Of a stretch of 64,000 bases of DNA, positions 1 to 64,000 are shown piece after piece (position 1 is the first letter of the stretch; every line of letters starts with the position of its first letter). The DNA lies in NCBI GenBank assembly GCA_948567375.1, contig OX419762.1, positions 58,112,841-58,176,840 on the forward strand, written 5' to 3'. Position numbers and translations under genes: made by a program. Origin of the DNA: Lunularia cruciata (Eukaryota > Streptophyta > Marchantiopsida > Lunulariales > Lunulariaceae). The notes under the pieces are model-generated. The model did not search any database. It saw nothing but the letters and a program-made list of their open reading frames with translations, and was not told the DNA's origin.

Positions 1-383
1 TGTGAAGGAATCCTTGACTTAGTGGTTGGGTCAAGATAGGACCACATGCTTAGGGGAATATGCCCATGTGAATGGATATTCCTTTCTACTTTTTGACTTG
101 ACTTGACTTTTAGTCTAATAACTTGAGTTACTACGGTAATTAGTAACTTTGGTACGTAACTATTTCACAAGTATATAAACAAGGGGTGAGGAGGTACTCA
201 TCATCCTTTCATTTGCAACTATCTCTCTCTCATTGAGTTCTCTAGTGAGCAATGTCTTGAGTCTTGGAGTGTTAGCCTTGGAGGAGTATGATGGAGTTTG
301 GGTTCCTTGCCTTCTTAGTCCATGGTGTGCTACCATAATAGCCACCAGAGGTTCATCCTGAGTGAGAGACAAGCCGGCTCACA
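1..383 (+). repeat. 5' LTR of element A (right-hand part only)
   Basis: This stretch is the same as 7137-7519 without indels. The LTR ends in CTCACA at 383 and the primer site follows. About 310 bases of its left part lie upstream of the window. Confidence 0.93.
172..179 (+). promoter_or_regulatory. TATA box of the element A LTR
   Basis: TATATAAA in the 5' LTR, repeated at 7308-7315 in the 3' LTR. Its place about 200 bases before the LTR end fits an LTR promoter. Activity is inferred. Confidence 0.5.
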
Positions 384-387
384 TTTT

Positions 388-404
388 TGGTTCCGTTGCC
401 GGGA
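388..404 (+). other. Primer binding site of element A, tRNA-Asp-like
   Basis: TGGTTCCGTTGCCGGGA starts four bases after the LTR. The usual plant tRNA-Asp site reads TGGCGCCGTTGCCGGG, so only the CG at positions 4-5 differs (TT here). Confidence 0.75.
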
Positions 405-1316
405 CCTCTCTAGAAGGTAAGATAATGTTCCGCGTTCAATTCTACATTAGGCAGAAGGAGGCTATGAGAGCTCACTTGGAGGGAACATTAGGAGAGGAGA
501 GGGCTGAACTTATGTTAAAGAACCAAGATCCATTTGTTTACACTGTGGTTCATTATGATGTCTTTGAGGTGATTTTGTACATCTTGTACACATGAGAGGA
601 ATTGGAGAGATTGTGTGAGGTGGATTGCAGATTTTGGAGATCAAGGTGATTTTGGGCAAAATCTCAAGTTTAAGATCTGGACTTGAAATTTCTACACATG
701 ATAGCTTGGGTTATCTTTCAATTAGCACACTTAAAATTATTGTGAGAGCTACTATGCGCATTGGGCTAGAATTTTTGAAAGTTGATAGGATAAAGTGCTC
801 CCGCAACTGCATGCTCTCTGGAAAATTGTACAGAGTCTTCCATTTCTTCAATTTTTAGTGAATTGTCCTGAAACTTTCCAAGAAAATTCAGTGCATTGTA
901 TCCTACCTGCTGCCACAAAAATTAGAGAGAGATCGTTTTTGCGAAGGGAGTTATGAGTTTTTGAAGTGAGGGGGGTGGTTTTGAGACCAAATCTGACATA
1001 TGTGTGCTGAATAGAAAGGTGTCTAGGCCAAATGGCTTGATGAAAAGATCTGAAATTTTGCAAGGTGTGATGCACTGGAGTTTTGATTAAGTGTGAAAAA
1101 TTTTAGAGGACTTAGACATACTGGTTGGGAGATTTGAGTGACATTGTGAGGAAGTGTCAATTCTGCAGAGTGGAGATCTCATGCATGAGGAGTTTGAGAT
1201 CAACAAAAAGCATGTTTGAGTGTTTAGATTCATCTTGGGAACATGGAGGGTCATCAAGAGTGGAAATTGAGATTATGCAAGGTTCCCCAAGGGTTTGAGG
1301 TGACTGTAGGGGTGGA
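405..1316 (+). other. Element A leader, no gene recognised
   Basis: Untranslated leader between primer site and the zinc-knuckle reading frame. A 57-codon frame (425-595) shows no known motif. Nothing else was recognised. Confidence 0.5.
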
Positions 1317-1598
1317 TTGAGGAAAAGAGAGTTTACAATAGAATTTGAAGAGAGTGTTGAGAGGATCCAAAAACCTACACCACTTGGAAGAAAGAGTGAG
1401 TCTAAGTGCTTTCTATGTGGAGAGAAGGGACATAAGGCAAGTTCATGTCCATTGACCTTTGAGAGCAAGAGATTGAGGGAAAGGAGAGGCTTACTTGGCT
1501 TGGGTTTGCATGTTGGACCTTCTTCACCAAGATTGGGAGGGAGAAGATCTAAGACCAAGGAGTTGTGTGAGGTTTGTGGAGTTGAAGGACTTCCATAA
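1317..1598 (+). CDS. Leader reading frame with CCHC zinc knuckle (element A)
   Basis: A 93-codon frame upstream of gag holds a canonical CX2CX4HX4C knuckle (CFLCGEKGHKASSC, about residues 31-44). A second cysteine pair (CEVCG) stands near the end, and after the stop the frame continues with HEC, so a second knuckle may have been broken. The listed start is not an ATG, so the true N-terminus is unclear. CCHC knuckles bind nucleic acid, normally at the end of Gag. A knuckle in front of gag is unusual. It may be a captured host fragment, a leftover of an older gag, or an accessory protein. The region between it and gag (1599-1951) has short frames only. Confidence 0.4.
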   Translation: MRKREFTIEFEESVERIQKPTPLGRKSESKCFLCGEKGHKASSCPLTFESKRLRERRGLLGLGLHVGPSSPRLGGRRSKTKELCEVCGVEGLP

Positions 1599-1951
1599 AG
1601 ACATGAGTGTAGTGGAGTAAAAGCACTTTTGGAAACTTTGGTGAAGGATCTTGGAGAGAGTCTCAGTACAGCTACAGAAATACTACCACCTTCATCAGCT
1701 AGTTCTCAAGATTAGTGATGGAGATAATCTTTCAACTTATGGATAAACTATCCATGAGGGTTCGATTAATATGCACTCTAGGATTTGATGTTGCTATAGA
1801 AATCTTGGAGCAACCTGAACCTTTTGTGTTCCCTAGGGTGGATTATTCTCAAATGGTGTTAGTCATGTATATACTCTATTAGTTATAGAGTGAGAGAAAA
1901 GAAAAGAGAAAAAGAAAAATTGAGAAAAAATAAAGATAGTGAGAGGTTAAG

Positions 1952-3073
1952 ATGGGGAAACTTCCGGTTTTCATTGGCAAGGATGGAGAAGATGTGGAGG
2001 CCTTTGTGAGAGACTTCAAGAGAGCTTGCATAGGAAACAATGAGAGGAGGAAGAATGAGTGGGCCTCATTATTACCAGATTTCTTTGAGGATGCAGCACT
2101 TACATGGTATGAGTCAGAATACCAAAAGAGAGAGAGGGGAGATGGGGAAGAAGAGTCTTGGGAGACTTTGAATTCAACACTCATTGAGAACTTTCTTCCT
2201 GATGAGAGTTATGAGAGATTGATGAGTGAGGTTACATTTCTCAAGCAAGGAGATGGAGAGAAAGTGAGAGACTATGTGGAAAGAGTGGAAAAGTTAGAGT
2301 CCAGATTTTGCATAGTGTTGAGGAAGGGTGGGGATGATGTGGAGACTACAATGATTGGCATAGGGGCCATGCTCACCAAGAATTTTGTGGGAGGGTTGAG
2401 ACCACAAATTAGAAGCAAGGTGAGATATGAGAAACCTTCTTCCAAGGTTGAAGCTATCAAGATTGCAATTCGTATGGAGGAGAGTTTGGAAGGGGATGAG
2501 AGTGATTTGGTGGTGAAGGAGGTTGTGCATCCTCCTCAAGGCTACAAGTATGGTGGAACTTCTGATACTTTGGTGGCAAGGGTTTCACCACAAATAGTGG
2601 TTACTCTAGTTCTTGCATCTCCACCAAAAGATCCATTTCAAACCATCACAGAACAACTTGCGGATCTCAAGATCAATGTGGTGCAACTACGGGAGAAGAG
2701 AGAGGTGGATCAGAATGTAGGGAGAGGGCCTAGGAGTTATGGAAACTATCCATATAGAGGAGGCCAACCAACCAACAATTTCAATGATAGAAATTCTTTT
2801 GGTTGTGGAGGAAGAGGCCATATCCAAAGGAATTGCCCAAATTCCATTTACCATGGAGGAAGGGGTTATGAGGGAGCCAATAGAGGGAAAGAGGGAGGTA
2901 GTGAAACCCAAGTGGCTCCTAATCCCAACAAAGGTAAGGGGATAGCATCCATAGATGTGGTTGAGAGCAAGTATGAGAAGGGAGAGTGCTCAAACTCCAA
3001 GGGTCTTAATTTGGAGCTTTTGGCACAAGAGAAGAAGAGAGCTCGTTTTGCAGAGGATGTTCACTCTTCTTAA
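1952..3073 (+). CDS. gag: Gag polyprotein, element A
   Basis: This 373-residue protein builds the virus-like particle. The middle (residues about 20-190) is a Retrotrans_gag-type capsid domain with the pattern AALTWYESE and GEKVRDYVERVEKLE. Near residues 283-296 is a knuckle GCGGRGHIQRNC in which the first cysteine of CX2C is replaced by serine, so zinc binding is probably impaired. The start follows a purine-rich stretch and is the first ATG of the frame. The stop TAA at 3071-3073 lies in the same frame as pol. It may be a true gag-pol boundary or another nonsense change. Confidence 0.85.
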   Translation: MGKLPVFIGKDGEDVEAFVRDFKRACIGNNERRKNEWASLLPDFFEDAALTWYESEYQKRERGDGEEESWETLNSTLIENFLPDESYERLMSEVTFLKQGDGEKVRDYVERVEKLESRFCIVLRKGGDDVETTMIGIGAMLTKNFVGGLRPQIRSKVRYEKPSSKVEAIKIAIRMEESLEGDESDLVVKEVVHPPQGYKYGGTSDTLVARVSPQIVVTLVLASPPKDPFQTITEQLADLKINVVQLREKREVDQNVGRGPRSYGNYPYRGGQPTNNFNDRNSFGCGGRGHIQRNCPNSIYHGGRGYEGANRGKEGGSETQVAPNPNKGKGIASIDVVESKYEKGECSNSKGLNLELLAQEKKRARFAEDVHSS

Positions 3074-3100
3074 GGATTTACTTCAAGCAAGGATACTCCT

Positions 3101-4570
3101 ATGTCTACTAGGAGCACTCGCACCTCAACACCATCAACAACAAAGACTCCAAGGAAGAAGTTGGGGATGGAGGACTTCTTGATCTCAAAGCAACAATGGA
3201 ACTACAATGTGTTGGAGGATGTTGGTAGTCACAAGGCTAACATCACAGTGGGCCAATTGATCGCTTTGAACCCTACCTTGAGAAAGGAGCTTAGAGGTGG
3301 TTTGAGTTCTACAAGGAGCAAGAAGAAGAAGAAGGCAAAAGTTCCAATATCAATGGGGATGGTGGATGCCAAGCCAGCACCATGGGAGGCTTGTGAATAT
3401 GCCTCCAAGATTGATGTGAGAGTGAATGGTCACAACATCAAGGATGCATTGGTTGATGGAGGATCAACAGTGAATGCCATGTCAGAAAGGTTGATGAAGA
3501 AGTTGGGTATGATACTCTCAAGACCTTCAACATTTATGGTGAGCATGGCAAACAAACAACAAGTTCGACCAGTAGGAGTGATGGATAAGGTGGTAGTTTC
3601 AGTTATGGGAGTTCAAAATCTCATGACTTTCCAAGTCTTGAAGGATTCAAGCTATGACTTACTTCTTGGGAGGCCATGGTTGAGAGCAGCACGCACAACT
3701 GATCGATGGCACAAAGGGTACTTGAGGATTGGGCCATCAAACCATAGAGTCACAGTTCCTGTGACTAACACCACCAACACTTCACATTCAGATACACCAT
3801 CTTCTGATTATTGGGAATCAAATTCTGAAGAAGGAGCTTCAGGTGTGGACACAAGCATGGAGGAAGAGACTTCCACGGAGGAGGATGAATCTGAATCTGA
3901 TTCAGATGTGTATCCCTTGTGTGCTTTGGATTTTGCACCTAAGCCAGAGGTTTTGAAGGACCCAGACAAATCACCATTGACACTTGAGGAGGTAGAGAGA
4001 AGGTTAGCTACCCTCAAGTATGGCCCAAATGTTACCAAGGAGGAGAAGGTGAGATTTGAGGAGATTTTCTGCAAGTTCATCCATGTGTTTGCTTTTAGTT
4101 ACAAGGATTTGAAGGAAGTCACCTTGGAGGAGCACAAGATAGAGGTGGAGTCACATGCAAGACCAATCCGCCAAAAGCAACGTGGCATTAGCCCACCAAT
4201 ATCTTTGGTTGTGAAGGAGGAGATTGATAAGCTCAAGGAGGCTAGATTTATCTTTGAGGTGGAGAATTCAGAATGGGTGTCTCCAATTGTCATTGTGAAG
4301 AAAAAGAATGGCAAGCTTCGGGTATGTGTGGATTACAAGAAGCTTAATGCTGTTACCAAGAAGGACTACTACCCATTGCCATTCATTGATGAGATCTTGG
4401 AGGAGGTTGCAGGTCATGAGAGGTACAGTTTTGGAGATGGTTATAGTGGATACAACCAAATCAAGATTGCACCAGAGCATCAACAACTCACCACGTTCAC
4501 CACACCTTGGGGAACTTACGCTTTCAAGGTCATGCCTTTTGGGCTTTGCAATGCTCCAGCCACATTCTAA
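3101..4570 (+). pseudogene. pol: Pol part 1, element A: aspartic protease and N-terminal RT
   Basis: Residues about 110-205 form a retropepsin with the active-site sequence LVDGGSTVNAMS and the later LLGRPWL. An acidic linker follows (about 235-275). RT begins near residue 300, with WVSPIVIVKKKNG, RVCVDYKKLNA and MPFGLCNAPATF. One catalytic aspartate region reads YSFGDGYSGYNQ where the family normally has FSFLDGYSGYNQ, so a change sits next to the first catalytic aspartate. The frame ends at TAA 4568-4570, at a glutamine position of the family (CAA-to-TAA type), and continues in the same frame behind it. Confidence 0.88.
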
Positions 4571-4576
4571 CGGTTC

Positions 4577-5659
4577 ATGAACAAGGTATTTGAACCTTTC
4601 ATTGGGAAATTTATGAGAAACTTCATTGATGACTTTTGTGTCTATGGGAGCAAGGAGGAGCACTTTGAACACCTAATCAAAGTCTTGCAATGCTTGGATG
4701 AGGAAAATGCATCACTCAACCCAGAGAAGTGCATTTTTGGATGTGAAGAAGGTCTACTTTTGGGGCACATCATCTCCAAGGATGGAATAACAGTTGATCT
4801 TGAGAAGGTGAGGAAAATCTCAGACCTTCCATTCCCTTCAAGCTTGACAAAGTTATGCCAATTCTTGGGGATGGTTGGGCACTATAGGAGGTTCATCTTC
4901 TCATTTTCCAACAAGGCTTATGCATTGACCATCTACATGAAGAAGGGTGTAGATTACATGGTGATTTTGGAAGACAATGAGGCTCTCAAAGCTTTTGAGG
5001 AGCTCAAGCAATCCCTTGTTGTAGCTCCAATTCTTGCTAAACCTGATTGGAGTAAGCCTTTCATCCTCTACACTGATGCTTCTAATGTAGCTATAGGATG
5101 CACTCTTATTCAATTAGACCAAGATGGGCATGATCATCCAATAGCTTATGCTAGTAGGCAGATGGTTTCAGCAGAGAAGAACTACTCTGTCATGGAGAGA
5201 GAAGGGTTGGCAGTGATCTTTGGTCTCAAGAAGTTTAGACACTACTTGATTGGAGGGAAAGCCACAATTGTCACGGATCACAAGGCTTTGAAGTACATCT
5301 TCAACAAGCCTAATGTTGAAGGGAGACTAGCAAGGTGGATGATACTCTTGTCTGAGTATGACTACACAATTGATGATAGGCCAAGAAAGAAACATGCAAA
5401 TGCTGATTTGTTATCTAGAGCCTATGATCATGATGGAGATGAGCCAGTGGATGATTCCTTCTCGGATGAGGAGCTCATGACAATCTCAGTCACTCAAGAG
5501 ATTCCAATGGAGTACAAGGAGATTGTGGATTTTGTGACAAGAGGTAACTATCCAAAAGGGATGCATGCTAGGGAGAGGAAGGCCCTTGCAGCAAGATCTA
5601 GACCTTACACAATGGTGGAGGATATTCTTTTTCACCAAGGAGCAGATGGTCTACTTTGA
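4577..5659 (+). pseudogene. pol: Pol part 2, element A: RT palm and RNase H
   Basis: Continues the same frame. FIDDFCVYG is the RT catalytic box (YXDD class). Then come the thumb and connection (LGHIISKDG, FLGMVGHYRRFI). RNase H shows LYTDASNVAIG, the glutamate in REGLAVIFGL, TDHKAL and the late aspartate in NADLLSRA. All four expected acidic positions are present. The frame stops at TGA 5657-5659, which fits CGA-to-TGA at an arginine codon, and continues behind it. Confidence 0.9.
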
Positions 5660-5665
5660 AGAGCA

Positions 5666-6814
5666 GTGGGTAAGGAAGAGTCTATCCTACTCATAAAGGA
5701 GTTTCATGAAGGTTTAGTATGTGGAGGACACTTTGCAGGAAAGGTGACTGCTTTCAAGATTCTAGATGCAGGTTACCATTGGAGAGGGATTTTCAAGGAT
5801 TGTCTTGATTATTGTAAAACTTGTCATGTTTGTCAAGCTTTTGCTAGAAAATCTACATCCACTCCACCACTTAGATCAATTCCATTGCTAGGACCTTTTG
5901 AGAAGTGGAGAATTGATTTTGTAGGTCCTCTCAATAGAACCCCAAGGAACAATCGGTACATTGTGGTAGTTACTGATTACCTTACCAAGTGGGTTGAGAC
6001 TAGACCATTGAGGGACAAGAATGAAGATGAAGTGGGTAGATTTCTTTATGAACGTATTATCACTAGGTTTGGATGCCCTTTGGAGTTGGTTTCTGATAGA
6101 GGAGGAGAGTTTACAGGAAGCATTACTATAGCCATGCTACGACATTTCTCTATCACACATAGAGTAACTACATCCTATAAGCCAAATTCCAATGGCTTGG
6201 CAGAGAGAACCAATCAGACCTTGTGCATGATGTTGGCCAAAGATGCAAAAATGGAGGGGGCTAAACATCATTGGGACAAGAGGATTCATGCAGTTGTTTG
6301 GGAGTATAGGACAACCATGAAGACTTCCACCGGATATTCTCCATTTCAATTGGTATATGGTATTGAGTCTACCTTACCTATTCACTTTGATCTTCCTACC
6401 TTCCAAAGCATTCATAGGAGATTGAAGAAAGCACAAGGAGGTGATGTAGAGAAGTCAAGGAAAGATCAACTCATGGAGTTGGAAGAGGCAAGAGCAGTTG
6501 CTATGGTTTGAGTGGAGCAAGCCCAAAGGAAACAAAAGGAGAGCTATGACAAGGAGTAAGGCAAGAAGAAAGTGGAGACTTTCAAAGAAGGTGATTGGGT
6601 AATGTTGTTTGATTCCATTCAATTCAAGAGAGTGCAAAAGAAGTTTTTGCCTAAGTACTTTGGACCTTTCATAGTGGAGAAGGTGTGGGGCAATTACACC
6701 TATGATCTCAAGGAGTTGGGAGGAAGACATTTTGATAGGATTAACCATGATAAGTTGAAGATGTACCATAGAAGGAAGAGAGACCTTCACTTTGAGGACA
6801 AAGTGAAAACTTAG
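5666..6814 (+). pseudogene. pol: Pol part 3, element A: DDE integrase
   Basis: This domain inserts element DNA into the host genome. The zinc-binding HHCC region spans FHEGLVCGGHFAG to CKTCHVC. The catalytic triad is visible as IDFVGPL, LVSDRGGEF and the glutamate of GLAERTNQTL. In-frame stops are at 6509-6511 (TGA) and 6557-6559 (TAA). After them the C-terminal GDWVML to FGPFIVEKV region runs to 6814. No chromodomain or other targeting domain follows. Confidence 0.88.
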
Positions 6815-6826
6815 TCCGGGGGTAAA
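6811..6826 (+). other. Polypurine tract region of element A
   Basis: The purine-rich stretch around GTCCGGGGGTAAA lies directly before the TGTAAC start of the 3' LTR, where plus-strand synthesis would be primed. Confidence 0.6.
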
Positions 6827-7519
6827 TGTAACACCCATTTGTGCATGTGTGTGGTATTGTGATATTTAGCTTGGTATTACAAGTACTTAAGAGATATTAT
6901 TTATATAGAGATAAAGGATGGTTCTATATTAGTCATGGTTACCTAAAGTTAGTCATAGATAAGATAGAGGGGACCTTACTTTAGAGGAAGTAGAAAAGAT
7001 GAGCACCACTATTTTGGATTCTAGTGTGTTAGACTTGGTATTATTCCTAGGTGTTTGGCTTTGAGGAAAGAGTCGAGAACTCTTGGGCCCGCAAGCCTTT
7101 TTGTTTTGGATTCTTCTTTAGTCCAAGGATAGCCCATGTGAAGGAATCCTTGACTTAGTGGTTGGGTCAAGATAGGACCACATGCTTAGGGGAATATGCC
7201 CATGTGAATGGATATTCCTTTCTACTTTTTGACTTGACTTGACTTTTAGTCTAATAACTTGAGTTACTACGGTAATTAGTAACTTTGGTACGTAACTATT
7301 TCACAAGTATATAAACAAGGGGTGAGGAGGTACTCATCATCCTTTCATTTGCAACTATCTCTCTCTCATTGAGTTCTCTAGTGAGCAATGTCTTGAGTCT
7401 TGGAGTGTTAGCCTTGGAGGAGTATGATGGAGTTTGGGTTCCTTGCCTTCTTAGTCCATGGTGTGCTACCATAATAGCCACCAGAGGTTCATCCTGAGTG
7501 AGAGACAGGCCGGCTCACA
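6827..7519 (+). repeat. 3' LTR of element A
   Basis: A 693-bp LTR that starts TGTAACACCC and ends GGCTCACA. Its last 383 bases match the window start. Sequence of the B-minus terminal repeat follows at once. Confidence 0.93.
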
Positions 7520-7775
7520 GCTCTCTAGAGCTACACTTTGAAAGTATACCCTTGGACTTGAACTAGGTTTGAAACCCTAATAGTCCCACTGACAACACAC
7601 CCAACGGTGCAAATGGTGCAAAGTGACGATGGGCTCTACTATGGAGTCAGTACCCTAAACACAAGATCTGACCATCGGAAAGTAGTCTATGAGTGATTGT
7701 TAAAATACCTCTAACTACTATCACTACAACTCCAATGTCCGAGGAATGTAGATGCAACATTACAAATGGTGTCAT
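7520..7775 (-). repeat. Repeat A2 of B-minus (truncated by element A)
   Basis: Homologous to the beginning of 52865-53318 on the other strand. It is cut at 7519/7520 by the insertion of element A. Confidence 0.85.
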
Positions 7776-7884
7776 TAGTATCATGCATGTATATGTTGCT
7801 ACACAACATATATTGATGTCAACATCATACACCATAGACACATAAATCATACATGAGTCATACATAGACTCTAAAGTGCCACAA
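7776..7884 (-). repeat. Repeat B1 of B-minus
   Basis: Homologous to the 106-bp block at 52757-52862. It lies between a G-rich (minus strand) polypurine-like tract at about 7885-7900 and repeat A2, the same layout as in the plus copy. Confidence 0.8.
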
Positions 7885-8067
7885 TTGCTCCCCTAGCTGG
7901 CAGTTAGGTCCCTCTAACTCTAGATAGCCATCTACTCCAAGTATATGGTATACCCTATGATGGGCAAAGATCAAGAGGCCGGGTGCTATCGAGCCCCATT
8001 GTTAGTCACTTATCTACAATCTATACCATGTAAAGGATGAACTAACTATAAGTCAAGTACATCTAAG

Positions 8068-8385
8068 TCATAACCATTGTCCTTGAGGGCCCATTGTAAG
8101 GGGAGGAGTCATACATGCCATATGCCATCCTCTCAAACAACTATCACACACGAACATAATAGCAGCTCCACCAGAAGAGCCACATAACATACACCTCAAG
8201 CCTGCATGTACAAGTGCCAAGCTTGGGTCCATAGTACCATCAATGTTTGGGAGGTAGCATGGTGCATAATTGGGCACATGATCCTTCCAAACAACACAAT
8301 CACATCCTTCTAACACAAGTATTCCAAATGGCAAAACCTCATGCACTCTCGAGATAGTACAACCTGCCAAAACATCAAGTGTCAT
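8068..8385 (-). pseudogene. PHD finger at the C-terminus of pol (B-minus)
   Basis: The minus strand encodes CMLCG, CDSCLRGWHMAC and QGQWL, six zinc ligands of a C4HC3 PHD finger plus the invariant tryptophan. The final CPRC of the plus copy is lost because TGT became TGA. PHD fingers read histone H3 tails. The domain stands where chromoviruses carry a chromodomain, which argues for a targeting role (inference). Confidence 0.8.
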
Positions 8386-8568
8386 TGGTGTTGTTTGCTA
8401 TAGCTATACATAGTCACTTGGATGAAATCAACAGATTGAGGATCTAGAACCTCCTCTTCAAATAGTAGCATAACATAAGGTATCCCTATGCTGAGCAATT
8501 GCCAAGTTCTCAAAGGCCATTGGCATCACTCTCCAAAAGATCTCTGCCTATTGAGAACATGCAGTCAC

Positions 8569-9330
8569 CTATACATTTGGATCATCCAAGTCCAAGACTA
8601 CAATAGCATCTTGATGAATGGTTGTAGGTAAATTTGGATCTTGTTCATATAGTAGGAAGTAAGGAGAGAAGGATGCTAAGGAGGCTTGCCGGCTGAACCA
8701 ATAGCCCATGGCCAACCAATGTAATAGGAGATCCCAATCTCCCAAGTGGCCTCTTTGCAAACCATACTTTTGCAATACTCTCTTCACCGTCTGAACCACT
8801 CTCTTTGCTAAGCCATCTTCTTCAAGGTGATCTTGAGAGGTAGTACAATGATCAATCAAAGCCTTTTCACACAAGACTTGAAACTCCTCCAAGAACTATG
8901 TACCTTGATCAGTCAAAACCTCAACTGGTGCACCAAAATGACTAAGAACCTGATCCAAAAATGAATAAGTCGTCCCTTCATTGGACTTGTCAGGAAGTGC
9001 CACCAACTCAATCCACTTGGAGAAGTGCTCCACCATCACAAAAACATACCAATGATGTCTCATAGTCAACGGTGAAGGTCCAACAAAGTCCAAACTCCAA
9101 TGGTAATCCAATCCCATGATAGGTAATGGGTGTAATTGTAATGTAGGAGCATTGAATGATGCTCTATCTTGGTCATAAACCACACATCTGGCAACAAACT
9201 ATTGTACCTTGGTCTGCATACCATGCCACCAATAGTGACTCTGGTGTAAGCTATAGGTACATTTTACTCCAAAATGTCCTAGCTCCTCATGAGCATGACG
9301 GACCACAATTGGAGACCAATTGTGGTCTTT
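8569..9330 (-). pseudogene. pol: DDE integrase of B-minus
   Basis: Minus-strand frames at 9183-8896 and 8892-8569 match the plus-copy integrase. WSLDFVGPS and VLTDQGT carry the two aspartates. The glutamate region is DGLAKRVVQTVKR, where the expected AER glutamate is lysine, so this copy is catalytically dead. The zinc-binding part (about 9184-9330) is broken by stops. Confidence 0.85.
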
Positions 9331-10440
9331 GAGATGGAAGTGGTACTACTCACCCTCTACCATCCTCCCATACATGCAAAAGGTGTCTACTCTCCAATCT
9401 GAACCATTTGGCTTGCTAAAGATCACGATCTCTCTCCTTGGCCCCAATTGTGCTACCCACAACACCAATGCAAAGATAGTCCATCACTAAGACACCATCA
9501 TGAATGTCTCATTGAATAGTACCAATATCTTCACTCTCTAGATCTATGACCTCAATAACTCATTTTGTATGCGCCAAGAGAGATACCATCAAAGCCTCAA
9601 AAGATATACACAAAAGGCCAATGCATGCCAACCTAGCACCATCTCCTCATTTGGTAGGTCAAGGAATATGCGCAATAGCATCCACCTTGGTTTGTTGAAC
9701 ACCAAGTCCTCTAGGGTAGATAGTGTGACCCAAATACTCAATTTTCTTGTGGAAGAACTTGAGGATGCAATTTGAGTCCATGAGATCTCAACCTCTCAAA
9801 CACCTCCAACAATTGTCTCTCATGCTCCTCCACAGTAGTGCTATAAACCAAAATTTCATCAATATAGCACCGAGCAAAATCTTATCCAACTAAGATCCTA
9901 TCCATGACCCTCTGGAACTCAGCAAGAGCGTTCTTCATCCAAATGGTAAGAACCTCCACTAATATAAAAAATCCTTGGTGTGAGGATCAATAGCCCAAAA
10001 TGTTGTCTTGGACTTATCCTCCTCCTTGATTAGCAACTGATGATATCTTGCTCAAAGATCCAAAGTACTGAAGACCTTTGCATGCCCAATTGCATCAAAG
10101 ATCTCCTTCGCTGTAGGCATGACATACCAATCATCCTTAGTCTGTTGGTTGATAGGATGGTAACCTCTACACATCTACCTATTTGTGTAGTTGCCATAAA
10201 TATCCTTCTTGGCTGGCATCATTGTCGCTGATGCATACTCTCCATGTGAATCTCCACCAAACTAGCCTCAAAAAGGTCACTACTCCGGCTCAGAATCAAT
10301 GCTTGCTCCATGTCACTCTATTGATAGGGACGTCGGAAAACTGGTGTATCATTAGTCAGCTCAATCCATATACCAGGTCCTTTTTAAGAACCCAAACCCT
10401 TCATACTGAAGGCAAAACAACTCATGTAGCTCCTTAAGAA
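9331..10440 (-). pseudogene. pol: RT of B-minus, RNase H deleted
   Basis: Homology to the plus-copy pol resumes at about 9540-9640 (linker after RNase H) and jumps near 9655 to the RT connection (plus 50390). About 600 bp holding RNase H are missing. The RT palm and fingers lie at about 9660-10440 and are full of stops. The FR and YIDD regions can be followed only by comparison with the plus copy. Confidence 0.8.
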
Positions 10441-10859
10441 CTTCCAAACTCTCCATTTTTCCTTTCTTGTAAGCTTGGGTCCAAGATCTAGCTCCCAAGT
10501 ATCCTCTATAACTATCATAGGAATGGAAGATGTACTGATTGGCTACTACAATAGACCCTTGGAAGTAGTAGTATCATGCTTCCAACCACTAGAGATCCCA
10601 ACCTTAGTGTGAAAAACTCCTTCTGATCTGGTTGCAAGCTCCATATGTCCTCTAACAACATCCCAAGTAGACCAAAGGTGTAATCCAAGTAGCCCACGCT
10701 CACCTGGATGGACTCCAAGTAGACCAGTCTCCCTAGTAGCCACTAGTTGTGTCCCAAGAATACCCTGTCCACTCAGTCCATCATCCCCAGCATGTGCCCT
10801 ACATCATCTCGATAGGCACAGGGCTCACAAGTGTCCAAGTGGTGATGCCTATCAAGCAC

Positions 10860-11810
10860 ATCCTATGCTACTCTGCCAATCCAAGTCAAACAGTCATGTC
10901 CATAGTCTGACCTAACACTTGACGCTTGGATGCCTCTGATACTACTAGAACAATGATAATACTAATGTGAAAACCCATTGCTTGCTCTCTCTCATTGATG
11001 TTGGGCTCCACCAATTGCTGTGAATGTGAATCCCAAACCAGTCCAGGTCCTCGCTTGCAAAAAGCATGAGAGCTTAGGAAACTCATAAGTGTGGGAAAAG
11101 TGACTCTAGGCTATCCAACTAGGTTCACCATTGCCATAGGTGACCTATAAGCTACTACCATTGTCTGAGACTGATGCCCAACATCCAAGATGTCATCAAC
11201 AAGGATGTGGTCTAGTTGCTGAATCCCGTCATATGCATGTTGTAGAACCTCTTTGGGTAAGAGGTTCATCCACCAAAGACAAAGATGATGAGCCCGTGAT
11301 CCTACTCTGGCTGCATCTAACAAAATAAAAGGTCCTATCCAAGAATGGACCTAATGTGTACTCTCCACCACTTGAGTGCAAGAATCACCCATCAAAGGGA
11401 CGTTCTCCAAAATGTAAGCTAGAGAAACAGACTGATGAACCTAGAGATGTCATAGTATCCATAACATCTCCAAAAACACACCAAAATGTGGATCCTCAAG
11501 ATTGAGACCTCAATGTGTATGTCCTTGACATGGCCATCCAGAAATCACCAAATGAATAGGCCCATGCCTCTCTTGATCATGTGCACCCAATAAGGAAATG
11601 TTTGCTGGTAAGGCCTTCTGGTAATCCTTGACTGCTGACATCGGTAATAACTCAAGATATCGATAAGCCAAGTGTGCCACATGATGTAGAGAGATTCACC
11701 TAGCAGTCTCGTCTCTCTCCACATACATGAACCTCTGTATTTGTATACCTGCATGTAATACCGTAGTTAGTCTAGTGCTAATCCCACCGAACAACGCCAA
11801 TAGACATACT
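10860..11810 (-). pseudogene. C5 cytosine methyltransferase of B-minus
   Basis: Reverse-strand homologue of 48190-49150. The catalytic motif IV (GWPCQG) is readable at about 11520-11545 and motif VI (ENVP) at about 11394-11412. A motif I region (ELFGG type) lies at about 11775-11805, and the motif IX-X region (NEREQAMGF, VLGQTMD) at about 10890-11010. Several stops and frameshifts break it. Around 11600 this copy keeps the frame that the plus copy has lost by one base. Two copies with the same domain in the same place show that the gene belongs to the element. Confidence 0.8.
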
Positions 11811-11856
11811 CTCTCTACTAAATACTGCCAAGCAATGAGTGTGGTATCCAAGGGTG

Positions 11857-12890
11857 TCAAGGTAATAGACTATGGAGGCTCATCCTCACACTCATCTCTT
11901 GGTAGTACAAAGGCTCCACTCCAAGCCTACTGCACCAACCAATCTGCATGCTGTTGCAATGCTTCCTTTGAACTCCACAATGGAACATCCAAGGTGGATG
12001 GAACAATCCAACTCGTACTCCAAATCCAAGTGATCTCCTTTGGTATTGGAGTATCCTCTGCATGGGCGTCCCCCACCAATAAGTCACTAGGCCAAGTAAC
12101 AACACTACTAAAAACTGAAACTAATGCTGCCATGGTCCCGGACTATAGTGAGCCAAGATTGCCATTACTAAAGCGTACTGGTAGACAACATACTTGTCCC
12201 TCACCTGACTGCCAACCTAGTCTATAGGAGGTGGTCTCCTCCAATAGTCAATATTGAAATCCATAAGATACAACACTGCTCCCCCAACTAGCACATCATA
12301 TGACTCAATTATTGTTGCAATAGCTTGAGCTCTCACAACCAAGCTATCAGTCGGGTGACTAGGCTGAACCTGGACAACAAGCTCTCCATGTGTGATGTAC
12401 TATGTCAAACTAACTCCTAGAGATGTTTGGATCTAAAATGGACACCTCTCTACATTGGTCTTCTGTAACCCTAGACCAACAACTGCAACCTTCCCCAACA
12501 TAAGGGGTTGTGCACTAGAGTCTAATAAGACTCTTTGTGGTATATAGATCTTCCTTGAAGGTCTCACCAAGCAGAAAATCCCCCTTTGGTTCTCCAAGAG
12601 GACAACACCAGGTGTGAACCATGCTCTCTCAAAGGCCGGTCTAGTTGGTAACTCCTCCAATCTAGCCGTTGTTGCCTGCCATAAACCACTGTTTGTTGAG
12701 CAAATCCTACACTCCTCAACCAAGTCAACTCCACTATCAACCACCTCTGCTCTAGTAGTAGGAACCACACCATCCCTACTCTCACAAAGCGTGGCAGCCA
12801 AACTGAACACTGGGATTGGTTCAACTCGCAATGTACACATATCACTGGCTGAAGATAAAGGATAATGCATAATCAGTTGAGCCATCCCAA
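11857..12890 (-). pseudogene. Retropepsin region of B-minus
   Basis: The minus frame 12885-12433 matches the plus copy at 47090-47590. The active-site region reads VLLDSSAQPLML where retropepsins have D-S/T-G, so the glycine is lost here, while the plus copy lost the aspartate. The remaining part to 11857 is the protease-to-methyltransferase linker. Confidence 0.65.
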
Positions 12891-14344
12891 CATTGTGCTA
12901 GACTCAAATTGTATAGTAATAGGTGGCTGGCTAGTAGGTAGTCCATCATGCACCCCATCACCACCTACCACACCTACACTAGGACGTCTAGGAGCCATGG
13001 ATGACATCTATAGGGGCCTTAGAGAGTGTGAAAGACTGAGGAAATCTAACTTGTCTCCCAACCTCTCCTCTTTGTAGGTCCAACTCCATTGATGCTCCTC
13101 TAGGCTCTAGAGCACGTACTGCACTCCTAGTCAATGCTACAAATGCATCCACTTGTGTTGCTCCACACATGAAGTCCAAAACATCTCTATCACCAGCATA
13201 TGAGGTGGAAACCTCAACACCCAAATTTGATCTCTTTTTAGCAATGGCCATGCTAGCCAATCTTTGCTCCAACTACTCAATCCAAGTAGCAATAGTTGTA
13301 TCAGAAGTAAGGGCAAGTACTGCACCCCTACTAGGTGTAGATCCTCTACCACCACCTCTACCACCTCATCCTCCATGAATTGGAGCTCCTCTTCTACCTA
13401 CCATAGCCGCCCTACCACTTCGTAACTTTGGGTGTACCATATTTGTGAAAATGATCACACTGTCTAAGTGCTGACTATTGTGCACCAGAGGTATTAGGTC
13501 CGCTGCCCTGAGTATACTCTCTCTTATAGTGAGGTCCACCACAAGTCCAACAAGCAACACCACTACTCATTGGCTGCTACTGACCCAAAAATGAAGGTAA
13601 AGGTCTAAGTACAGGAGGCCCTCTACTTGCTCCATAGAACCGAGGCTGTCCACCCTATCCTTGAAAACCAACTAGATGTGGTGCACTCTATTGCACTCTA
13701 GAAGAAGTCACAATTATAGATGAGGTCTTCCTACCAAATCCAAATATCACCACCCTATCCTCTACCATGTTGAGCTCAATACGCTCAACTAAACCAAAGA
13801 CCACTGCCAAAGTAAGCAAAGTAGCCTATAACAACGTAGCATCACAAACTCTACGTCGCAACTCCCTATCTAGTATCCCATACCAAAATTGGATTGCCTA
13901 GGCCTTAGTAACTCCTTGAGTGAAACTGATCAATTGTCTCATATGAGTGTATGCCTCACGTAGTGTAATACTCCGAGGATAGGAGACCTTAAGAGAAATA
14001 CACCATGAGAAACACACACTTTCACACTCAAACTCCAATGCCTTAAAGAAGCACCTTCTCTTTATTATATAGACAAAGAGGATCTCCTCCAAGGAAGCTC
14101 CACCATAGGATTAGGCACACAGATAGGTGACATGTTAGCAAGTTCCACCCTTGGATTACTTCCTTGGATAGGTGACATAACGGTTTTGGTCCTATCTGGT
14201 TGGTCAAACAAGCTTTGATTGGAGTGAATCCTTTAGGGAATCTTCATGTGGGAAGCTCAGAATCACATGGGTGAGGTACCATTGGAAAGCTCTTGACAAG
14301 GCAAACCAAGGGTGAGGGAAGGACAGCCTTTCCTCATGGTAAGA

Positions 14345-14376
14345 GGGGGGGGGGGTGGGGGGGGGGGGGGGGGGGT
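14345..14376 (+). repeat. Poly-G tract
   Basis: Almost uninterrupted run of about 31 G with one T, inside the solo LTR. It could form G-quadruplexes. Its exact length may be a sequencing or assembly artefact. Confidence 0.85.
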
Positions 14377-14737
14377 AACTGGACATTTGTGAGGCCTAAT
14401 TCATTTATTTAGGACTCCAAAATTGCCTTCAAAGATTTCATGCATTTTTTGGTTCTTACTCTATTAGAAAAAGTCTCCTTTTGGTGATACCTCTTTATGA
14501 TCTGTTTAGTCCATCATGTGTAACATCCTTCGAGATGCTACCAAACCAATTCTCATCTTTAAATCTTATGTCTAGCTATTGGTTCTAAGGTTTTCAAATC
14601 TATTTTGATTTATGCCCTATTAGTAGAAGTACTGTTTTCGTGATACTTCTATCTGATCTATTTTGACCATCACGTGTAACATCATTCCAGATGTTACCAA
14701 ACTAAATTTCTCATCTAGATCATATGGCTAGCTCTTG

Positions 14738-15162
14738 TGTAAAAGACCGAGACCAAGGAGAGAATTAGGAGAATGGAAACTCACATTGGGACACTTGAAT
14801 GAGTGAAAACTCCAAATGCCTAGCATGAGCTTTGGTTTTGATATTTATAGGTAACATACAAGGCCCTTGAGAAGCTTCTCAAGAAACTTCTCAAGCCGCT
14901 TTCTTAGAGTGCAAGCCAAGTTAACTAGGAAGCTTCTCAAGAAGCTTCCTTCTAAAAACCGCTTACTTGGCGTGCAAGCTAAGCTAGGTAGAAGCTTCTA
15001 AAAACTTCCTTCTAGAAGCTACTTACTTGAGGTACAAGCTACACTAGCTGGGAAGCTTCTCAAGAAGCTTCCTAGATACTTCCAGAATATTCAAGGCTAA
15101 TTTGTCTTATGTGCTACTTCGTAAGTCCGACTAACTTTGTCGCTAAACTCCATATTGTTACA
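14738..15162 (-). repeat. Solo LTR of the C family
   Basis: A 425-bp reverse-strand LTR, TGTAAC to TTTTACA, matching the LTRs of element C. The perfect target duplication TCTTG (14733-14737 and 15163-15167) shows insertion followed by LTR-LTR recombination. The host sequence is the F-family solo LTR. Confidence 0.93.
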
Positions 15163-16004
15163 TCTTGGTATTACACATATGCTCTCTCTAGCCTTCCGTT
15201 GGAACTCTTGCAAGCTCCTCAGCTTGTCAATCCGCACTCCTTGGTAGTTTTGCCTCAAACACTAGAAGAACTCCACCATGGGGTTAAACCCCGGTACCAC
15301 ACCACCTCTTGTAGTGGTAGCTCTACTCGTAGTAGCACTATCTCTGGCTAGTACACCTCCACTAGCTCCACCAATGCTACTCGAGCTAGAAATTGTAGGT
15401 ATTGTCAATCTAGTCATGACAACCAAGCCTTAAGTGATAGAGACATAGTTCAAAGACCAATATTGTCTCCATATCTCAATCTCTTCCAAGTGAGCTCTCT
15501 TGAACTCATGGTAATCGTCCATCGGTGGACCCTCCAAATGCTAAAACAACCCCTTCCATGCCATGAAGGGTGTAAAAAAAGTGGGGTTCTGCATCTATTG
15601 CAGATCACACCAACTATCAAACTCCTAGATGAAGTCATCCAACTCAATGGTACCCATTGTACCAAAGTAATGCCTAGGGCCTTTGAATCTCTATAAATCT
15701 TGTGCATGTCCCACAAAAACCGTGCAAACACGCCAAGTGCACTCTCCATTGGATTAGCTCCTATGTCAATCTCCAACTCAGAGTCAATCTCCTCCCTCAT
15801 TAGGACCTGAGATACAAACTGATATCGAGTGCCACTCCAAGTAAACCCACTACATACTATAGGGCTATGTCTTTGAGAATCCCCAACAAACTCCATCGTG
15901 ATAAAGTAACTACAAACCGCCAAGTGCAAACCGGAACCACAAACTGCAATTGCAAATTGCAAGTACTCCACCAAGTACCAACACCACCAACCAAGCACCA
16001 TCAA

Positions 16005-16464
16005 GTGCCAACACTAACAAAACACTACCCACTAATGTAACTCCAATTGAGATAACTATACTTGGGGAAGGATGACCTAAAACCTACCATCACAACACGC
16101 ACTCTCACGGTTTGCAGGTCATCACTTCTTACCTCACCAAAGGATAAACAAAGATAGTCTCATTGGTTATCACTCCAGCTTCACTACCAAGAGCACACCA
16201 GAGCACCAACGCTTTAAATTCAAGGCATCTCACACAAACATGGTGCACAAACAAGAAGCAGAGAATGGAGGGGGTCCAATCACAAAAAAGCTAAGCAAAA
16301 ACCCTCCATCTCATAAAACAACATTGGATTGACTCTGCCACCATTTGGCATTTGACATAATAGGAAGTCTTATTAACGTCCTAAGCTACCAAGATCACCA
16401 AGAATGGCATCAAATTGCCTCTCCTAGCCAAAGCTACAAGTGTATAGATAATAGTGGCACAATC
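16005..16464 (-). other. Leader of B-minus, part 1
   Basis: Non-coding leader homologous to about 44740-45190 of the plus copy. It includes the conserved stretch TGGTGGCAGAGTCA (about 16330-16350 on the minus strand), a candidate primer site. Element C interrupts it at 16469. The leader resumes at 22109-22880. Confidence 0.75.
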
Positions 16465-16469
16465 ACTAG
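16465..16469 (+). repeat. Target site duplication of element C, left
   Basis: ACTAG, repeated at 22109-22113. The uninterrupted B sequence around 44750 shows this motif once. Confidence 0.92.
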
Positions 16470-16881
16470 TGTAACAATATGGAGTTTAGCGACAAAGTTA
16501 GTCGGGCTTACGAAGTAGCACATAAGACAAAGTAGCCTAGAATATTCTGGAAGTATCCAGGAAGCTTCTTGGGAAGCTTCCCGGTTAGCTTAGCTTGCAC
16601 TTTAAGTAAGTAGCTTCTAGAAGCTTCCAACTAGCTTAGCTTGCACGCCAAGTAGACGGCTCCTAGAAGGAAGCTTCTTGAGAAGCTTCCTAGTTAACTT
16701 GGCTTGCACTCTAAGAAAGCGGCTTGAGTAAGCTGCTTGAGAAGCTTCTCAAGGGCCTTGTATGCTACCTATAAATACCAAAGCCAAAGCTCATGCTAGG
16801 CATTCGGAGTTTTCCCTCATTCAAGTGTCCCAATGTGAGTTGCCATTCTCCTATTTCTCTCCTTGGATTCGGTCTTTTACA
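16470..16881 (+). repeat. 5' LTR of element C
   Basis: 412 bp, TGTAAC to TTTTACA. It is built largely of GAAGCTTC-type palindromes, with a TATAAATA box at 16770-16777. Confidence 0.95.
16615..16627 (+). promoter_or_regulatory. Heat-shock-element-like motif in the C LTR
   Basis: TTCTAGAAGCTTC fits the heat-shock factor site TTCnnGAAnnTTC exactly. It lies about 140 bp upstream of the TATAAATA box. The same core is at 21842-21854 in the 3' LTR, and several GAAnnTTC half arrays surround it. Function is inferred. Confidence 0.5.
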
Positions 16882-16882
16882 T

Positions 16883-16894
16883 TAGTATCAGAGC
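16883..16894 (+). other. Primer binding site of element C, tRNA-Met-like
   Basis: TAGTATCAGAGC differs by one base from the initiator-tRNA-Met site TGGTATCAGAGC and starts one base after the LTR. Confidence 0.85.
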
Positions 16895-17336
16895 AGGAAT
16901 GGGATGGATGGAATTTATGGGCCACCAAATCCACTTCCATCAAACCATTGGGATTTTCACGTCCAAATACTACCCAAGCATCGTTTCACACAATTCATCA
17001 CCTCGCACTTTGGACAAGATTTTATGCATATGATCACCATATCTGAGGAACCCTTGGTGCTTCCAGTTGTAACTTATGGAGAATGGTGGACGTGCTATTT
17101 CTATGTGTTAGTAAATTAGATAGATTGGGAGTGGTGTGATAGAAGAGCAACCATGGCGGCAATACTTGATGTTATCCTTGCTATGCAACAACAAATCGAG
17201 CACCTTACTTGATTGTTGGATGAACGAGATCTTTGACGACAAGAGCAAGTGGAGGAGAGTACCAATTTGAGAAGGAGAAGATCAGATCAGATTCCCTAAA
17301 CCCAAGGTATTTGAAGGCAAGAATCTCCCGGGTGCG

Positions 17337-17999
17337 GTGGAGAATTTTGTGTTTGATTGTGAATGTTATTTTGAAACTACCAATCTACAAGATGAGCGAA
17401 AACAGATTCTCTTGGCTTCTAGCCAATTGGATGGAGTAGCAAAGCTATGGTGGAGATTTCAAGTGGAGCGAGCCAAACGACAACTAGTTGCACCAATCTT
17501 GACATGGGCAGAATTCAAAAGTGCAATAATCAGTAAATTCCAAGCTATAAATGCCACACGAGCTGCACGGGATAAGTTGACAGAGTTGAAACAGATTGGC
17601 TCAGTAAGAAGTTACATCACGCAATTCCAAAACACCCTCATGCAAATTCCAGATATTTTGGAAGGTGAAGCTCTGAATCAATTCGTGAGGGGCTTGAAGG
17701 CAAGAACCAAATTAGAGGTAACCATGCGAGAGCCACAACACTTGGAGGAAGCCATGCGGTTGGCCGAATGTTTTGATTCCTTGGTGGCAACAACTTGGTC
17801 TCGACCTCGACCCCCACAAAGCTTGCCAATACACTACACACAAGTGGAGGAGCCAGCACCAATGGAGATTGATGCAATTCAACAAAGACCACTGGGCATG
17901 GCAGATAGGGAGAAAATGCGACAAAATGGTGGTTGTTTTTATTGTTGCCATTTGGAGCATCGCATTCCTGAATATCCACTTAAGAATGGACGACCTTGA
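17337..17999 (+). pseudogene. gag: Gag of element C
   Basis: 220 codons of capsid domain (AKLWWRFQVERA, SYITQFQNTLMQIP, NQFVRGLKARTKLEV) followed by a knuckle CFYCCHLEHRIPEY whose last cysteine is tyrosine. The N-terminal part can be followed upstream to about 17270 in the same frame but is broken by stops. The listed start is internal to the original gene. Confidence 0.82.
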
Positions 18000-18085
18000 C
18001 AAGTTGCCCAAGTGGAGGTTGTAGAGCAGAATGATCAAGGAAACAAGGAATCCTAGTAGGAGATTTCGAGCTGCCTACTGGGAGC

Positions 18086-18478
18086 TTGATTAGTTCCAAT
18101 GGGATTGAAGGCTCAACCTATGCAAGTTTGCTTCACTTGCAAGGTATGATATCTAATAGAGGTTGTAGGATTTTGGTTGATTCTGGAAGTTTAGAGAATT
18201 GCATGTCTATGCAAGTAGCAAAGGAATTGGGTATTCCTATCAAGCCAGTGATTGGAAGTTGTTTGATGATGGCGGATGGTAGAAAGGGTTCTGCATTCTG
18301 CACCTTGCATCCTGTTACCTTCAAGATTGGGAAGGAGTATTTGGAGTGTATGAGGTTTGTAGTGGCACCTCTACACTATGATATCATTCTGTGTCTACCT
18401 TGGCTTGAATGTCATAAGGTTCAATTCGATTGGACCCGACGCCAAATTCAAGTACAACACCAAGGTAGGAATTTTTGA
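18086..18478 (+). pseudogene. pol: Retropepsin of element C
   Basis: ILVDSGSLENCMS holds the D-S-G active site near residue 35. Behind it YDIILCLPWLECH is the second conserved block of the fold. The frame continues into RT after the stop at 18476-18478. Confidence 0.85.
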
Positions 18479-18530
18479 TTAGGTTGTCTGGCACCTCTGA
18501 GTAAGACACCTAAGAATAGTCAGTCCCAAG

Positions 18531-18710
18531 ATGGGAAGTTTATCAAGAAGGTAGCCATAGAGCGAATCTGGAAGGGAGATGAGTCCCTGGATGGGAAGTT
18601 TGCCAGGAAGGCAACCATGGAGCAAGCTTGGAAGAGAGATGAGTCCCTAGAAGGGAAGTTTGTTAAGGAAGCAACCATAGAGCAAGCTTTGGAGGAAGAT
18701 AAGTCTATAT
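18531..18710 (+). repeat. Three 60-bp tandem repeats in pol of element C
   Basis: Units start at 18531, 18591 and 18651, each opening with a GGGAAGTTT motif and encoding about 20 residues (GKF, then an AT-EQA core, then DES). They lie in the spacer between protease and RT. The period of exactly 20 codons keeps the frame. Confidence 0.88.
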
Positions 18711-20160
18711 TTGCGATGTGGATCAAGCAGATTGCAGAACAATTTGAGGAGGGCCAAGTGCCGCATCAAGCGATGGTTGATCGGATAGCTCAGGAGTTTG
18801 CAGATGTATTTCTGGATGATTTGCCAAAGGGATTACCCTCCGATCGAGGTATGCCCTTCAGGATCGAGTTATTGCCAAGGAGTACTCCAATGAGTAGACC
18901 AATCTATCGACTCTCACCAAAGGAGTTGGAGGAGTTGCAAATAACACTTATAGAGTTGTTGGAGAAGGATTTCATACGACATAGTACCTCTCCTTGGAGA
19001 GCACCGGTACTATTTGTTCCAAAGAAGGATGGAGGACTTTGTTTCTGTATTGATTACCGTGGGCTCAATAAGCAAACCGTGAAGAATGCATATCCCTTGC
19101 CTCGGATCGATGAATTACTTGATCAACTAAGTGGAGCACGTTACTTTTCCAAGTTGGATCTTTGTAGCGGCTATTGGAAAATTCTGATTGATAGAGAGGA
19201 TGTGCAAAAGACTGCCTTTTGCACAAAGTATGGATATTTTGAGTAGAGAGTTCTACCTTTTGGACTCACTAATGCTCAAGCAGTCTTCATGGATCAGATG
19301 CATCGGATGTTGGATAGACTATTGGATCGGTCAGTAGTGGTGTTCTTGGATGGTATCTTAATCTATAGCAAGACAGAGGCAGAACACGTGAATCATGTGC
19401 GAGAAGTCCTGAGACGACTACAACAATGGAAATTTTAATGCAAAAAGTCAAAGTGTGCTTTTTGGCAGAAGGAGGTTACCTTCTTGGGTCATAAGATGTC
19501 ATCAGAGGGGATCAAGATGGAAGAAAAGAAGATCAAGGCCATTACTAATTGGCCCACCTCAAAGGATGCTACAGAAGTACAAGCATTCAATGGATTGGCT
19601 AGTTTTTACCGGCGGTTCATCCACTATTATGCTCATGTGGCTGCACCATTGACTGACCTCTTGGGAAAGAACTCAAGCTTCCAGTGGAACACCAAACATG
19701 AAGAAGCATTCCAAAAGTTGAAACATATGGTGTCTTCAAGACCCATTCTTCAATCATATGATCCTCAACTACCTTGTGTGGTTGATTTTGATGCTTCTAA
19801 CTTTGCAATTGGAGCTGTGTTGCAACAAGAATTTCCAGATGGACTACATCTCATTGCCTTTGTGTCTCGCCGACTAAATACAGCTGAAAGAAATTACTCT
19901 GCTCAAGATTGGGAACAACTTGCAATGGTATATGCCACCAAGGTATGGAGGCATTATCTCTTGGGGAAACAAGTGATCATGCGAACTGATCACAAGCCAT
20001 TGTTGCAGACCTTACACTTGGAGCACATGAAGAGTCAACATCATCGATAGGAAGAGCAACTTCAATTGTTTGACATCAAACTTGAGTACAAACCAGGTCG
20101 GTTCCATGTCATCCCTGATGCTCTATCATGACGACCTGATTTTAAGTCCCTTCCTCTCAT
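18617..20160 (+). pseudogene. pol: RT and RNase H of element C
   Basis: RT shows [23 protein letters not shown] and a catalytic box reading [11 protein letters not shown], where the second aspartate of the XXDD box is glycine, which should abolish activity. RNase H has VDFDASNFAIG, the glutamate in DWEQLAMVYA, TDHKPLL and an IPDALS end. In-frame stops are at 19244-19246 (TAG), about 19436 (TAA), 20048-20050 (TAG) and 20129-20131 (TGA). They fit C-to-T or G-to-A changes at conserved W, Y, W and R positions. Confidence 0.88.
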
Positions 20161-20161
20161 C

Positions 20162-21340
20162 GTGGCAACAATTACGACGGTGTCAATTGACACCAAGATC
20201 CATAACGAGTTTTGGTTAGCTCTGCAACAAGATCCCTTCTTCCAAATGGTACATGGTCGTCGAACAACAGGTGACAAGGAGTACAACACCTTCTCCTTCA
20301 AGGAAGGCCTTCTATTCCATGCGGACCGAATCTATGTTCCAGCCAAAAGTGATCTTCGACTTGTGCGCCTTCAAGAAGCCCATGATTTACCCATCGTTGG
20401 TCACATGGGTGTGGACAAGACCTTGGGTACCCTCCAACGTCAATGGTAGTGGCCCAACATGACACGAGATGTTTGAGAATTTGTCAGATTGTGTGAGAGC
20501 TGCCAACGTAACAAGGCCAGTAACTTGAAGCTGAGTGGAGTCCTTCAACCACTCGCCATTCCATCCGCTTGTTGGGAGCATGTGAGCTTGGATCTCATCA
20601 CATCCTTGCCAAAGACAAAACAAAGACACACCGCAATCGTGGTGTTTGTGGATAAGCTTAGTAAGCAAATCCACTTGGCACCAACCTATGATACCGTGGA
20701 TGCTCCAACCTTAGTGCAAATCTACTTTGACAATGTCTTCAAGCATCATGGGATGCCACATGTACTCATCTCTGACCGTGATCCTCGATTTATCGGGAAG
20801 TTTTGGCAAGCACTCTTCTAGATACTCGGCACCAAGCTTGCTTTGTCCACGGCCTATCATCCTCAAACTGATGGACAAATCGAACGTGAAAATCATACAT
20901 TGGAGGATATGTTGCGGGCCTTTGTCAATGTCCACCATACCAATTGGGATGAATGTCTTGCAGTTGCGGAATTTGCCTACAACAATTCCAAACAAGCAAG
21001 CACCGGATTTTCTCTCTTCTTTCTCAATTTTGGCCAAGATTCGTTTGTTCCAAATTCTCTTCTTGCTCCCCCTCCATCTCAAGTTCCTCATACTTCCACA
21101 TTCTTGACCACTATATCCCAATCGCTCCAACAAGCCAAGTCTCACCTCCTTGTTGCTCAGAATCGCCAAAAACAATATGCGGACCACCATCGTCGTGATC
21201 TCACCTTTGAAGTTGGTGATAAAGTCATGCTATCCTCCAATCACCTCCCTCTCCCACTTGATACTCAAGTTTGTAAACTTGCCTCTAACTGGATAGGACC
21301 CTTTGATATCACCCAAATTTTCTCTCCTGTTGCTTATTGA
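20162..21340 (+). pseudogene. pol: DDE integrase of element C
   Basis: The HHCC zinc region runs from HDLPIVGHMG to CESCQ. The triad is LDLITSLP, LISDRDPRF and the glutamate of DGQIERENHT. C-terminal DLTFEVGDKVML and WIGPFDI follow. Stops at 20447-20449, about 20474, 20819-20821 and 21338-21340 interrupt one continuous frame. Confidence 0.88.
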
Positions 21341-21358
21341 CTTGCCTTACCTTGTCAC

Positions 21359-21628
21359 ATGCGTATCCATCTTGTCTTTCATGTTTCCAAGTTGAAACCC
21401 TTTGTTCCTAACCCCTCTTCCTTTTCCTCTCGAGTTCAACCTCTCCCTCTTCTTGTCCCTATCAATGATCATGAGGAGTACAAAGTTGATCGTATCCTTG
21501 CGCGTCGCAATATCCAACGAGGCCATCGCCAACATACGGAGTATAAGGTCCTTTGGAAAGGGTATCCCCTTCATGATGTCACTTGGGAGCCTCTTTCTCA
21601 CCTCCTGAATGCACAGAAGGCCATCTAG
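21359..21628 (+). CDS. Chromodomain of element C
   Basis: Residues about 38-86 read as a chromodomain. The aromatic cage positions are present in YKVDRIL, VLWKGYP and TWEPLSHL. Chromodomains bind methylated histone H3 tails and direct chromovirus integration into heterochromatin. It is the C-terminal end of the pol frame, separated from the integrase by the stop at 21338-21340. Confidence 0.92.
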   Translation: MRIHLVFHVSKLKPFVPNPSSFSSRVQPLPLLVPINDHEEYKVDRILARRNIQRGHRQHTEYKVLWKGYPLHDVTWEPLSHLLNAQKAI

Positions 21629-21670
21629 GAATTCAAAGCTTCACTGGTGACGAGGACGTCACCAACTAGT

Positions 21671-21682
21671 GGCGGAGGAATA
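21671..21682 (+). other. Polypurine tract of element C
   Basis: GGCGGAGGAATA directly before the TGTAAC start of the 3' LTR. Confidence 0.85.
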
Positions 21683-22108
21683 TGTAACAATATGGAGTTT
21701 AGCGACGAAGTTAGTCGGGCTTACGAAGTAGCACATAAGAAAAAGTAGCCTAGAATGTTCAGGAAGTATCTAGGAAGCTTCTTGGGAAGCTTCCTGGTCA
21801 GCTTAGCTTGCACTTTAAGTAAGTAGCTTCTAGAAGGAAGCTTCTAGAAGCTTCTAACTAGCTTAGCTTGCACGCCAAGTAGGCGGCTTCTAGAAGGAAG
21901 CTTCTTGAGAAGCTTCCTAGTTAACTTGGCTTGCACTCTAAGAAAGCGGCTTGAGGAAGCTTTTTGAGAAGCTTCTCAAGGGCCTTGTATGCTACCTATA
22001 AATACCAAAGCCAAAGCTCATGCTAGGCATTCGGAGTTTTCCCTCATTCAAGTGTCCCAATGTGAGTTTCCATTCTCCTATTTCTCTCCTCGGATTCGGT
22101 CTTTTACA
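21683..22108 (+). repeat. 3' LTR of element C
   Basis: 426 bp, with a second GAAGGAAGCTTC-type unit that makes it 14 bp longer than the 5' LTR. The heat-shock-like core is at 21842-21854 and the TATAAATA box at 21997-22004. ACTAG follows at 22109. Confidence 0.95.
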
Positions 22109-22113
22109 ACTAG

Positions 22114-22880
22114 GACAACAAGTGAGGGTGGACTAGTTGGCTAAGGCACTTAACTAAGAACCAGAGATCTAGGGGTCAAACCCTGTTATGCACAATCTAG
22201 CAAGATGTGCAGATTTTGCCACACAATGACCAAGATCTACTCTAAACTAGCTAGCCTCACACCAACAAGCTGGCTTGTTGGCCTTTCTAGGCCTTCATAG
22301 CCTCATAGCCCACAACCCTATGCCGTGAAACCTTGAAATGCCAAAATTCAGCCAAATAAGGCCTTTCTTCTTGCCACTTCAAACCCTCTCCAAATCTGGC
22401 AAAAGTCCTCCAAATCTAGCCAACCAACAAAACTCCTCCAAATCTGGCCAAATTTGATGTAAACTCTAGCAAAATCCTGATGGAAACCCTAAAGTTAGCT
22501 AACTGCCAAATTGTCCACTAACTCTTCATTCAAGCCAAATTGAAAAAATAGGTTTCTCTAAACCACAAATTCACAAGGGTGTACTCTCAACCTTCAATTC
22601 CACTTTTTGAGCCCAACTCGCAACAAATTGGTCATGCTTTCACCTCCTAAGCTCAAAATCACAACCACTGCTCAAAAATTGCTTCTCTTTGCTCAAAATT
22701 TGGTGAGCGCTTCTGCATACCGTCTATCTCATTGCCAAATCTACATAATCTTAATGAGCTTTTGCACACTAGGGAAAACCTGAGCTCTGATCGAGCTACC
22801 AACGATCATCGAGTCTTGGAGATACCACCAACACTCTCAATTCCTGCACCCGATTTCCTTGTGACTTCAAATCTGTGATG
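22114..22880 (-). other. Leader of B-minus, part 2
   Basis: Continues the leader of B-minus after element C and is homologous to about 44078-44745 of the plus copy. No reading frame of note. Confidence 0.75.
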
Positions 22881-23325
22881 TAATCAGTTCCTTTACACAA
22901 CACAACTCAACTCAGATCAGTACTTGATCTATCACTCTTTAAATTGCCAACAACTGGGCACTGATTACAATCAAGTTTCACCCACTCTAGCTAAGAGAAT
23001 CCAAGTGACGCTCGCCGACCTATGTCAACCATAGCCAGGAACTCGAAGGCTCAACATCAAAGAAGTGAGCTCTTTGGAGCTACACTTTGAAAGTATACCC
23101 TTGGACTGGAGCTAGGTTTGAAACCCTAACGGTCCCATTGACGCCACACCCAATGGTGCAAATGGTGCAAAGTGACGGTGGGCCCCACCATGAAGTCACT
23201 ACCTCAAACACAAAATCTGACCATCGGAATGTTGTCTGTGAGTGATTGCTAAAATATCTCTAACTACTATCACTGCAACTCCAGTGTCCGAGCAATCTAG
23301 ATGCGATACTACGAATGGAATGACA
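22881..23325 (-). repeat. Repeat A1, 5' terminus of B-minus
   Basis: Minus-strand start TGTCATTCC at 23325 matches the TGTCACGCC start of the plus copy at 43643. No B-type repeat precedes it. The flank is copia sequence. Confidence 0.85.
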
Positions 23326-24219
23326 AGTTACACATGGAAAAGCAAAATACTATGTAATATTTCAAAAAATTTAGTGATAGAGAAAAATTCAAAATAAGAT
23401 TGACTTAAGAAAGATATATAGAATCAATCATAAATTGGTTCAATCTTGGAGATGTATATCTTGTTGCTACTCATGCAAATCCAAATACTATATTACAAGT
23501 GGAAGAAAGTGAACCAATTAGAGCACCTTACCAAGAAACAATAAGATGTCTAATGTATGCTATGATAGGTACAAGACCTGACATTGCTTATGCTATTAGC
23601 ATAATAGTAAAGTTCAATTCTAATCCTTCATCCCAACACAAAGAAGCAATGAAGAGAATTTTCAAGTACCTCAAAGGTACTTTGGGTTATGGATTAGAAT
23701 TTAGTGGAGGTTTTGATGTTGCTAGTTGGAAAGTTGGATATTGTGATAATGATTTTGTATGTGACTTAGGCAATAAAAATTCATGTAATGATTTCATATT
23801 TATGATGAATGGTGGACCACTAGCTTGGAACAGCTAGCGACAACAATGCCTTGTCACTTCTACCATAGAGGCAAAGTATAAAGCAACATATTCAACTTCC
23901 AAAGAAGAAGTATGGCTTTGCAGTTCACTCAAGGGGCTACAATTTAGACAAGATTGTCCAACTCCAATGTACAATGATAATCAAAGTGTTATTCAAGCTT
24001 GTGTATAATCCAAAGTTCCTCAAGAGCACCAAGCACATAGAGATCCAATATCACCATGTGAGAAAGAAGCAAGAGAAATTTTATTTTTCCGTTTCAACTA
24101 TATCAACATCAACACCAACTATCAGATTGCAAATATATTTACAAAAGCTTTACTAGGAGATACGTTCTATAAGTTTAGAAATTTGATTGGAGTACTACCA
24201 TTTCTTCAATGAGTGAGAG
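23326..24219 (+). pseudogene. Ty1/copia relic: RT end and RNase H
   Basis: APYQETIRCLMYAMIGTRPDIAYAIS, the block before copia RNase H, stands at 23521-23600, and STIEAKYKATYSTSKEEVW (RNase H) at about 23860-23920. The end, with IFTKALL-like coding, runs to about 24200. Several stops. Everything 5' of this point is cut off by the insertion of B-minus. Confidence 0.88.
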
Positions 24220-24430
24220 TGTTGAAAGTACATTTCAGATGGTAATACATGTGATATTTATATAGCATGTACACATATACTATAGGGTGTGTACATAGCA
24301 CCTTAAATCCAATGGCAATGTTAGGGTTCAAGTATTTAGGTCTTACTTTTGAGAGAGCAGGTCGTTCATTCCATTGAGATGTTGGCAGCATAGTCAAGAA
24401 GCTTGAACAGCGGGACATTTGAGCATTAGT
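24220..24430 (+). repeat. Probable start of the 3' LTR of the copia relic
   Basis: TGTTGAAAGTAC begins shortly after the copia frame ends, typical for a copia LTR start. No second copy is present, so its right boundary is not fixed. Confidence 0.45.
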
Positions 24431-27400
24431 CTAGAAAAATAAAGCCTGACAACATGACCAAGTTTTTAATTAGCTTAGAACCTGCATACGAGCATGTAGG
24501 TATTCCATTTCTCACTTCATGGATTAGATTTGCAATAAGAAGAAATTGATAGCAGTGTTTTGTATACATTTTGCGTTTCTTGTATGTTGTAAATATTGTG
24601 CAGATTTGCATCAGCTTTATTTATTTCAACACATACCTGGGTTTTGAGAATAAAAATTGAAATCTGAAAGCATGGAAGTGAATCCATGCATGAATGGAAT
24701 TTTCATGGAGATCTGTTATTACACACTTTTGTTATTTTTATGAACAAAACGTGATTAGTTCCGGAATTGATGTATGTGCTTGACCGGACTGAGACACATT
24801 GAATGGAATGGAGAAAATAAGCATTCAATGGAAGGACAAGGTTGGACGATTCCATGCTTCTCGAGCAGCAGCAGCACTCAACATTCTCCCTCCACCCCCC
24901 GATGTGCTTGTTAGTGAAAAGAAATGAGTTTTTAAGTACATAAAACGTTCTCCTCCTATGGTTAGTAGTGGGCCGAATTTGAATGTCAACCTATGTCCAA
25001 GGAAAGGTTAAAAAGAAATTTTTTTAAATGGAAAATATAATAATATAGGATATTTATCATATAGGGATTTCAAAATTTTGTAGATCTATAATACAGGTAT
25101 TTTAGATAATAACTGAAACATAATATTAATGGCTAGTTAGAGATAGTGGCTCTAACTAAGTGGATCCAACTCTAAGTTAATGGCTGTTTATTAGATATTA
25201 TAAAGTTATTGGATATAGATAACAGTTATTGGATATAAATTAACTTAGAGCTGGATAAAGACATTTGTTGTAAAAACAAATGACAACAATTCTCAAAACA
25301 TGTAATTTCAAATGTTGTGTAAATTATGTGGAAATTAGGTACAGTAAAAGCTCATGACAATGAGCTACAGTTCATTGTCATAAGTCACAATAAAGGTAAT
25401 AATAAAAAAGCATACTATTTCAGAATCTATATGGTTAATAAACTTAATGCAAGAAAGATTACAACAATTTAAACGTTTACCGGTGTACAAGTAACCAGTA
25501 CAGTTGAGATCGGAACCTTTTGACAACAAATGATTGTCAACTTCATCCCCGCCCGTTCCATTGTGGCCGATGCGAGGTAGTAATCATATTGTTGAGGTGA
25601 GATGGCCCCTTGGATATTCCTTGCACGGCTTGACAAAGGCTTCCCATCCTCCTTGCTATCATGTGGACGCCTCTCTCTCTCCCGGTGATATTAGCAGTAT
25701 GGGTGCATATGAAAATTGCAGTATACAGCTCTCAATTTCAATATGTCCCGAGGAATCTGGGAGAAAGAACGTCATGAGGTTGTGGAAGTTGCGTTTTTAG
25801 CTCTCAGCTACAATTGACCCCGTGAAGATCTTTCTTTGCTAGATTTCTTACGATTCATTGCACTAGATTTGTCTATTCGTTGGTCTCCATAGAACTGTCT
25901 TTTCATGCTGGTATTTAACATCGTACAGATCGAAATTCATGAAGAATTGAGTTTTCGAAGCTGTTCGTAAACTTCAAAGTCGATCAGTTAGTACAGGTTT
26001 GTTGCAGTATTTGCACAAATAGCAACAGTTCTCAAGAAATGAGCTTACAACTTTAGCAATACGTATTCTCAAATTGGTTGATATCTGTTCTTCCATCCAT
26101 CCGTATGCTCACATTTCGAGATAAAACCGAACTGGGATTTTGTCAATCCTGAATTGCTTCATACTCCCTTTTTGAGTCGTGAACTTCTATACTCCCACAG
26201 CAGGCTTGTATCTAGTCAGCATACTCAGAAAAAAAATTCTACTGGTATTCGTGACGAGTTTCTAGTTTTTCCAATACATTGTTTCAGTTCCTGAGAACAT
26301 ATGCCCCTGATAGAGTCCGGAACTTGAAAGGATATTTCCTCTGGATTGAGTATCTAATATCCACCAGATCTCGTCAATGTTCAGTCTCCAAGCAAACCCC
26401 ACACCAGGTCAATGATACACTACATAAGATAAGCACTTATACAAACAAGAACTACTTCCCAATGCTTTAAGTAGAATAATTATGTACAAAATTTACCGGA
26501 AGAATAATGATGAGTCAGAAAGGAAAGATAAACAACCTATCGATCGAGCGTAGAAATTGCCCGTATTACTGGAGTTGTTACTAGATTACTAGAAGGGTTC
26601 GGAGAAAGAAATGTACCAACCTGAAGACACCGTTGTATTCTAATCAATACTGTAACTTGCTAGTTAATTGGCTGGAAAAAGGATATGTGCAAGATAAGGG
26701 CTGTGACTATAACGCTTCCTGAGTAAGAAATCGTGCCTGAATAGCAGACATTTTATCGCTGAAAGTTGCACGAAGTACCCTGATTAACTAGATGAATTGG
26801 ACACATGGCAAGGAATAGGGCAACTTGCACACTAACCAACACAGTGAGAAGCGTATTCGACTCAAACGTCCAAAATTTCCACCACCCTCCACGGCGAATA
26901 GTTATACTTACATTGTCTCCAGCCAACCAATGTGACATTTGAGGAATTTTAACTTGTCCAACCTGTTGAGTTAACGAAAATCAGGCCGTGCAATGGTTTC
27001 AGTGACCTGTCCAATTGGGTACATATGCCTTTTCCCTGTCTAGAGCGGTTGCTTGGAGTTTCTCTCAAGGATATGTAGTCGTAGTCTGTAAATTATTGCT
27101 AGGTAGTTGAATCACAGCCTGACTTCACTGTCATTTGGGTTGCTGCTTGTACGAAACTGCAACCTCAACAGTACTCAGATTTCTACACTCGAGACTGCCT
27201 ATCCAACAAGCATATCTTTGAAGTGGCTTCACAGGAACAGACAAAGTATCAAGTCACTCAAAGGTACCCTCAGTATGTCATATACTGGTGAGTGCTTGAA
27301 CAGCTTCTGCAAATCTATTATGACCTCAACCCCATTGTTATGTCAAGTCCCAGGCTCGCTGACTCCAATAGCATACTCACAGGTTCATCCTTTTGTTCGA

Positions 27401-27833
27401 TCATGCAGCTTTGAAGTTCAAACGTGTACAGATGTCACCCTGGTCCTTAGGAACTGGTGATCGTCTTTTGCAACTTTGTAAAAGGAAGGACCAAACCATT
27501 TCGTTTTCAGGACAAAATAAAGCACCAGAAACCGTGACGTAACTGGGGCACCACTGCTGTGACTAGGCGTGGCTGCAATTTCTTTCCACTGCAAGAGCTA
27601 GAACTTTTCTCTATTGTTTCCAGGAATACCAACCTGGATACAAGATGGAGCCATTGCTTCGCATGATTACTTGATGAGATATACGCTATGAACGCGGAAG
27701 TACTCGTGATAAAATTGGTCCACATTCACACATGTCAAGCAGACAAGAAGACCCCCATTCCCCGAAAGTAAGATCCGGTAAAAATGGCTGCAAAAGTTCG
27801 AGCTTCTTGTCAAACATGTTGCCCTCCTTGTTC
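24431..27833. other. Host intergenic DNA, no gene recognised
   Basis: Only short unconvincing reading frames. Around 25160-25260 the motif GTTATTGGATATA occurs twice in A/T-rich sequence. No transposon domain, rRNA or tRNA gene was recognised. Confidence 0.5.
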
Positions 27834-28058
27834 CTAGAGTTTATTCAATCGATTTCGAGTCTTCTTAAGTTCCCTTTGTTGAGTAGTAATCAAAACCTTG
27901 GCCTCCGTGCGGAAGAAAATGGCGCCTTTCTTCTCGTAAACACTCCGGCCAGATGGAAGACTGTTAAGCTCCGCACAGGAGACCTCCAACTTCTGCACTT
28001 CTGCTAATAGCTTCTCTTTGATGGCAGAATCGCCTCGAGCAATAGCCCCGTCTCCCAT
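27834..28058 (-). CDS. Small prefoldin-like protein, 74 residues
   Basis: The first ATG of the frame (minus strand, 28058) gives a compact, mostly helical protein. A coiled-coil helix (about 11-33: KEKLLAEVQKLE) is followed by the hairpin segment SLPSGRSVYEKKGAIFFRTE (35-52) and a second charged helix (53-74). Helix-hairpin-helix with a VY-x-K-x-x-x-x-FF core is what small prefoldin-like proteins (ASDURF/beta-prefoldin type) look like. Such proteins sit in co-chaperone complexes in the cytosol. An upstream exon cannot be excluded because AG acceptors lie just before the ATG. The gene diverges from the fucose synthase gene. Confidence 0.6.
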   Translation of the reverse strand: MGDGAIARGDSAIKEKLLAEVQKLEVSCAELNSLPSGRSVYEKKGAIFFRTEAKVLITTQQRELKKTRNRLNKL

Positions 28059-28909
28059 CTGCCTCAAACCCCAGTAAGAAGAACTTCCAATAGCAGCAGC
28101 TGCAATTGCACAAATTAGATGAAAACCCACCAGCGACGACCAAAACCCTATAACTCCAAACCTTCATCAGCGTTCATTGTTGAGATAGTTCAGTGAAAAA
28201 GTAAATTCAAGAATCACGTGTCACTACTTCAGTACTTCGATTCTTCGTGTGATAAAACGCCGTCAATTTCAGGATCAGTGAGTACGCAAGCTGATTAGGT
28301 TATACACCCGACGAGTTCAACGCACAAACTACCAATCATTGTTCCGTAAGTCTACACTGCTTAGCCCGACATTAGAGGGTGAATAAGTTCTAATAAGGAA
28401 TCAGCAAGACTCACCTGCCAAATACTGTTCACCGTCGGAGCTCAGAAGATGGGACGATGAGGAAAGGATGGGCACTCACTCTCAGCATGTGACAGAAGAA
28501 AGAAAAGAGGAAAATGGATCGCTTGTGAAGACAATTCTACAAGCAACCGCTGGTTGTACCCAGACCTGTACAGTTCGTGGTGGTCGTGACCTTGGGTTAC
28601 CGGTCATGATACAGTAGCACGAACCCACGGAACTGAAATCATGGCACGACTGTAGGCCACCGGTAGCCAACAAGGAGACAGCGGGTGTGACCGGTGACCA
28701 AGCCTCAAAAGACGGGCCCAGATCCTGGTCTCTCGAACACTTTGCACTCCTTTCGAGCTCTATTTGTGTGAGTCCTGTCCCATCCCATTCAATCGCCCGC
28801 CTGCTAACTTGGCTTTCTGGGCTCTTCATTCTCGTCTACATACAACGGTTGTGCGAGGCATTAGGCAGATCTGCCCGAGGAGGAACGAAAGATCAAGGAG
28901 TTAGCGAAG
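28059..28909. promoter_or_regulatory. Divergent promoter region and 5' exon of the fucose synthase gene
   Basis: This stretch separates two genes transcribed in opposite directions. The right part (about 28730-28909) probably is a 5' exon, ending in GCGAAG before a GTGAGC donor. No clear TATA box was found. Confidence 0.4.
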
Positions 28910-29247
28910 GTGAGCATACTGACTCAAGGTGTATGCTTGAAAGAATTGATTAGGATATGGTGCACAGCTACAACTCTCTTCCAGCTTGATTTCAGTGGAA
29001 TTACACATCAGTGTTTAATTACGCGAAGATAAGCATTTCTACCTGTCGCTGCATTTCAATTTTTTTGAAAATATGCTGACTGGGTGTTGACGATGGCCGT
29101 TGGGCAATGGTTAGTACTTTTATGGCAGAGGAGTCGTCGCACTAATGTTCACGAGGGAAAAAGGGGAGTCCTAGCGCGCTTGAGTTGCCATAGCGATTTT
29201 TACAGACTTGTGAAAAGATCAAACGCTAAGATTTGGGTTTGATGCAG
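28910..29247 (+). other. Predicted intron upstream of the fucose synthase coding region
   Basis: Donor AAG/GTGAGC at 28909/28910 and acceptor TGATGCAG at 29247 fit plant splice sites. The 338-bp intron would lie in the 5' untranslated region, or in the coding part if the upstream frame is used. Confidence 0.5.
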
Positions 29248-29273
29248 GCAAATTGGATCTCAACGGATTGGTA

Positions 29274-30206
29274 ATGGAGAAGGGAGCCAAGATCTATGTC
29301 GCCGGCCACCGTGGATTGGTAGGTGCGGCAATTGTCCGAGCTCTTCAGCGTCAGGGTTATGACAACCTTTTGCTGAGAACTCACAAGGAGCTAGATCTCA
29401 CGAGGCAGGCTGATGTGGAGAAATTCTTTGAGGAAGAAAAGCCCACTTACGCAATTATCGCAGCTGCCAAAGTTGGTGGAATTCACGCCAACAACACGTA
29501 TCCTGCAGATTTTATAGGTGTCAACCTGCAAATTCAAACGAATGTGATTGATGCTGCGTACAAGAGTGGAGTGAAAAAGCTCATGTTTCTTGGATCTTCT
29601 TGCATCTACCCGAAGGAAGCCCCGCAACCGATCCAAGAGGAGTCGTTGCTAACTGGGCCTCTAGAGGGGACCAATGAGTGGTACGCTATTGCTAAAATCG
29701 CCGGGATCAAGATGTGCCAGGCGTATCGTTTGCAGTACAAGTGGGATGCCATCTCTGGAATGCCCACAAACATGTACGGGCCCCATGACAATTTTCATCC
29801 TGAGAATTCGCATGTGCTGCCGGCTTTGATCAGGCGATTTCACGAAGCCAAGAAGAATAATCTCTCAGAGGTTGTGGTGTGGGGAACGGGATCCCCATAC
29901 CGGGAGTTTTTGCACGCAGATGATTTGGCCGATGCAACTCTCTTTCTGATGGACAATTACAGCGAGTTGGGACACATCAACATCGGCAGTGGAAAGGAAG
30001 TCACCATTAGGGAGCTTGCAGAGATGGTGAAGGAAGTTGTAGAATTCCAAGGAGAACTCAAGTGGGATTCATCCAAGCCTGATGGTACCCCCAGAAAGCT
30101 CATGGATAGCTCCAAATTGGCAAGTTTGGGTTGGGAACCAAAGATTCCCTTCAAACAGGGCCTGATTGACACCTACAAATGGTACGTGGAGAACTACGAT
30201 GTGTAA
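29274..30206 (+). CDS. GER: GDP-L-fucose synthase (GDP-4-keto-6-deoxymannose epimerase-reductase)
   Basis: Catalyses the last two steps to GDP-L-fucose in the cytosol: epimerisation of GDP-4-keto-6-deoxy-D-mannose and NADPH-dependent reduction. It supplies fucose for xyloglucan, arabinogalactan proteins and N-glycans. The first ATG (29274, purine at -3, G at +4) gives 310 residues, the usual family length. The in-frame codons from 29253 add seven residues but no ATG. The Rossmann motif GHRGLVG lies near residues 11-17, GSSCIYP near 107-113, and the catalytic YAIAK (Tyr, Lys) near 137-141. [20 protein letters not shown] is the strongly conserved substrate loop. The coding region is uninterrupted and intact. 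It is the only clearly functional gene here. Confidence 0.96.
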
Positions 30207-32247
30207 GGAGACCCCGATAGACAAACAATTTGCTTAGATTGATGACATAGGGAGATGCACAAATTGCGTGCTTTACAATGTAGGATTCAGTTAGACAAGG
30301 ATAAGAACGAAATAGGTTTCATTAGAAAAATTGAGTGCTCCTTTTAGAAGACTAGCATTGACATAACATTCTTGCGGACACGCCCTGCCTTGCACAGGGC
30401 AGATTGTCCTGCAGCCAAATCATGGACCTTCTTCCCATCAATTATTAAAATCTAGCCCAAATTTTGCCGGTATCTCAGTGGATGTTAGTCGCTCTGATGA
30501 TCTGAAGTTTCTTCAGAAGATTTTCAGGACTGTATAGAGATGCAGCAGCTCTCGACGTGGACAATCTGGTTACCCCTGCGCAGGTCAAACGCAATAGTTG
30601 AACTATGATACCTACCCAATGACAGTCATAGAACACTGGAAAGAGCGAGGAGGCTTGGCATGAAGAAAGTACTTGACTTTGTGGAGGATAACATCGAAGT
30701 TTAAGGATGGAAGTCAAAAGAAAACAGTTGAGCAGGAGGGGACTGACATCTCCCCGAGCCCAAACGAGTAGCGCATTTCATTTCGAAAAATGTCAACGAG
30801 TTAAAAAAGTCGGCCCTTTGGCGCACCGAATGCAGAACCGGCACTACATCATTAAGTGTAAGAGACTTGTCCATCCTGAGTGGTTCTGATTACTCAATCA
30901 GGAGACTCTGAATCCACCCGATGCCCCTGATGGATCCCTTTAAAATTTACTCGTTCTACTAAACTGGAGACGAAAGCCTAAATAGGAACTTTCCACACTA
31001 CATAAGAACCATCTACCTCGTCCTCTCTGGCACAAAGTAAATTTTAGCAGATTGAAGAGAACCTCAGATCCTATAGAGCTCCCATCCTTCATCCTAGACC
31101 CACTTACAATCCTGTAACTCGCAAGTTACTGTGGGAGTTCCCGGTATCTTACAGATGGTGTGTGAAGTCAACATCAAGTCTTTTGCATGTTTGGTGGACT
31201 CATGGCAAGTGAAAATCGGAAGCAAGAACGGAGAACGTTAAGGACCCCACGCGTTTCTAGGTGAAGTGTACCTTCTGCAGGACGGTATTCATTTCGTCTA
31301 CAAGCTTCTTTCCAAACGCGTTATTTATGATGGACCATGCTTCCGAGAAAGACTCACCCTGCTGTTTAGAAGAGGATCCTCAAATCTGCACCAGGCACCA
31401 GACCCGAATCTCGTGTCTTGACAGGCATAGGAGTCAACTGACTTTCGATCGAACATGACATGTGCGACGAGCGAGTTTAGTGAAGCAAAATCACCTTAGT
31501 GATGCAGGAATCTTTTCACTTCAGGACAAAGGTTCTAATTCCATTCTAGTCAGAATCGACGGCTTGACTCGTTATTTTAGATGACGTACTGTGGAGCGAC
31601 TCCGTTGTCCTCAAGCTCTGTACGCAATCGTCATGTTAATCAGCAGTGTTTCTCCAATCTACATCTAGAAAAGGTTATGGATGGAGTTATGCAGTGTGAC
31701 CCAACACAGTGGTTTCATTTCAATGTTCGGTTAAACACTAGACGTTATGGTCAAAATCCCTTCCTCTCATGGGTCCTAGTGACGCCGGAGCTTCTGCTTG
31801 AACTGCATAAATGTCCTCTAGTGTTTGCAGTCAATTACTGCAGCCTTTTAAGCAGGGATAGAAACTGATGAACTCATCATGTCTCCAGTAGCTAACAGTA
31901 GCTAAACAAACATTCCTTTTAGAACTGCATACATCTGTCAGGCTCTACGTTGTGCGAAGAAACCCCAGTGTCTCATCGATCGGATTAACGCTGTAAGTTA
32001 AAAATGTTTTGATTGCACACCTACCTTGGTCTATAGATCGATGCATTCCCTCCTCCTTCTAGATTCAAAAGTTTGGGCGATATCGCTTTAAAAGAAGAAG
32101 ACAGAACACCAGGAGGCGTTGAGTTACTATTAGGTGTCGCGTAACTAAAGAGTCAGGCGACCGCGTCGGAAAAATGAAGGATGGGAAGACGCCGTACAAG
32201 GGAGAGACAAAAAAAGGTAACATGGGGCTAAGCCCCAATAGAGTCTG
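30207..32247. other. Host intergenic DNA, no gene recognised
   Basis: Holds the 3' untranslated region of the fucose synthase gene and unique-looking sequence with short frames only. A GGGGC-TAA-GCCCC mini-hairpin is at about 32224-32236. Confidence 0.5.
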
Positions 32248-32311
32248 TATGAGAAATCTGCCCTACCGCACCTAAGATGTATGAGAAATCTGCCCTACCG
32301 CACCTAAGATA
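32248..32311. repeat. 32-bp tandem duplication
   Basis: Two direct copies of a 32-bp unit (32248-32279, 32280-32311) that differ at the last base only. Confidence 0.93.
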
Positions 32312-32447
32312 TCCGAGCTATGCAAGTCGTACGGTCTACACACAACTGGAGCATCCGAAGAAACATCACCTAATGTGATTGCTCTCCTATGGATTGCACC
32401 AGCCATTGGCCTCTATAGAGCAATGGACACACGCTGTCTAAAGTAAA

Positions 32448-33270
32448 CTACAAAGTATGAGAGTGAGAGTGGTACCCCTGACGTCTAACATGGTAAGCTC
32501 TCGCGCATTCCTTGACAAATGTGTCAAATGCCGTGTCCATCGCTCCATATAATTCCAAGGCTAGAGGAACAAAGAGGTGACCTCGCTGCATGCCCCTATA
32601 CTTGGAGACCTTGCGACCTGCTGCTGCACTCGCCGCCCATCCAGGGGGATGGGTAATCACTCCCTCCGAAACTGTATCCCGCGTAGGGTCTGTGACCACG
32701 ACATCCGCAACTATCACTTGATCATCTCGGACCAAGTATAAGTCTGCCCTGACACGTGTTGTCTGCAACACATGCAAACGCTCCCTCCAAGCTAAGTATC
32801 CACTCTCTCGTGCCATAGCAAACACTATGTCTCTAATGGCATCATGTGTAGCTATCATCTGTCCTCCAAAAGGACACCGTGTCATGTGGACCGCCACTAC
32901 ATCTAGTGTAGAACCACACTCACAAGTGAGTAGTGAAGATGCAGATGGGTGGACCAAACCTAGGCAAAACCTCATCGCTGTAGAGAAAGTAACCGGTGCA
33001 AGTCGGAAAGCCCTAATGCATGGTCGAGCTAGGATCCACGAGCCTGCACCCTTGCCGGAGCAAGAGCGTAGACATGCTCTAGTAGCCTGAGGAATGGACG
33101 AGTCAACTAAGAGAGAATGTAGCGTATGCTCACACTGTCGCTCCATCAAGGAAGATGGTAGACCTCTAGTCCAATCTGACGATAGTGAAGCAAACGATGG
33201 AAAACCCTCTTGTGCTCGTGGGGATAGACTATCTCTCGTCTGCCGCCATAAAGAGTCCAAGTACTTGGAA
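32448..33270 (-). pseudogene. R2-like non-LTR retrotransposon fragment: CCHC and restriction-like endonuclease
   Basis: A 270-codon open frame on the minus strand. Middle: GKGAGSWILARP and FSTAMRFCLGLVHPS, typical of the region behind RT in R2/CRE-like elements. Next, a zinc knuckle CECG-x8-H-x4-C (about residues 124-142), then HDAIRDIVFAM. Then a restriction-like endonuclease signature with RADLYL and VIVADVVVTDP, followed by KVSKY. Elements with this endonuclease insert into fixed targets such as rDNA or snRNA genes. RT itself is missing, so the fragment is truncated in the middle of ORF2. The first residues (MDSLVQVTTSKYLDSL) come from a hairpin and are probably not original. The open frame suggests recent insertion or selection. 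Confidence 0.65.
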
Positions 33271-33307
33271 GTTGTTACTTGGACTAAAGAGTCCAAGTAA
33301 CAACTTC
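33268..33307. repeat. Perfect 18-bp inverted repeat with 4-base loop
   Basis: GAAGTTGTTACTTGGACT at 33268-33285 and its exact reverse complement at 33290-33307, loop AAAG. A third partial copy of the arm (GAGTCCAAGTA) lies at 33253-33263. It sits at the truncated end of the endonuclease fragment. Confidence 0.95.
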
Positions 33308-35395
33308 AAAGAGTTCGACAACAGAATAGCATTACTTCGTGAGACTTCGATCCAAGCTACCGGACAAACAAACTCGATGCTTTCGCTAAAGGTTCCAAAT
33401 TATGACAAAGTCAGAAGATCTATTTGATGTTTTCCAACTTGGTCACGAGTTTTTCATAGCTTTTGAGTTTCTTTAGTGAGTTCGCTAGACTGAATTGTAA
33501 AGCGCGTCTCTTATTTGCGCTTTTGTAGACCAATAAAGATCATTTTTATTATGAAATTGCTTGATTATGTCGCGAAGTCCTCAAAAGTATACAGTATAGA
33601 AGGTTTCGTCATTAGTTATCTACCAGAAATTTACTGCTTAGTAATAGATGTCTGCTTTTACTTTCCTCCTACTCCATGTAGGAATACAGAAAAAGTAAAG
33701 AAATTGTATGCATTAACAGATGGTTTTATAGATACATTACATGCCCTTGTTTTTATAGTAGTAGTAGTAGTAGCAGTAACTTCTTTACGAAGCCAATGAC
33801 CAATGAATGATATATAGGTATCCGTGTTTTATCAATGTTGGTTGTGGAAACGGAGGTACTATTTGAGAAACCAGTCACTTGAAGGCCGTAGTTTTACAGA
33901 GAGTTTAAGATGTATGAATAGAAAAAAGAAAAACCTGACGGAACTCCCTCAGAGTTCTATGGCGAGTAGCATTCTTGATGAATCTAAAAGCTCGGAAGGA
34001 ATCATGAAAGAAGTTTTTTTTTTGGCAGGGAAGTCACATACCATGGCAGACAAATGAATTACGAATATATCTGATTGAGAAGTTCCCCGTAATTACCCGC
34101 ACATAAACGGAAGTAAGTATACTATTTCGACACAAACGCACATTCAAACATTCGTTAAATGACAACTATATGTATTTTAACATTGATATAGCACAAGAGG
34201 CTAAGTAGTATACCCCGAAGGAAAAAAAACAAAAAGGAATACAAGGTACCAAGAACAAAGAAGTGCAAAAGGGGATAATGAGCACGAGTTAACAGAAAAA
34301 AAAAAAGGGGGGGGGGCTAAAATCTGATGTAGAACTATGGTTCCTAGTCAAACAAGGAGCCAAGAAATAAAGTAATCCACTAGTAAATTATGTGATATCC
34401 ATCCTTCAAATGGGGAGGGAGGGTTTTAGATATAACGGGAGCTTCTACTACCATTGTCCATCTATGAAGGCCCAATGTTTGAGAGTGCTGTAAAGTGTTA
34501 AATGGAGTAAACTCGAGGCGTTCTTTGTGATCCATGGGTCATTTCATTTCACCTCTCAATATGTACCTACCTATGTTCTTGAAATGTGACTCCCGATGTA
34601 ACCACTGTCTACAAACTGTATTTCCGTGTTGAGTTTCTATTATGTCCAGACCTTTTTTGCCAAGCTATCCGAACACATTCCAATGACTATATAAGACTTG
34701 TCGAAGAACCGATGAAGTACTTTTTTGATTCTTTATATTGAGACTTTATGTAACAAGGAACAGTGCAATTGGTGAGTGAACAAGGAATAGAGTGCAATTG
34801 ATTGTTTTGTGTGCAGATGGATTATAGTGGATTTTTTACATGGCATTAGAGTAGGTTACTGCAAACAAAAATAAGAAAGATTTCATGGATTGCTGCCCAA
34901 TAACTCGATGTGAAATCTAGTGAATCGTGAAAGCCAGTTTGTGTCTCCTTCTTTTCATTATACAGACGGTAGCAACAACAATGCTTTGTTGTATTGCAAT
35001 GTCTGACAAGTTTTATTAAGGTGAGCTGAAAGTCATGTGGAGTCAGAGTATTGGCGATTTAATGTGTCATGAGAAAGCATATGACAATGATCAAGTAAAA
35101 GAAAGAATATCAAGGAAACATAAGCAGGCAATTCAAGCGGAACAAAAAGATCAAAAATAAGAAACAATCAAGCGGAATAAAAAGATCAAGAATAAGAAAC
35201 AATGTTAAGAGAAGTTGAAAGGGGAGGGGAAGTTCAATGACCAGAAGTGGAAGGAGAATGAGCAGGAGGGGAAGGAGAAGGAGAAGGGGCAGTTCACTAA
35301 ACATCAACTTTTTGAACTATGTATTTCCAGAAGTTTTTGGATGATGCAAGTGTAATCCACTTTGTTTTATCTAGTTTGAGATGGATGGAGTTAGT
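33308..35395. other. Host intergenic DNA, no gene recognised
   Basis: Low-complexity spots are a GTA microsatellite near 33755-33775 and an A-run joined to a G-run near 34296-34317. No gene or transposon domain was recognised. Confidence 0.5.
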
Positions 35396-35668
35396 GAGGT
35401 CTATTACGGGAAATGAATAATGAGAGTGGAGACACCAAAATTCACCAAAGAAGGGTCTCGTGTGACGCAAGTCCTGCACAAATATATATATGTAGAGAAG
35501 AAATAGACAAGTAGTCTGAGTCACTCCTCACCATAACTCTAAAGTGATGACTAATGAGAACTGGTGAATAAAAAATAAAGAGTGAGTGAAAAATACAGTG
35601 TGACTAAGGATTAACTCTATTGGTTTCACTAAACGCTAGGAGTATTAGTTTGTGATACTTCATCAACA
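35396..35668 (-). repeat. 3' LTR of copia element G
   Basis: Minus-strand start TGTTGATGAAGT at 35668. The stretch is homologous to 55616-56058, but shorter by an internal 170-bp difference. The left boundary is approximate. Confidence 0.75.
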
Positions 35669-35819
35669 CTCTCCCTCAAGCTAACGTCAATATCTTTAAA
35701 GTCCTGGATGAGATCTGATTTATTCAAATTTATCTCTAGGTAAAGCTTTGGTGCAAATATCAGCAACTTGAGATCTAAAATATTTAAATTTATGTCTAGG
35801 TAAAGCTTTGGTGAAAATA

Positions 35820-36359
35820 TTAGCAACTTGCTAATCTGTAGAAATACACTGCAAATCTAATTCTCCAGCCAATACACTTTCTTTCTCTGATGAAATGATA
35901 ATAGACCTCTATATGTTTGGTCCTTGCATGAAATACTGGATTGCTAGCAAGTTTAATATTTTTGATGTTATTTTTGTATAACATTATATGATCATGACAT
36001 ATATATCCTATATCTTTTAATAAGGTGTGAAGCCAAATAGTCTTACATGTAACATTGGTGTTACTAATGCTACAAGTAAGACTACCCCTATGTTCCGCTT
36101 CTATTGATGATAAAGCAACAGTAGGTTGCTTCTTCAATGCTGAACTAATTGCAGAACTTCCAAGGTTGAAAATATAACCTGATGTTGATCTTAAATCTTG
36201 AGCACTTCCTGCACATTCCGCATCACTAAAACCTTGTACAATGTATAACCCACCAACTGAATAGTGAAGACCAAAGTGGATGGTAAACTTCACATAATGT
36301 AAAATCATTTGAATTGTATCAAGATGTAGCTTCCTTGGTACTTGTACAAATTGACTCAT
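35820..36359 (-). pseudogene. RNase H of copia element G
   Basis: GFSDAECAGSAQDLRSTSGY contains the first aspartate of copia RNase H. ALSSIEAEHRG carries the glutamate (the family has EAEYRA), and the end reads ARTKHIEVYYHFIRE. The frame runs open for 179 codons. Confidence 0.9.
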
Positions 36360-37300
36360 AAGACGTAGCTTGGATCTTGTCTTAGTAATAGTTAAATAAG
36401 AATTTCAATTATTTTTCTGTACATATTTGGATCAGCCAACAACTCATCATCTTTGGCATTTAACTTAACAAAAGAGTAGAAATAGGCTTACAAGCTAGCA
36501 TACCAACCATCTCCATCATGTTGAAAGAATATTGGCGCTATAGAAACCAAAGGTTATTTCCATCTTGAATAAGCTCAATACCCAAGAAGTATTTGAGTTC
36601 TCCCAAGTCTTTCATGTCAAACTCTCCCTTCAATTGATCTTGTACTTGTTGAATGAGATCTTGATAGCTACTAGTGATGATCAAGTCATCAACATAAATA
36701 GTAAAAACCATATTGCCACTGACTTCTAGTTTGTACAATGAAGAATCTGAATTGCAAACTTAAAATCCAATGGATAAGAGATAGGAATTTATAATGGCAT
36801 TCCACGCTTGTTGAGCTTCCTTAAGTCCATAAAGAGAAATTTTCAATAAGCTTCAATTAAACTTTGTTTGGATATCTTGGATCTTCATATGAAGGTGGTT
36901 GGATCATGTAGACCTCTTTCTCATTGAAGAAAGCATTGTTGAAGTCCATCTGCTAGAGCTTTCACTTATTGAAAGTGGCTGATGCTTATAGAGCACAAAA
37001 TGATTGCATCTTGGCAACAAGGTTGAAAGTCTCATCAAAATCAATTCCATATTATTGTGAGCAACCCTTTGCAACAAGCCTTGCCTTGTACCTACTTACT
37101 GAACAATCAAAATTCCTCTTGACTTAAAAAATCCACATGTAGGAAATTGCCTTCTTACTAGGTGGTAAATCAACCAAATCCCATGTTTGTTGGTGATGTA
37201 GGGTTGCAACTTCAAGCTCCATGGCTTGCACTCAATCTGCATGATGTATTGCTTCCTCAAGAGAATTTGGTTCTCTTTCTTGTATAGCCTTTACCATATA
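36360..37300 (-). pseudogene. RT of copia element G
   Basis: YVDDLIITSS, the copia catalytic box, with FDMKDLGELKYFLGIE behind it is at 36538-36738. Further upstream (about 36880-36960) the coding of QMDFNNAFFNEKEVYM corresponds to the conserved QMDVKTAFLNG block. Stops and frameshifts separate the parts. Confidence 0.88.
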
Positions 37301-37749
37301 TGCATGATGTTGGGCTAGAAATCCGTCAACTTGAAAGTATCTCACTATATATTTAACCCTTGTACTCGTCCTTTGCTATTTAGGTTGAGATGTGCTACTT
37401 GTAGCATCATCTAAATTACTTGGAATTCTTGAACTATGTGGTTCATAGACTAATTTTTTCAACAAAGGAGTAGGAATATTACTAGATAAAATATGGAGTA
37501 ATTTTCCTATAGGTTGAGAACATTGGACTAAAGGCCTTCTCAACAGCCTGTCCTGACCAGGGATTTACAAATGGCTGAGATTGAGATTGCTCACTAGAAA
37601 CACCAATGGCATTTAAAGTACTAGTATGTTGTCAAAAATATTACTTGGATCAATCAAAGGAGTAGAGGGTGTTGTAAGTGGTAAATTAAATCTGCAATTT
37701 GTAGGAGCCTAATACCAGGATTTAACTCCTCAAATAAGCCTGCCGTTTT

Positions 37750-38541
37750 ATGCTTACCCTATGGTGATATCTCTACTAATAATAAAAATATAAAAATCAG
37801 GATTATAACACATATAACCTTTCAGATTTGAGGCCTGTCCAAGAAAGACACAATTTTTGGCCTTAGGATCTAGTTTTTTCCTCTTCTCATCATGAACATG
37901 AGAAAAGAAAATACAACTAAAAACACTCAAATTTCATAAATCAGGTTTCTTACTTGCAAGAGCTTGAAAAAGTATCATTTTTTGCACTATTGTTGTAGGA
38001 GATCAATTCATCAAGTAAATTGCACAATCAATTGCTTTTGCCCAATAAAACGTGGGCATTGCTTTCTCATTGAGCATGACTCTTTCAGCTTTTCAATGTG
38101 TTGGTTCTTCTGTTCAACAATTCTATTATGTTGATATGTGTAGCTGCAAGTAACTTTGCTCTTGATACCTTGCTCATGTAGAAAAGCATCAAACTGGTTT
38201 GAAATAAACTCTCTCCTCCATCAGAATGTGAACTCATGATATTATAACCATATTGCTTCTCCCCAAGCTGTTTGAATATTTGGAAAACTGAAAAGACATC
38301 TGATTTAGCTTTCAAAAAGTAGACCCATATATATCTTGAAAAATCATCAATAAATGAGACAAAATATTAAGAGCAAGTTAAACTCTTTTTGGAATCAGTC
38401 CATACATTGGTGTTGATCAATTCTAACACCTTGGAAGCCCTTGTACCATGATGCTTAAAAGGTTGCCTAGCTTCCCTTGTAGGCAAAGGATCATAAAATA
38501 TTGGTAGCACCATAACCAAATCTAAGGTAGGTTAATGTGAC
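37750..38541 (-). pseudogene. Integrase of copia element G
   Basis: [13 protein letters not shown] (family form: SDNGGEF) carries the second catalytic aspartate at about 38195-38235. [14 protein letters not shown] corresponds to the NGVVERKNRTL glutamate block. Degraded. The coding is cut by the F insertion at 38541/38542. Confidence 0.78.
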
Positions 38542-39096
38542 TGTAATACCATTAGCTTGACATATTATCTAAAGGTGAAAATTGGTTTGGTAATATCGTT
38601 AGGGGTTTATATGTAATGGTCTAAGTAGATCAAATAAAGATGTAAGCAAAGAGTATTTTCACTAATAGTGCAGAGTTCAAAAACACCCAAAAATCTTCAG
38701 AGCTAATTTTGGAGGCCTAAACAAATGAATTAAGCCTCAAAAAATGAGGTTTTCATCCTTGTCAAGATCTTTCCAATGGTTCCTTACCCCATGCTATTTT
38801 GAGCTTCCTACAAGAAAATTCCTCAAATATTCCTTTTGGTCAAACTTGTTAACTAACCAAATAGGACAAGGATCAACATATCACCAATCCATATAGCTAA
38901 TCTAAGGGTGGAGCTCGCTTATATCACCAATCCATGTACTTGATCAAAAAAGATGTAGCTCCCTTTGAGATTGTACTTTTTGTTTTATAAATAATAACAA
39001 GGTGTTCCATTGGGGTATCAGAGTATTGAGGAATGAAACCTTATGTTTCTCTCGGATTTTTTCTCTTGGGTTTTCTCTTGTCCTCAAAACATTACA
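38542..39096 (+). repeat. 5' LTR of element F
   Basis: 555 bp, TGTAATACC to CATTACA, homologous to 54200-54757, 41482-42065 and, reversed, 13964-15175. Confidence 0.9.
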
Positions 39097-39097
39097 A

Positions 39098-39110
39098 TGG
39101 TATTGGAGTA
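39098..39110 (+). other. Primer binding site of element F, decayed tRNA-Met type
   Basis: TGGTATTGGAGTA right after the LTR resembles TGGTATCAGAGC with three differences. Confidence 0.6.
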
Positions 39111-40992
39111 TGTATTTTAATCCAAGTGAGTGGATCATCCTTCTTGGAGGAAAATATGCTAATGCTAGACTAAATAATTTTGAGGGGAGAAAAAGTAGTG
39201 TAATCAATAGATTGGGGTGTGTTTGAGAGAGAGGATGGGATGGATATTCATGGAGGGTGATTTCATGTACGTCACTTTCTTTTCTTGAATTTACTTCACA
39301 TCAAGATTATATACATCCAACGTGAGCAAATGATAATATATCTCATTTACCAATTTGGAGCAAATTTCATAGACATAATAATGAATTATTCCAAACCTTG
39401 TGATTCTACCCATGGTAAAATACAATAGAGAGTGTGATTGGTAATTTACATTATGTTATGATAAAATGGATCTAAATATATTGAATCTTTTGAATTTTGT
39501 AGTCTTTAATTTTGGTAAAAAAAATATCAACAAGTGAGAGCTTTTGAGGTCCTATTGGTGTTCTAAATTTTCTATCCCTCTCTTGAGTGATTATATTAAC
39601 TCTTTATTGAAGTAGGAAGGATCAATTGAGCATCTATTGCGTATATGAATCATGGAGCCATAGTTGCAAGATCTGATGCAAGGAATGCAGTGGATGTTGG
39701 ACAAGTTTTGGGAAATCAAGATGACAATGGAGGCATTACAAAGTCAAGTTTGTCTCTTCAAGAATGATCATGTAATGCAAGAAAGGGAATCATCCCAAAT
39801 AATCCCAATCATCTCAATCATCCCAATGACAACGGCCGAAGTACCTAGTGAGTTACTCATACCAATGACACTAACCGATCAACAATGAGACCACATTGTT
39901 ATATGGATGAAGAATACATGCAACATCAAGCCAATATGAGCCTAGCAAAAGGTCTTGAAAATTTCATATAGGAGTTAAAAGAGCAAATTCACCAAGAGGT
40001 AATGGTACAATCCTTGCGCTATTTTTGAAGCTATTGCGTGTACTCAAAATGTAGTAAGAGCACTTGGAGGAAGTAAAAAGGTAGTCCCGACACAAAATTA
40101 TAAGATCAAAACATTGCACTTTGATGGACTAGTTTCTATAAAATTGGGTAATAGTAGTTTTTGAGACCCAAGAACATGACTGCTCCAAGGAGAATGTGGA
40201 CGGGTCAAAGAAAGGAGAGATGGAGTCCCATGAGGAGAAGAGGCTTGAGCAAAACAATGACATTGTTAAACTTATGACTGAGTTGGGCATAAAGCTATCA
40301 ATTGTTGTGATTGCCTTCCTAGCGGCTCTTGACTTCCATACAAGCAACCCTTGGAGCAACTTGGAGAGACAAATCAAAGAGTAAGATGTTGAAATCACAT
40401 CAAAAAATGAATATTTTTGATAAGTATACCTTACGGCCTAATTGGCTCAATGGATAGGAGTAAAAGTGGAGGAAAGAGGACAAGTGCACAAAGGTTGAGG
40501 AAGATAAATGCACAAATGATTGTTGTAAATAGAGTCCTAAAAGGCAATAAAGTGAGAATATTGATAGCCCTAGAGCAACAAAGAATTTATCATCTTACTT
40601 TGTTGCAATAAGCTTGGGCATTGAACTAGAGAAGTATGAGAATGAAGAAGTAAAATTACCTCATGGTTAAACAAAGAGGATTGAGATGTTACATAGAAAG
40701 GTAGCACTCTCTATAAGAGAATACCAAGAAAAAAATTGAGTGGAAAGTGATATGGTTAGCTTGTTACAATGTAATCTTAGGCATACCATGGATGGGGCAC
40801 TCAACCTTATGGTAGATTGGAGAAAAAAAATAGTGAAAACTAGCCACAGGAAGATAAGAAAAGGTCTCAAAGGAAAAAAATATCTCTTTATATCATAGGG
40901 ACAACAACTATAAGTAAGATATAGATAGATGGTTCATGGGTCTAATAAGAGAAGTCTAGAGTGCACAACTTGATGGACAAATTCTTGAGAAT
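39111..40992 (+). pseudogene. Gag and protease region of element F, degraded
   Basis: Short frames such as 39664-39888 suggest a coiled gag segment, but no diagnostic motif survives. Position between primer site and RT is the main reason for the call. Confidence 0.45.
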
Positions 40993-41481
40993 TTGAAAGA
41001 TCTAGTCAATGAGTTTCAAGATGTCTTTCTTGATGATTTACCCTCAAGATTATCACCAAAAAGGAAAATAGATCATACAATTGAGATACTTTCTGAGAAG
41101 ACATCTCTTTGTAAGGCCCAATATCAACTATCACCTTATGAGTTAAAGGATGCAAGACTAAAATTAAGGATATGCTACAAAAAGGGTTTATCCAGCCTAA
41201 CATATCACCATATGGAGCTCTTGTCTTGTTTATGAAGAAGGACGATACAATGCAAATGTGCATTGACTAAATCAGAAAATGTTGAAGAACAAATACCTAT
41301 TACCTCACATGGATGACTTGTTTAATCAACTCAATGGAGCACAACACTTCACAAAACCCAATCCCCGGAGCGGTTTTAACCAAATTAGGATTGTGGAAGA
41401 AGATGTACACAAAATTGCCTTGAACAAGGTATAGTCACTTTGAGTACCTAGTAATATTGTTTGGCCTCACCAACACACTAG
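40993..41481 (+). pseudogene. RT N-terminal part of element F
   Basis: [17 protein letters not shown] and AQYQLSPYELKDARL are the start of a chromovirus RT. Degraded NPIP-like and FGLTNT coding lead up to the solo LTR at 41482. Confidence 0.8.
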
Positions 41482-42065
41482 TGTAATACAAACAGCTAGA
41501 CATGTTATCTAGAGGTGAAATTGGCTTGGTAACATCTAGGAGGATGTTGTGTACAATGGGCTAGGTAGATCAGACAGAAGTGTCACCAAAAGAGTACTTC
41601 TACTAATAGGGAAAAAGCCAAAAATAGCTTGAAAAATTTTAAGCCATTTTTGGAGGCCTAAACGGATGAATTAGGCATTGAAAATGGAAAATTTCTACCC
41701 TTTAGGAGAAAAAGCTTACCTTCTCCTCCCCATGATTTTCTCATTGAGATCTTTCCAATGGTACCTTATCCATGCAATTTTGAGTTTCCTTCAAGAAGAT
41801 TCTCTAAAGATTCCCTTTAGTCAAACTCATTTGACCAACTAGATAGGACAAGGACTGATATGTCACTCATCCAAACAACTAATCCAAGGATGGAGCTTGC
41901 TGACAAGTCATCAATCCATGTTTCTGATCCAAGGGTGGAGCTTCCTTTGAGAGGATCCTCTTTGCTATATAATAAAGGGAAGGTGCTCCTTTGGAGCATA
42001 GGAGGAGTGAGTGTGAAATATGGGTTTTCTCTCTTGAAGAGTTCTCTTGTCCTTGGAGTATTACA
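41482..42065 (+). repeat. Solo LTR of the F family inside the F RT
   Basis: 584 bp, TGTAATAC to ATTACA, flanked by ACTAG (41477-41481) and ACTAA (42066-42070). Without it the RT reads from FGLTN directly into [11 protein letters not shown]. Confidence 0.88.
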
Positions 42066-42915
42066 ACTAACCACTTTCATGAATTTGATGAATGACATAT
42101 TTCATCCATACTTGGATAAGTCTCTTATCATTTTCCTTGATGACATCTTAGTCTTTAGTAGGACAAGGAAAAAACACAAGCAATATCTACGAGAAGTCCT
42201 CCAAATTTTGTGACAAAACCAATCGTATGCCAAATCTCAAAGTGTGAGTTTGGAAATCTAAAATAGATTATGTGGGGTATAGAGTAAGTGAAAGAAGAGT
42301 CCATGTTCTAATAGGCAAATAAATGTCATTCAAAAATTGGATGCTCTAAAAGATCAAAATTAACTCAAGAGTTTCTAGGGATTGATTGGGTTCTATCATC
42401 AATTTTTCAATGACTTCTCCAAGGTTGCACAACCTCTAATGACATTACTTAGCAAGAGAAAGAAGTGGATGTGGTGAACCGCACAAGAATTAGCCTTTCA
42501 AGAATTGAAAGATGCATTATTACAGGCACCAATGTTGAAATTGTATGACTCAACACGTCAAATCAAGCTAGCTATAGATGCATCAAGCATTATGATAGGA
42601 GCAATCCTACAATAAAAATGAAGTGATGAATGGCACCCAATTACATATTTCTCTCAAAATTTTTTACCAATAGAGCACAACTATGACATCACAAAACAAG
42701 AAGAGCTACCTGTTATCCTTGCAATCAAGCATTGGAAGCACTATCTTTGCAAGAAGGCATTTGTGGTGGAGACAGACCACAAACCACTAGTCTACCTTGA
42801 GATATGGAAAAATTTATCTTGTTGATATATTTGTTGGGCAGAGTGGAGACAATGATTCAACATGATGATCACATATATAGAAAGCAATAAGCAACTTGTA
42901 GATGCATTTAGATGA
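42066..42915 (+). pseudogene. RT palm and RNase H of element F
   Basis: [13 protein letters not shown] is the intact RT catalytic box (42122-42160). RNase H follows with LAIDASSIMIGAIL, KQEELPVILAIKHW and TDHKPLVYL, separated by many stops. Confidence 0.85.
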
Positions 42916-42959
42916 ATGCCCATAGTATAAAATTTAGTTGTGGAGGTATAGATAAACCC

Positions 42960-43642
42960 AGATTTTTGGCCAAGGATTCTTATTCCTACAAAGATGAACC
43001 CACAGATTGTAGGAGCTCAATCATCCAAAGGTGTAACCATTACCCAAGGACTCACTTTTTGTGTTGGCAAGTTATGGATCCTAGATGCTCCAGAACTAAA
43101 AGCCATCATCCTAATGGAATGTCATGATTCCACCATTGTAGGTCATATTGGAATAGACAAGATCTTAGATATAATCAAACATCATTACTATTGGTCCAAG
43201 ATGAGCAAAAATGTGATGGAGTATGTTTGAAATTGACTATTATGTCAACAAAATAAAACCTCCAATCAGACTCATGCACGACTCCTTCAACCCCTCCTTA
43301 CTCCTACACAACATTAGGTGTAAGTCAAACATGGATTGGGTTTTTGAATTGCCAAGACCACCTTAGGTTTTGACTCCATTGTAGTCTTTGTAGACCGACT
43401 CAACAAAATGATTTATGTGTGTCCTATGACCAAGGATGTTACTGTTACACTATTAGCTCAATTGTACTTAGTTGTGGTCATTTCTCACCATGGACTATCT
43501 TGAGTGCTCATCACCAATCGAGATACTCAATTCACTAGTTTGTTTTAGAGAACACTCTTTGGTATCTTCAAAACTGAAGTTGCCATGCCTACGGCATATC
43601 ATCCATAAACCAATGGATAAAAAAAGTTGTCCAATTGCACTA
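42960..43642 (+). pseudogene. Integrase of element F, N-terminal and core part
   Basis: HDSTIVGHIGIDK and HHYYWSKMSKNV form the zinc-binding start. The core is followed up to TAYHP and NG-KK coding just before 43642, where element B is inserted. Confidence 0.8.
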
Positions 43643-44077
43643 TGTCACGCCATTTGTAGTTCCGCATCTAGCTGCTCAGACACTGGAGTTCCTGTGATAG
43701 TAGTTAGAGTTATTCTAGTAGTTTCTCAAGGACTACTTTCTGACAGTCTGATTTGGTGTTCGGGGTACTGACTTCACCGTGGGGCCCACCGTCACTTTGC
43801 ACCGTTCGCACCGTCAAGTGTGCCGTCAGCGGGACCATTAGGGTTCCAGTGCTAGCTCGAGTCCAGGGGAGTATAGTTTTGAAGTGAGCTCTCTGATGTT
43901 GAGCCTTTGAGTTCTTGGCTATGGTGGACAGAGGCCGGCGAGCGTCATCTGGATTCTCTATGCTTGAGTGGGTGTGGCTTGACTGTAATCAGTGCCCAAT
44001 TGTTGGCAGTTTATAGAGTGACAGATCAAGTACTGATCTGAGTTGAGTTGAGTTGAAAGTGTTAAGCAATCTGATTA
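43643..44077 (+). repeat. Repeat A1 of element B
   Basis: 435 bp homologous to A2 (52865-53318), about 4 percent different by eye, plus small indels. Similarity to A2 stops at CTGATTA (44077). Confidence 0.9.
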
Positions 44078-45194
44078 CATCAGAGAAGTGAAGTCAGGGG
44101 GAAATCGGGTGCAGGAACGTTGAGTGTTGGTGGTATCTCCAAGCTTGGTGGATCGTGGTAGCTCGATTCAAGTTCTGTGTTTCCCTAGTGTGCAGAAGCT
44201 CGTTCAAGTGATTCAGATTTGGCAGTTAGGCGGACGGTGTGCGGAAGCGCTGGCCAAATTTCAACCAAAGAAGGAGCAATTTTCGAGTAGTGTTGTGATT
44301 TTGAGCTCAAGAGGTGAAGGCAGGACCAATTTGCTGCGAGTTGGGCTCAAAAAGTGAAATTGAAGGTGGAGTTTGGAAGCTCTTCTCATGAAATTGTGAT
44401 TTGGAAAAACCCGTTTTGTCAATTTGGCTCGAGTGGAAAGTTAGCGGGGGATTTGGCGGACAACCATCTTTGGGGTTTACGTCAGATTTACGTCAAATTT
44501 GGCTGAATTTTGGCGTTTAGAGGCTTCGAGGCATAGGGCTGTGGGCTATGAGAGGCTACGAAGGCCTAGAAGGGCCAGCAAGCCCGCTTGCTGGCGTGAG
44601 GCTAGCTAGTTTAGAGTAGATCTTGGTCATTGGTTGGCAAAATCTGCCTTTCTTGCTAGATTGTGCACAATAGGGTTTGACCCCTAGATCTCTTGTTTCC
44701 TAGACTGGTGCCCTAGCCAACTGGTCCACCCTCACTTGTTGTCCTAGTGACTACGCCACTGTTATCTATACACATGTAGCTTTGGCTAGGAGAGGCAGTT
44801 TGATCCCATTCTTGGTGATCCTGGTAGCTTAGGACTTAGATACGAACTGCTCTTATGTCAAATGCCAAATGGTGGCAGAGTCAGTCCCGTGTTGTGTTAT
44901 GAGATGGAGGGTTTTCGTTTAGATTTCTTGTGATTGGATCCTCTCCATTCTCTTTTTCCTGTTTGTGCACCATGTTTGTGTGAGGTGCCCTGACTTTTGA
45001 GCGTTGGTGCTCTGGTGTGCTCTCGGTGGTGAGGCTGGAGTGATGACAAGTCAGACTACCTTTGTTTCTCTCCGGTGAGGCAAGAAGTGATGACCTGCAG
45101 ACCGTGAGAGTGCGTGTTATGATGGTAGGTTACAGGTTGCACTTCTCCTAGTGTAGTTATCTTGGTTAGAGTTACATTAGTGGGTGGTGTTTAG
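44078..45194 (+). other. Leader of element B
   Basis: About 1.1 kb without a clear gene. TGGTGGCAGAGTCA at about 44875 is kept in both copies and begins with TGG, so it is a candidate primer site. The matching tRNA is not identified. Confidence 0.65.
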
Positions 45195-46700
45195 TTGGTG
45201 TTGGCACGTGGTGGTGTTGGCACTTGGTGGGGTACTTGCGGTTGCGACTTGTGGTTGCAGTTGGTGGTTTGGGTTTGCTGTTGCAATTACGTGGTCACGA
45301 CGGAGTTCTTTGGAGATTCTAGAGTTAGCCTTGCAATACGCAGTGGGTTTACTCGGAGTGGTGCTCGGTATCAACATGTATCTCAGGTCCTAGTGAGGGA
45401 GGAGATTGACTCTAAGTTGGAGTTCAACACAGGAGCTGATTCAGTTGAGAGTGCACTTGGTGTGTCCACACCGTTGTTGTGGGACATGGAAGAGATTTAT
45501 GGGGCCTCCAAAGGCCCTAGGCGTTACTCTGGTACAGTAGGTACCATTGAGTTGGATGACTTCATCCAGGAGTTTGATAGTTGGTGTGATCTGCAGCAGA
45601 TGCATAACCCGACTTTGTTCACACCCTTCATGGCATGGAAGGGGTTGTTCTAGCATCTGGAGGGTCCGCCGATGGATGACTACCATGAGTTCAGGAGAGC
45701 TCATTTGGAGGAGATTGAGTTATGGAGACAATATTGGTCTCCACACTATGTCTCCATCACTTCAGGCTCGGTGGCCAAGAGTAGATCGGCTGTACCCACG
45801 AGTTCTAGCTCGAGTAGTGTTGGTGGAGCTAGTGGAGGTGCACTAGCTAGAGATAGTGCTACTACGAGTGGAGGTACCGCTGCAGGAGGTGGTGTGGTAC
45901 CGGGGTTTAACCCCATGGTTGAGTTCTTCCTATGTTTGAGGCAGAACTACCAAGGAGTGCGGACTAACAAGCTGAGGAGCTTGCAGGAGTTCCAGCGGAA
46001 GGCTGGAGAGAGCCTACGCGAGGCATACACTCGCATGAGGCGGCTGATCAGTTTCACTCAAGGAGTTACTGAGGCCCAAGCAGTCCAGTTTTGGTATGGG
46101 ATACTAGATAGGGAGTTGCAACGTAGAGTTTGTGATGCTACGTTGTTGCAGGCTACTTTGCCCACTTTGGCAGTAGTCTTCGGTTTGGCTAAGCGTATTG
46201 AGCTCAACATGGTGGAGGAGAGAGTGGTGACATCTGGATTTGGTAGGGAGACCTCATCCACAGCTGTGACTTCTTCTAGAGTGCAATAGAGTGCACCACG
46301 CCCAATTGGTTTTCGAGGACAAGGTGGACAGCCCAGATCCTATGAAGCGAGTGGAGGGCCTAGTGGAGTTAGACCCTTTCCCTCATTTTTGGGTCAACAG
46401 TAGCCAATGAGTGGTGGTGTTTCTTGTTGGACTTGTGGTGGACCTCACCATAGGAGAGAGTGTACTCAAGGCAGCGGACCTGATACCTCTGGTGCATCAC
46501 AGCCAGCACAGAGGCAACGTGAGCACTACCACAGATTTGGTCACACTAGTGACCGGTGTTTTGACCTACACCCAGAGTTACGGAGTGGTAGGGCTGCTAT
46601 GGCAGGTAGTAGAGGAGCTCCAGTTCATGCAGGACGAGGTGGTAGAGGTGGTGGTAGAGGATCTACACCTAGTAGGGTGCAGTACCTGCTCTTACTTCTG
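45195..46700 (+). pseudogene. gag: Gag of element B with zinc knuckles
   Basis: One frame (frame 3) with stops at 45651-45653, 46287-46289 and 46402-46404 (all TAG). Capsid-like segments: GTIELDDFIQEFDSW, then a long serine/glycine-rich linker, then SLQEFQRKAGESLREAYTRM and a helix-rich end. CWTCGGPHHRREC is close to a CCHC knuckle. A second one, YHRFGHTSDRC, has lost its first cysteines. The start codon is uncertain. The protein is expected to form the particle and bind RNA. Confidence 0.75.
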
Positions 46701-46708
46701 ACACAACT

Positions 46709-47880
46709 ATGGCTACTCGGATTGAGCAGTTGGAGCAGAGATTGGCTAGTATGGCTATTGCTCAGAGGAGATCAGATTCGGGTGTTGAGGCTTCCACCTC
46801 ATATGTTGGTGATAGAGATGCTTTGGACTTCATGTGTGGAGCAGCACAGGTAGATGCATCTGCAGCAGTGACTAGGAGTGCAGTACGTGCTCCAGAGCCT
46901 GAGGAGCATTAATGGAGTTGGACCCACAGAGAGGAGAGGTTGGGAGATAGGTCAGACTTCCCTAATCTTTCATGCTATCTGAGGCATTGCAGACGACATC
47001 CATGGTTCCTAGACGTCCCAGTGCAGGTGTGGTAGGTGGTGATGGAGTACCTGATGGAGTACCTGCTAGTCAGCCACCTGCTACTACACAGACTGAGTCT
47101 AGCATGATGTTGGAGGCGGCTCAGCTGATTATGCGGCATCCTTTGTTTTCAGCCAGTGACATGTTTACATTGGGAGTAGCCCCAGCCCCAATGTTCCGGT
47201 TGGCTGCCACGTTGTGTGAGAGTAGGGATGGTGCAGTTCCTACTACTAGAGCAGAGGTGGTTGGTAGTGGAGCTGACTTGGTTGAGGAGCATGGGATCCG
47301 TTCAGCGACCAACGGTTTATGGCAGGCAGTAGCGGCTAGACTGGAGGAGTTGCCTGCTAGACCGGCCTTTGAGAGAGCGCGGTTTACACCTGGTGTTGTC
47401 CTATTGGATAACCAAAGGGGGATCTTTCGTTTGGTGGGACCTTCAAGGAAGGTCTATACACCACAGAGAGTCTTGTTAAACTCTGGTGTGTAGCCTCTTA
47501 TGTTGGAGAAGGTTGCAGTTGTCGGTCTGGAGTTACGGAAGACCGATGTGGAGAGGTGTCCATTTCAGATCCAGACATCTCTTGGTGGTGGTTTGACACA
47601 GTACATCACACGTGGAGAGCTTGTTGTCCAAGTTCAGCCTGGTCATCCGACTGATAGCTCGGTGGTGAGAGCTCAGGCTATTGCGACAATAGCTGAGTCA
47701 TATGATGTGCTAGTTGGGGGAGCAGTGTTATACCCTATGGGTTTCAGCATTGACTATTGGGAGGAGACAGCCTCTTATAGACCTGGTTGGCAGTGTGGTG
47801 AGGGACAAGTATGTCGCCTACCAGTACGCTTCAGTAGTGGCAGTCTTGGCTCACTACAGTCCAGGACCATGGCAGCATGA
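46709..47880 (+). pseudogene. Retropepsin and linker region of element B
   Basis: A coiled segment (46709-46915) is followed after a frame change by 46972-47493 and 47500-47880. VLLNSGV at 47470-47492 is the retropepsin active site with aspartate changed to asparagine. QPGHPTDSSVVRAQ and YDVLVGGAVL form the second conserved block. The stop at 47491-47493 interrupts the domain. Confidence 0.65.
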
Positions 47881-47919
47881 GTTTTAGCTTTCAGCGGTGC
47901 AGTTATTTGGCATGGTGAC

Positions 47920-49415
47920 TTGTTGGAGGGGAACGCCCATGCAGAGGGTACTCTAGTACTAGAGGAGATCACTCGGCTATGGAGTACGAGTGGGATTGTT
48001 CCATCCACCTTGGATGTTCCATTGTGGAGTTCAGAGGAGGCATTGCAGCAACATGCAGATCAGTTGGTGCAGCAGGCTTGGAGTGGAGCCTTTGTACCAT
48101 CAGGGGATGAGTGTGAGGATGAGCCTCCAGAGGCAATTGCTTTGACACCTCTGGATACCACACTCATTGCTTGGCAGTATCCAGTAGAGGGGATATGCCT
48201 ATTGGAGTTGTTTGGTGGGATCAGCACCGGACTAGCTGCGGTGTTACAGGCGGGTATACGAGTACAGAGGTACTTGTATGTAGAGAGAGATGAGACTGCT
48301 AGGCAAGTCTCTCTACATCATGTGGCACACTTGGCGTATTGGTATCCGGAGTTATTACCGATGTCAGCAGTCAGAGGTTACCAGAAGGCCCTACCATGAG
48401 ACATTCCTTACTGGGGGCGCATGACCTAGAGAGACATGGGCATGTTCACTTGGTGATTTCTGGATGGCCATGTCAGGGACATACACGTGCGGGCCATGGT
48501 TTGGGTCTTCAAGATCCTCGTTCTGGTGTGTTTTGGGAGATGTTACGGATACTACGACATCTCCAAGTTCATCAGTCTGTTTCTCTAGCTTACCTTTTAG
48601 AGAACGTTCCTTTGATGGGTGATTCTCGCACTAGAGTGGTGGCGAGTACACATTAGGTCCATTCTTGGATGGAACCTGCTGTATTGTTAGATGCAGCCAG
48701 AGTGGGATCACGGGCTCATTGTCTTCGTCTTTGGTGGACGAACCTCTAACCCATAGAGGTTCTACAGCGTAGTTATGATGGGATTCAGCGACTAGACCAC
48801 ATTCTTGTTGATGATATCTTGGATGTTGGGCGTCAATCTCAGACAGTGGTAGTGGCTGATAGGTCACCTATGGCAGTGGTGAACCTAGTTGGACAGCCTA
48901 GAGCTGCATTTCCCACCCTCATGAGTTTCCCAGGCTCTCATGCTTTTCGAGAGGGAGGACCTGGACTTGTTTGGGACTCACAGTTACAGTAGTTGGTGGA
49001 GCCCAATGCTGATGAGAGAGAGCGGGCGATAGGTTTTTGCACCGATATTACCATTGTTCCAGTAGTGTCAAAGGCATCCAGGCGTCAGGTGTTAGGTCAG
49101 GCTATGGACCTGAATTGTTTGACCTGGATTGTGAGCCTTGGCTTGGCAGAGCAGCGTAGAATGCGCTTGATAGGCATCACCACTCGAACACTTGTGAGCC
49201 ATGTGCCTATCGAGACGATTCAGGCACATGCTAGGGGCGATGGACCAAGTGGACATGGTATTCTTGGGACACATCCAGTAGCTACTAGGGAGAGTGGTCT
49301 ACTTGGAGTCCATCCAGGTGAGCGTGGGCTACTTGGATTACACCCTTGGTCCACATGGGATGCAGCTAGAGGACGTGTGGAGCTTGTAGCCAGAGTGGAG
49401 GGAGTTTTCGCATAG
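47920..49415 (+). pseudogene. C5 cytosine DNA methyltransferase encoded by element B
   Basis: Transfers a methyl group from S-adenosylmethionine to cytosine C5. Motif I (cofactor site) LELFGGISTGLAA lies at about 48200-48240, and an acidic ribose contact in YVERDETARQV at about 48278-48310. Catalytic motif IV is GWPCQGHTRAG at about 48463-48495 and motif VI is LLENVP at about 48596-48613. The target-recognition part is about 48650-48960. Motifs IX-X (ADERERAIGF, VLGQAMDLNCLTW) are at about 49008-49130. The order I-IV-VI-X is canonical, so it is not a permuted plant DRM enzyme. A one-base loss near 48400 shifts the frame from 1 to 3, and stops at 48654, about 48749 and 48990 follow. The gene sits between protease and RT in both copies. 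Confidence 0.85.
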
Positions 49416-49589
49416 AGGTTGGGACCTCTAGTGGTCGGGAGCATGACACTATTGCTCCCAAGGGCCCAGTGTAGCAGCCAGTCAGTACGTCTTCCACTCT
49501 TACTACAGTTACAGAGGATACTTGGGAGCCAGATCTTGGACCCAAGCTTACTGGAGAGGAAAGACGGAGGGTTTGGAGGTTCTTGAGGA

Positions 49590-51334
49590 GTCACACGAGT
49601 TGTTTTGCCTTCAGTATGAAGGATTTGGGTGCTCTAAAGGGACCTGGTATACGGATTGAGCTGACTAGCGACACACCAGTTTTCCAACGTCGTTATCGAT
49701 ATAGTGAGATGGAGAGGACATTGATTTAGAGCCGGAGTAGTGACCTTTTTGAGGCTGGTTTGGTGGAGATTTCACATGGAGAGTATGCATCAGCGACAGT
49801 GATGCCAGCCAAGAAGGATATGCATGGCAACTATACAGATAGGCGGATGTGTGGAGATTACCGTCCTATCAACCGACAGACCAGGGCTGATCGGTATGCC
49901 ATGCCTACACCGGAGGAGATTTTTGATGCGATTGGGCATGCAAAGGTCTTCAGTACTTTGGATCTTCGAGCGGGATATCATTAGTTGCCGATCAGGGAGG
50001 AGGATAAGTCCAAGACAGCATTTTGGGCTATTGATCCTCACGGCAAGGATGTGTTATATCAGTGGAGGTTCTTACCATTTGGGTTGAAGAACGCTCCTGT
50101 TGAGTTCCAGAGGGTCATGGATAGGATCCTAGCTGGATTGGATTTTTCTCGGTGCTATATTGATGACATTTTGGTTTATAGCACTATTGTGGAAGAGCAT
50201 GAGAGACAGTTGTTGGAGGAGTTTGAGAGGTTGAGATCTCATGGACTCAAACTACATCCTGCGAAGTGTAGGTTCTTCCACGAGCAGGTTGAGTATTTGG
50301 GTCACACTATCTACCTCGGAAGACTTGGTGTTCAGCAGACCAAGGTGGAGGCTATTGCACGTATTCCTTGGCCTACGGATGTGAGCAGAGTGTGAGCATT
50401 CCTTGGGTTGGCAAACTTCTATCGCCGCTATGTTAGAGGATTTAGTGCCATTGCCAAGGCCTTGACGAAGCTGACCAAGCTTACACAGGAGTGGTGTTTG
50501 GGAGATGAGCAGGAGAGAGCTTTTGTAGAGCTCAAGGAGAGGTTGACATCTGCTCCTATTTTGAGAAGATCGATCAGGGGATGACCATTCCAGGTTCACA
50601 CTGATTGGAGTATGTTGGGGCTTGGAGCGGTGCTCACCCAACATGATGATGAGGAGAAGGAGTTTGTGGTGGCCTATGCTAGTCGCTCCAACAATTCAGC
50701 GGAGGCGAAGTATAGTTCATATGAGGGAGAGTGCTTGGCAGCAGTTTGGGCAGTAGCACATTTCCAATGTTACCTATTTGGTAACCCCTTCACTCTCATC
50801 TCTGATCATCAGCCGCTGAAGTGGTTGATGGAGTCCGACAAGCTTTCGGGGAAGCTTGCACGATGGGCTCTGATTTTACAGGAGTATGATTTCACGGTTG
50901 TTCACAGACCTGGAGTGGTGAACCATGATGCAGATGGGTTGAGTAGAAACCCATGTCCCAGCCAGCAGGATCAGACCGGAGCACATTGGCATGGTGAGAC
51001 AGATGAGGAGATGGTGCCAGGTTGGCATGCATCGGCCTTTCTGTGTATATTTGCAGAGACTTTGGTGGTATCTCTCTCAACGCATACAAGAGGAGTTATT
51101 GAGGTCATAGATCCAAAGAGTGAAGATATTGGTACAGTTCAGCGAGACATTCATGATGATGTCTTAGTGATGGACTATCTTTGCACTGGTGTTGTGGGTG
51201 GCACAGTTGGGGCCAAGGAGAGAGACCGTGTTCTTCAGCGAGCCAGACGGTTCAGATTGGAGGGTAGACACCTTTTGCGTGTATGGAAGGATGGTAGAGT
51301 GCGAGTAGTACCACTTCCATCACAGAGACCATAG
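49590..51334 (+). pseudogene. pol: RT and RNase H of element B
   Basis: RT shows RRMCGDYRPINRQ, FSTLDLRAGYH, FLPFGLKNAPVEF and an intact catalytic box CYIDDILVYS (50155-50184). RNase H has VHTDWSMLGLGAVL, YSSYEGECLAAVWA, SDHQPLKWL and NHDADGLSR, all four acidic residues present. One frame throughout, with stops at about 49727, 49982-49984, 50393-50395, about 50582 and 51332-51334. They stand mainly at Q or R positions of the family. Confidence 0.9.
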
Positions 51335-52030
51335 TTGGTCCGTCATGCTCATGAGGAGCTAGGACATTTTGGAGTAAAGCATACATATAGCTTACTTCAG
51401 AGTCATTATTGGTGGCGCGGTATGCAGACCGAGGTGTAGCAGTTTGTTGCCAGATGTATGGTTTGTGACCGAGTTAGAGCATCATTCAATGCTCCTACGC
51501 CACAGTTACACCCATTACCTATCATGGGATTGGGTTACCATTGGAGTTTGGACTTCACCGGACCTTTACCGCTGACTGTGAGACATCATCGGTATGTTTT
51601 GGTGATGGTGGAGCACTTCTCCAAGTGGATTGAGTTGGTGGCACTTCCTGACAAGTCTAGTGAAGGGACAGCTTACTCGTTCCTAGATCAAGTTCTTAGT
51701 CATTTTGGTGCACTAGTTGAGGTTTTGACTGATCAGGGTACAGAGTTCTTGGGAGAGTTTCAGGTCTTGTGTGACAAGGCTTTGATTGATCATTGTACTA
51801 CATCCCGAGATCACCGTGAGGCAAATGGCTTAGCAGAGAGAGTGGTCCAGACGGTGAAGAGAGGATTGCAAAAGTATGGTTTGCAAAGAGGCCACTTGGG
51901 AGATTGGGATCTCCAATTACCATGGTTGGCCATGGGCTATTGGTTCAGCCGGCAAGCCTCATTAGCATCCTTCTCTCCATACTTTCTACTCTATGGACGA
52001 GATCCAGATTTACCTGCAGCCATTCGTTAA
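51335..52030 (+). pseudogene. pol: DDE integrase of element B
   Basis: HHCC zinc region: HAHEELGHFG to CMVCDR. Catalytic residues in LDFTGPLP, LTDQGTEFLG and the glutamate of NGLAERVVQTVKR are all present. A DDE integrase explains the target duplication and excludes a tyrosine recombinase in this part of pol. Stops at about 51438 and at 52028-52030 (TAA). Confidence 0.9.
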
Positions 52031-52588
52031 GATGCTACTGTAGTTTTGGACTTGGATGACCCCGATGTATGGATGAGCTCATGTTCTCAGCGGGCAAAGA
52101 TCTTTCGGAGAGTGATGCCAATGGCCTTTGAGAACTTGGCGATTGCTTAGCATAGAGATACTTTACGCTATGCTACCATTTGAGGAGGAGGTTATAGACC
52201 CTCGATTCGTCGATTTCATCCATGCGACTATGTATATCTATAGCAGACAGCACCAATGACACTTGATGTTTCTACAAGCCGCACTATCTTGAGAGTGCGC
52301 TAGGTTTTGCCATCTGGAGTCCTTGTGTTAGAAGGACGTGATGGTGTTGTTTGGAAGGATCATGTGCGCAATTGTGCGCCATGCCACCTCCCAAACATTG
52401 ATGGTACTATGGACCCAAGCTTGGCACTTGTACGTGCAGGCTTGAGGTGTATGTTATGTGGCTCTTTTGGTGGAGCTGCTACTATGTTAGTGTGTGATAG
52501 CTGTTCAAGAGGATGGCATATGGCATGTATGACTCCTCCCCTCATGGTGGTTCCTCAGGGACAGTGGTTATGTCCTAGATGTACTTGA
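52031..52588 (+). pseudogene. Pol C-terminus of element B with PHD finger
   Basis: After a degraded integrase C-terminal part, the frame 52307-52588 carries a full C4HC3 PHD finger: CMLC, CDSC, GWH, MAC and CPRC, with the invariant tryptophan two residues before CPRC. Spacing is C-2-C-11-C-2-C-4-H-2-C-14-C-2-C. PHD fingers recognise histone H3 tails. In chromoviruses a chromodomain stands at this place. Confidence 0.88.
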
Positions 52589-52740
52589 CCTATAGCTAGT
52601 TCATTCTTTATATGGTATAGATTGCAGATAGGCGACTAACGATGGGGCTCCATAGCACCCGGCCTCCTGATCTTTGCCCATTAGAGGGTATACCATATAC
52701 TTAGAGTAGATGGCTATATGGAGTTAGAGGGACCTAACCC

Positions 52741-52756
52741 CCAGCTAGGGGGGCGA
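52741..52756 (+). other. Polypurine tract of element B
   Basis: CTAGGGGGGCGAT directly before repeat B1. In an ordinary LTR element this would mark the start of the 3' LTR. Confidence 0.65.
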
Positions 52757-52862
52757 TTGTGGCACTTTAGAGTCTATGTATGACTTATGTGTGAGTTGTG
52801 CTTCTATAGTGTATGATGTTGACAGCGATGTATGTTGTGTAGCGATGTATATACGCACAACA
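52757..52862 (+). repeat. Repeat B1 of element B
   Basis: 106 bp, TTGTGGCAC to GCACAACA. It matches B2 (53319-53424) with three differences noticed. Two bases (GC) separate it from A2. Confidence 0.92.
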
Positions 52863-52864
52863 GC

Positions 52865-53318
52865 TGTCACGCCATTTGTAGTTCCGCATCTAGCTGCTCG
52901 GACACTGGAGTTCCAGTGATAGTAGTTAGAGTTATTCTAGTAGTTTCTCAAGGACTACTTTCTGACAGTCTGATTTGGTGTTCGGGGTACTGACTTCACG
53001 GTGGAGCTCACCGTCACTTTGCACCGTTTGCACCGTCAAGTGTGCCATCAACGGGACTGTTAGGGTTCCAATGCTAGCTCGAGTCCAAGGGGTATAGTTT
53101 CAAAGTGAGCTCCAGAGAGCTCACTTCTTTGATGTTGAGCCTTCGAGTTCCTGGCTATGGTGGACAGAGGCCGGCGAGCCTCACCTGGATTCTCTATGCT
53201 TGAGTGGGTGTGGCTTGACTGTAATCAGTGCCCAGTTGTTGGCAGTTTATAGAGTGACAGATCAAGTACTGATCTGAGTTGAGTTGAGTTGAGTTGAAAG
53301 TGTTAAGTAATCTGATTA
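52865..53318 (+). repeat. Repeat A2 of element B
   Basis: 454 bp homologous to A1. It starts TGTCACGCC and ends CTGATTA, where B2 follows directly. Confidence 0.92.
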
Positions 53319-53424
53319 TTGTGGCATTTTAGAGTCTATGTATGACTTATGTGTGAGTTGTGCTTCTATAGTGTATGATGTTGACAGCAATGTATGTTGT
53401 GTAGCGATGTATATACGCACGACA
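53319..53424 (+). repeat. Repeat B2 of element B, 3' terminus
   Basis: 106 bp copy of B1 that ends GCACGACA. The duplication ACTA and the continuing F integrase coding follow at 53425. Confidence 0.92.
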
Positions 53425-54186
53425 ACTATCAAGGACATGCTTTGAAGCTTCAACCTAAAGGAGCAAGAAAGGTAAGACACCTTACTTCCATTGGTGGAAT
53501 TTCCCTACAACAATTTAGTAAATGCATTTACATAGGTCACACTATTCTTCCTCATGTGTGGAGAACACACTTTCACACCTTCAAGCTTGGTAAAGATCCA
53601 ATCAGTAGTGAAAAAATTTGATATTTTCAATACTTTTATTTTTAAAATCCAACATGGTGTAGAGAACACCAAACATAGGTTGCAAATAGCCCAAAATTTA
53701 TAGAGAAAATATGCAAATGTACATTGTAGGCACATGGAATTCATCGGGGATCAAGTATGGTTGTCCACAACCAATCTCACATTAGTTGGCCCTTGTAGGC
53801 CTTCCTTGTTTTATTATCCCTTTTCCCATTATCTATTGAATTGATGTAGTGGTTTATCACCTTAAGCTGCCATCCCACATGAAGATCCATCTAGTGTTCT
53901 ATGTTTCCTTGCTATGTAAATATACATCCGACCACTTCACTTTCCTTCCATATAAGAAGCTCAACCTTGTACAACACTCATTGATGGCATGAAGGAATAT
54001 GAAGTCAAATGCATTTTCTAGAAATGTATCCGTGGTACCCGCCATCTACATGTGAAATATCTCATACATTGGAAATGGTACCTCTTCTATGAGGCAACAT
54101 GGGAGCCTTTAGCTAACTTGATCAATGCATTGGTGTTGGTGTAATCCTCTGAACAACAACTTGGCAATAACAATATTGCATCTTAA
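53425..54186 (+). pseudogene. Integrase C-terminus and chromodomain of element F
   Basis: Resumes the F integrase after element B: VEFPYNNLVNAFT, FLMCGEHTFTPSSL and GDQVWLSTTNL. The chromodomain is at about 53985-54140. It is readable as KYLIHWKWYLFYEATWEPLANLI, with the WxxW pattern of the methyl-lysine cage, although several frames are needed for the first strand. Confidence 0.82.
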
Positions 54187-54199
54187 ATGGGAGGAGGTC
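54187..54199 (+). other. Polypurine tract of element F
   Basis: ATGGGAGGAGG directly before the TGTAATACC start of the LTR. Confidence 0.75.
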
Positions 54200-54757
54200 T
54201 GTAATACCATGAGATAGATTGTCTAGAGGTGTTAATTGGTTTGGTAATATGTTTAGGGATGTTATATACAATGGTCTAAGTAGATCAGATAGAGGTATCA
54301 CTAAAAGAGTACTTCTACTAATAGAGCAAAGGCAAAAAAACACCCAAAAAACCTTAGAGCCAATTTTGGAGGCCTAAACAAATGAATTAGGCCTCACCTC
54401 AAAAAATAGAATAGTCTCCCTCATCAAGATCATTTTAATGGTCCCTTACCTATGTGTTTTTGAGTTTGTTACAAGAAAATTTCCCAAAGAATCTTTTTGG
54501 TCAAACTTGTTTGACCAACCAAATAGGACAAGGACAAACATGCCACCAATCCATAAAACTAATCTAAAGGTGTAGCTCATTGACATGTCGCCAATCTGTG
54601 TATTTGATCCAAGGGTGTAGCTCTTTCTGAAATGATCCTCTTTACTATATAATAAAGACAAGGTGCTCCTTTGGGGCATTGGAGTATTGAGAAATGAAAC
54701 CTTGTGTTTCTTCTCTTGTGGTTCTCTTGGGGTTTCTCCTATCCTCGAAACATTCCA
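54200..54757 (+). repeat. 3' LTR of element F
   Basis: 558 bp, TGTAATACC to CATTCCA (the family end is CATTACA). Confidence 0.9.
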
Positions 54758-55615
54758 TTGACACACTCTTTTATACCAAATCTCAAGATCTGAAAAATCA
54801 GTCGAGCCATGAATAAACATAGCATTATGATTTGTAATAGTGGGGATCTGGATGTCTTATTCAAACATCCTCCCAATTTTAGATCCAAGTTTACATCCTA
54901 TGTGCATAGCAAATTTCCATACTTGTCCATAAACACACCATCTTGGTTAAATAAAACCTGAAAACACTTCTCAATAGTCTGGCCAACAGAAACTAAGTTC
55001 TTGGTGATTGTAGGTACGTGAGGGACTTCTCCTAAACCACTAAAATTGGCAGATGGAGATGAGAAAGGGATAGTAATAATATGTTCATTATCATCACTTG
55101 TATTCACATACAATAATTTAGATAATAGCATTTTAGAACTGAAAATACTAGCCTGATGGGGTCATATGGTTGGAGCATCCTGAGTCGATGAACTACTCTT
55201 CTTCACTCTTGGTCATTGATGCAGCAGTGTGAATCATCATTTATAGATGATCTTTTGAGTAGGAATCCTTCTCCATATAGTCCTATTGAGATAGTTTACC
55301 AGTTCAAATATCATCTTGCTTCATGAAACAATGCTTCTCATAGTGAGACTTTGATTTACATTACTTGAGGCCTATAGGTCAAGTTTCAACACCTATGGCA
55401 AGATGAAACAATCCTTGGCCTTTCAAGGAGGCGTACATTCTATTTTTCCATTCAGAATAATTGTTCTTTGTTCGAGGCCTCACCTTTGATGCCGCCATAA
55501 GTATCGACTTTAGTACTCATATTATAAACTCTGAAAATTCAGATCACTTGATAATCGAGTCCTTTTGCCAAACTGAACTCAAAGGCTCTCACCGTCTCTC
55601 TTCTGCTTAAATCAT
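54758..55615 (-). pseudogene. Gag end and pre-integrase domain of copia element G
   Basis: The minus frame 55131-54898 reads VPHVPTITKNLVSVGQTIEK, the pre-integrase block of copia elements (family form LHVPQLKKNLLSVGQL). Upstream on the minus strand (to 55615) gag is too decayed to read. The integrase belonging to it lies at 37750-38541. Confidence 0.82.
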
Positions 55616-56058
55616 ATTTCGGAAATGAATAATGAAAGTGGAGACACCAAAGAATGGTCTAGCGGAACACAAGTCCTGCACGAATATATATATAGAGAGA
55701 GGTAGAGAAGAAATACAAAATTAGTCGAGTCATCTTCACCGTAACCCTAACGTGATGACTAACGAGAACTTCGGTAATTCTTTCTATAACGTTTTTTTAA
55801 ACGAAGCCCAAATAAAACAAACAGTTGAAAGAAATCCAAATCTAACTAATAAAATAAAGCGGCAAATTGTGTCTTTTCGAATAGATAGATAATTATTTCT
55901 CCAAAAACAGGAATTAGTATGATGGAAGATTCACTGAAGAATTATACTCATCGTATTACAGACTGATGGCTATTCCCTAAGAATAAAGTGCGACTAAGGA
56001 TTAACTCTCCTGCGTTCACTAAGTGCCAGGAGTATTAGCTTGTGATACTTCATCAACA
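55616..56058 (-). repeat. 5' LTR of copia element G
   Basis: Minus-strand start TGTTGATGAAGT at 56058. Homologous to 35396-35668 at both ends, with about 170 bp extra in the middle. The left border is approximate. Confidence 0.75.
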
Positions 56059-56189
56059 AGGTTGAGGGTACATCCCACTTAAAGAGTAGGCAAAAACTAA
56101 GCTGAGGGGTACTGCAAGCAGATTCAGTATGAAATATTGCTAGAGAGAGTACGGTCCCTAAGCTTCACTTTCCCCGTAGTGGTGGAGAA

Positions 56190-57545
56190 ATGGAGAGGAA
56201 CCTTACGATCCATCATAAAACAAGTTGAAATTTGTGGAGAATATTCTTGATCTCGTAAACGGAAATGACGAAGACGGAAAATTGAAAGCAGCGAGGGCAG
56301 TTCCAAATCCTCATTTATCTTTGTTGCTATCAAATTTATCAATTGGAGACTGTCTCTCTTTCCACCCCGTAACCACTAGTGAAAATAGAGGATTGAAACG
56401 CGAGCTAAGAAATCTTGCACGACGAAGCACGTTAATTGTGGACTCGGACGTGGCTACGACACTGCTAGACATTCTGCATCCAATGTTGAAATTGAAGAAG
56501 AAAATGGATCGGGGCATTTGTCTAGAGGTGTTACGCCTTCTTGGGGGCATCTTTCTGACTTTAGACAGCAGGACTTTCCGCCAAGGGCCTTCAAGTTGGC
56601 CCTTTGGTTGTACTGTATCAAGTCGAGCTATTCGAGTTGCAGTATCGCGGACCCCCCTTTCTCTTGCAAAGGTTGACAGCTCTCTATTATTGTGGCAGAG
56701 CTTTTGGGTGACTTGAACTCAATAACATCAACTGATATCGATGCATACGACTTTACACGGAGACTTGCTGCGTATGATAGATGCGGATGTCATTCTTTTC
56801 ACAAATCACTCGAGTTCAAGCTTTGCTTGTACTTTCATCTGTAGTATTTGATATGGGCAAGATATGTCAATCGGGCATAGGCCGGCATAGGGCCCCCGAT
56901 TGTCAACAAGGATTTGTCATGTTTGTTGCGCATCTTCCAAAAGAGAATTCCAAGGGAGATACAACAGCAGTCTTAGAAAAGGATTTAGTCGAACCCGAAG
57001 AGTCTGTGGAGGAGATCCGTATTACGTGTGTGGACAGCCTACAAGTGGATAATACAATCGCCAAACCGGATTCGAAGTCATTGAGATCTTCGGTACCAAC
57101 TTTCCTGCTTCAACATGTGAGAAATGCAATGAGCTCCGAATTACTGGTCGTGCGAAGGGAATGGATCCTTGTACTTCGCGGGATGGTCCATCGCAGAATG
57201 AAAGCAATAGCAAAATGGCAAAATTCAGATCGTTGTGCCCTGGGTTCCAGTTTCCACACTGTGCACTGTCAAGAATCTTTGTACAGTTATTCATGCATGC
57301 ATTGTTCCAGGCCAGAGGAGATAAAGAAGTTCGTGCAATGAGATTTGCTAGAGCACTCCAGTCGCCAATCGATTGATACTAGTGGATATTATAGAGGGCT
57401 GAACTTGCACAGGTCGTTAGAACTTTCATGAACGTTTTGAGGATTCGAAGTCAAGCCATAAGAGACGATGCTCAGGTTGCACTAGTTGTCATCACCGAAG
57501 CTCTAGAAGACCCAAGCTTTGACACATGTTCAGTACTTCATCACT
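56190..57545 (+). pseudogene. UTP20: UTP20-like gene fragment (U3 snoRNP / small-subunit processome)
   Basis: UTP20 is a very large HEAT-repeat scaffold protein for 18S rRNA maturation in the nucleolus. Segments in family order: KFVENILDLV and TTLLDILHPMLKLKKK with LEVLRLLGGI (56225-56560), LGDLNSITSTDIDAYDFTRR (about 56708-56770), ALLVLSSVVFDM (about 56810-56860), FLLQHVRNAMSS with VRREWILVLRGMVH (57100-57190), and RSQAIRDDAQVALVVITEAL (about 57445-57510). They lie in different frames and have stops. Only about 450 of more than 2000 residues are present. It is best read as a broken fragment. Short introns could explain part of the frame changes but not the internal stops. Confidence 0.68.
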
Positions 57546-57699
57546 AAAACTGAATTACAAATCGAGTTCGTGCAATGAGATTTGATAGAGGAGTAAAGTT
57601 CTTATAAAAGGTGGCTGAATCCTTCTATAGAAGTAAGGTTATCTCAAGACAATTGAACTCCTTTCAGTCCTAGAAAAAATGGAGTTGTGTTGAGGAAGA

Positions 57700-59660
57700 A
57701 ACAATATGTAATAGAAATGATAAGATGTTTACTCAAAGATCTGCCTCAAAACTTGTGAGACGAGACTTGTGATCTACCTTCTCAACCAAATACCTACCAA
57801 AGTGGTTGAAGGTATGAGTCTAACAATCTACCTTCTCAATCAAACACCTACCCAAGTGGTTAAAAGTATGAGCAAGAAACCTGATCTTCTCATCTTAGAG
57901 TATTTGGCTACAAAACATACACGTATGTTCTATTAATCTTGTATTAAGAGCTTGATGACTCTTCCAAAGTATGCATCTTCATTGGTCATTCAAATGAACC
58001 AAAGACTATCTGTTACTAAATCCCCTCAACCAGAGTATCCTTAGTTGAGATGTAACCTTTAATGGGACTAAGATAGGATCCATTCCTCACTCTAACGGAT
58101 GGAAACCACTCTTCTATCAGGTCATGTGTCAATTTGAATTTCTTCAATATGACGCAATTGATCCAAAGGTCTTATGTCTAAAGGAGGCTTCTGCCTAAGA
58201 GACCAAAGTTTGACATTCATCGTGGGTCCAAAAACCTCTAGCTCAACTTGCTCATATGTGCTATGTAAACTTATAGATGGTTGAGGTGGATGGAGAATGA
58301 AGAACCTGACACCATTCAAGAAGCTTTGGGATCCAAGAAATTGTTAAAAACAATAAAGGAAGAATAAAATACATAAATAGAAGAAAGACTTTTTCACTCA
58401 ACTCTTTATCACTTGAGAAGAAGCTGATAAATACCAAGTTCTAGATTAATTCAAATTCAAGACTTAGTACTTACTTGATGGTTTGGTGTAGAAGTACAAA
58501 GCAAGACTTCTTGCAAAGTGTTCCTTACAGATACAAGGTGAGAATTATGGCAAGACCTTCACTCCTATTGCAAGGATAAATTCTATCAGATTGCTCCTTG
58601 CTATTGCTCAACTTTGAAAGTGGAAATTTTGGCAACTAGATGTCAAGAATGTCTTCTTGAATGGTAATGTATAAGATGAGGTCTACATTTTGCAACCAAA
58701 AGGATTTAAGGTGCCAAGGAAGGAAGAACAAGTTTGCAGACTTCACAAAGTGTTCTACGGAGTAAAGCAAGCTCCTTAGCTTGGTTCAAAAGGATTGACA
58801 CGAACCTAAAGGAGAAAGCTTTCAAAGCTACAAGAGGTTATCTTAATTTGTAATTTTTACTATTGACATGGAAGAGTAAAAATTTTGCTATATGTGGATG
58901 ATGTTATCCTTGCAAGAAGTGATGAATAATTTTTCATGAAATTTAACTTTCAACTTGCTTCTAAACATTTGATATGATAGATTTAGGATTGCTAACCTTC
59001 TTCTTTAATATTCACTTAATTAGAGATGGAGATGCTCTTTATGTAGTACAAGGGAGTTACATTCAAGATATATGAAGCACCGTATATATGAAACCAGTAT
59101 GAAGCACCATAAACCTACATCCACACCTTTGGTACTAGCTAAAGAGTGCAAAAAGGTTCTAGAGTTGATGATGTAACGGAGAGAACACATTATAAAAGGC
59201 TTATTAGAAAACTTCTATACTTGGTGATTACTACTAGACCAGACCTTACCTATGCATATTGTAAGCTAATTCAATGCATGGAGTTATGACTAAGAGTGTT
59301 TAAAGGTATCTTAAGGGTTTTTTTCCTATGGTCTAAAGTTTTGCTCAAATGCACTTCGAACTCTAATAGATCTTATAGATGTTGTTTGTGCTAGAGACCA
59401 TAGGGATAGAAGATTCCAGATTAGGTTTTGTCTTTTTACTTGCTAGATGTGCTATGACTTAGCAAACCAAGAAACAATTCATGTCATTGATTTCTTCCAC
59501 ACATGCTAAATAACATGGATTATGTAAAGCAATTCAAGAAATTATATGGATTTTTCTCAATAAACTAACAAAGACTCTTTGTCTTAAATATAACATAAGC
59601 ATGGAAAGAAAGATGATTAGAGCTCCTCTCTTATGTAGAAAGCTATGTGCTACCTCCTAA
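57700..59660 (+). pseudogene. Ty1/copia relic: integrase end, RT and RNase H
   Basis: QLDVKNVFLNGNV and VYILQPKGFKVP are the copia RT core (58630-58720). CRLHKVFYGVKQAP follows at about 58735-58780. RYLITTRPDLTYAY-like coding is at 59220-59260, and decayed RNase H runs to about 59530. The part at 57940-58090 resembles the integrase end (IGHSNEPK). Many stops. No LTR was recognised on either side. Confidence 0.8.
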
Positions 59661-61821
59661 AGGACACCATTGAACAGTTAGTGAAGATGAAAAAAAATTT
59701 GCAACCAAAGATACAAAATTACCAGAGTATAACCATGGTGTATAATGTCTTCCTTCTTCCTAAAGGCAATGATTGTTACTACTCTTGCTTGAATGTTGGC
59801 TAGTGCCAATGACTCTATTTTTAGGATATTTTGCAACCACTACATCAAACATGGTATGTCATCTGATGGGATCCGCTCTCACACACCAAGTAGATGGTCC
59901 AAGTAAATCCAACAATTGCTCAATCTAAATATCACACAATGTAGATCATAAGATCCATGCCACTATATTTCAGATGGTTTCATGAACCCCTATAGTGCTC
60001 CCCATCTATGGCATATTGTAAAATATGTAAGCCATGTGTGTCATATGGATATCCACAAGTGCACTAGTCTAGTAGCCTTAGAAGTACTTGTTGTTATAAA
60101 CCCAAATGTAGGTGGAGTGCCATAGTTAAGTCCTCTAATATGAAGCAAAAGTTCCCACTCAAAGAGGAAACATAAGGTCAAGCTCCAAAGCCTTTCTATC
60201 TATAAGAGAGAATCCTATCTCTATGAAGTAAGGCATGTCAATAAAGATTTTTGCAAGGGTATGAGTGTGTATATATTTATTAAGTCCACTTGAATCTTCC
60301 TAAATTAGTGATACAAAGTCAATAAACATAGAAAGTAATGTGCTTATGAGCTTTGATAATAAGTAATGAGACAAATGAAGATACTAGAAACCATAAGTGC
60401 ATGAGTTTATCATTTTAAGATGCCAAAAAAAGGGTGACCATAGTGGAAGAACCTATTTGCTAGTAGGAGGGCCACTAGAGCCCATGCTCTTAAATAAGCT
60501 CATTGAGCAATGACCTCTTTCAATATGAGACCACATCCTCCTATAATTATAGAAAGAGTTATCTATAGCTTACACTACTCATCTAATAGTCATAGGAGCA
60601 TGGTACATACCATCAAATGTTTAGCATATAGTACTGTCAAATGTATATAAATGAGTTAGGAGTACATTTCTGGATTGGGAAGTATGTGCCAAATAGAAGA
60701 CTCTAGGGACAAAGCATCTCTTTAAAATGGAATAGACCACCCATGTGTTCCCTAATAGGAGGAGAAAATGAGCATGAACTATGAACCAAAGTGTTTAATA
60801 ATATACAAAAATCATCCTCTCCTAGAGGAGAACCCAAAACCTTCAAACCTCATACAAGAAAACAAAACCTTGGTGGGAAGTCTAAGGGAATGAGGACTGC
60901 TTGTTGACTCCAGACCTTCTATTTACAGGTTTAAATTCATATACCCAAGTTCTTTAAGCAGAGCATAAAAGCAAACAAGGCTTGAATTACATTTTTCAAA
61001 GGGCTCAAGTTATGCATATCATTTGAAAGTAATGGAAAAATTATGATAAAAAAGTGATTACAACTTTCCGCAAAGCTATGAAGTGAGCTATAGCAAATAG
61101 AGACCCACTAGGGGATCTCCCTAGAGTATGCACTTGGAAAGTGCCAAATGTATAGACTTCCCTTTGGTAGTATGATGGCCATATAACCCAAAAAAATCTA
61201 TGTTATAGAAAGTGTGCACAAATAGGAATAAGGAGTGAATTTGATCCCTTGTTGAGCAAAGAGCACAAAACTCAACAAGAACTAGTATTGAATGTATTTG
61301 AGATTTCAACTTGGACAACCATCCAATTGGGATGGATGTCCAACAAAGGTCATATGCCAATAGTAATCATCTTACAACCAACTAGCTACAAAAAACCAAT
61401 ATGGAGATAAAAAGGATGAAAAGAAGTGTCAAAGTTGTAGATATATAGTCCATGAGAAAAAATCTAGGAAAAGGTCCTCAATAAGAATGGGGTTTACCCC
61501 AAAATATCAAATATCTTCTTTGAAAGAACAAGGAGACAAGATGTACCAATTAAAGCTATTGGAATGTGGGAAATAGACTAAAGCATAAGCAAAGAAAGAT
61601 TTTATAGGTAATACCAACTCATTTGGGTGACAATCATGGAGGAAAGAAGGAAGGTCATAAGTAGCAAAGTGGATGGAGAGGCTATAGAGCAACTAAAGTA
61701 TCAATGGAGAAAGGTGTTGATCTGAAGAGTGATAATTCTTAGGTCTACTATCTTCATTGACCAACCTAACCTAATATCAAGGAACAAGAAACATGTTGAT
61801 GCTTTGGAGGTAGATCTTGAG
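59661..61821. other. A/T-rich DNA, no gene recognised
   Basis: No domain, RNA gene or LTR could be recognised. The composition is like that of the decayed retrotransposons on both sides, so old transposon DNA is likely (inference). Confidence 0.45.
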
Positions 61822-62242
61822 TGTAATAATAGAGAGTTAGCATAAGCTAAATATAGCCAACATGAGGTAGAAGTAGTATATATCTAGGAAATTCTAAGAA
61901 TGTTTTAGAAGCATCCAAGAATCTTCTTGGGGAGGAGATTTTAGGAACTTTCTAAGAATATAGTAACTTGTACACCAATTTGACTAAGCTGAGGTTAACT
62001 TAGCTTATATGCCAAGTAAATGGCTAGTTTAGCCTGTATGTCGAGTTAAAAATTAACTTAACTTGCATTCCAAGAAAAGCAATTTCTACAAAGAACTTTT
62101 GTTGGACGCTTCTTAGGAGGCTTGTACCTAAATTCTCTATACATACCAAAGCCAAAGCTTAGACTAAGCATTAAGAGTTTAACTCATTTGAAATTTCCTA
62201 TGTGATCTTCACTTCTCTTAATAATCTTATCTATTTTTTATA
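61822..62242 (+). repeat. Decayed 5' LTR of a C-family element
   Basis: TGTAATAATA start. The end (about CATACCAAAGCCAAAGC) and the order of landmarks follow the element C LTR. The GAAGCTTC palindromes are largely eroded. Confidence 0.75.
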
Positions 62243-62259
62243 TTGGTATTAGAGTAAGA

Positions 62260-63600
62260 ATAGGATGGATGAAATCTATCGAACACAAAATCCATTTCTC
62301 CCAAAACATTAGCACTTTCAAGTTTATGTATTACCAAAGCATAATTTCACAAAATTCATCATTTCATACTTTGGTCACAATTTTCTAAAAAAAATCTTAT
62401 TGTTCAATAAGCCATTGATCCTCCAATTGTACGTTAAAGCAATAGACAGGTTGACCTAAGTAGATAATAAGATAGTTTAGTAGAGTAGAAGTAGTGGCAA
62501 GGATGCCTGAAGTTATCATTGTTATGAAATAACAAATTGAGCTACAAATCTCAAGAGGATTGAAGGCAAATGCTTTTAGCTTTAAGTCAATTAGATAGAG
62601 TGGTAAAACTACAATGGTTATTCTAGGTGGAGCAGACTCAAAGACAATTCTTTGCCTAATTTTGACATGGGAAGAATTCAAGAGTAAAATCATTAGGAGG
62701 TTCTAAGCCATGAATGCTATACAAGATTGATTGGGATAATTGAGGTTCGTTGGATTTGTGAGAAGTCATATTTCTCAATTGCAAAAACACCATGATGTTG
62801 ATTCCAAACACACATGAAAGCAATACCTTGGATTGGTTTTTGATAAGCTTGAAATTGCATACCAAATTAGAAGCATCCATGTGCAAGAAAACATATAGAA
62901 GAAGCCATGCAAATGGCTAAAAAAAAGCGCTTTGACTCCTTGGCTATCAAAACTTAGTCTTGACCTAGAACTCCACAAAATTTGCAAACACACCAAGCAT
63001 GGGTGGAAGATCTAGCATCAACAAAAATTGATACCATCCAACAAAGACTACTTGGCACAACAAGCCAAGAACTATTGTAAAAAAAATGGTAGTTACTTCT
63101 TCTATTGCCAAATTGAATATTATATTATTGAATTTATAAGCAAGAATGGATGACCTAAACCAATTTCCAGAATGGAGTTCTTAGAGTATGATAATGGAAG
63201 AAACAAAGAGTCCCAATAAGGGATATTGAGTCACTTACTAAAAATTTGATTACTTCAAGGTATGATATTAGATCATGGTTGTAAGAATTTGATTGATAGT
63301 TGGAGTTTTGAGAATTACGTGTCCATATAATTAGCAAAAGAATTAAGTATTCCTATCAAATTGGTATTATTATCAAATTGATGATGGCAAATGGTAGTAA
63401 GGTTCTACATTCTATATCATATTTTGTTCCATTCAAGATTGGAAAGGGATATTCAAAGTGTATGAGATTTGTAGTTTCTTTATATTACAAGATCATTCTA
63501 GCTATTCTTTGGCTTGAATATCATAAGATTCAATTTGATCAGGCCCCGTGAAAAATTTAAGTACAACACCAAAGTAAAAGGATTATCCTTTATATTGTTT
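62260..63600 (+). pseudogene. Gag and protease of the decayed C-family element
   Basis: MDEIYRTQNPFLPKH and VLPKHNFTKFI correspond to MDGIYGPPNPLPSNH of element C. Retropepsin coding follows at 63240-63590, with LQGMILDHGC and LAKELSIPIK. The active site reads IDSWSFEN, where C has VDSGSLEN, so the catalytic glycine is lost. Stops occur throughout. Confidence 0.75.
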
Positions 63601-63789
63601 GATATATTTGAGAAAAAATATCTAAGAGTAATCATTTCCAAGATGAAAAATTTATCAATATAGCAATTATAGATCATGCTTTGGAAGAAGGTGTTCCTAT
63701 CTTTCTTTGTGGATAAAACCTATTGAAGAAGGAGAATTCTGATGAGGATAAGACATCTCAAAAAACAATGGTTGATACTCCCCAAGGGT

Positions 63790-64000
63790 TCATACTAAGT
63801 TGTATGGAATACTTCTCCAACACTCATGATGAAAAAGGAGAAAATCAAGACTACTACTAATTGGTCTACTCTTAAGAATTTCGTTGAAGTTTGGGGATTT
63901 ACTAGGTTGGTTACTTTTTACCAACGGTTTATCCACTATAATGCTCATGTGGTTGCACCCTTGAATGATCTCTTTGAAAGACAACAAGCTTTGAGAGGAC
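63790..64000 (+). pseudogene. RT end of the decayed C-family element
   Basis: KKEKIKTTTNWSTLKN and FYQRFIHYNAHVVAPL match the post-palm part of the element C RT (19505-19660). It joins directly to sequence that matches C at about 18775. Confidence 0.78.

Follow-up and report, generated by a model that had tools for sequence, protein, structure and literature searches.

A family of Ty3/gypsy-type retrotransposons with a predicted DNMT3-type methyltransferase and split repeats in Lunularia cruciata

Known methyltransferase-bearing retrotransposons and the Lunularia locus

Host DNA methylation silences transposons. It is therefore puzzling that some transposons encode a de novo methyltransferase of their own, and the reason for it has been treated as an open issue (PMC5890265). 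The closest described case is KnitGypsy-Dnmt3 of the alga Klebsormidium nitens, in which a non-permuted Dnmt3-type methyltransferase lies in a Gypsy polyprotein and Gypsy domains are combined with DIRS-like A-coding-B-A-B repeats (PMC5890265, Figure 4 legend for the repeats). KnitGypsy-Dnmt3 is intronless and under purifying selection, has fewer copies than are found in Symbiodinium, and was interpreted by its describers as acquired independently within the lineage of K. nitens (de Mendoza et al. 2018, PMC5890265). Within the part of that paper's text available to us, PHD, Marchantia and "target site" are not mentioned, duplications are named for the LINE family only, and no leaky stop is seen in KnitGypsy-Dnmt3. 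SymbioDIRS-Dnmt3 of dinoflagellates likewise has a Dnmt3-type methyltransferase in Pol and A-coding-B-A-B repeats, together with a tyrosine recombinase (PMC5890265). Ngaro and PAT, also tyrosine-recombinase retrotransposons, have split direct repeats in the order A1 ... B1 A2 B2 (PMC6681497).

Here we describe a family of Ty3/gypsy-type elements of about 9.9 kb in Lunularia cruciata, of a class already known through KnitGypsy-Dnmt3; a first-pass annotation of the locus had rightly named algae as hosts of such elements. The two share the non-permuted methyltransferase and the split repeats, a likeness of description rather than of sequence, and the Lunularia element differs in its bryophyte and environmental relatives and its very many copies. 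In place of the recombinase of SymbioDIRS-Dnmt3, Ngaro and PAT it has a DD35E (DDE) integrase, with a Ty3-type reverse transcriptase (RT) and 4-bp target duplications, and Pfam scans of open reading frames (ORFs) from the window, the element copies and the relative L058 gave no tyrosine recombinase match. To our knowledge, DIRS, Ngaro and PAT elements make no target-site duplication, whereas most copies of this element have one. The RT-RNase H-integrase order with a DDE integrase places the family in Ty3/gypsy (Metaviridae); since its A-coding-B-A-B layout lacks identical end LTRs, it belongs there by its genes, not by its repeats. Chromoviruses, which are Ty3/gypsy elements, have the same RT-RNase H-integrase order and a C-terminal chromodomain. 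The Lunularia element resembles them in this order and in a chromatin-reader-like C-terminus, but has a PHD finger for the chromodomain, plus the methyltransferase and the split repeats.

In the literature outside subscription papers, preprints and supplements, no title or abstract reports methyltransferase-bearing Gypsy (MT-Gypsy) elements in bryophytes, and within the same scope neither a leaky stop nor 4-bp duplications were found in print for such elements. Three features did not turn up in the literature covered: a methyltransferase upstream of a putative leaky UAG, a Pol ending in a PHD finger, and DD35E with 4-bp duplications and a palindrome at the inner B/A boundary in an A-coding-B-A-B element. 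The first-pass annotation mentions neither the UAG nor the PHD finger nor the repeat layout.

The window, the whole 64,000-nucleotide stretch analyzed, contains two copies of the element, A on the plus strand and B on the minus strand, both broken. Their features are as follows.

43639..43642, no strand: copy A, left target-site duplication ACTA (partner at 53425-53428)
43643..44077, + strand: copy A, repeat A1, reading TGTCACG...TCTGATTA and forming the left end
44078..44095, + strand: copy A, boundary CATCAGAGAAG..., self-complementary with the A1 end, putatively primer-site-like
45195..46870, + strand: copy A, gag region, frames broken (Retrotrans_gag match below cut-off), zinc-knuckle-like CWTCGGPHHRREC noted by eye
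46903..47829, + strand: copy A, protease region, active-site motif degenerate (alignment to L010)
48202..49178, + strand: copy A, DNMT3-type methyltransferase domain, broken by a frame change and stops
49472..49474, + strand: copy A, UAG between methyltransferase and RT, followed by CAGCCA, fitting UAG-CAR-YYA
49475..50914, + strand: copy A, RT and RNase H
51275..52429, + strand: copy A, integrase; zinc-binding domain and DD35E visible in open copies
52430..52585, + strand: copy A, PHD finger at the C-terminus (Pfam PHD matches L013 and L012)
52743..52756, + strand: copy A, putative polypurine tract AGCTAGGGGGGCGA, immediately 5' of B1
52757..52862, + strand: copy A, repeat B1, 106 bp
52859..52868, no strand: copy A, B1/A2 palindrome GACAGCTGTC, here reading AACAGCTGTC, proposed internal attachment site
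52865..53318, + strand: copy A, repeat A2
53319..53424, + strand: copy A, repeat B2, forming the right end
53425..53428, no strand: copy A, right target-site duplication ACTA
22881..23325, - strand: copy B, repeat A1
10844..11800, - strand: copy B, methyltransferase domain, aligned to L010 at 75% identity
10546..10548, - strand: copy B, UAG at the methyltransferase/RT boundary, then a second TAG
8056..10542, - strand: copy B, RT, RNase H, integrase and PHD finger, decayed
7781..7884, - strand: copy B, repeat B1, with AGCTAGGGGAGCAA before it
7519..7772, - strand: copy B, repeat A2, shortened

Aligned to L010, a copy with long open frames, the copy A methyltransferase domain is 93% identical; its frame changes near 48405-48417, and 48657-48992 has no long frame. 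Copy B shows the same domain order in that alignment. It is decayed, with another gypsy element (16470-22108) nested in its leader and yet another ending beside it at 7436.

The methyltransferase domain and its history

A Pfam search placed PF00145 at 48303-48653 (+ strand) of the window, with E=6.6e-8 and 32.8 bits against a cut-off of 22 bits. This profile search, proposed in the first-pass annotation, and the alignment to L010 bear out what had been claimed there: a gypsy-type (Ty3/gypsy) element that encodes a C5 methyltransferase of non-permuted order, and a second, minus-strand copy with the same domain at the same place, between protease region and RT, with coordinates correct within a few hundred bases. 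The canonical order of motifs I, IV and VI that it described between protease and RT held as to order and place, but the copy A domain is frame-broken.

We then asked how the domain fares across the genome. A PF00145 search of the 566-Mb genome returned at least 123 scored matches from 2161 candidates, of which at least four are host-gene exons. An RT query gave at least 96 scored matches from 53,287 candidates, the scored ones 98-100% identical, and element copies were seen on eight contigs of 60-85 Mb each (together ~558 Mb). In 20 of the 96, inspected over 127 nt around motif IV, this motif lay at the expected distance upstream in 20/20. No copy lacking the methyltransferase, the finding that the first-pass annotation had named as fatal to its proposal, occurred in this RT-selected set; the domain is thus a standing part of the family rather than a feature of a stray copy. 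The same annotation had called the lineage rare or new in plants. Bryophyte hosts were indeed not found in the literature covered, but the class is known and the element is abundant in this genome. The published L. cruciata assembly, of 580 Mb, was described as enlarged by Ty3/Gypsy bursts (PMC9985172).

For analyses of selection, stop codon and repeats we used 29 copies (L009-L013, L015-L036 and window copies A and B), picked mostly for long open frames in the PF00145 list and hence biased to intact copies; L014 and L005-L008 were too short, and L001-L004 are host genes. Motif IV (GWPCQG) is kept in 28/29 and motif VI (LLENVP) in 27/29. The search for intact copies suggested at first pass found the domain open and full-length in 14/29 of this set biased to long frames. 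A chance or artefactual origin of the match is ruled out by the 123 PF00145 matches, many in long open frames, and by the kept motif IV.

Pooled pairwise dN/dS (28 copies, window copy B excluded) was 0.37 for the methyltransferase and 0.32 for RT (378 pairs each) and 0.49 for integrase (300 pairs). Normalized N/S was 0.23, 0.29 and 0.39, respectively, for variants present in three or more copies, which are likelier to be older than insertion, and 0.60, 0.51 and 0.69 for singletons. The methyltransferase values lie near those of RT, so the domain is constrained about as tightly as RT.

To place the enzyme, we searched a profile built from an alignment of 12 methyltransferase domains against the PDB. 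DNMT3A was the best match (2.4e-20), followed by DRM (6e-10 for entry 4onj, taken here as a DRM, and 2e-8 for DRM2-labeled chains), bacterial cytosine methyltransferases (from 4e-8; M.HhaI 8e-7) and DNMT2 (5.5e-5). No DNMT1 or CMT structure was among the 54 matches at E<=0.01, and on this basis we ruled out a DNMT1/CMT-type enzyme. A single-sequence search also had DNMT3A on top, with M.HaeIII among weaker DNMT3B matches. An AlphaFold2 model of the L010 domain, made from a 23-row alignment of natural sequences, reached pLDDT 88.2 and pTM 0.88, and its best 50 of 183 fold matches (E<=0.001) were all DNMT3 structures. The profile alignment also shows DNMT3-like AHR.R..W and ER..GF signatures. 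Motif I precedes IV and VI in 12/12 rows of the domain alignment, which is non-permuted; a DRM identity, requiring the permuted order seen in the host DRM L002, was rejected. By profile, fold and motif order the enzyme is DNMT3-type, and its methyl-transfer activity is a prediction.

The placement departs from the first-pass view of an enzyme outside the DNMT3/DRM family, since it groups with DNMT3/DRM by profile and fold. Bryophytes retain non-permuted DNMT3 genes besides DRM, and two such host genes, L001 and L004, were partly recovered in the L. cruciata genome. The earlier argument that canonical order excludes capture of a DRM therefore stands for permuted DRM but not for capture from these host genes.

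Relatives of the element were found in three protein searches, which gave 54, 26, and 120 listed of 165. Among the matches listed are the bryophytes Marchantia polymorpha, M. paleacea, Riccia sorocarpa, Calypogeia fissa and three species of Sphagnum (S. fallax, S. troendelagicum and S. tenellum); the remainder are mostly environmental metagenome sequences. The protein P0059, and the contig L058 from a further search, bear bacterial labels that we take for mis-binning. No Klebsormidium orthologue is named among the protein matches listed (120 of 165 in one search), and viral contigs searched with P0027 and the 12-domain profile gave no relative.

The position of the methyltransferase sorts these proteins into three types. 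In type I (bryophytes, P0013-P0023 and P0182) it comes before RT, after the protease; P0179 and P0184 also have it before RT. In type II (P0027-P0050 and P0052, to the extent that these fragments reveal it, with P0180, P0181, P0183 and P0185) it sits between RNase H and integrase, and in type III (P0051, P0053, P0054, P0175 and P0177) at the start of the RT-bearing ORF. A methyltransferase tree of 56 rows, comprising 52 element domains, L001, L004, the host DRM L002 and human DNMT3A, joined all 52 in one clade (100/99) apart from the four host-type rows, a thin sampling of native DNMT3/DRM enzymes. Within it, the 22 type I rows are a clade (99/98), and type II (97/93) and type III (98/94) are each a one-branch group; all three types are one-branch groups in an RT tree of 27 rows too. 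P0175-P0185 are in neither tree. Position thus follows clades in both trees, which speaks for a long shared history in which the methyltransferase moved within elements.

These trees bear on whether the domain was captured recently from a host DNMT3 gene in liverworts. The host does retain DNMT3-type genes in L001 and L004, but the element domains stand apart from both, with natives represented by four rows, and their positions track the clades, so we regard recent capture as very improbable. It is the methyltransferase tree, not the motif order, that disfavors capture from the present host. Should KnitGypsy-Dnmt3 fall within the element clade, its "independent acquisition" would become part of one old streptophyte or wider lineage.

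Putative leaky stop, Pol and repeat layout

A single UAG divides ORF1 (Gag, protease and methyltransferase) from ORF2 (RT, RNase H, integrase and PHD finger). The stop is TAG in 29/29 copies, and the next six bases are CAGCCA in 22, CAGCTA in three and CAGTCA in two; 27/29 therefore have a CAR-YYA context, the exceptions being L018 (CAGCTT) and window copy B (TAGCCA). In L011, L012 and L013, which are open on both sides of the UAG, ORF1 and ORF2 share one frame. UAG-CAR-YYA is the readthrough signal of tobamoviruses such as TMV, with the same stop and hexanucleotide (PMC3542737); in the element it sits between the methyltransferase and RT of a retrotransposon, where the signal suggests readthrough. 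In L058, an environmental relative with 52% identity in the methyltransferase, an in-frame TAG CAA TCA occupies the corresponding site, and P0182 has the same domain order as a single frame without the stop. A methyltransferase upstream of a leaky UAG would be made at the level of Gag, with RT a small fraction.

The protease motif LLDSGAQP is kept in 23/29 copies, and PF13650 (protease) matches L058 below cut-off. The integrase is DD35E with a spacing of 35 in L013; its catalytic Glu is changed to Lys in 4/28 copies, as decay would give. Besides L013 and L012, a PHD finger is present in the Marchantia gene model P0170 and in most type II proteins long enough to include this region. Scores are weaker in type III, with none at threshold in P0054.

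The inserted DNA is not LTR-LTR but A-coding-B-A-B: in copy A, A1 lies at the left and B1-A2-B2 at the right (52757-53424). The full right-hand arrangement was seen in 17 copies; for L009, L011-L013 and L015 the reading covered end pieces only, and these fall outside the count. The 17 have, in order, B1 (105-106 bp), 2 nt, A2 (439-489 bp, mostly 449) and B2 (106 bp, 118 in L019). The A2/B2 joint is exact in 16/17, and L019 has five extra bases, CATCA, identical to the bases after A1. Target duplications of 4 bp flank the A1 start TGTCACG and the right B end GCACGACA in 20/22 copies tested (6/6, 9/10 and 5/6); L019 and L012 have none, and the ends of 7/29 copies (L010, L016, L023, L026, L033, L036 and window copy B) fell outside this test. 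Divergence between A1 and A2 was 0.002-0.060 in 16 copies (0.05 in copy A), so that some insertions, down to 0.2%, are young.

The odd repeats could in principle be post-insertion damage, or solo repeats lying next to an ordinary LTR element. L026 and L031, which terminate after B1, would suit this and show that rearranged or variant forms exist. Yet B1-2 nt-A2-B2 is common to 17 copies, nearly every copy tested has its target duplications right against A1 and a B end, copy B, whose repeats are 79-85% identical, has A1 with the same boundary after it and B1 followed by A2, and two other gypsies in the window, which serve as a control, have plain paired end repeats. We consider damage or solo repeats hardly conceivable.

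Two sequence sites accompany the repeats. First, the purine tract AGCTAGGGGGGCGA, with small variants, precedes B1, and CATCAGAGAAG follows A1; by eye the latter is unlike any standard site for a tRNA primer. In both the L. cruciata element and L058, a hairpin can form at the boundary after A, a hint of self-priming. Second, the inner B/A boundary is the palindrome GACAGCTGTC (GACA-GC-TGTC), decayed in some copies. L058 keeps it with three bases on each side as a shared 16-mer, CACGACAGCTGTCACG, ~100 bases after its own purine tract. The same 16-mer stands in eight viral contigs, none matching element parts at E<=1e-3, and we take it as chance there; because it also occurs by chance, its weight lies in its place in the element.

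Proposed integration route and possible role of the methyltransferase

We think it probable that these features belong to one scheme of Gag-level methyltransferase, LTR-type synthesis, a circle cut at the B/A palindrome, and marking of the cDNA or circle by the methyltransferase. Most ribosomes would halt at the UAG, yielding methyltransferase in Gag amounts to be packaged, and occasional readthrough would give the Pol fusion. Reverse transcription, primed after A1 and at the purine tract before B1, would produce a linear BA-coding-BA, and end-to-end joining of A to B would close it into a circle. Integrase would then open the circle by cutting within the B/A palindrome, which would expose recessed CA ends, and insert A-coding-B-A-B; a cut after CA on both strands of the palindrome would leave two-base recessed ends of the kind integrases use. 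Until integration, methylation of the cDNA or circle would mark it like host DNA, and the PHD finger may direct the element to chromatin for insertion.

On paper, A-coding-B-A-B is BA-coding-BA closed at A/B and reopened at B/A. The CATCA at the A2/B2 joint of L019 looks as if a copy of the primer site had been left there. L019 is the sole copy with such telling bases, and it is also one without a target duplication.

Retroviral integration from circles was once proposed and later abandoned. HIV-1 integrase does cleave a palindromic 2-LTR junction symmetrically at CA in vitro, mostly leaving a four-base overhang and with no established role in cells (PMC1905944). The Lunularia element differs in that a conserved palindrome stands where the genomic ends actually lie. 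If the scheme is true, a palindrome-opened circle can be a normal integration route for a DDE integrase.

An A2/B2 joint exact in all copies but one is cleaner than end-joining might give, which makes an RNA-templated, DIRS-like route possible. Here the internal B1A2 would bridge the ends as in DIRS/PAT circularization, the DDE integrase would open the circle, and LTR-type synthesis would have been abandoned. The repeats are arranged just as the split direct repeats described for Ngaro/PAT (A1; B1, A2, B2; PMC6681497), and the want of any likeness to a standard tRNA end after A1, judged by eye, fits as well. We nonetheless find this route unlikely, for the purine tract abuts B1 and a primer-like site abuts A1, as LTR-type synthesis needs, and L019 has primer-site bases at A2/B2.

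What the methyltransferase does may be approached through sequence traces. Observed/expected CpG was 0.42-0.50 and CHG 1.07-1.20 in five element copies, compared with 0.13 and 0.43 in one gypsy of the window that lacks a methyltransferase, and 0.46 and 0.49 in the other; the remainder of the window gave 0.43 and 0.69. No CpG depletion that would betray self-methylation was seen in young copies, whose CpG was 0.46-0.50, against these two gypsies. Heavy self-methylation is thus not indicated, and host CHG methylation is possibly lower on the element.

Instead of protecting a DNA intermediate, the enzyme might act on the copies of its own element, silencing or restraining them, or might tag the sites of insertion. 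DNMT3 enzymes establish methylation de novo, as such a role would want. Restraint of retrotransposition and effects on insertion sites have been raised as possibilities (PMC5890265). Against restraint stand the very high copy number of the family, its least diverged A1/A2 pairs and the CHG of the five copies, higher than in both gypsies that lack a methyltransferase; their CpG is above that of one of the two gypsies but not the other, and comparisons are few. We judge a restraining role distinctly unlikely. Our best guess remains that the methyltransferase methylates the cDNA or circle so that the element passes as host DNA. Methylation of cDNA by a retrotransposon methyltransferase has also been proposed for the described elements, and the KnitGypsy enzyme was inactive in yeast, a result its authors deem inconclusive (PMC5890265). 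The Lunularia family makes the question testable in land plants: it has relatives in Marchantia, a genetic model, it offers many copies, young ones among them, and, with the methyltransferase encoded ahead of the leaky stop, the enzyme is predicted to be made in large amounts.

The layout hints that a circular intermediate is the shared cause behind the methylases of DIRS-like and Gypsy elements; our added link is that methyltransferase-bearing elements with split repeats would all share a circular stage. That the lineage integrates from a palindrome-cut circle, that a Gag-level DNMT3 methylates this circle, and that a circular stage is common to methyltransferase-bearing retrotransposons is a wider idea that we advance tentatively, as somewhat less likely than not. 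Its parallel cases would be KnitGypsy, SymbioDIRS-Dnmt3 and adenine-methylase DIRS elements, with a lineage reaching from bryophytes to environmental eukaryotes. SymbioLINE-Dnmt, a LINE, would be an exception.

A relative of the family and variation in the methyltransferase

The contig L058 (CADCWO010000201.1) is labelled in the database as a Synechococcales cyanobacterium genome, and it is a eukaryotic-type Gag-Pol retroelement, kin of the methyltransferase-bearing family of L. cruciata. A 127-bp overlap of its ends makes it circular in the assembly, an appearance equally expected from collapsed repeats. In both L058 (about 7525-7565) and window copy A (44070-44085, at the boundary after repeat A1), an inverted repeat spans the end of repeat A and the coding leader; the pairing is preserved, whereas the sequence is different.

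Among the relatives' proteins, P0182, from a metagenome, has Gag, protease, methyltransferase, RT, integrase, and PHD in a single 2358-aa frame. Its domain order is that of the L. cruciata family, but it lacks the leaky UAG stop. In five others (P0033, P0043, P0048, P0049, and P0051), the PC of motif IV is changed to EC (WECQ, PECK, FECQ) with the catalytic Cys retained, which is unusual among C5 methyltransferases.

Host methyltransferase loci, named from motifs
L001, genome C7: DNMT3-type gene, intron-containing
L004, genome C1: DNMT3-type gene, intron-containing
L002, genome C1: DRM, permuted
L003, genome C8: CMT-like exon

Copies with a one-repeat 3' end

Two genomic copies, L026 and L031, stop after B1 (A-coding-B; the 5' end is seen for L031 only). 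Either a one-repeat circle was inserted, or B1 recombined with B2 afterwards. L031 retains a 4-bp duplication.

Elements adjoining the window copies

Neighbouring elements in the window
1-7436: Gypsy element, adjoining at its end the 3' part of copy B
16470-22108: second Gypsy element, nested inside the copy B leader; its repeats form an ordinary pair
41231-43545: immediately left of copy A, weak similarity to RT and integrase, at about 22-27% identity

The matches left of copy A would belong to a separate, old element. In the Gypsy element at 1-7436, the two end repeats, the first of which is cut by the window start, show 100% identity across 300 bp. This element is strongly depleted in CpG (observed/expected 0.13) and CHG (0.43).
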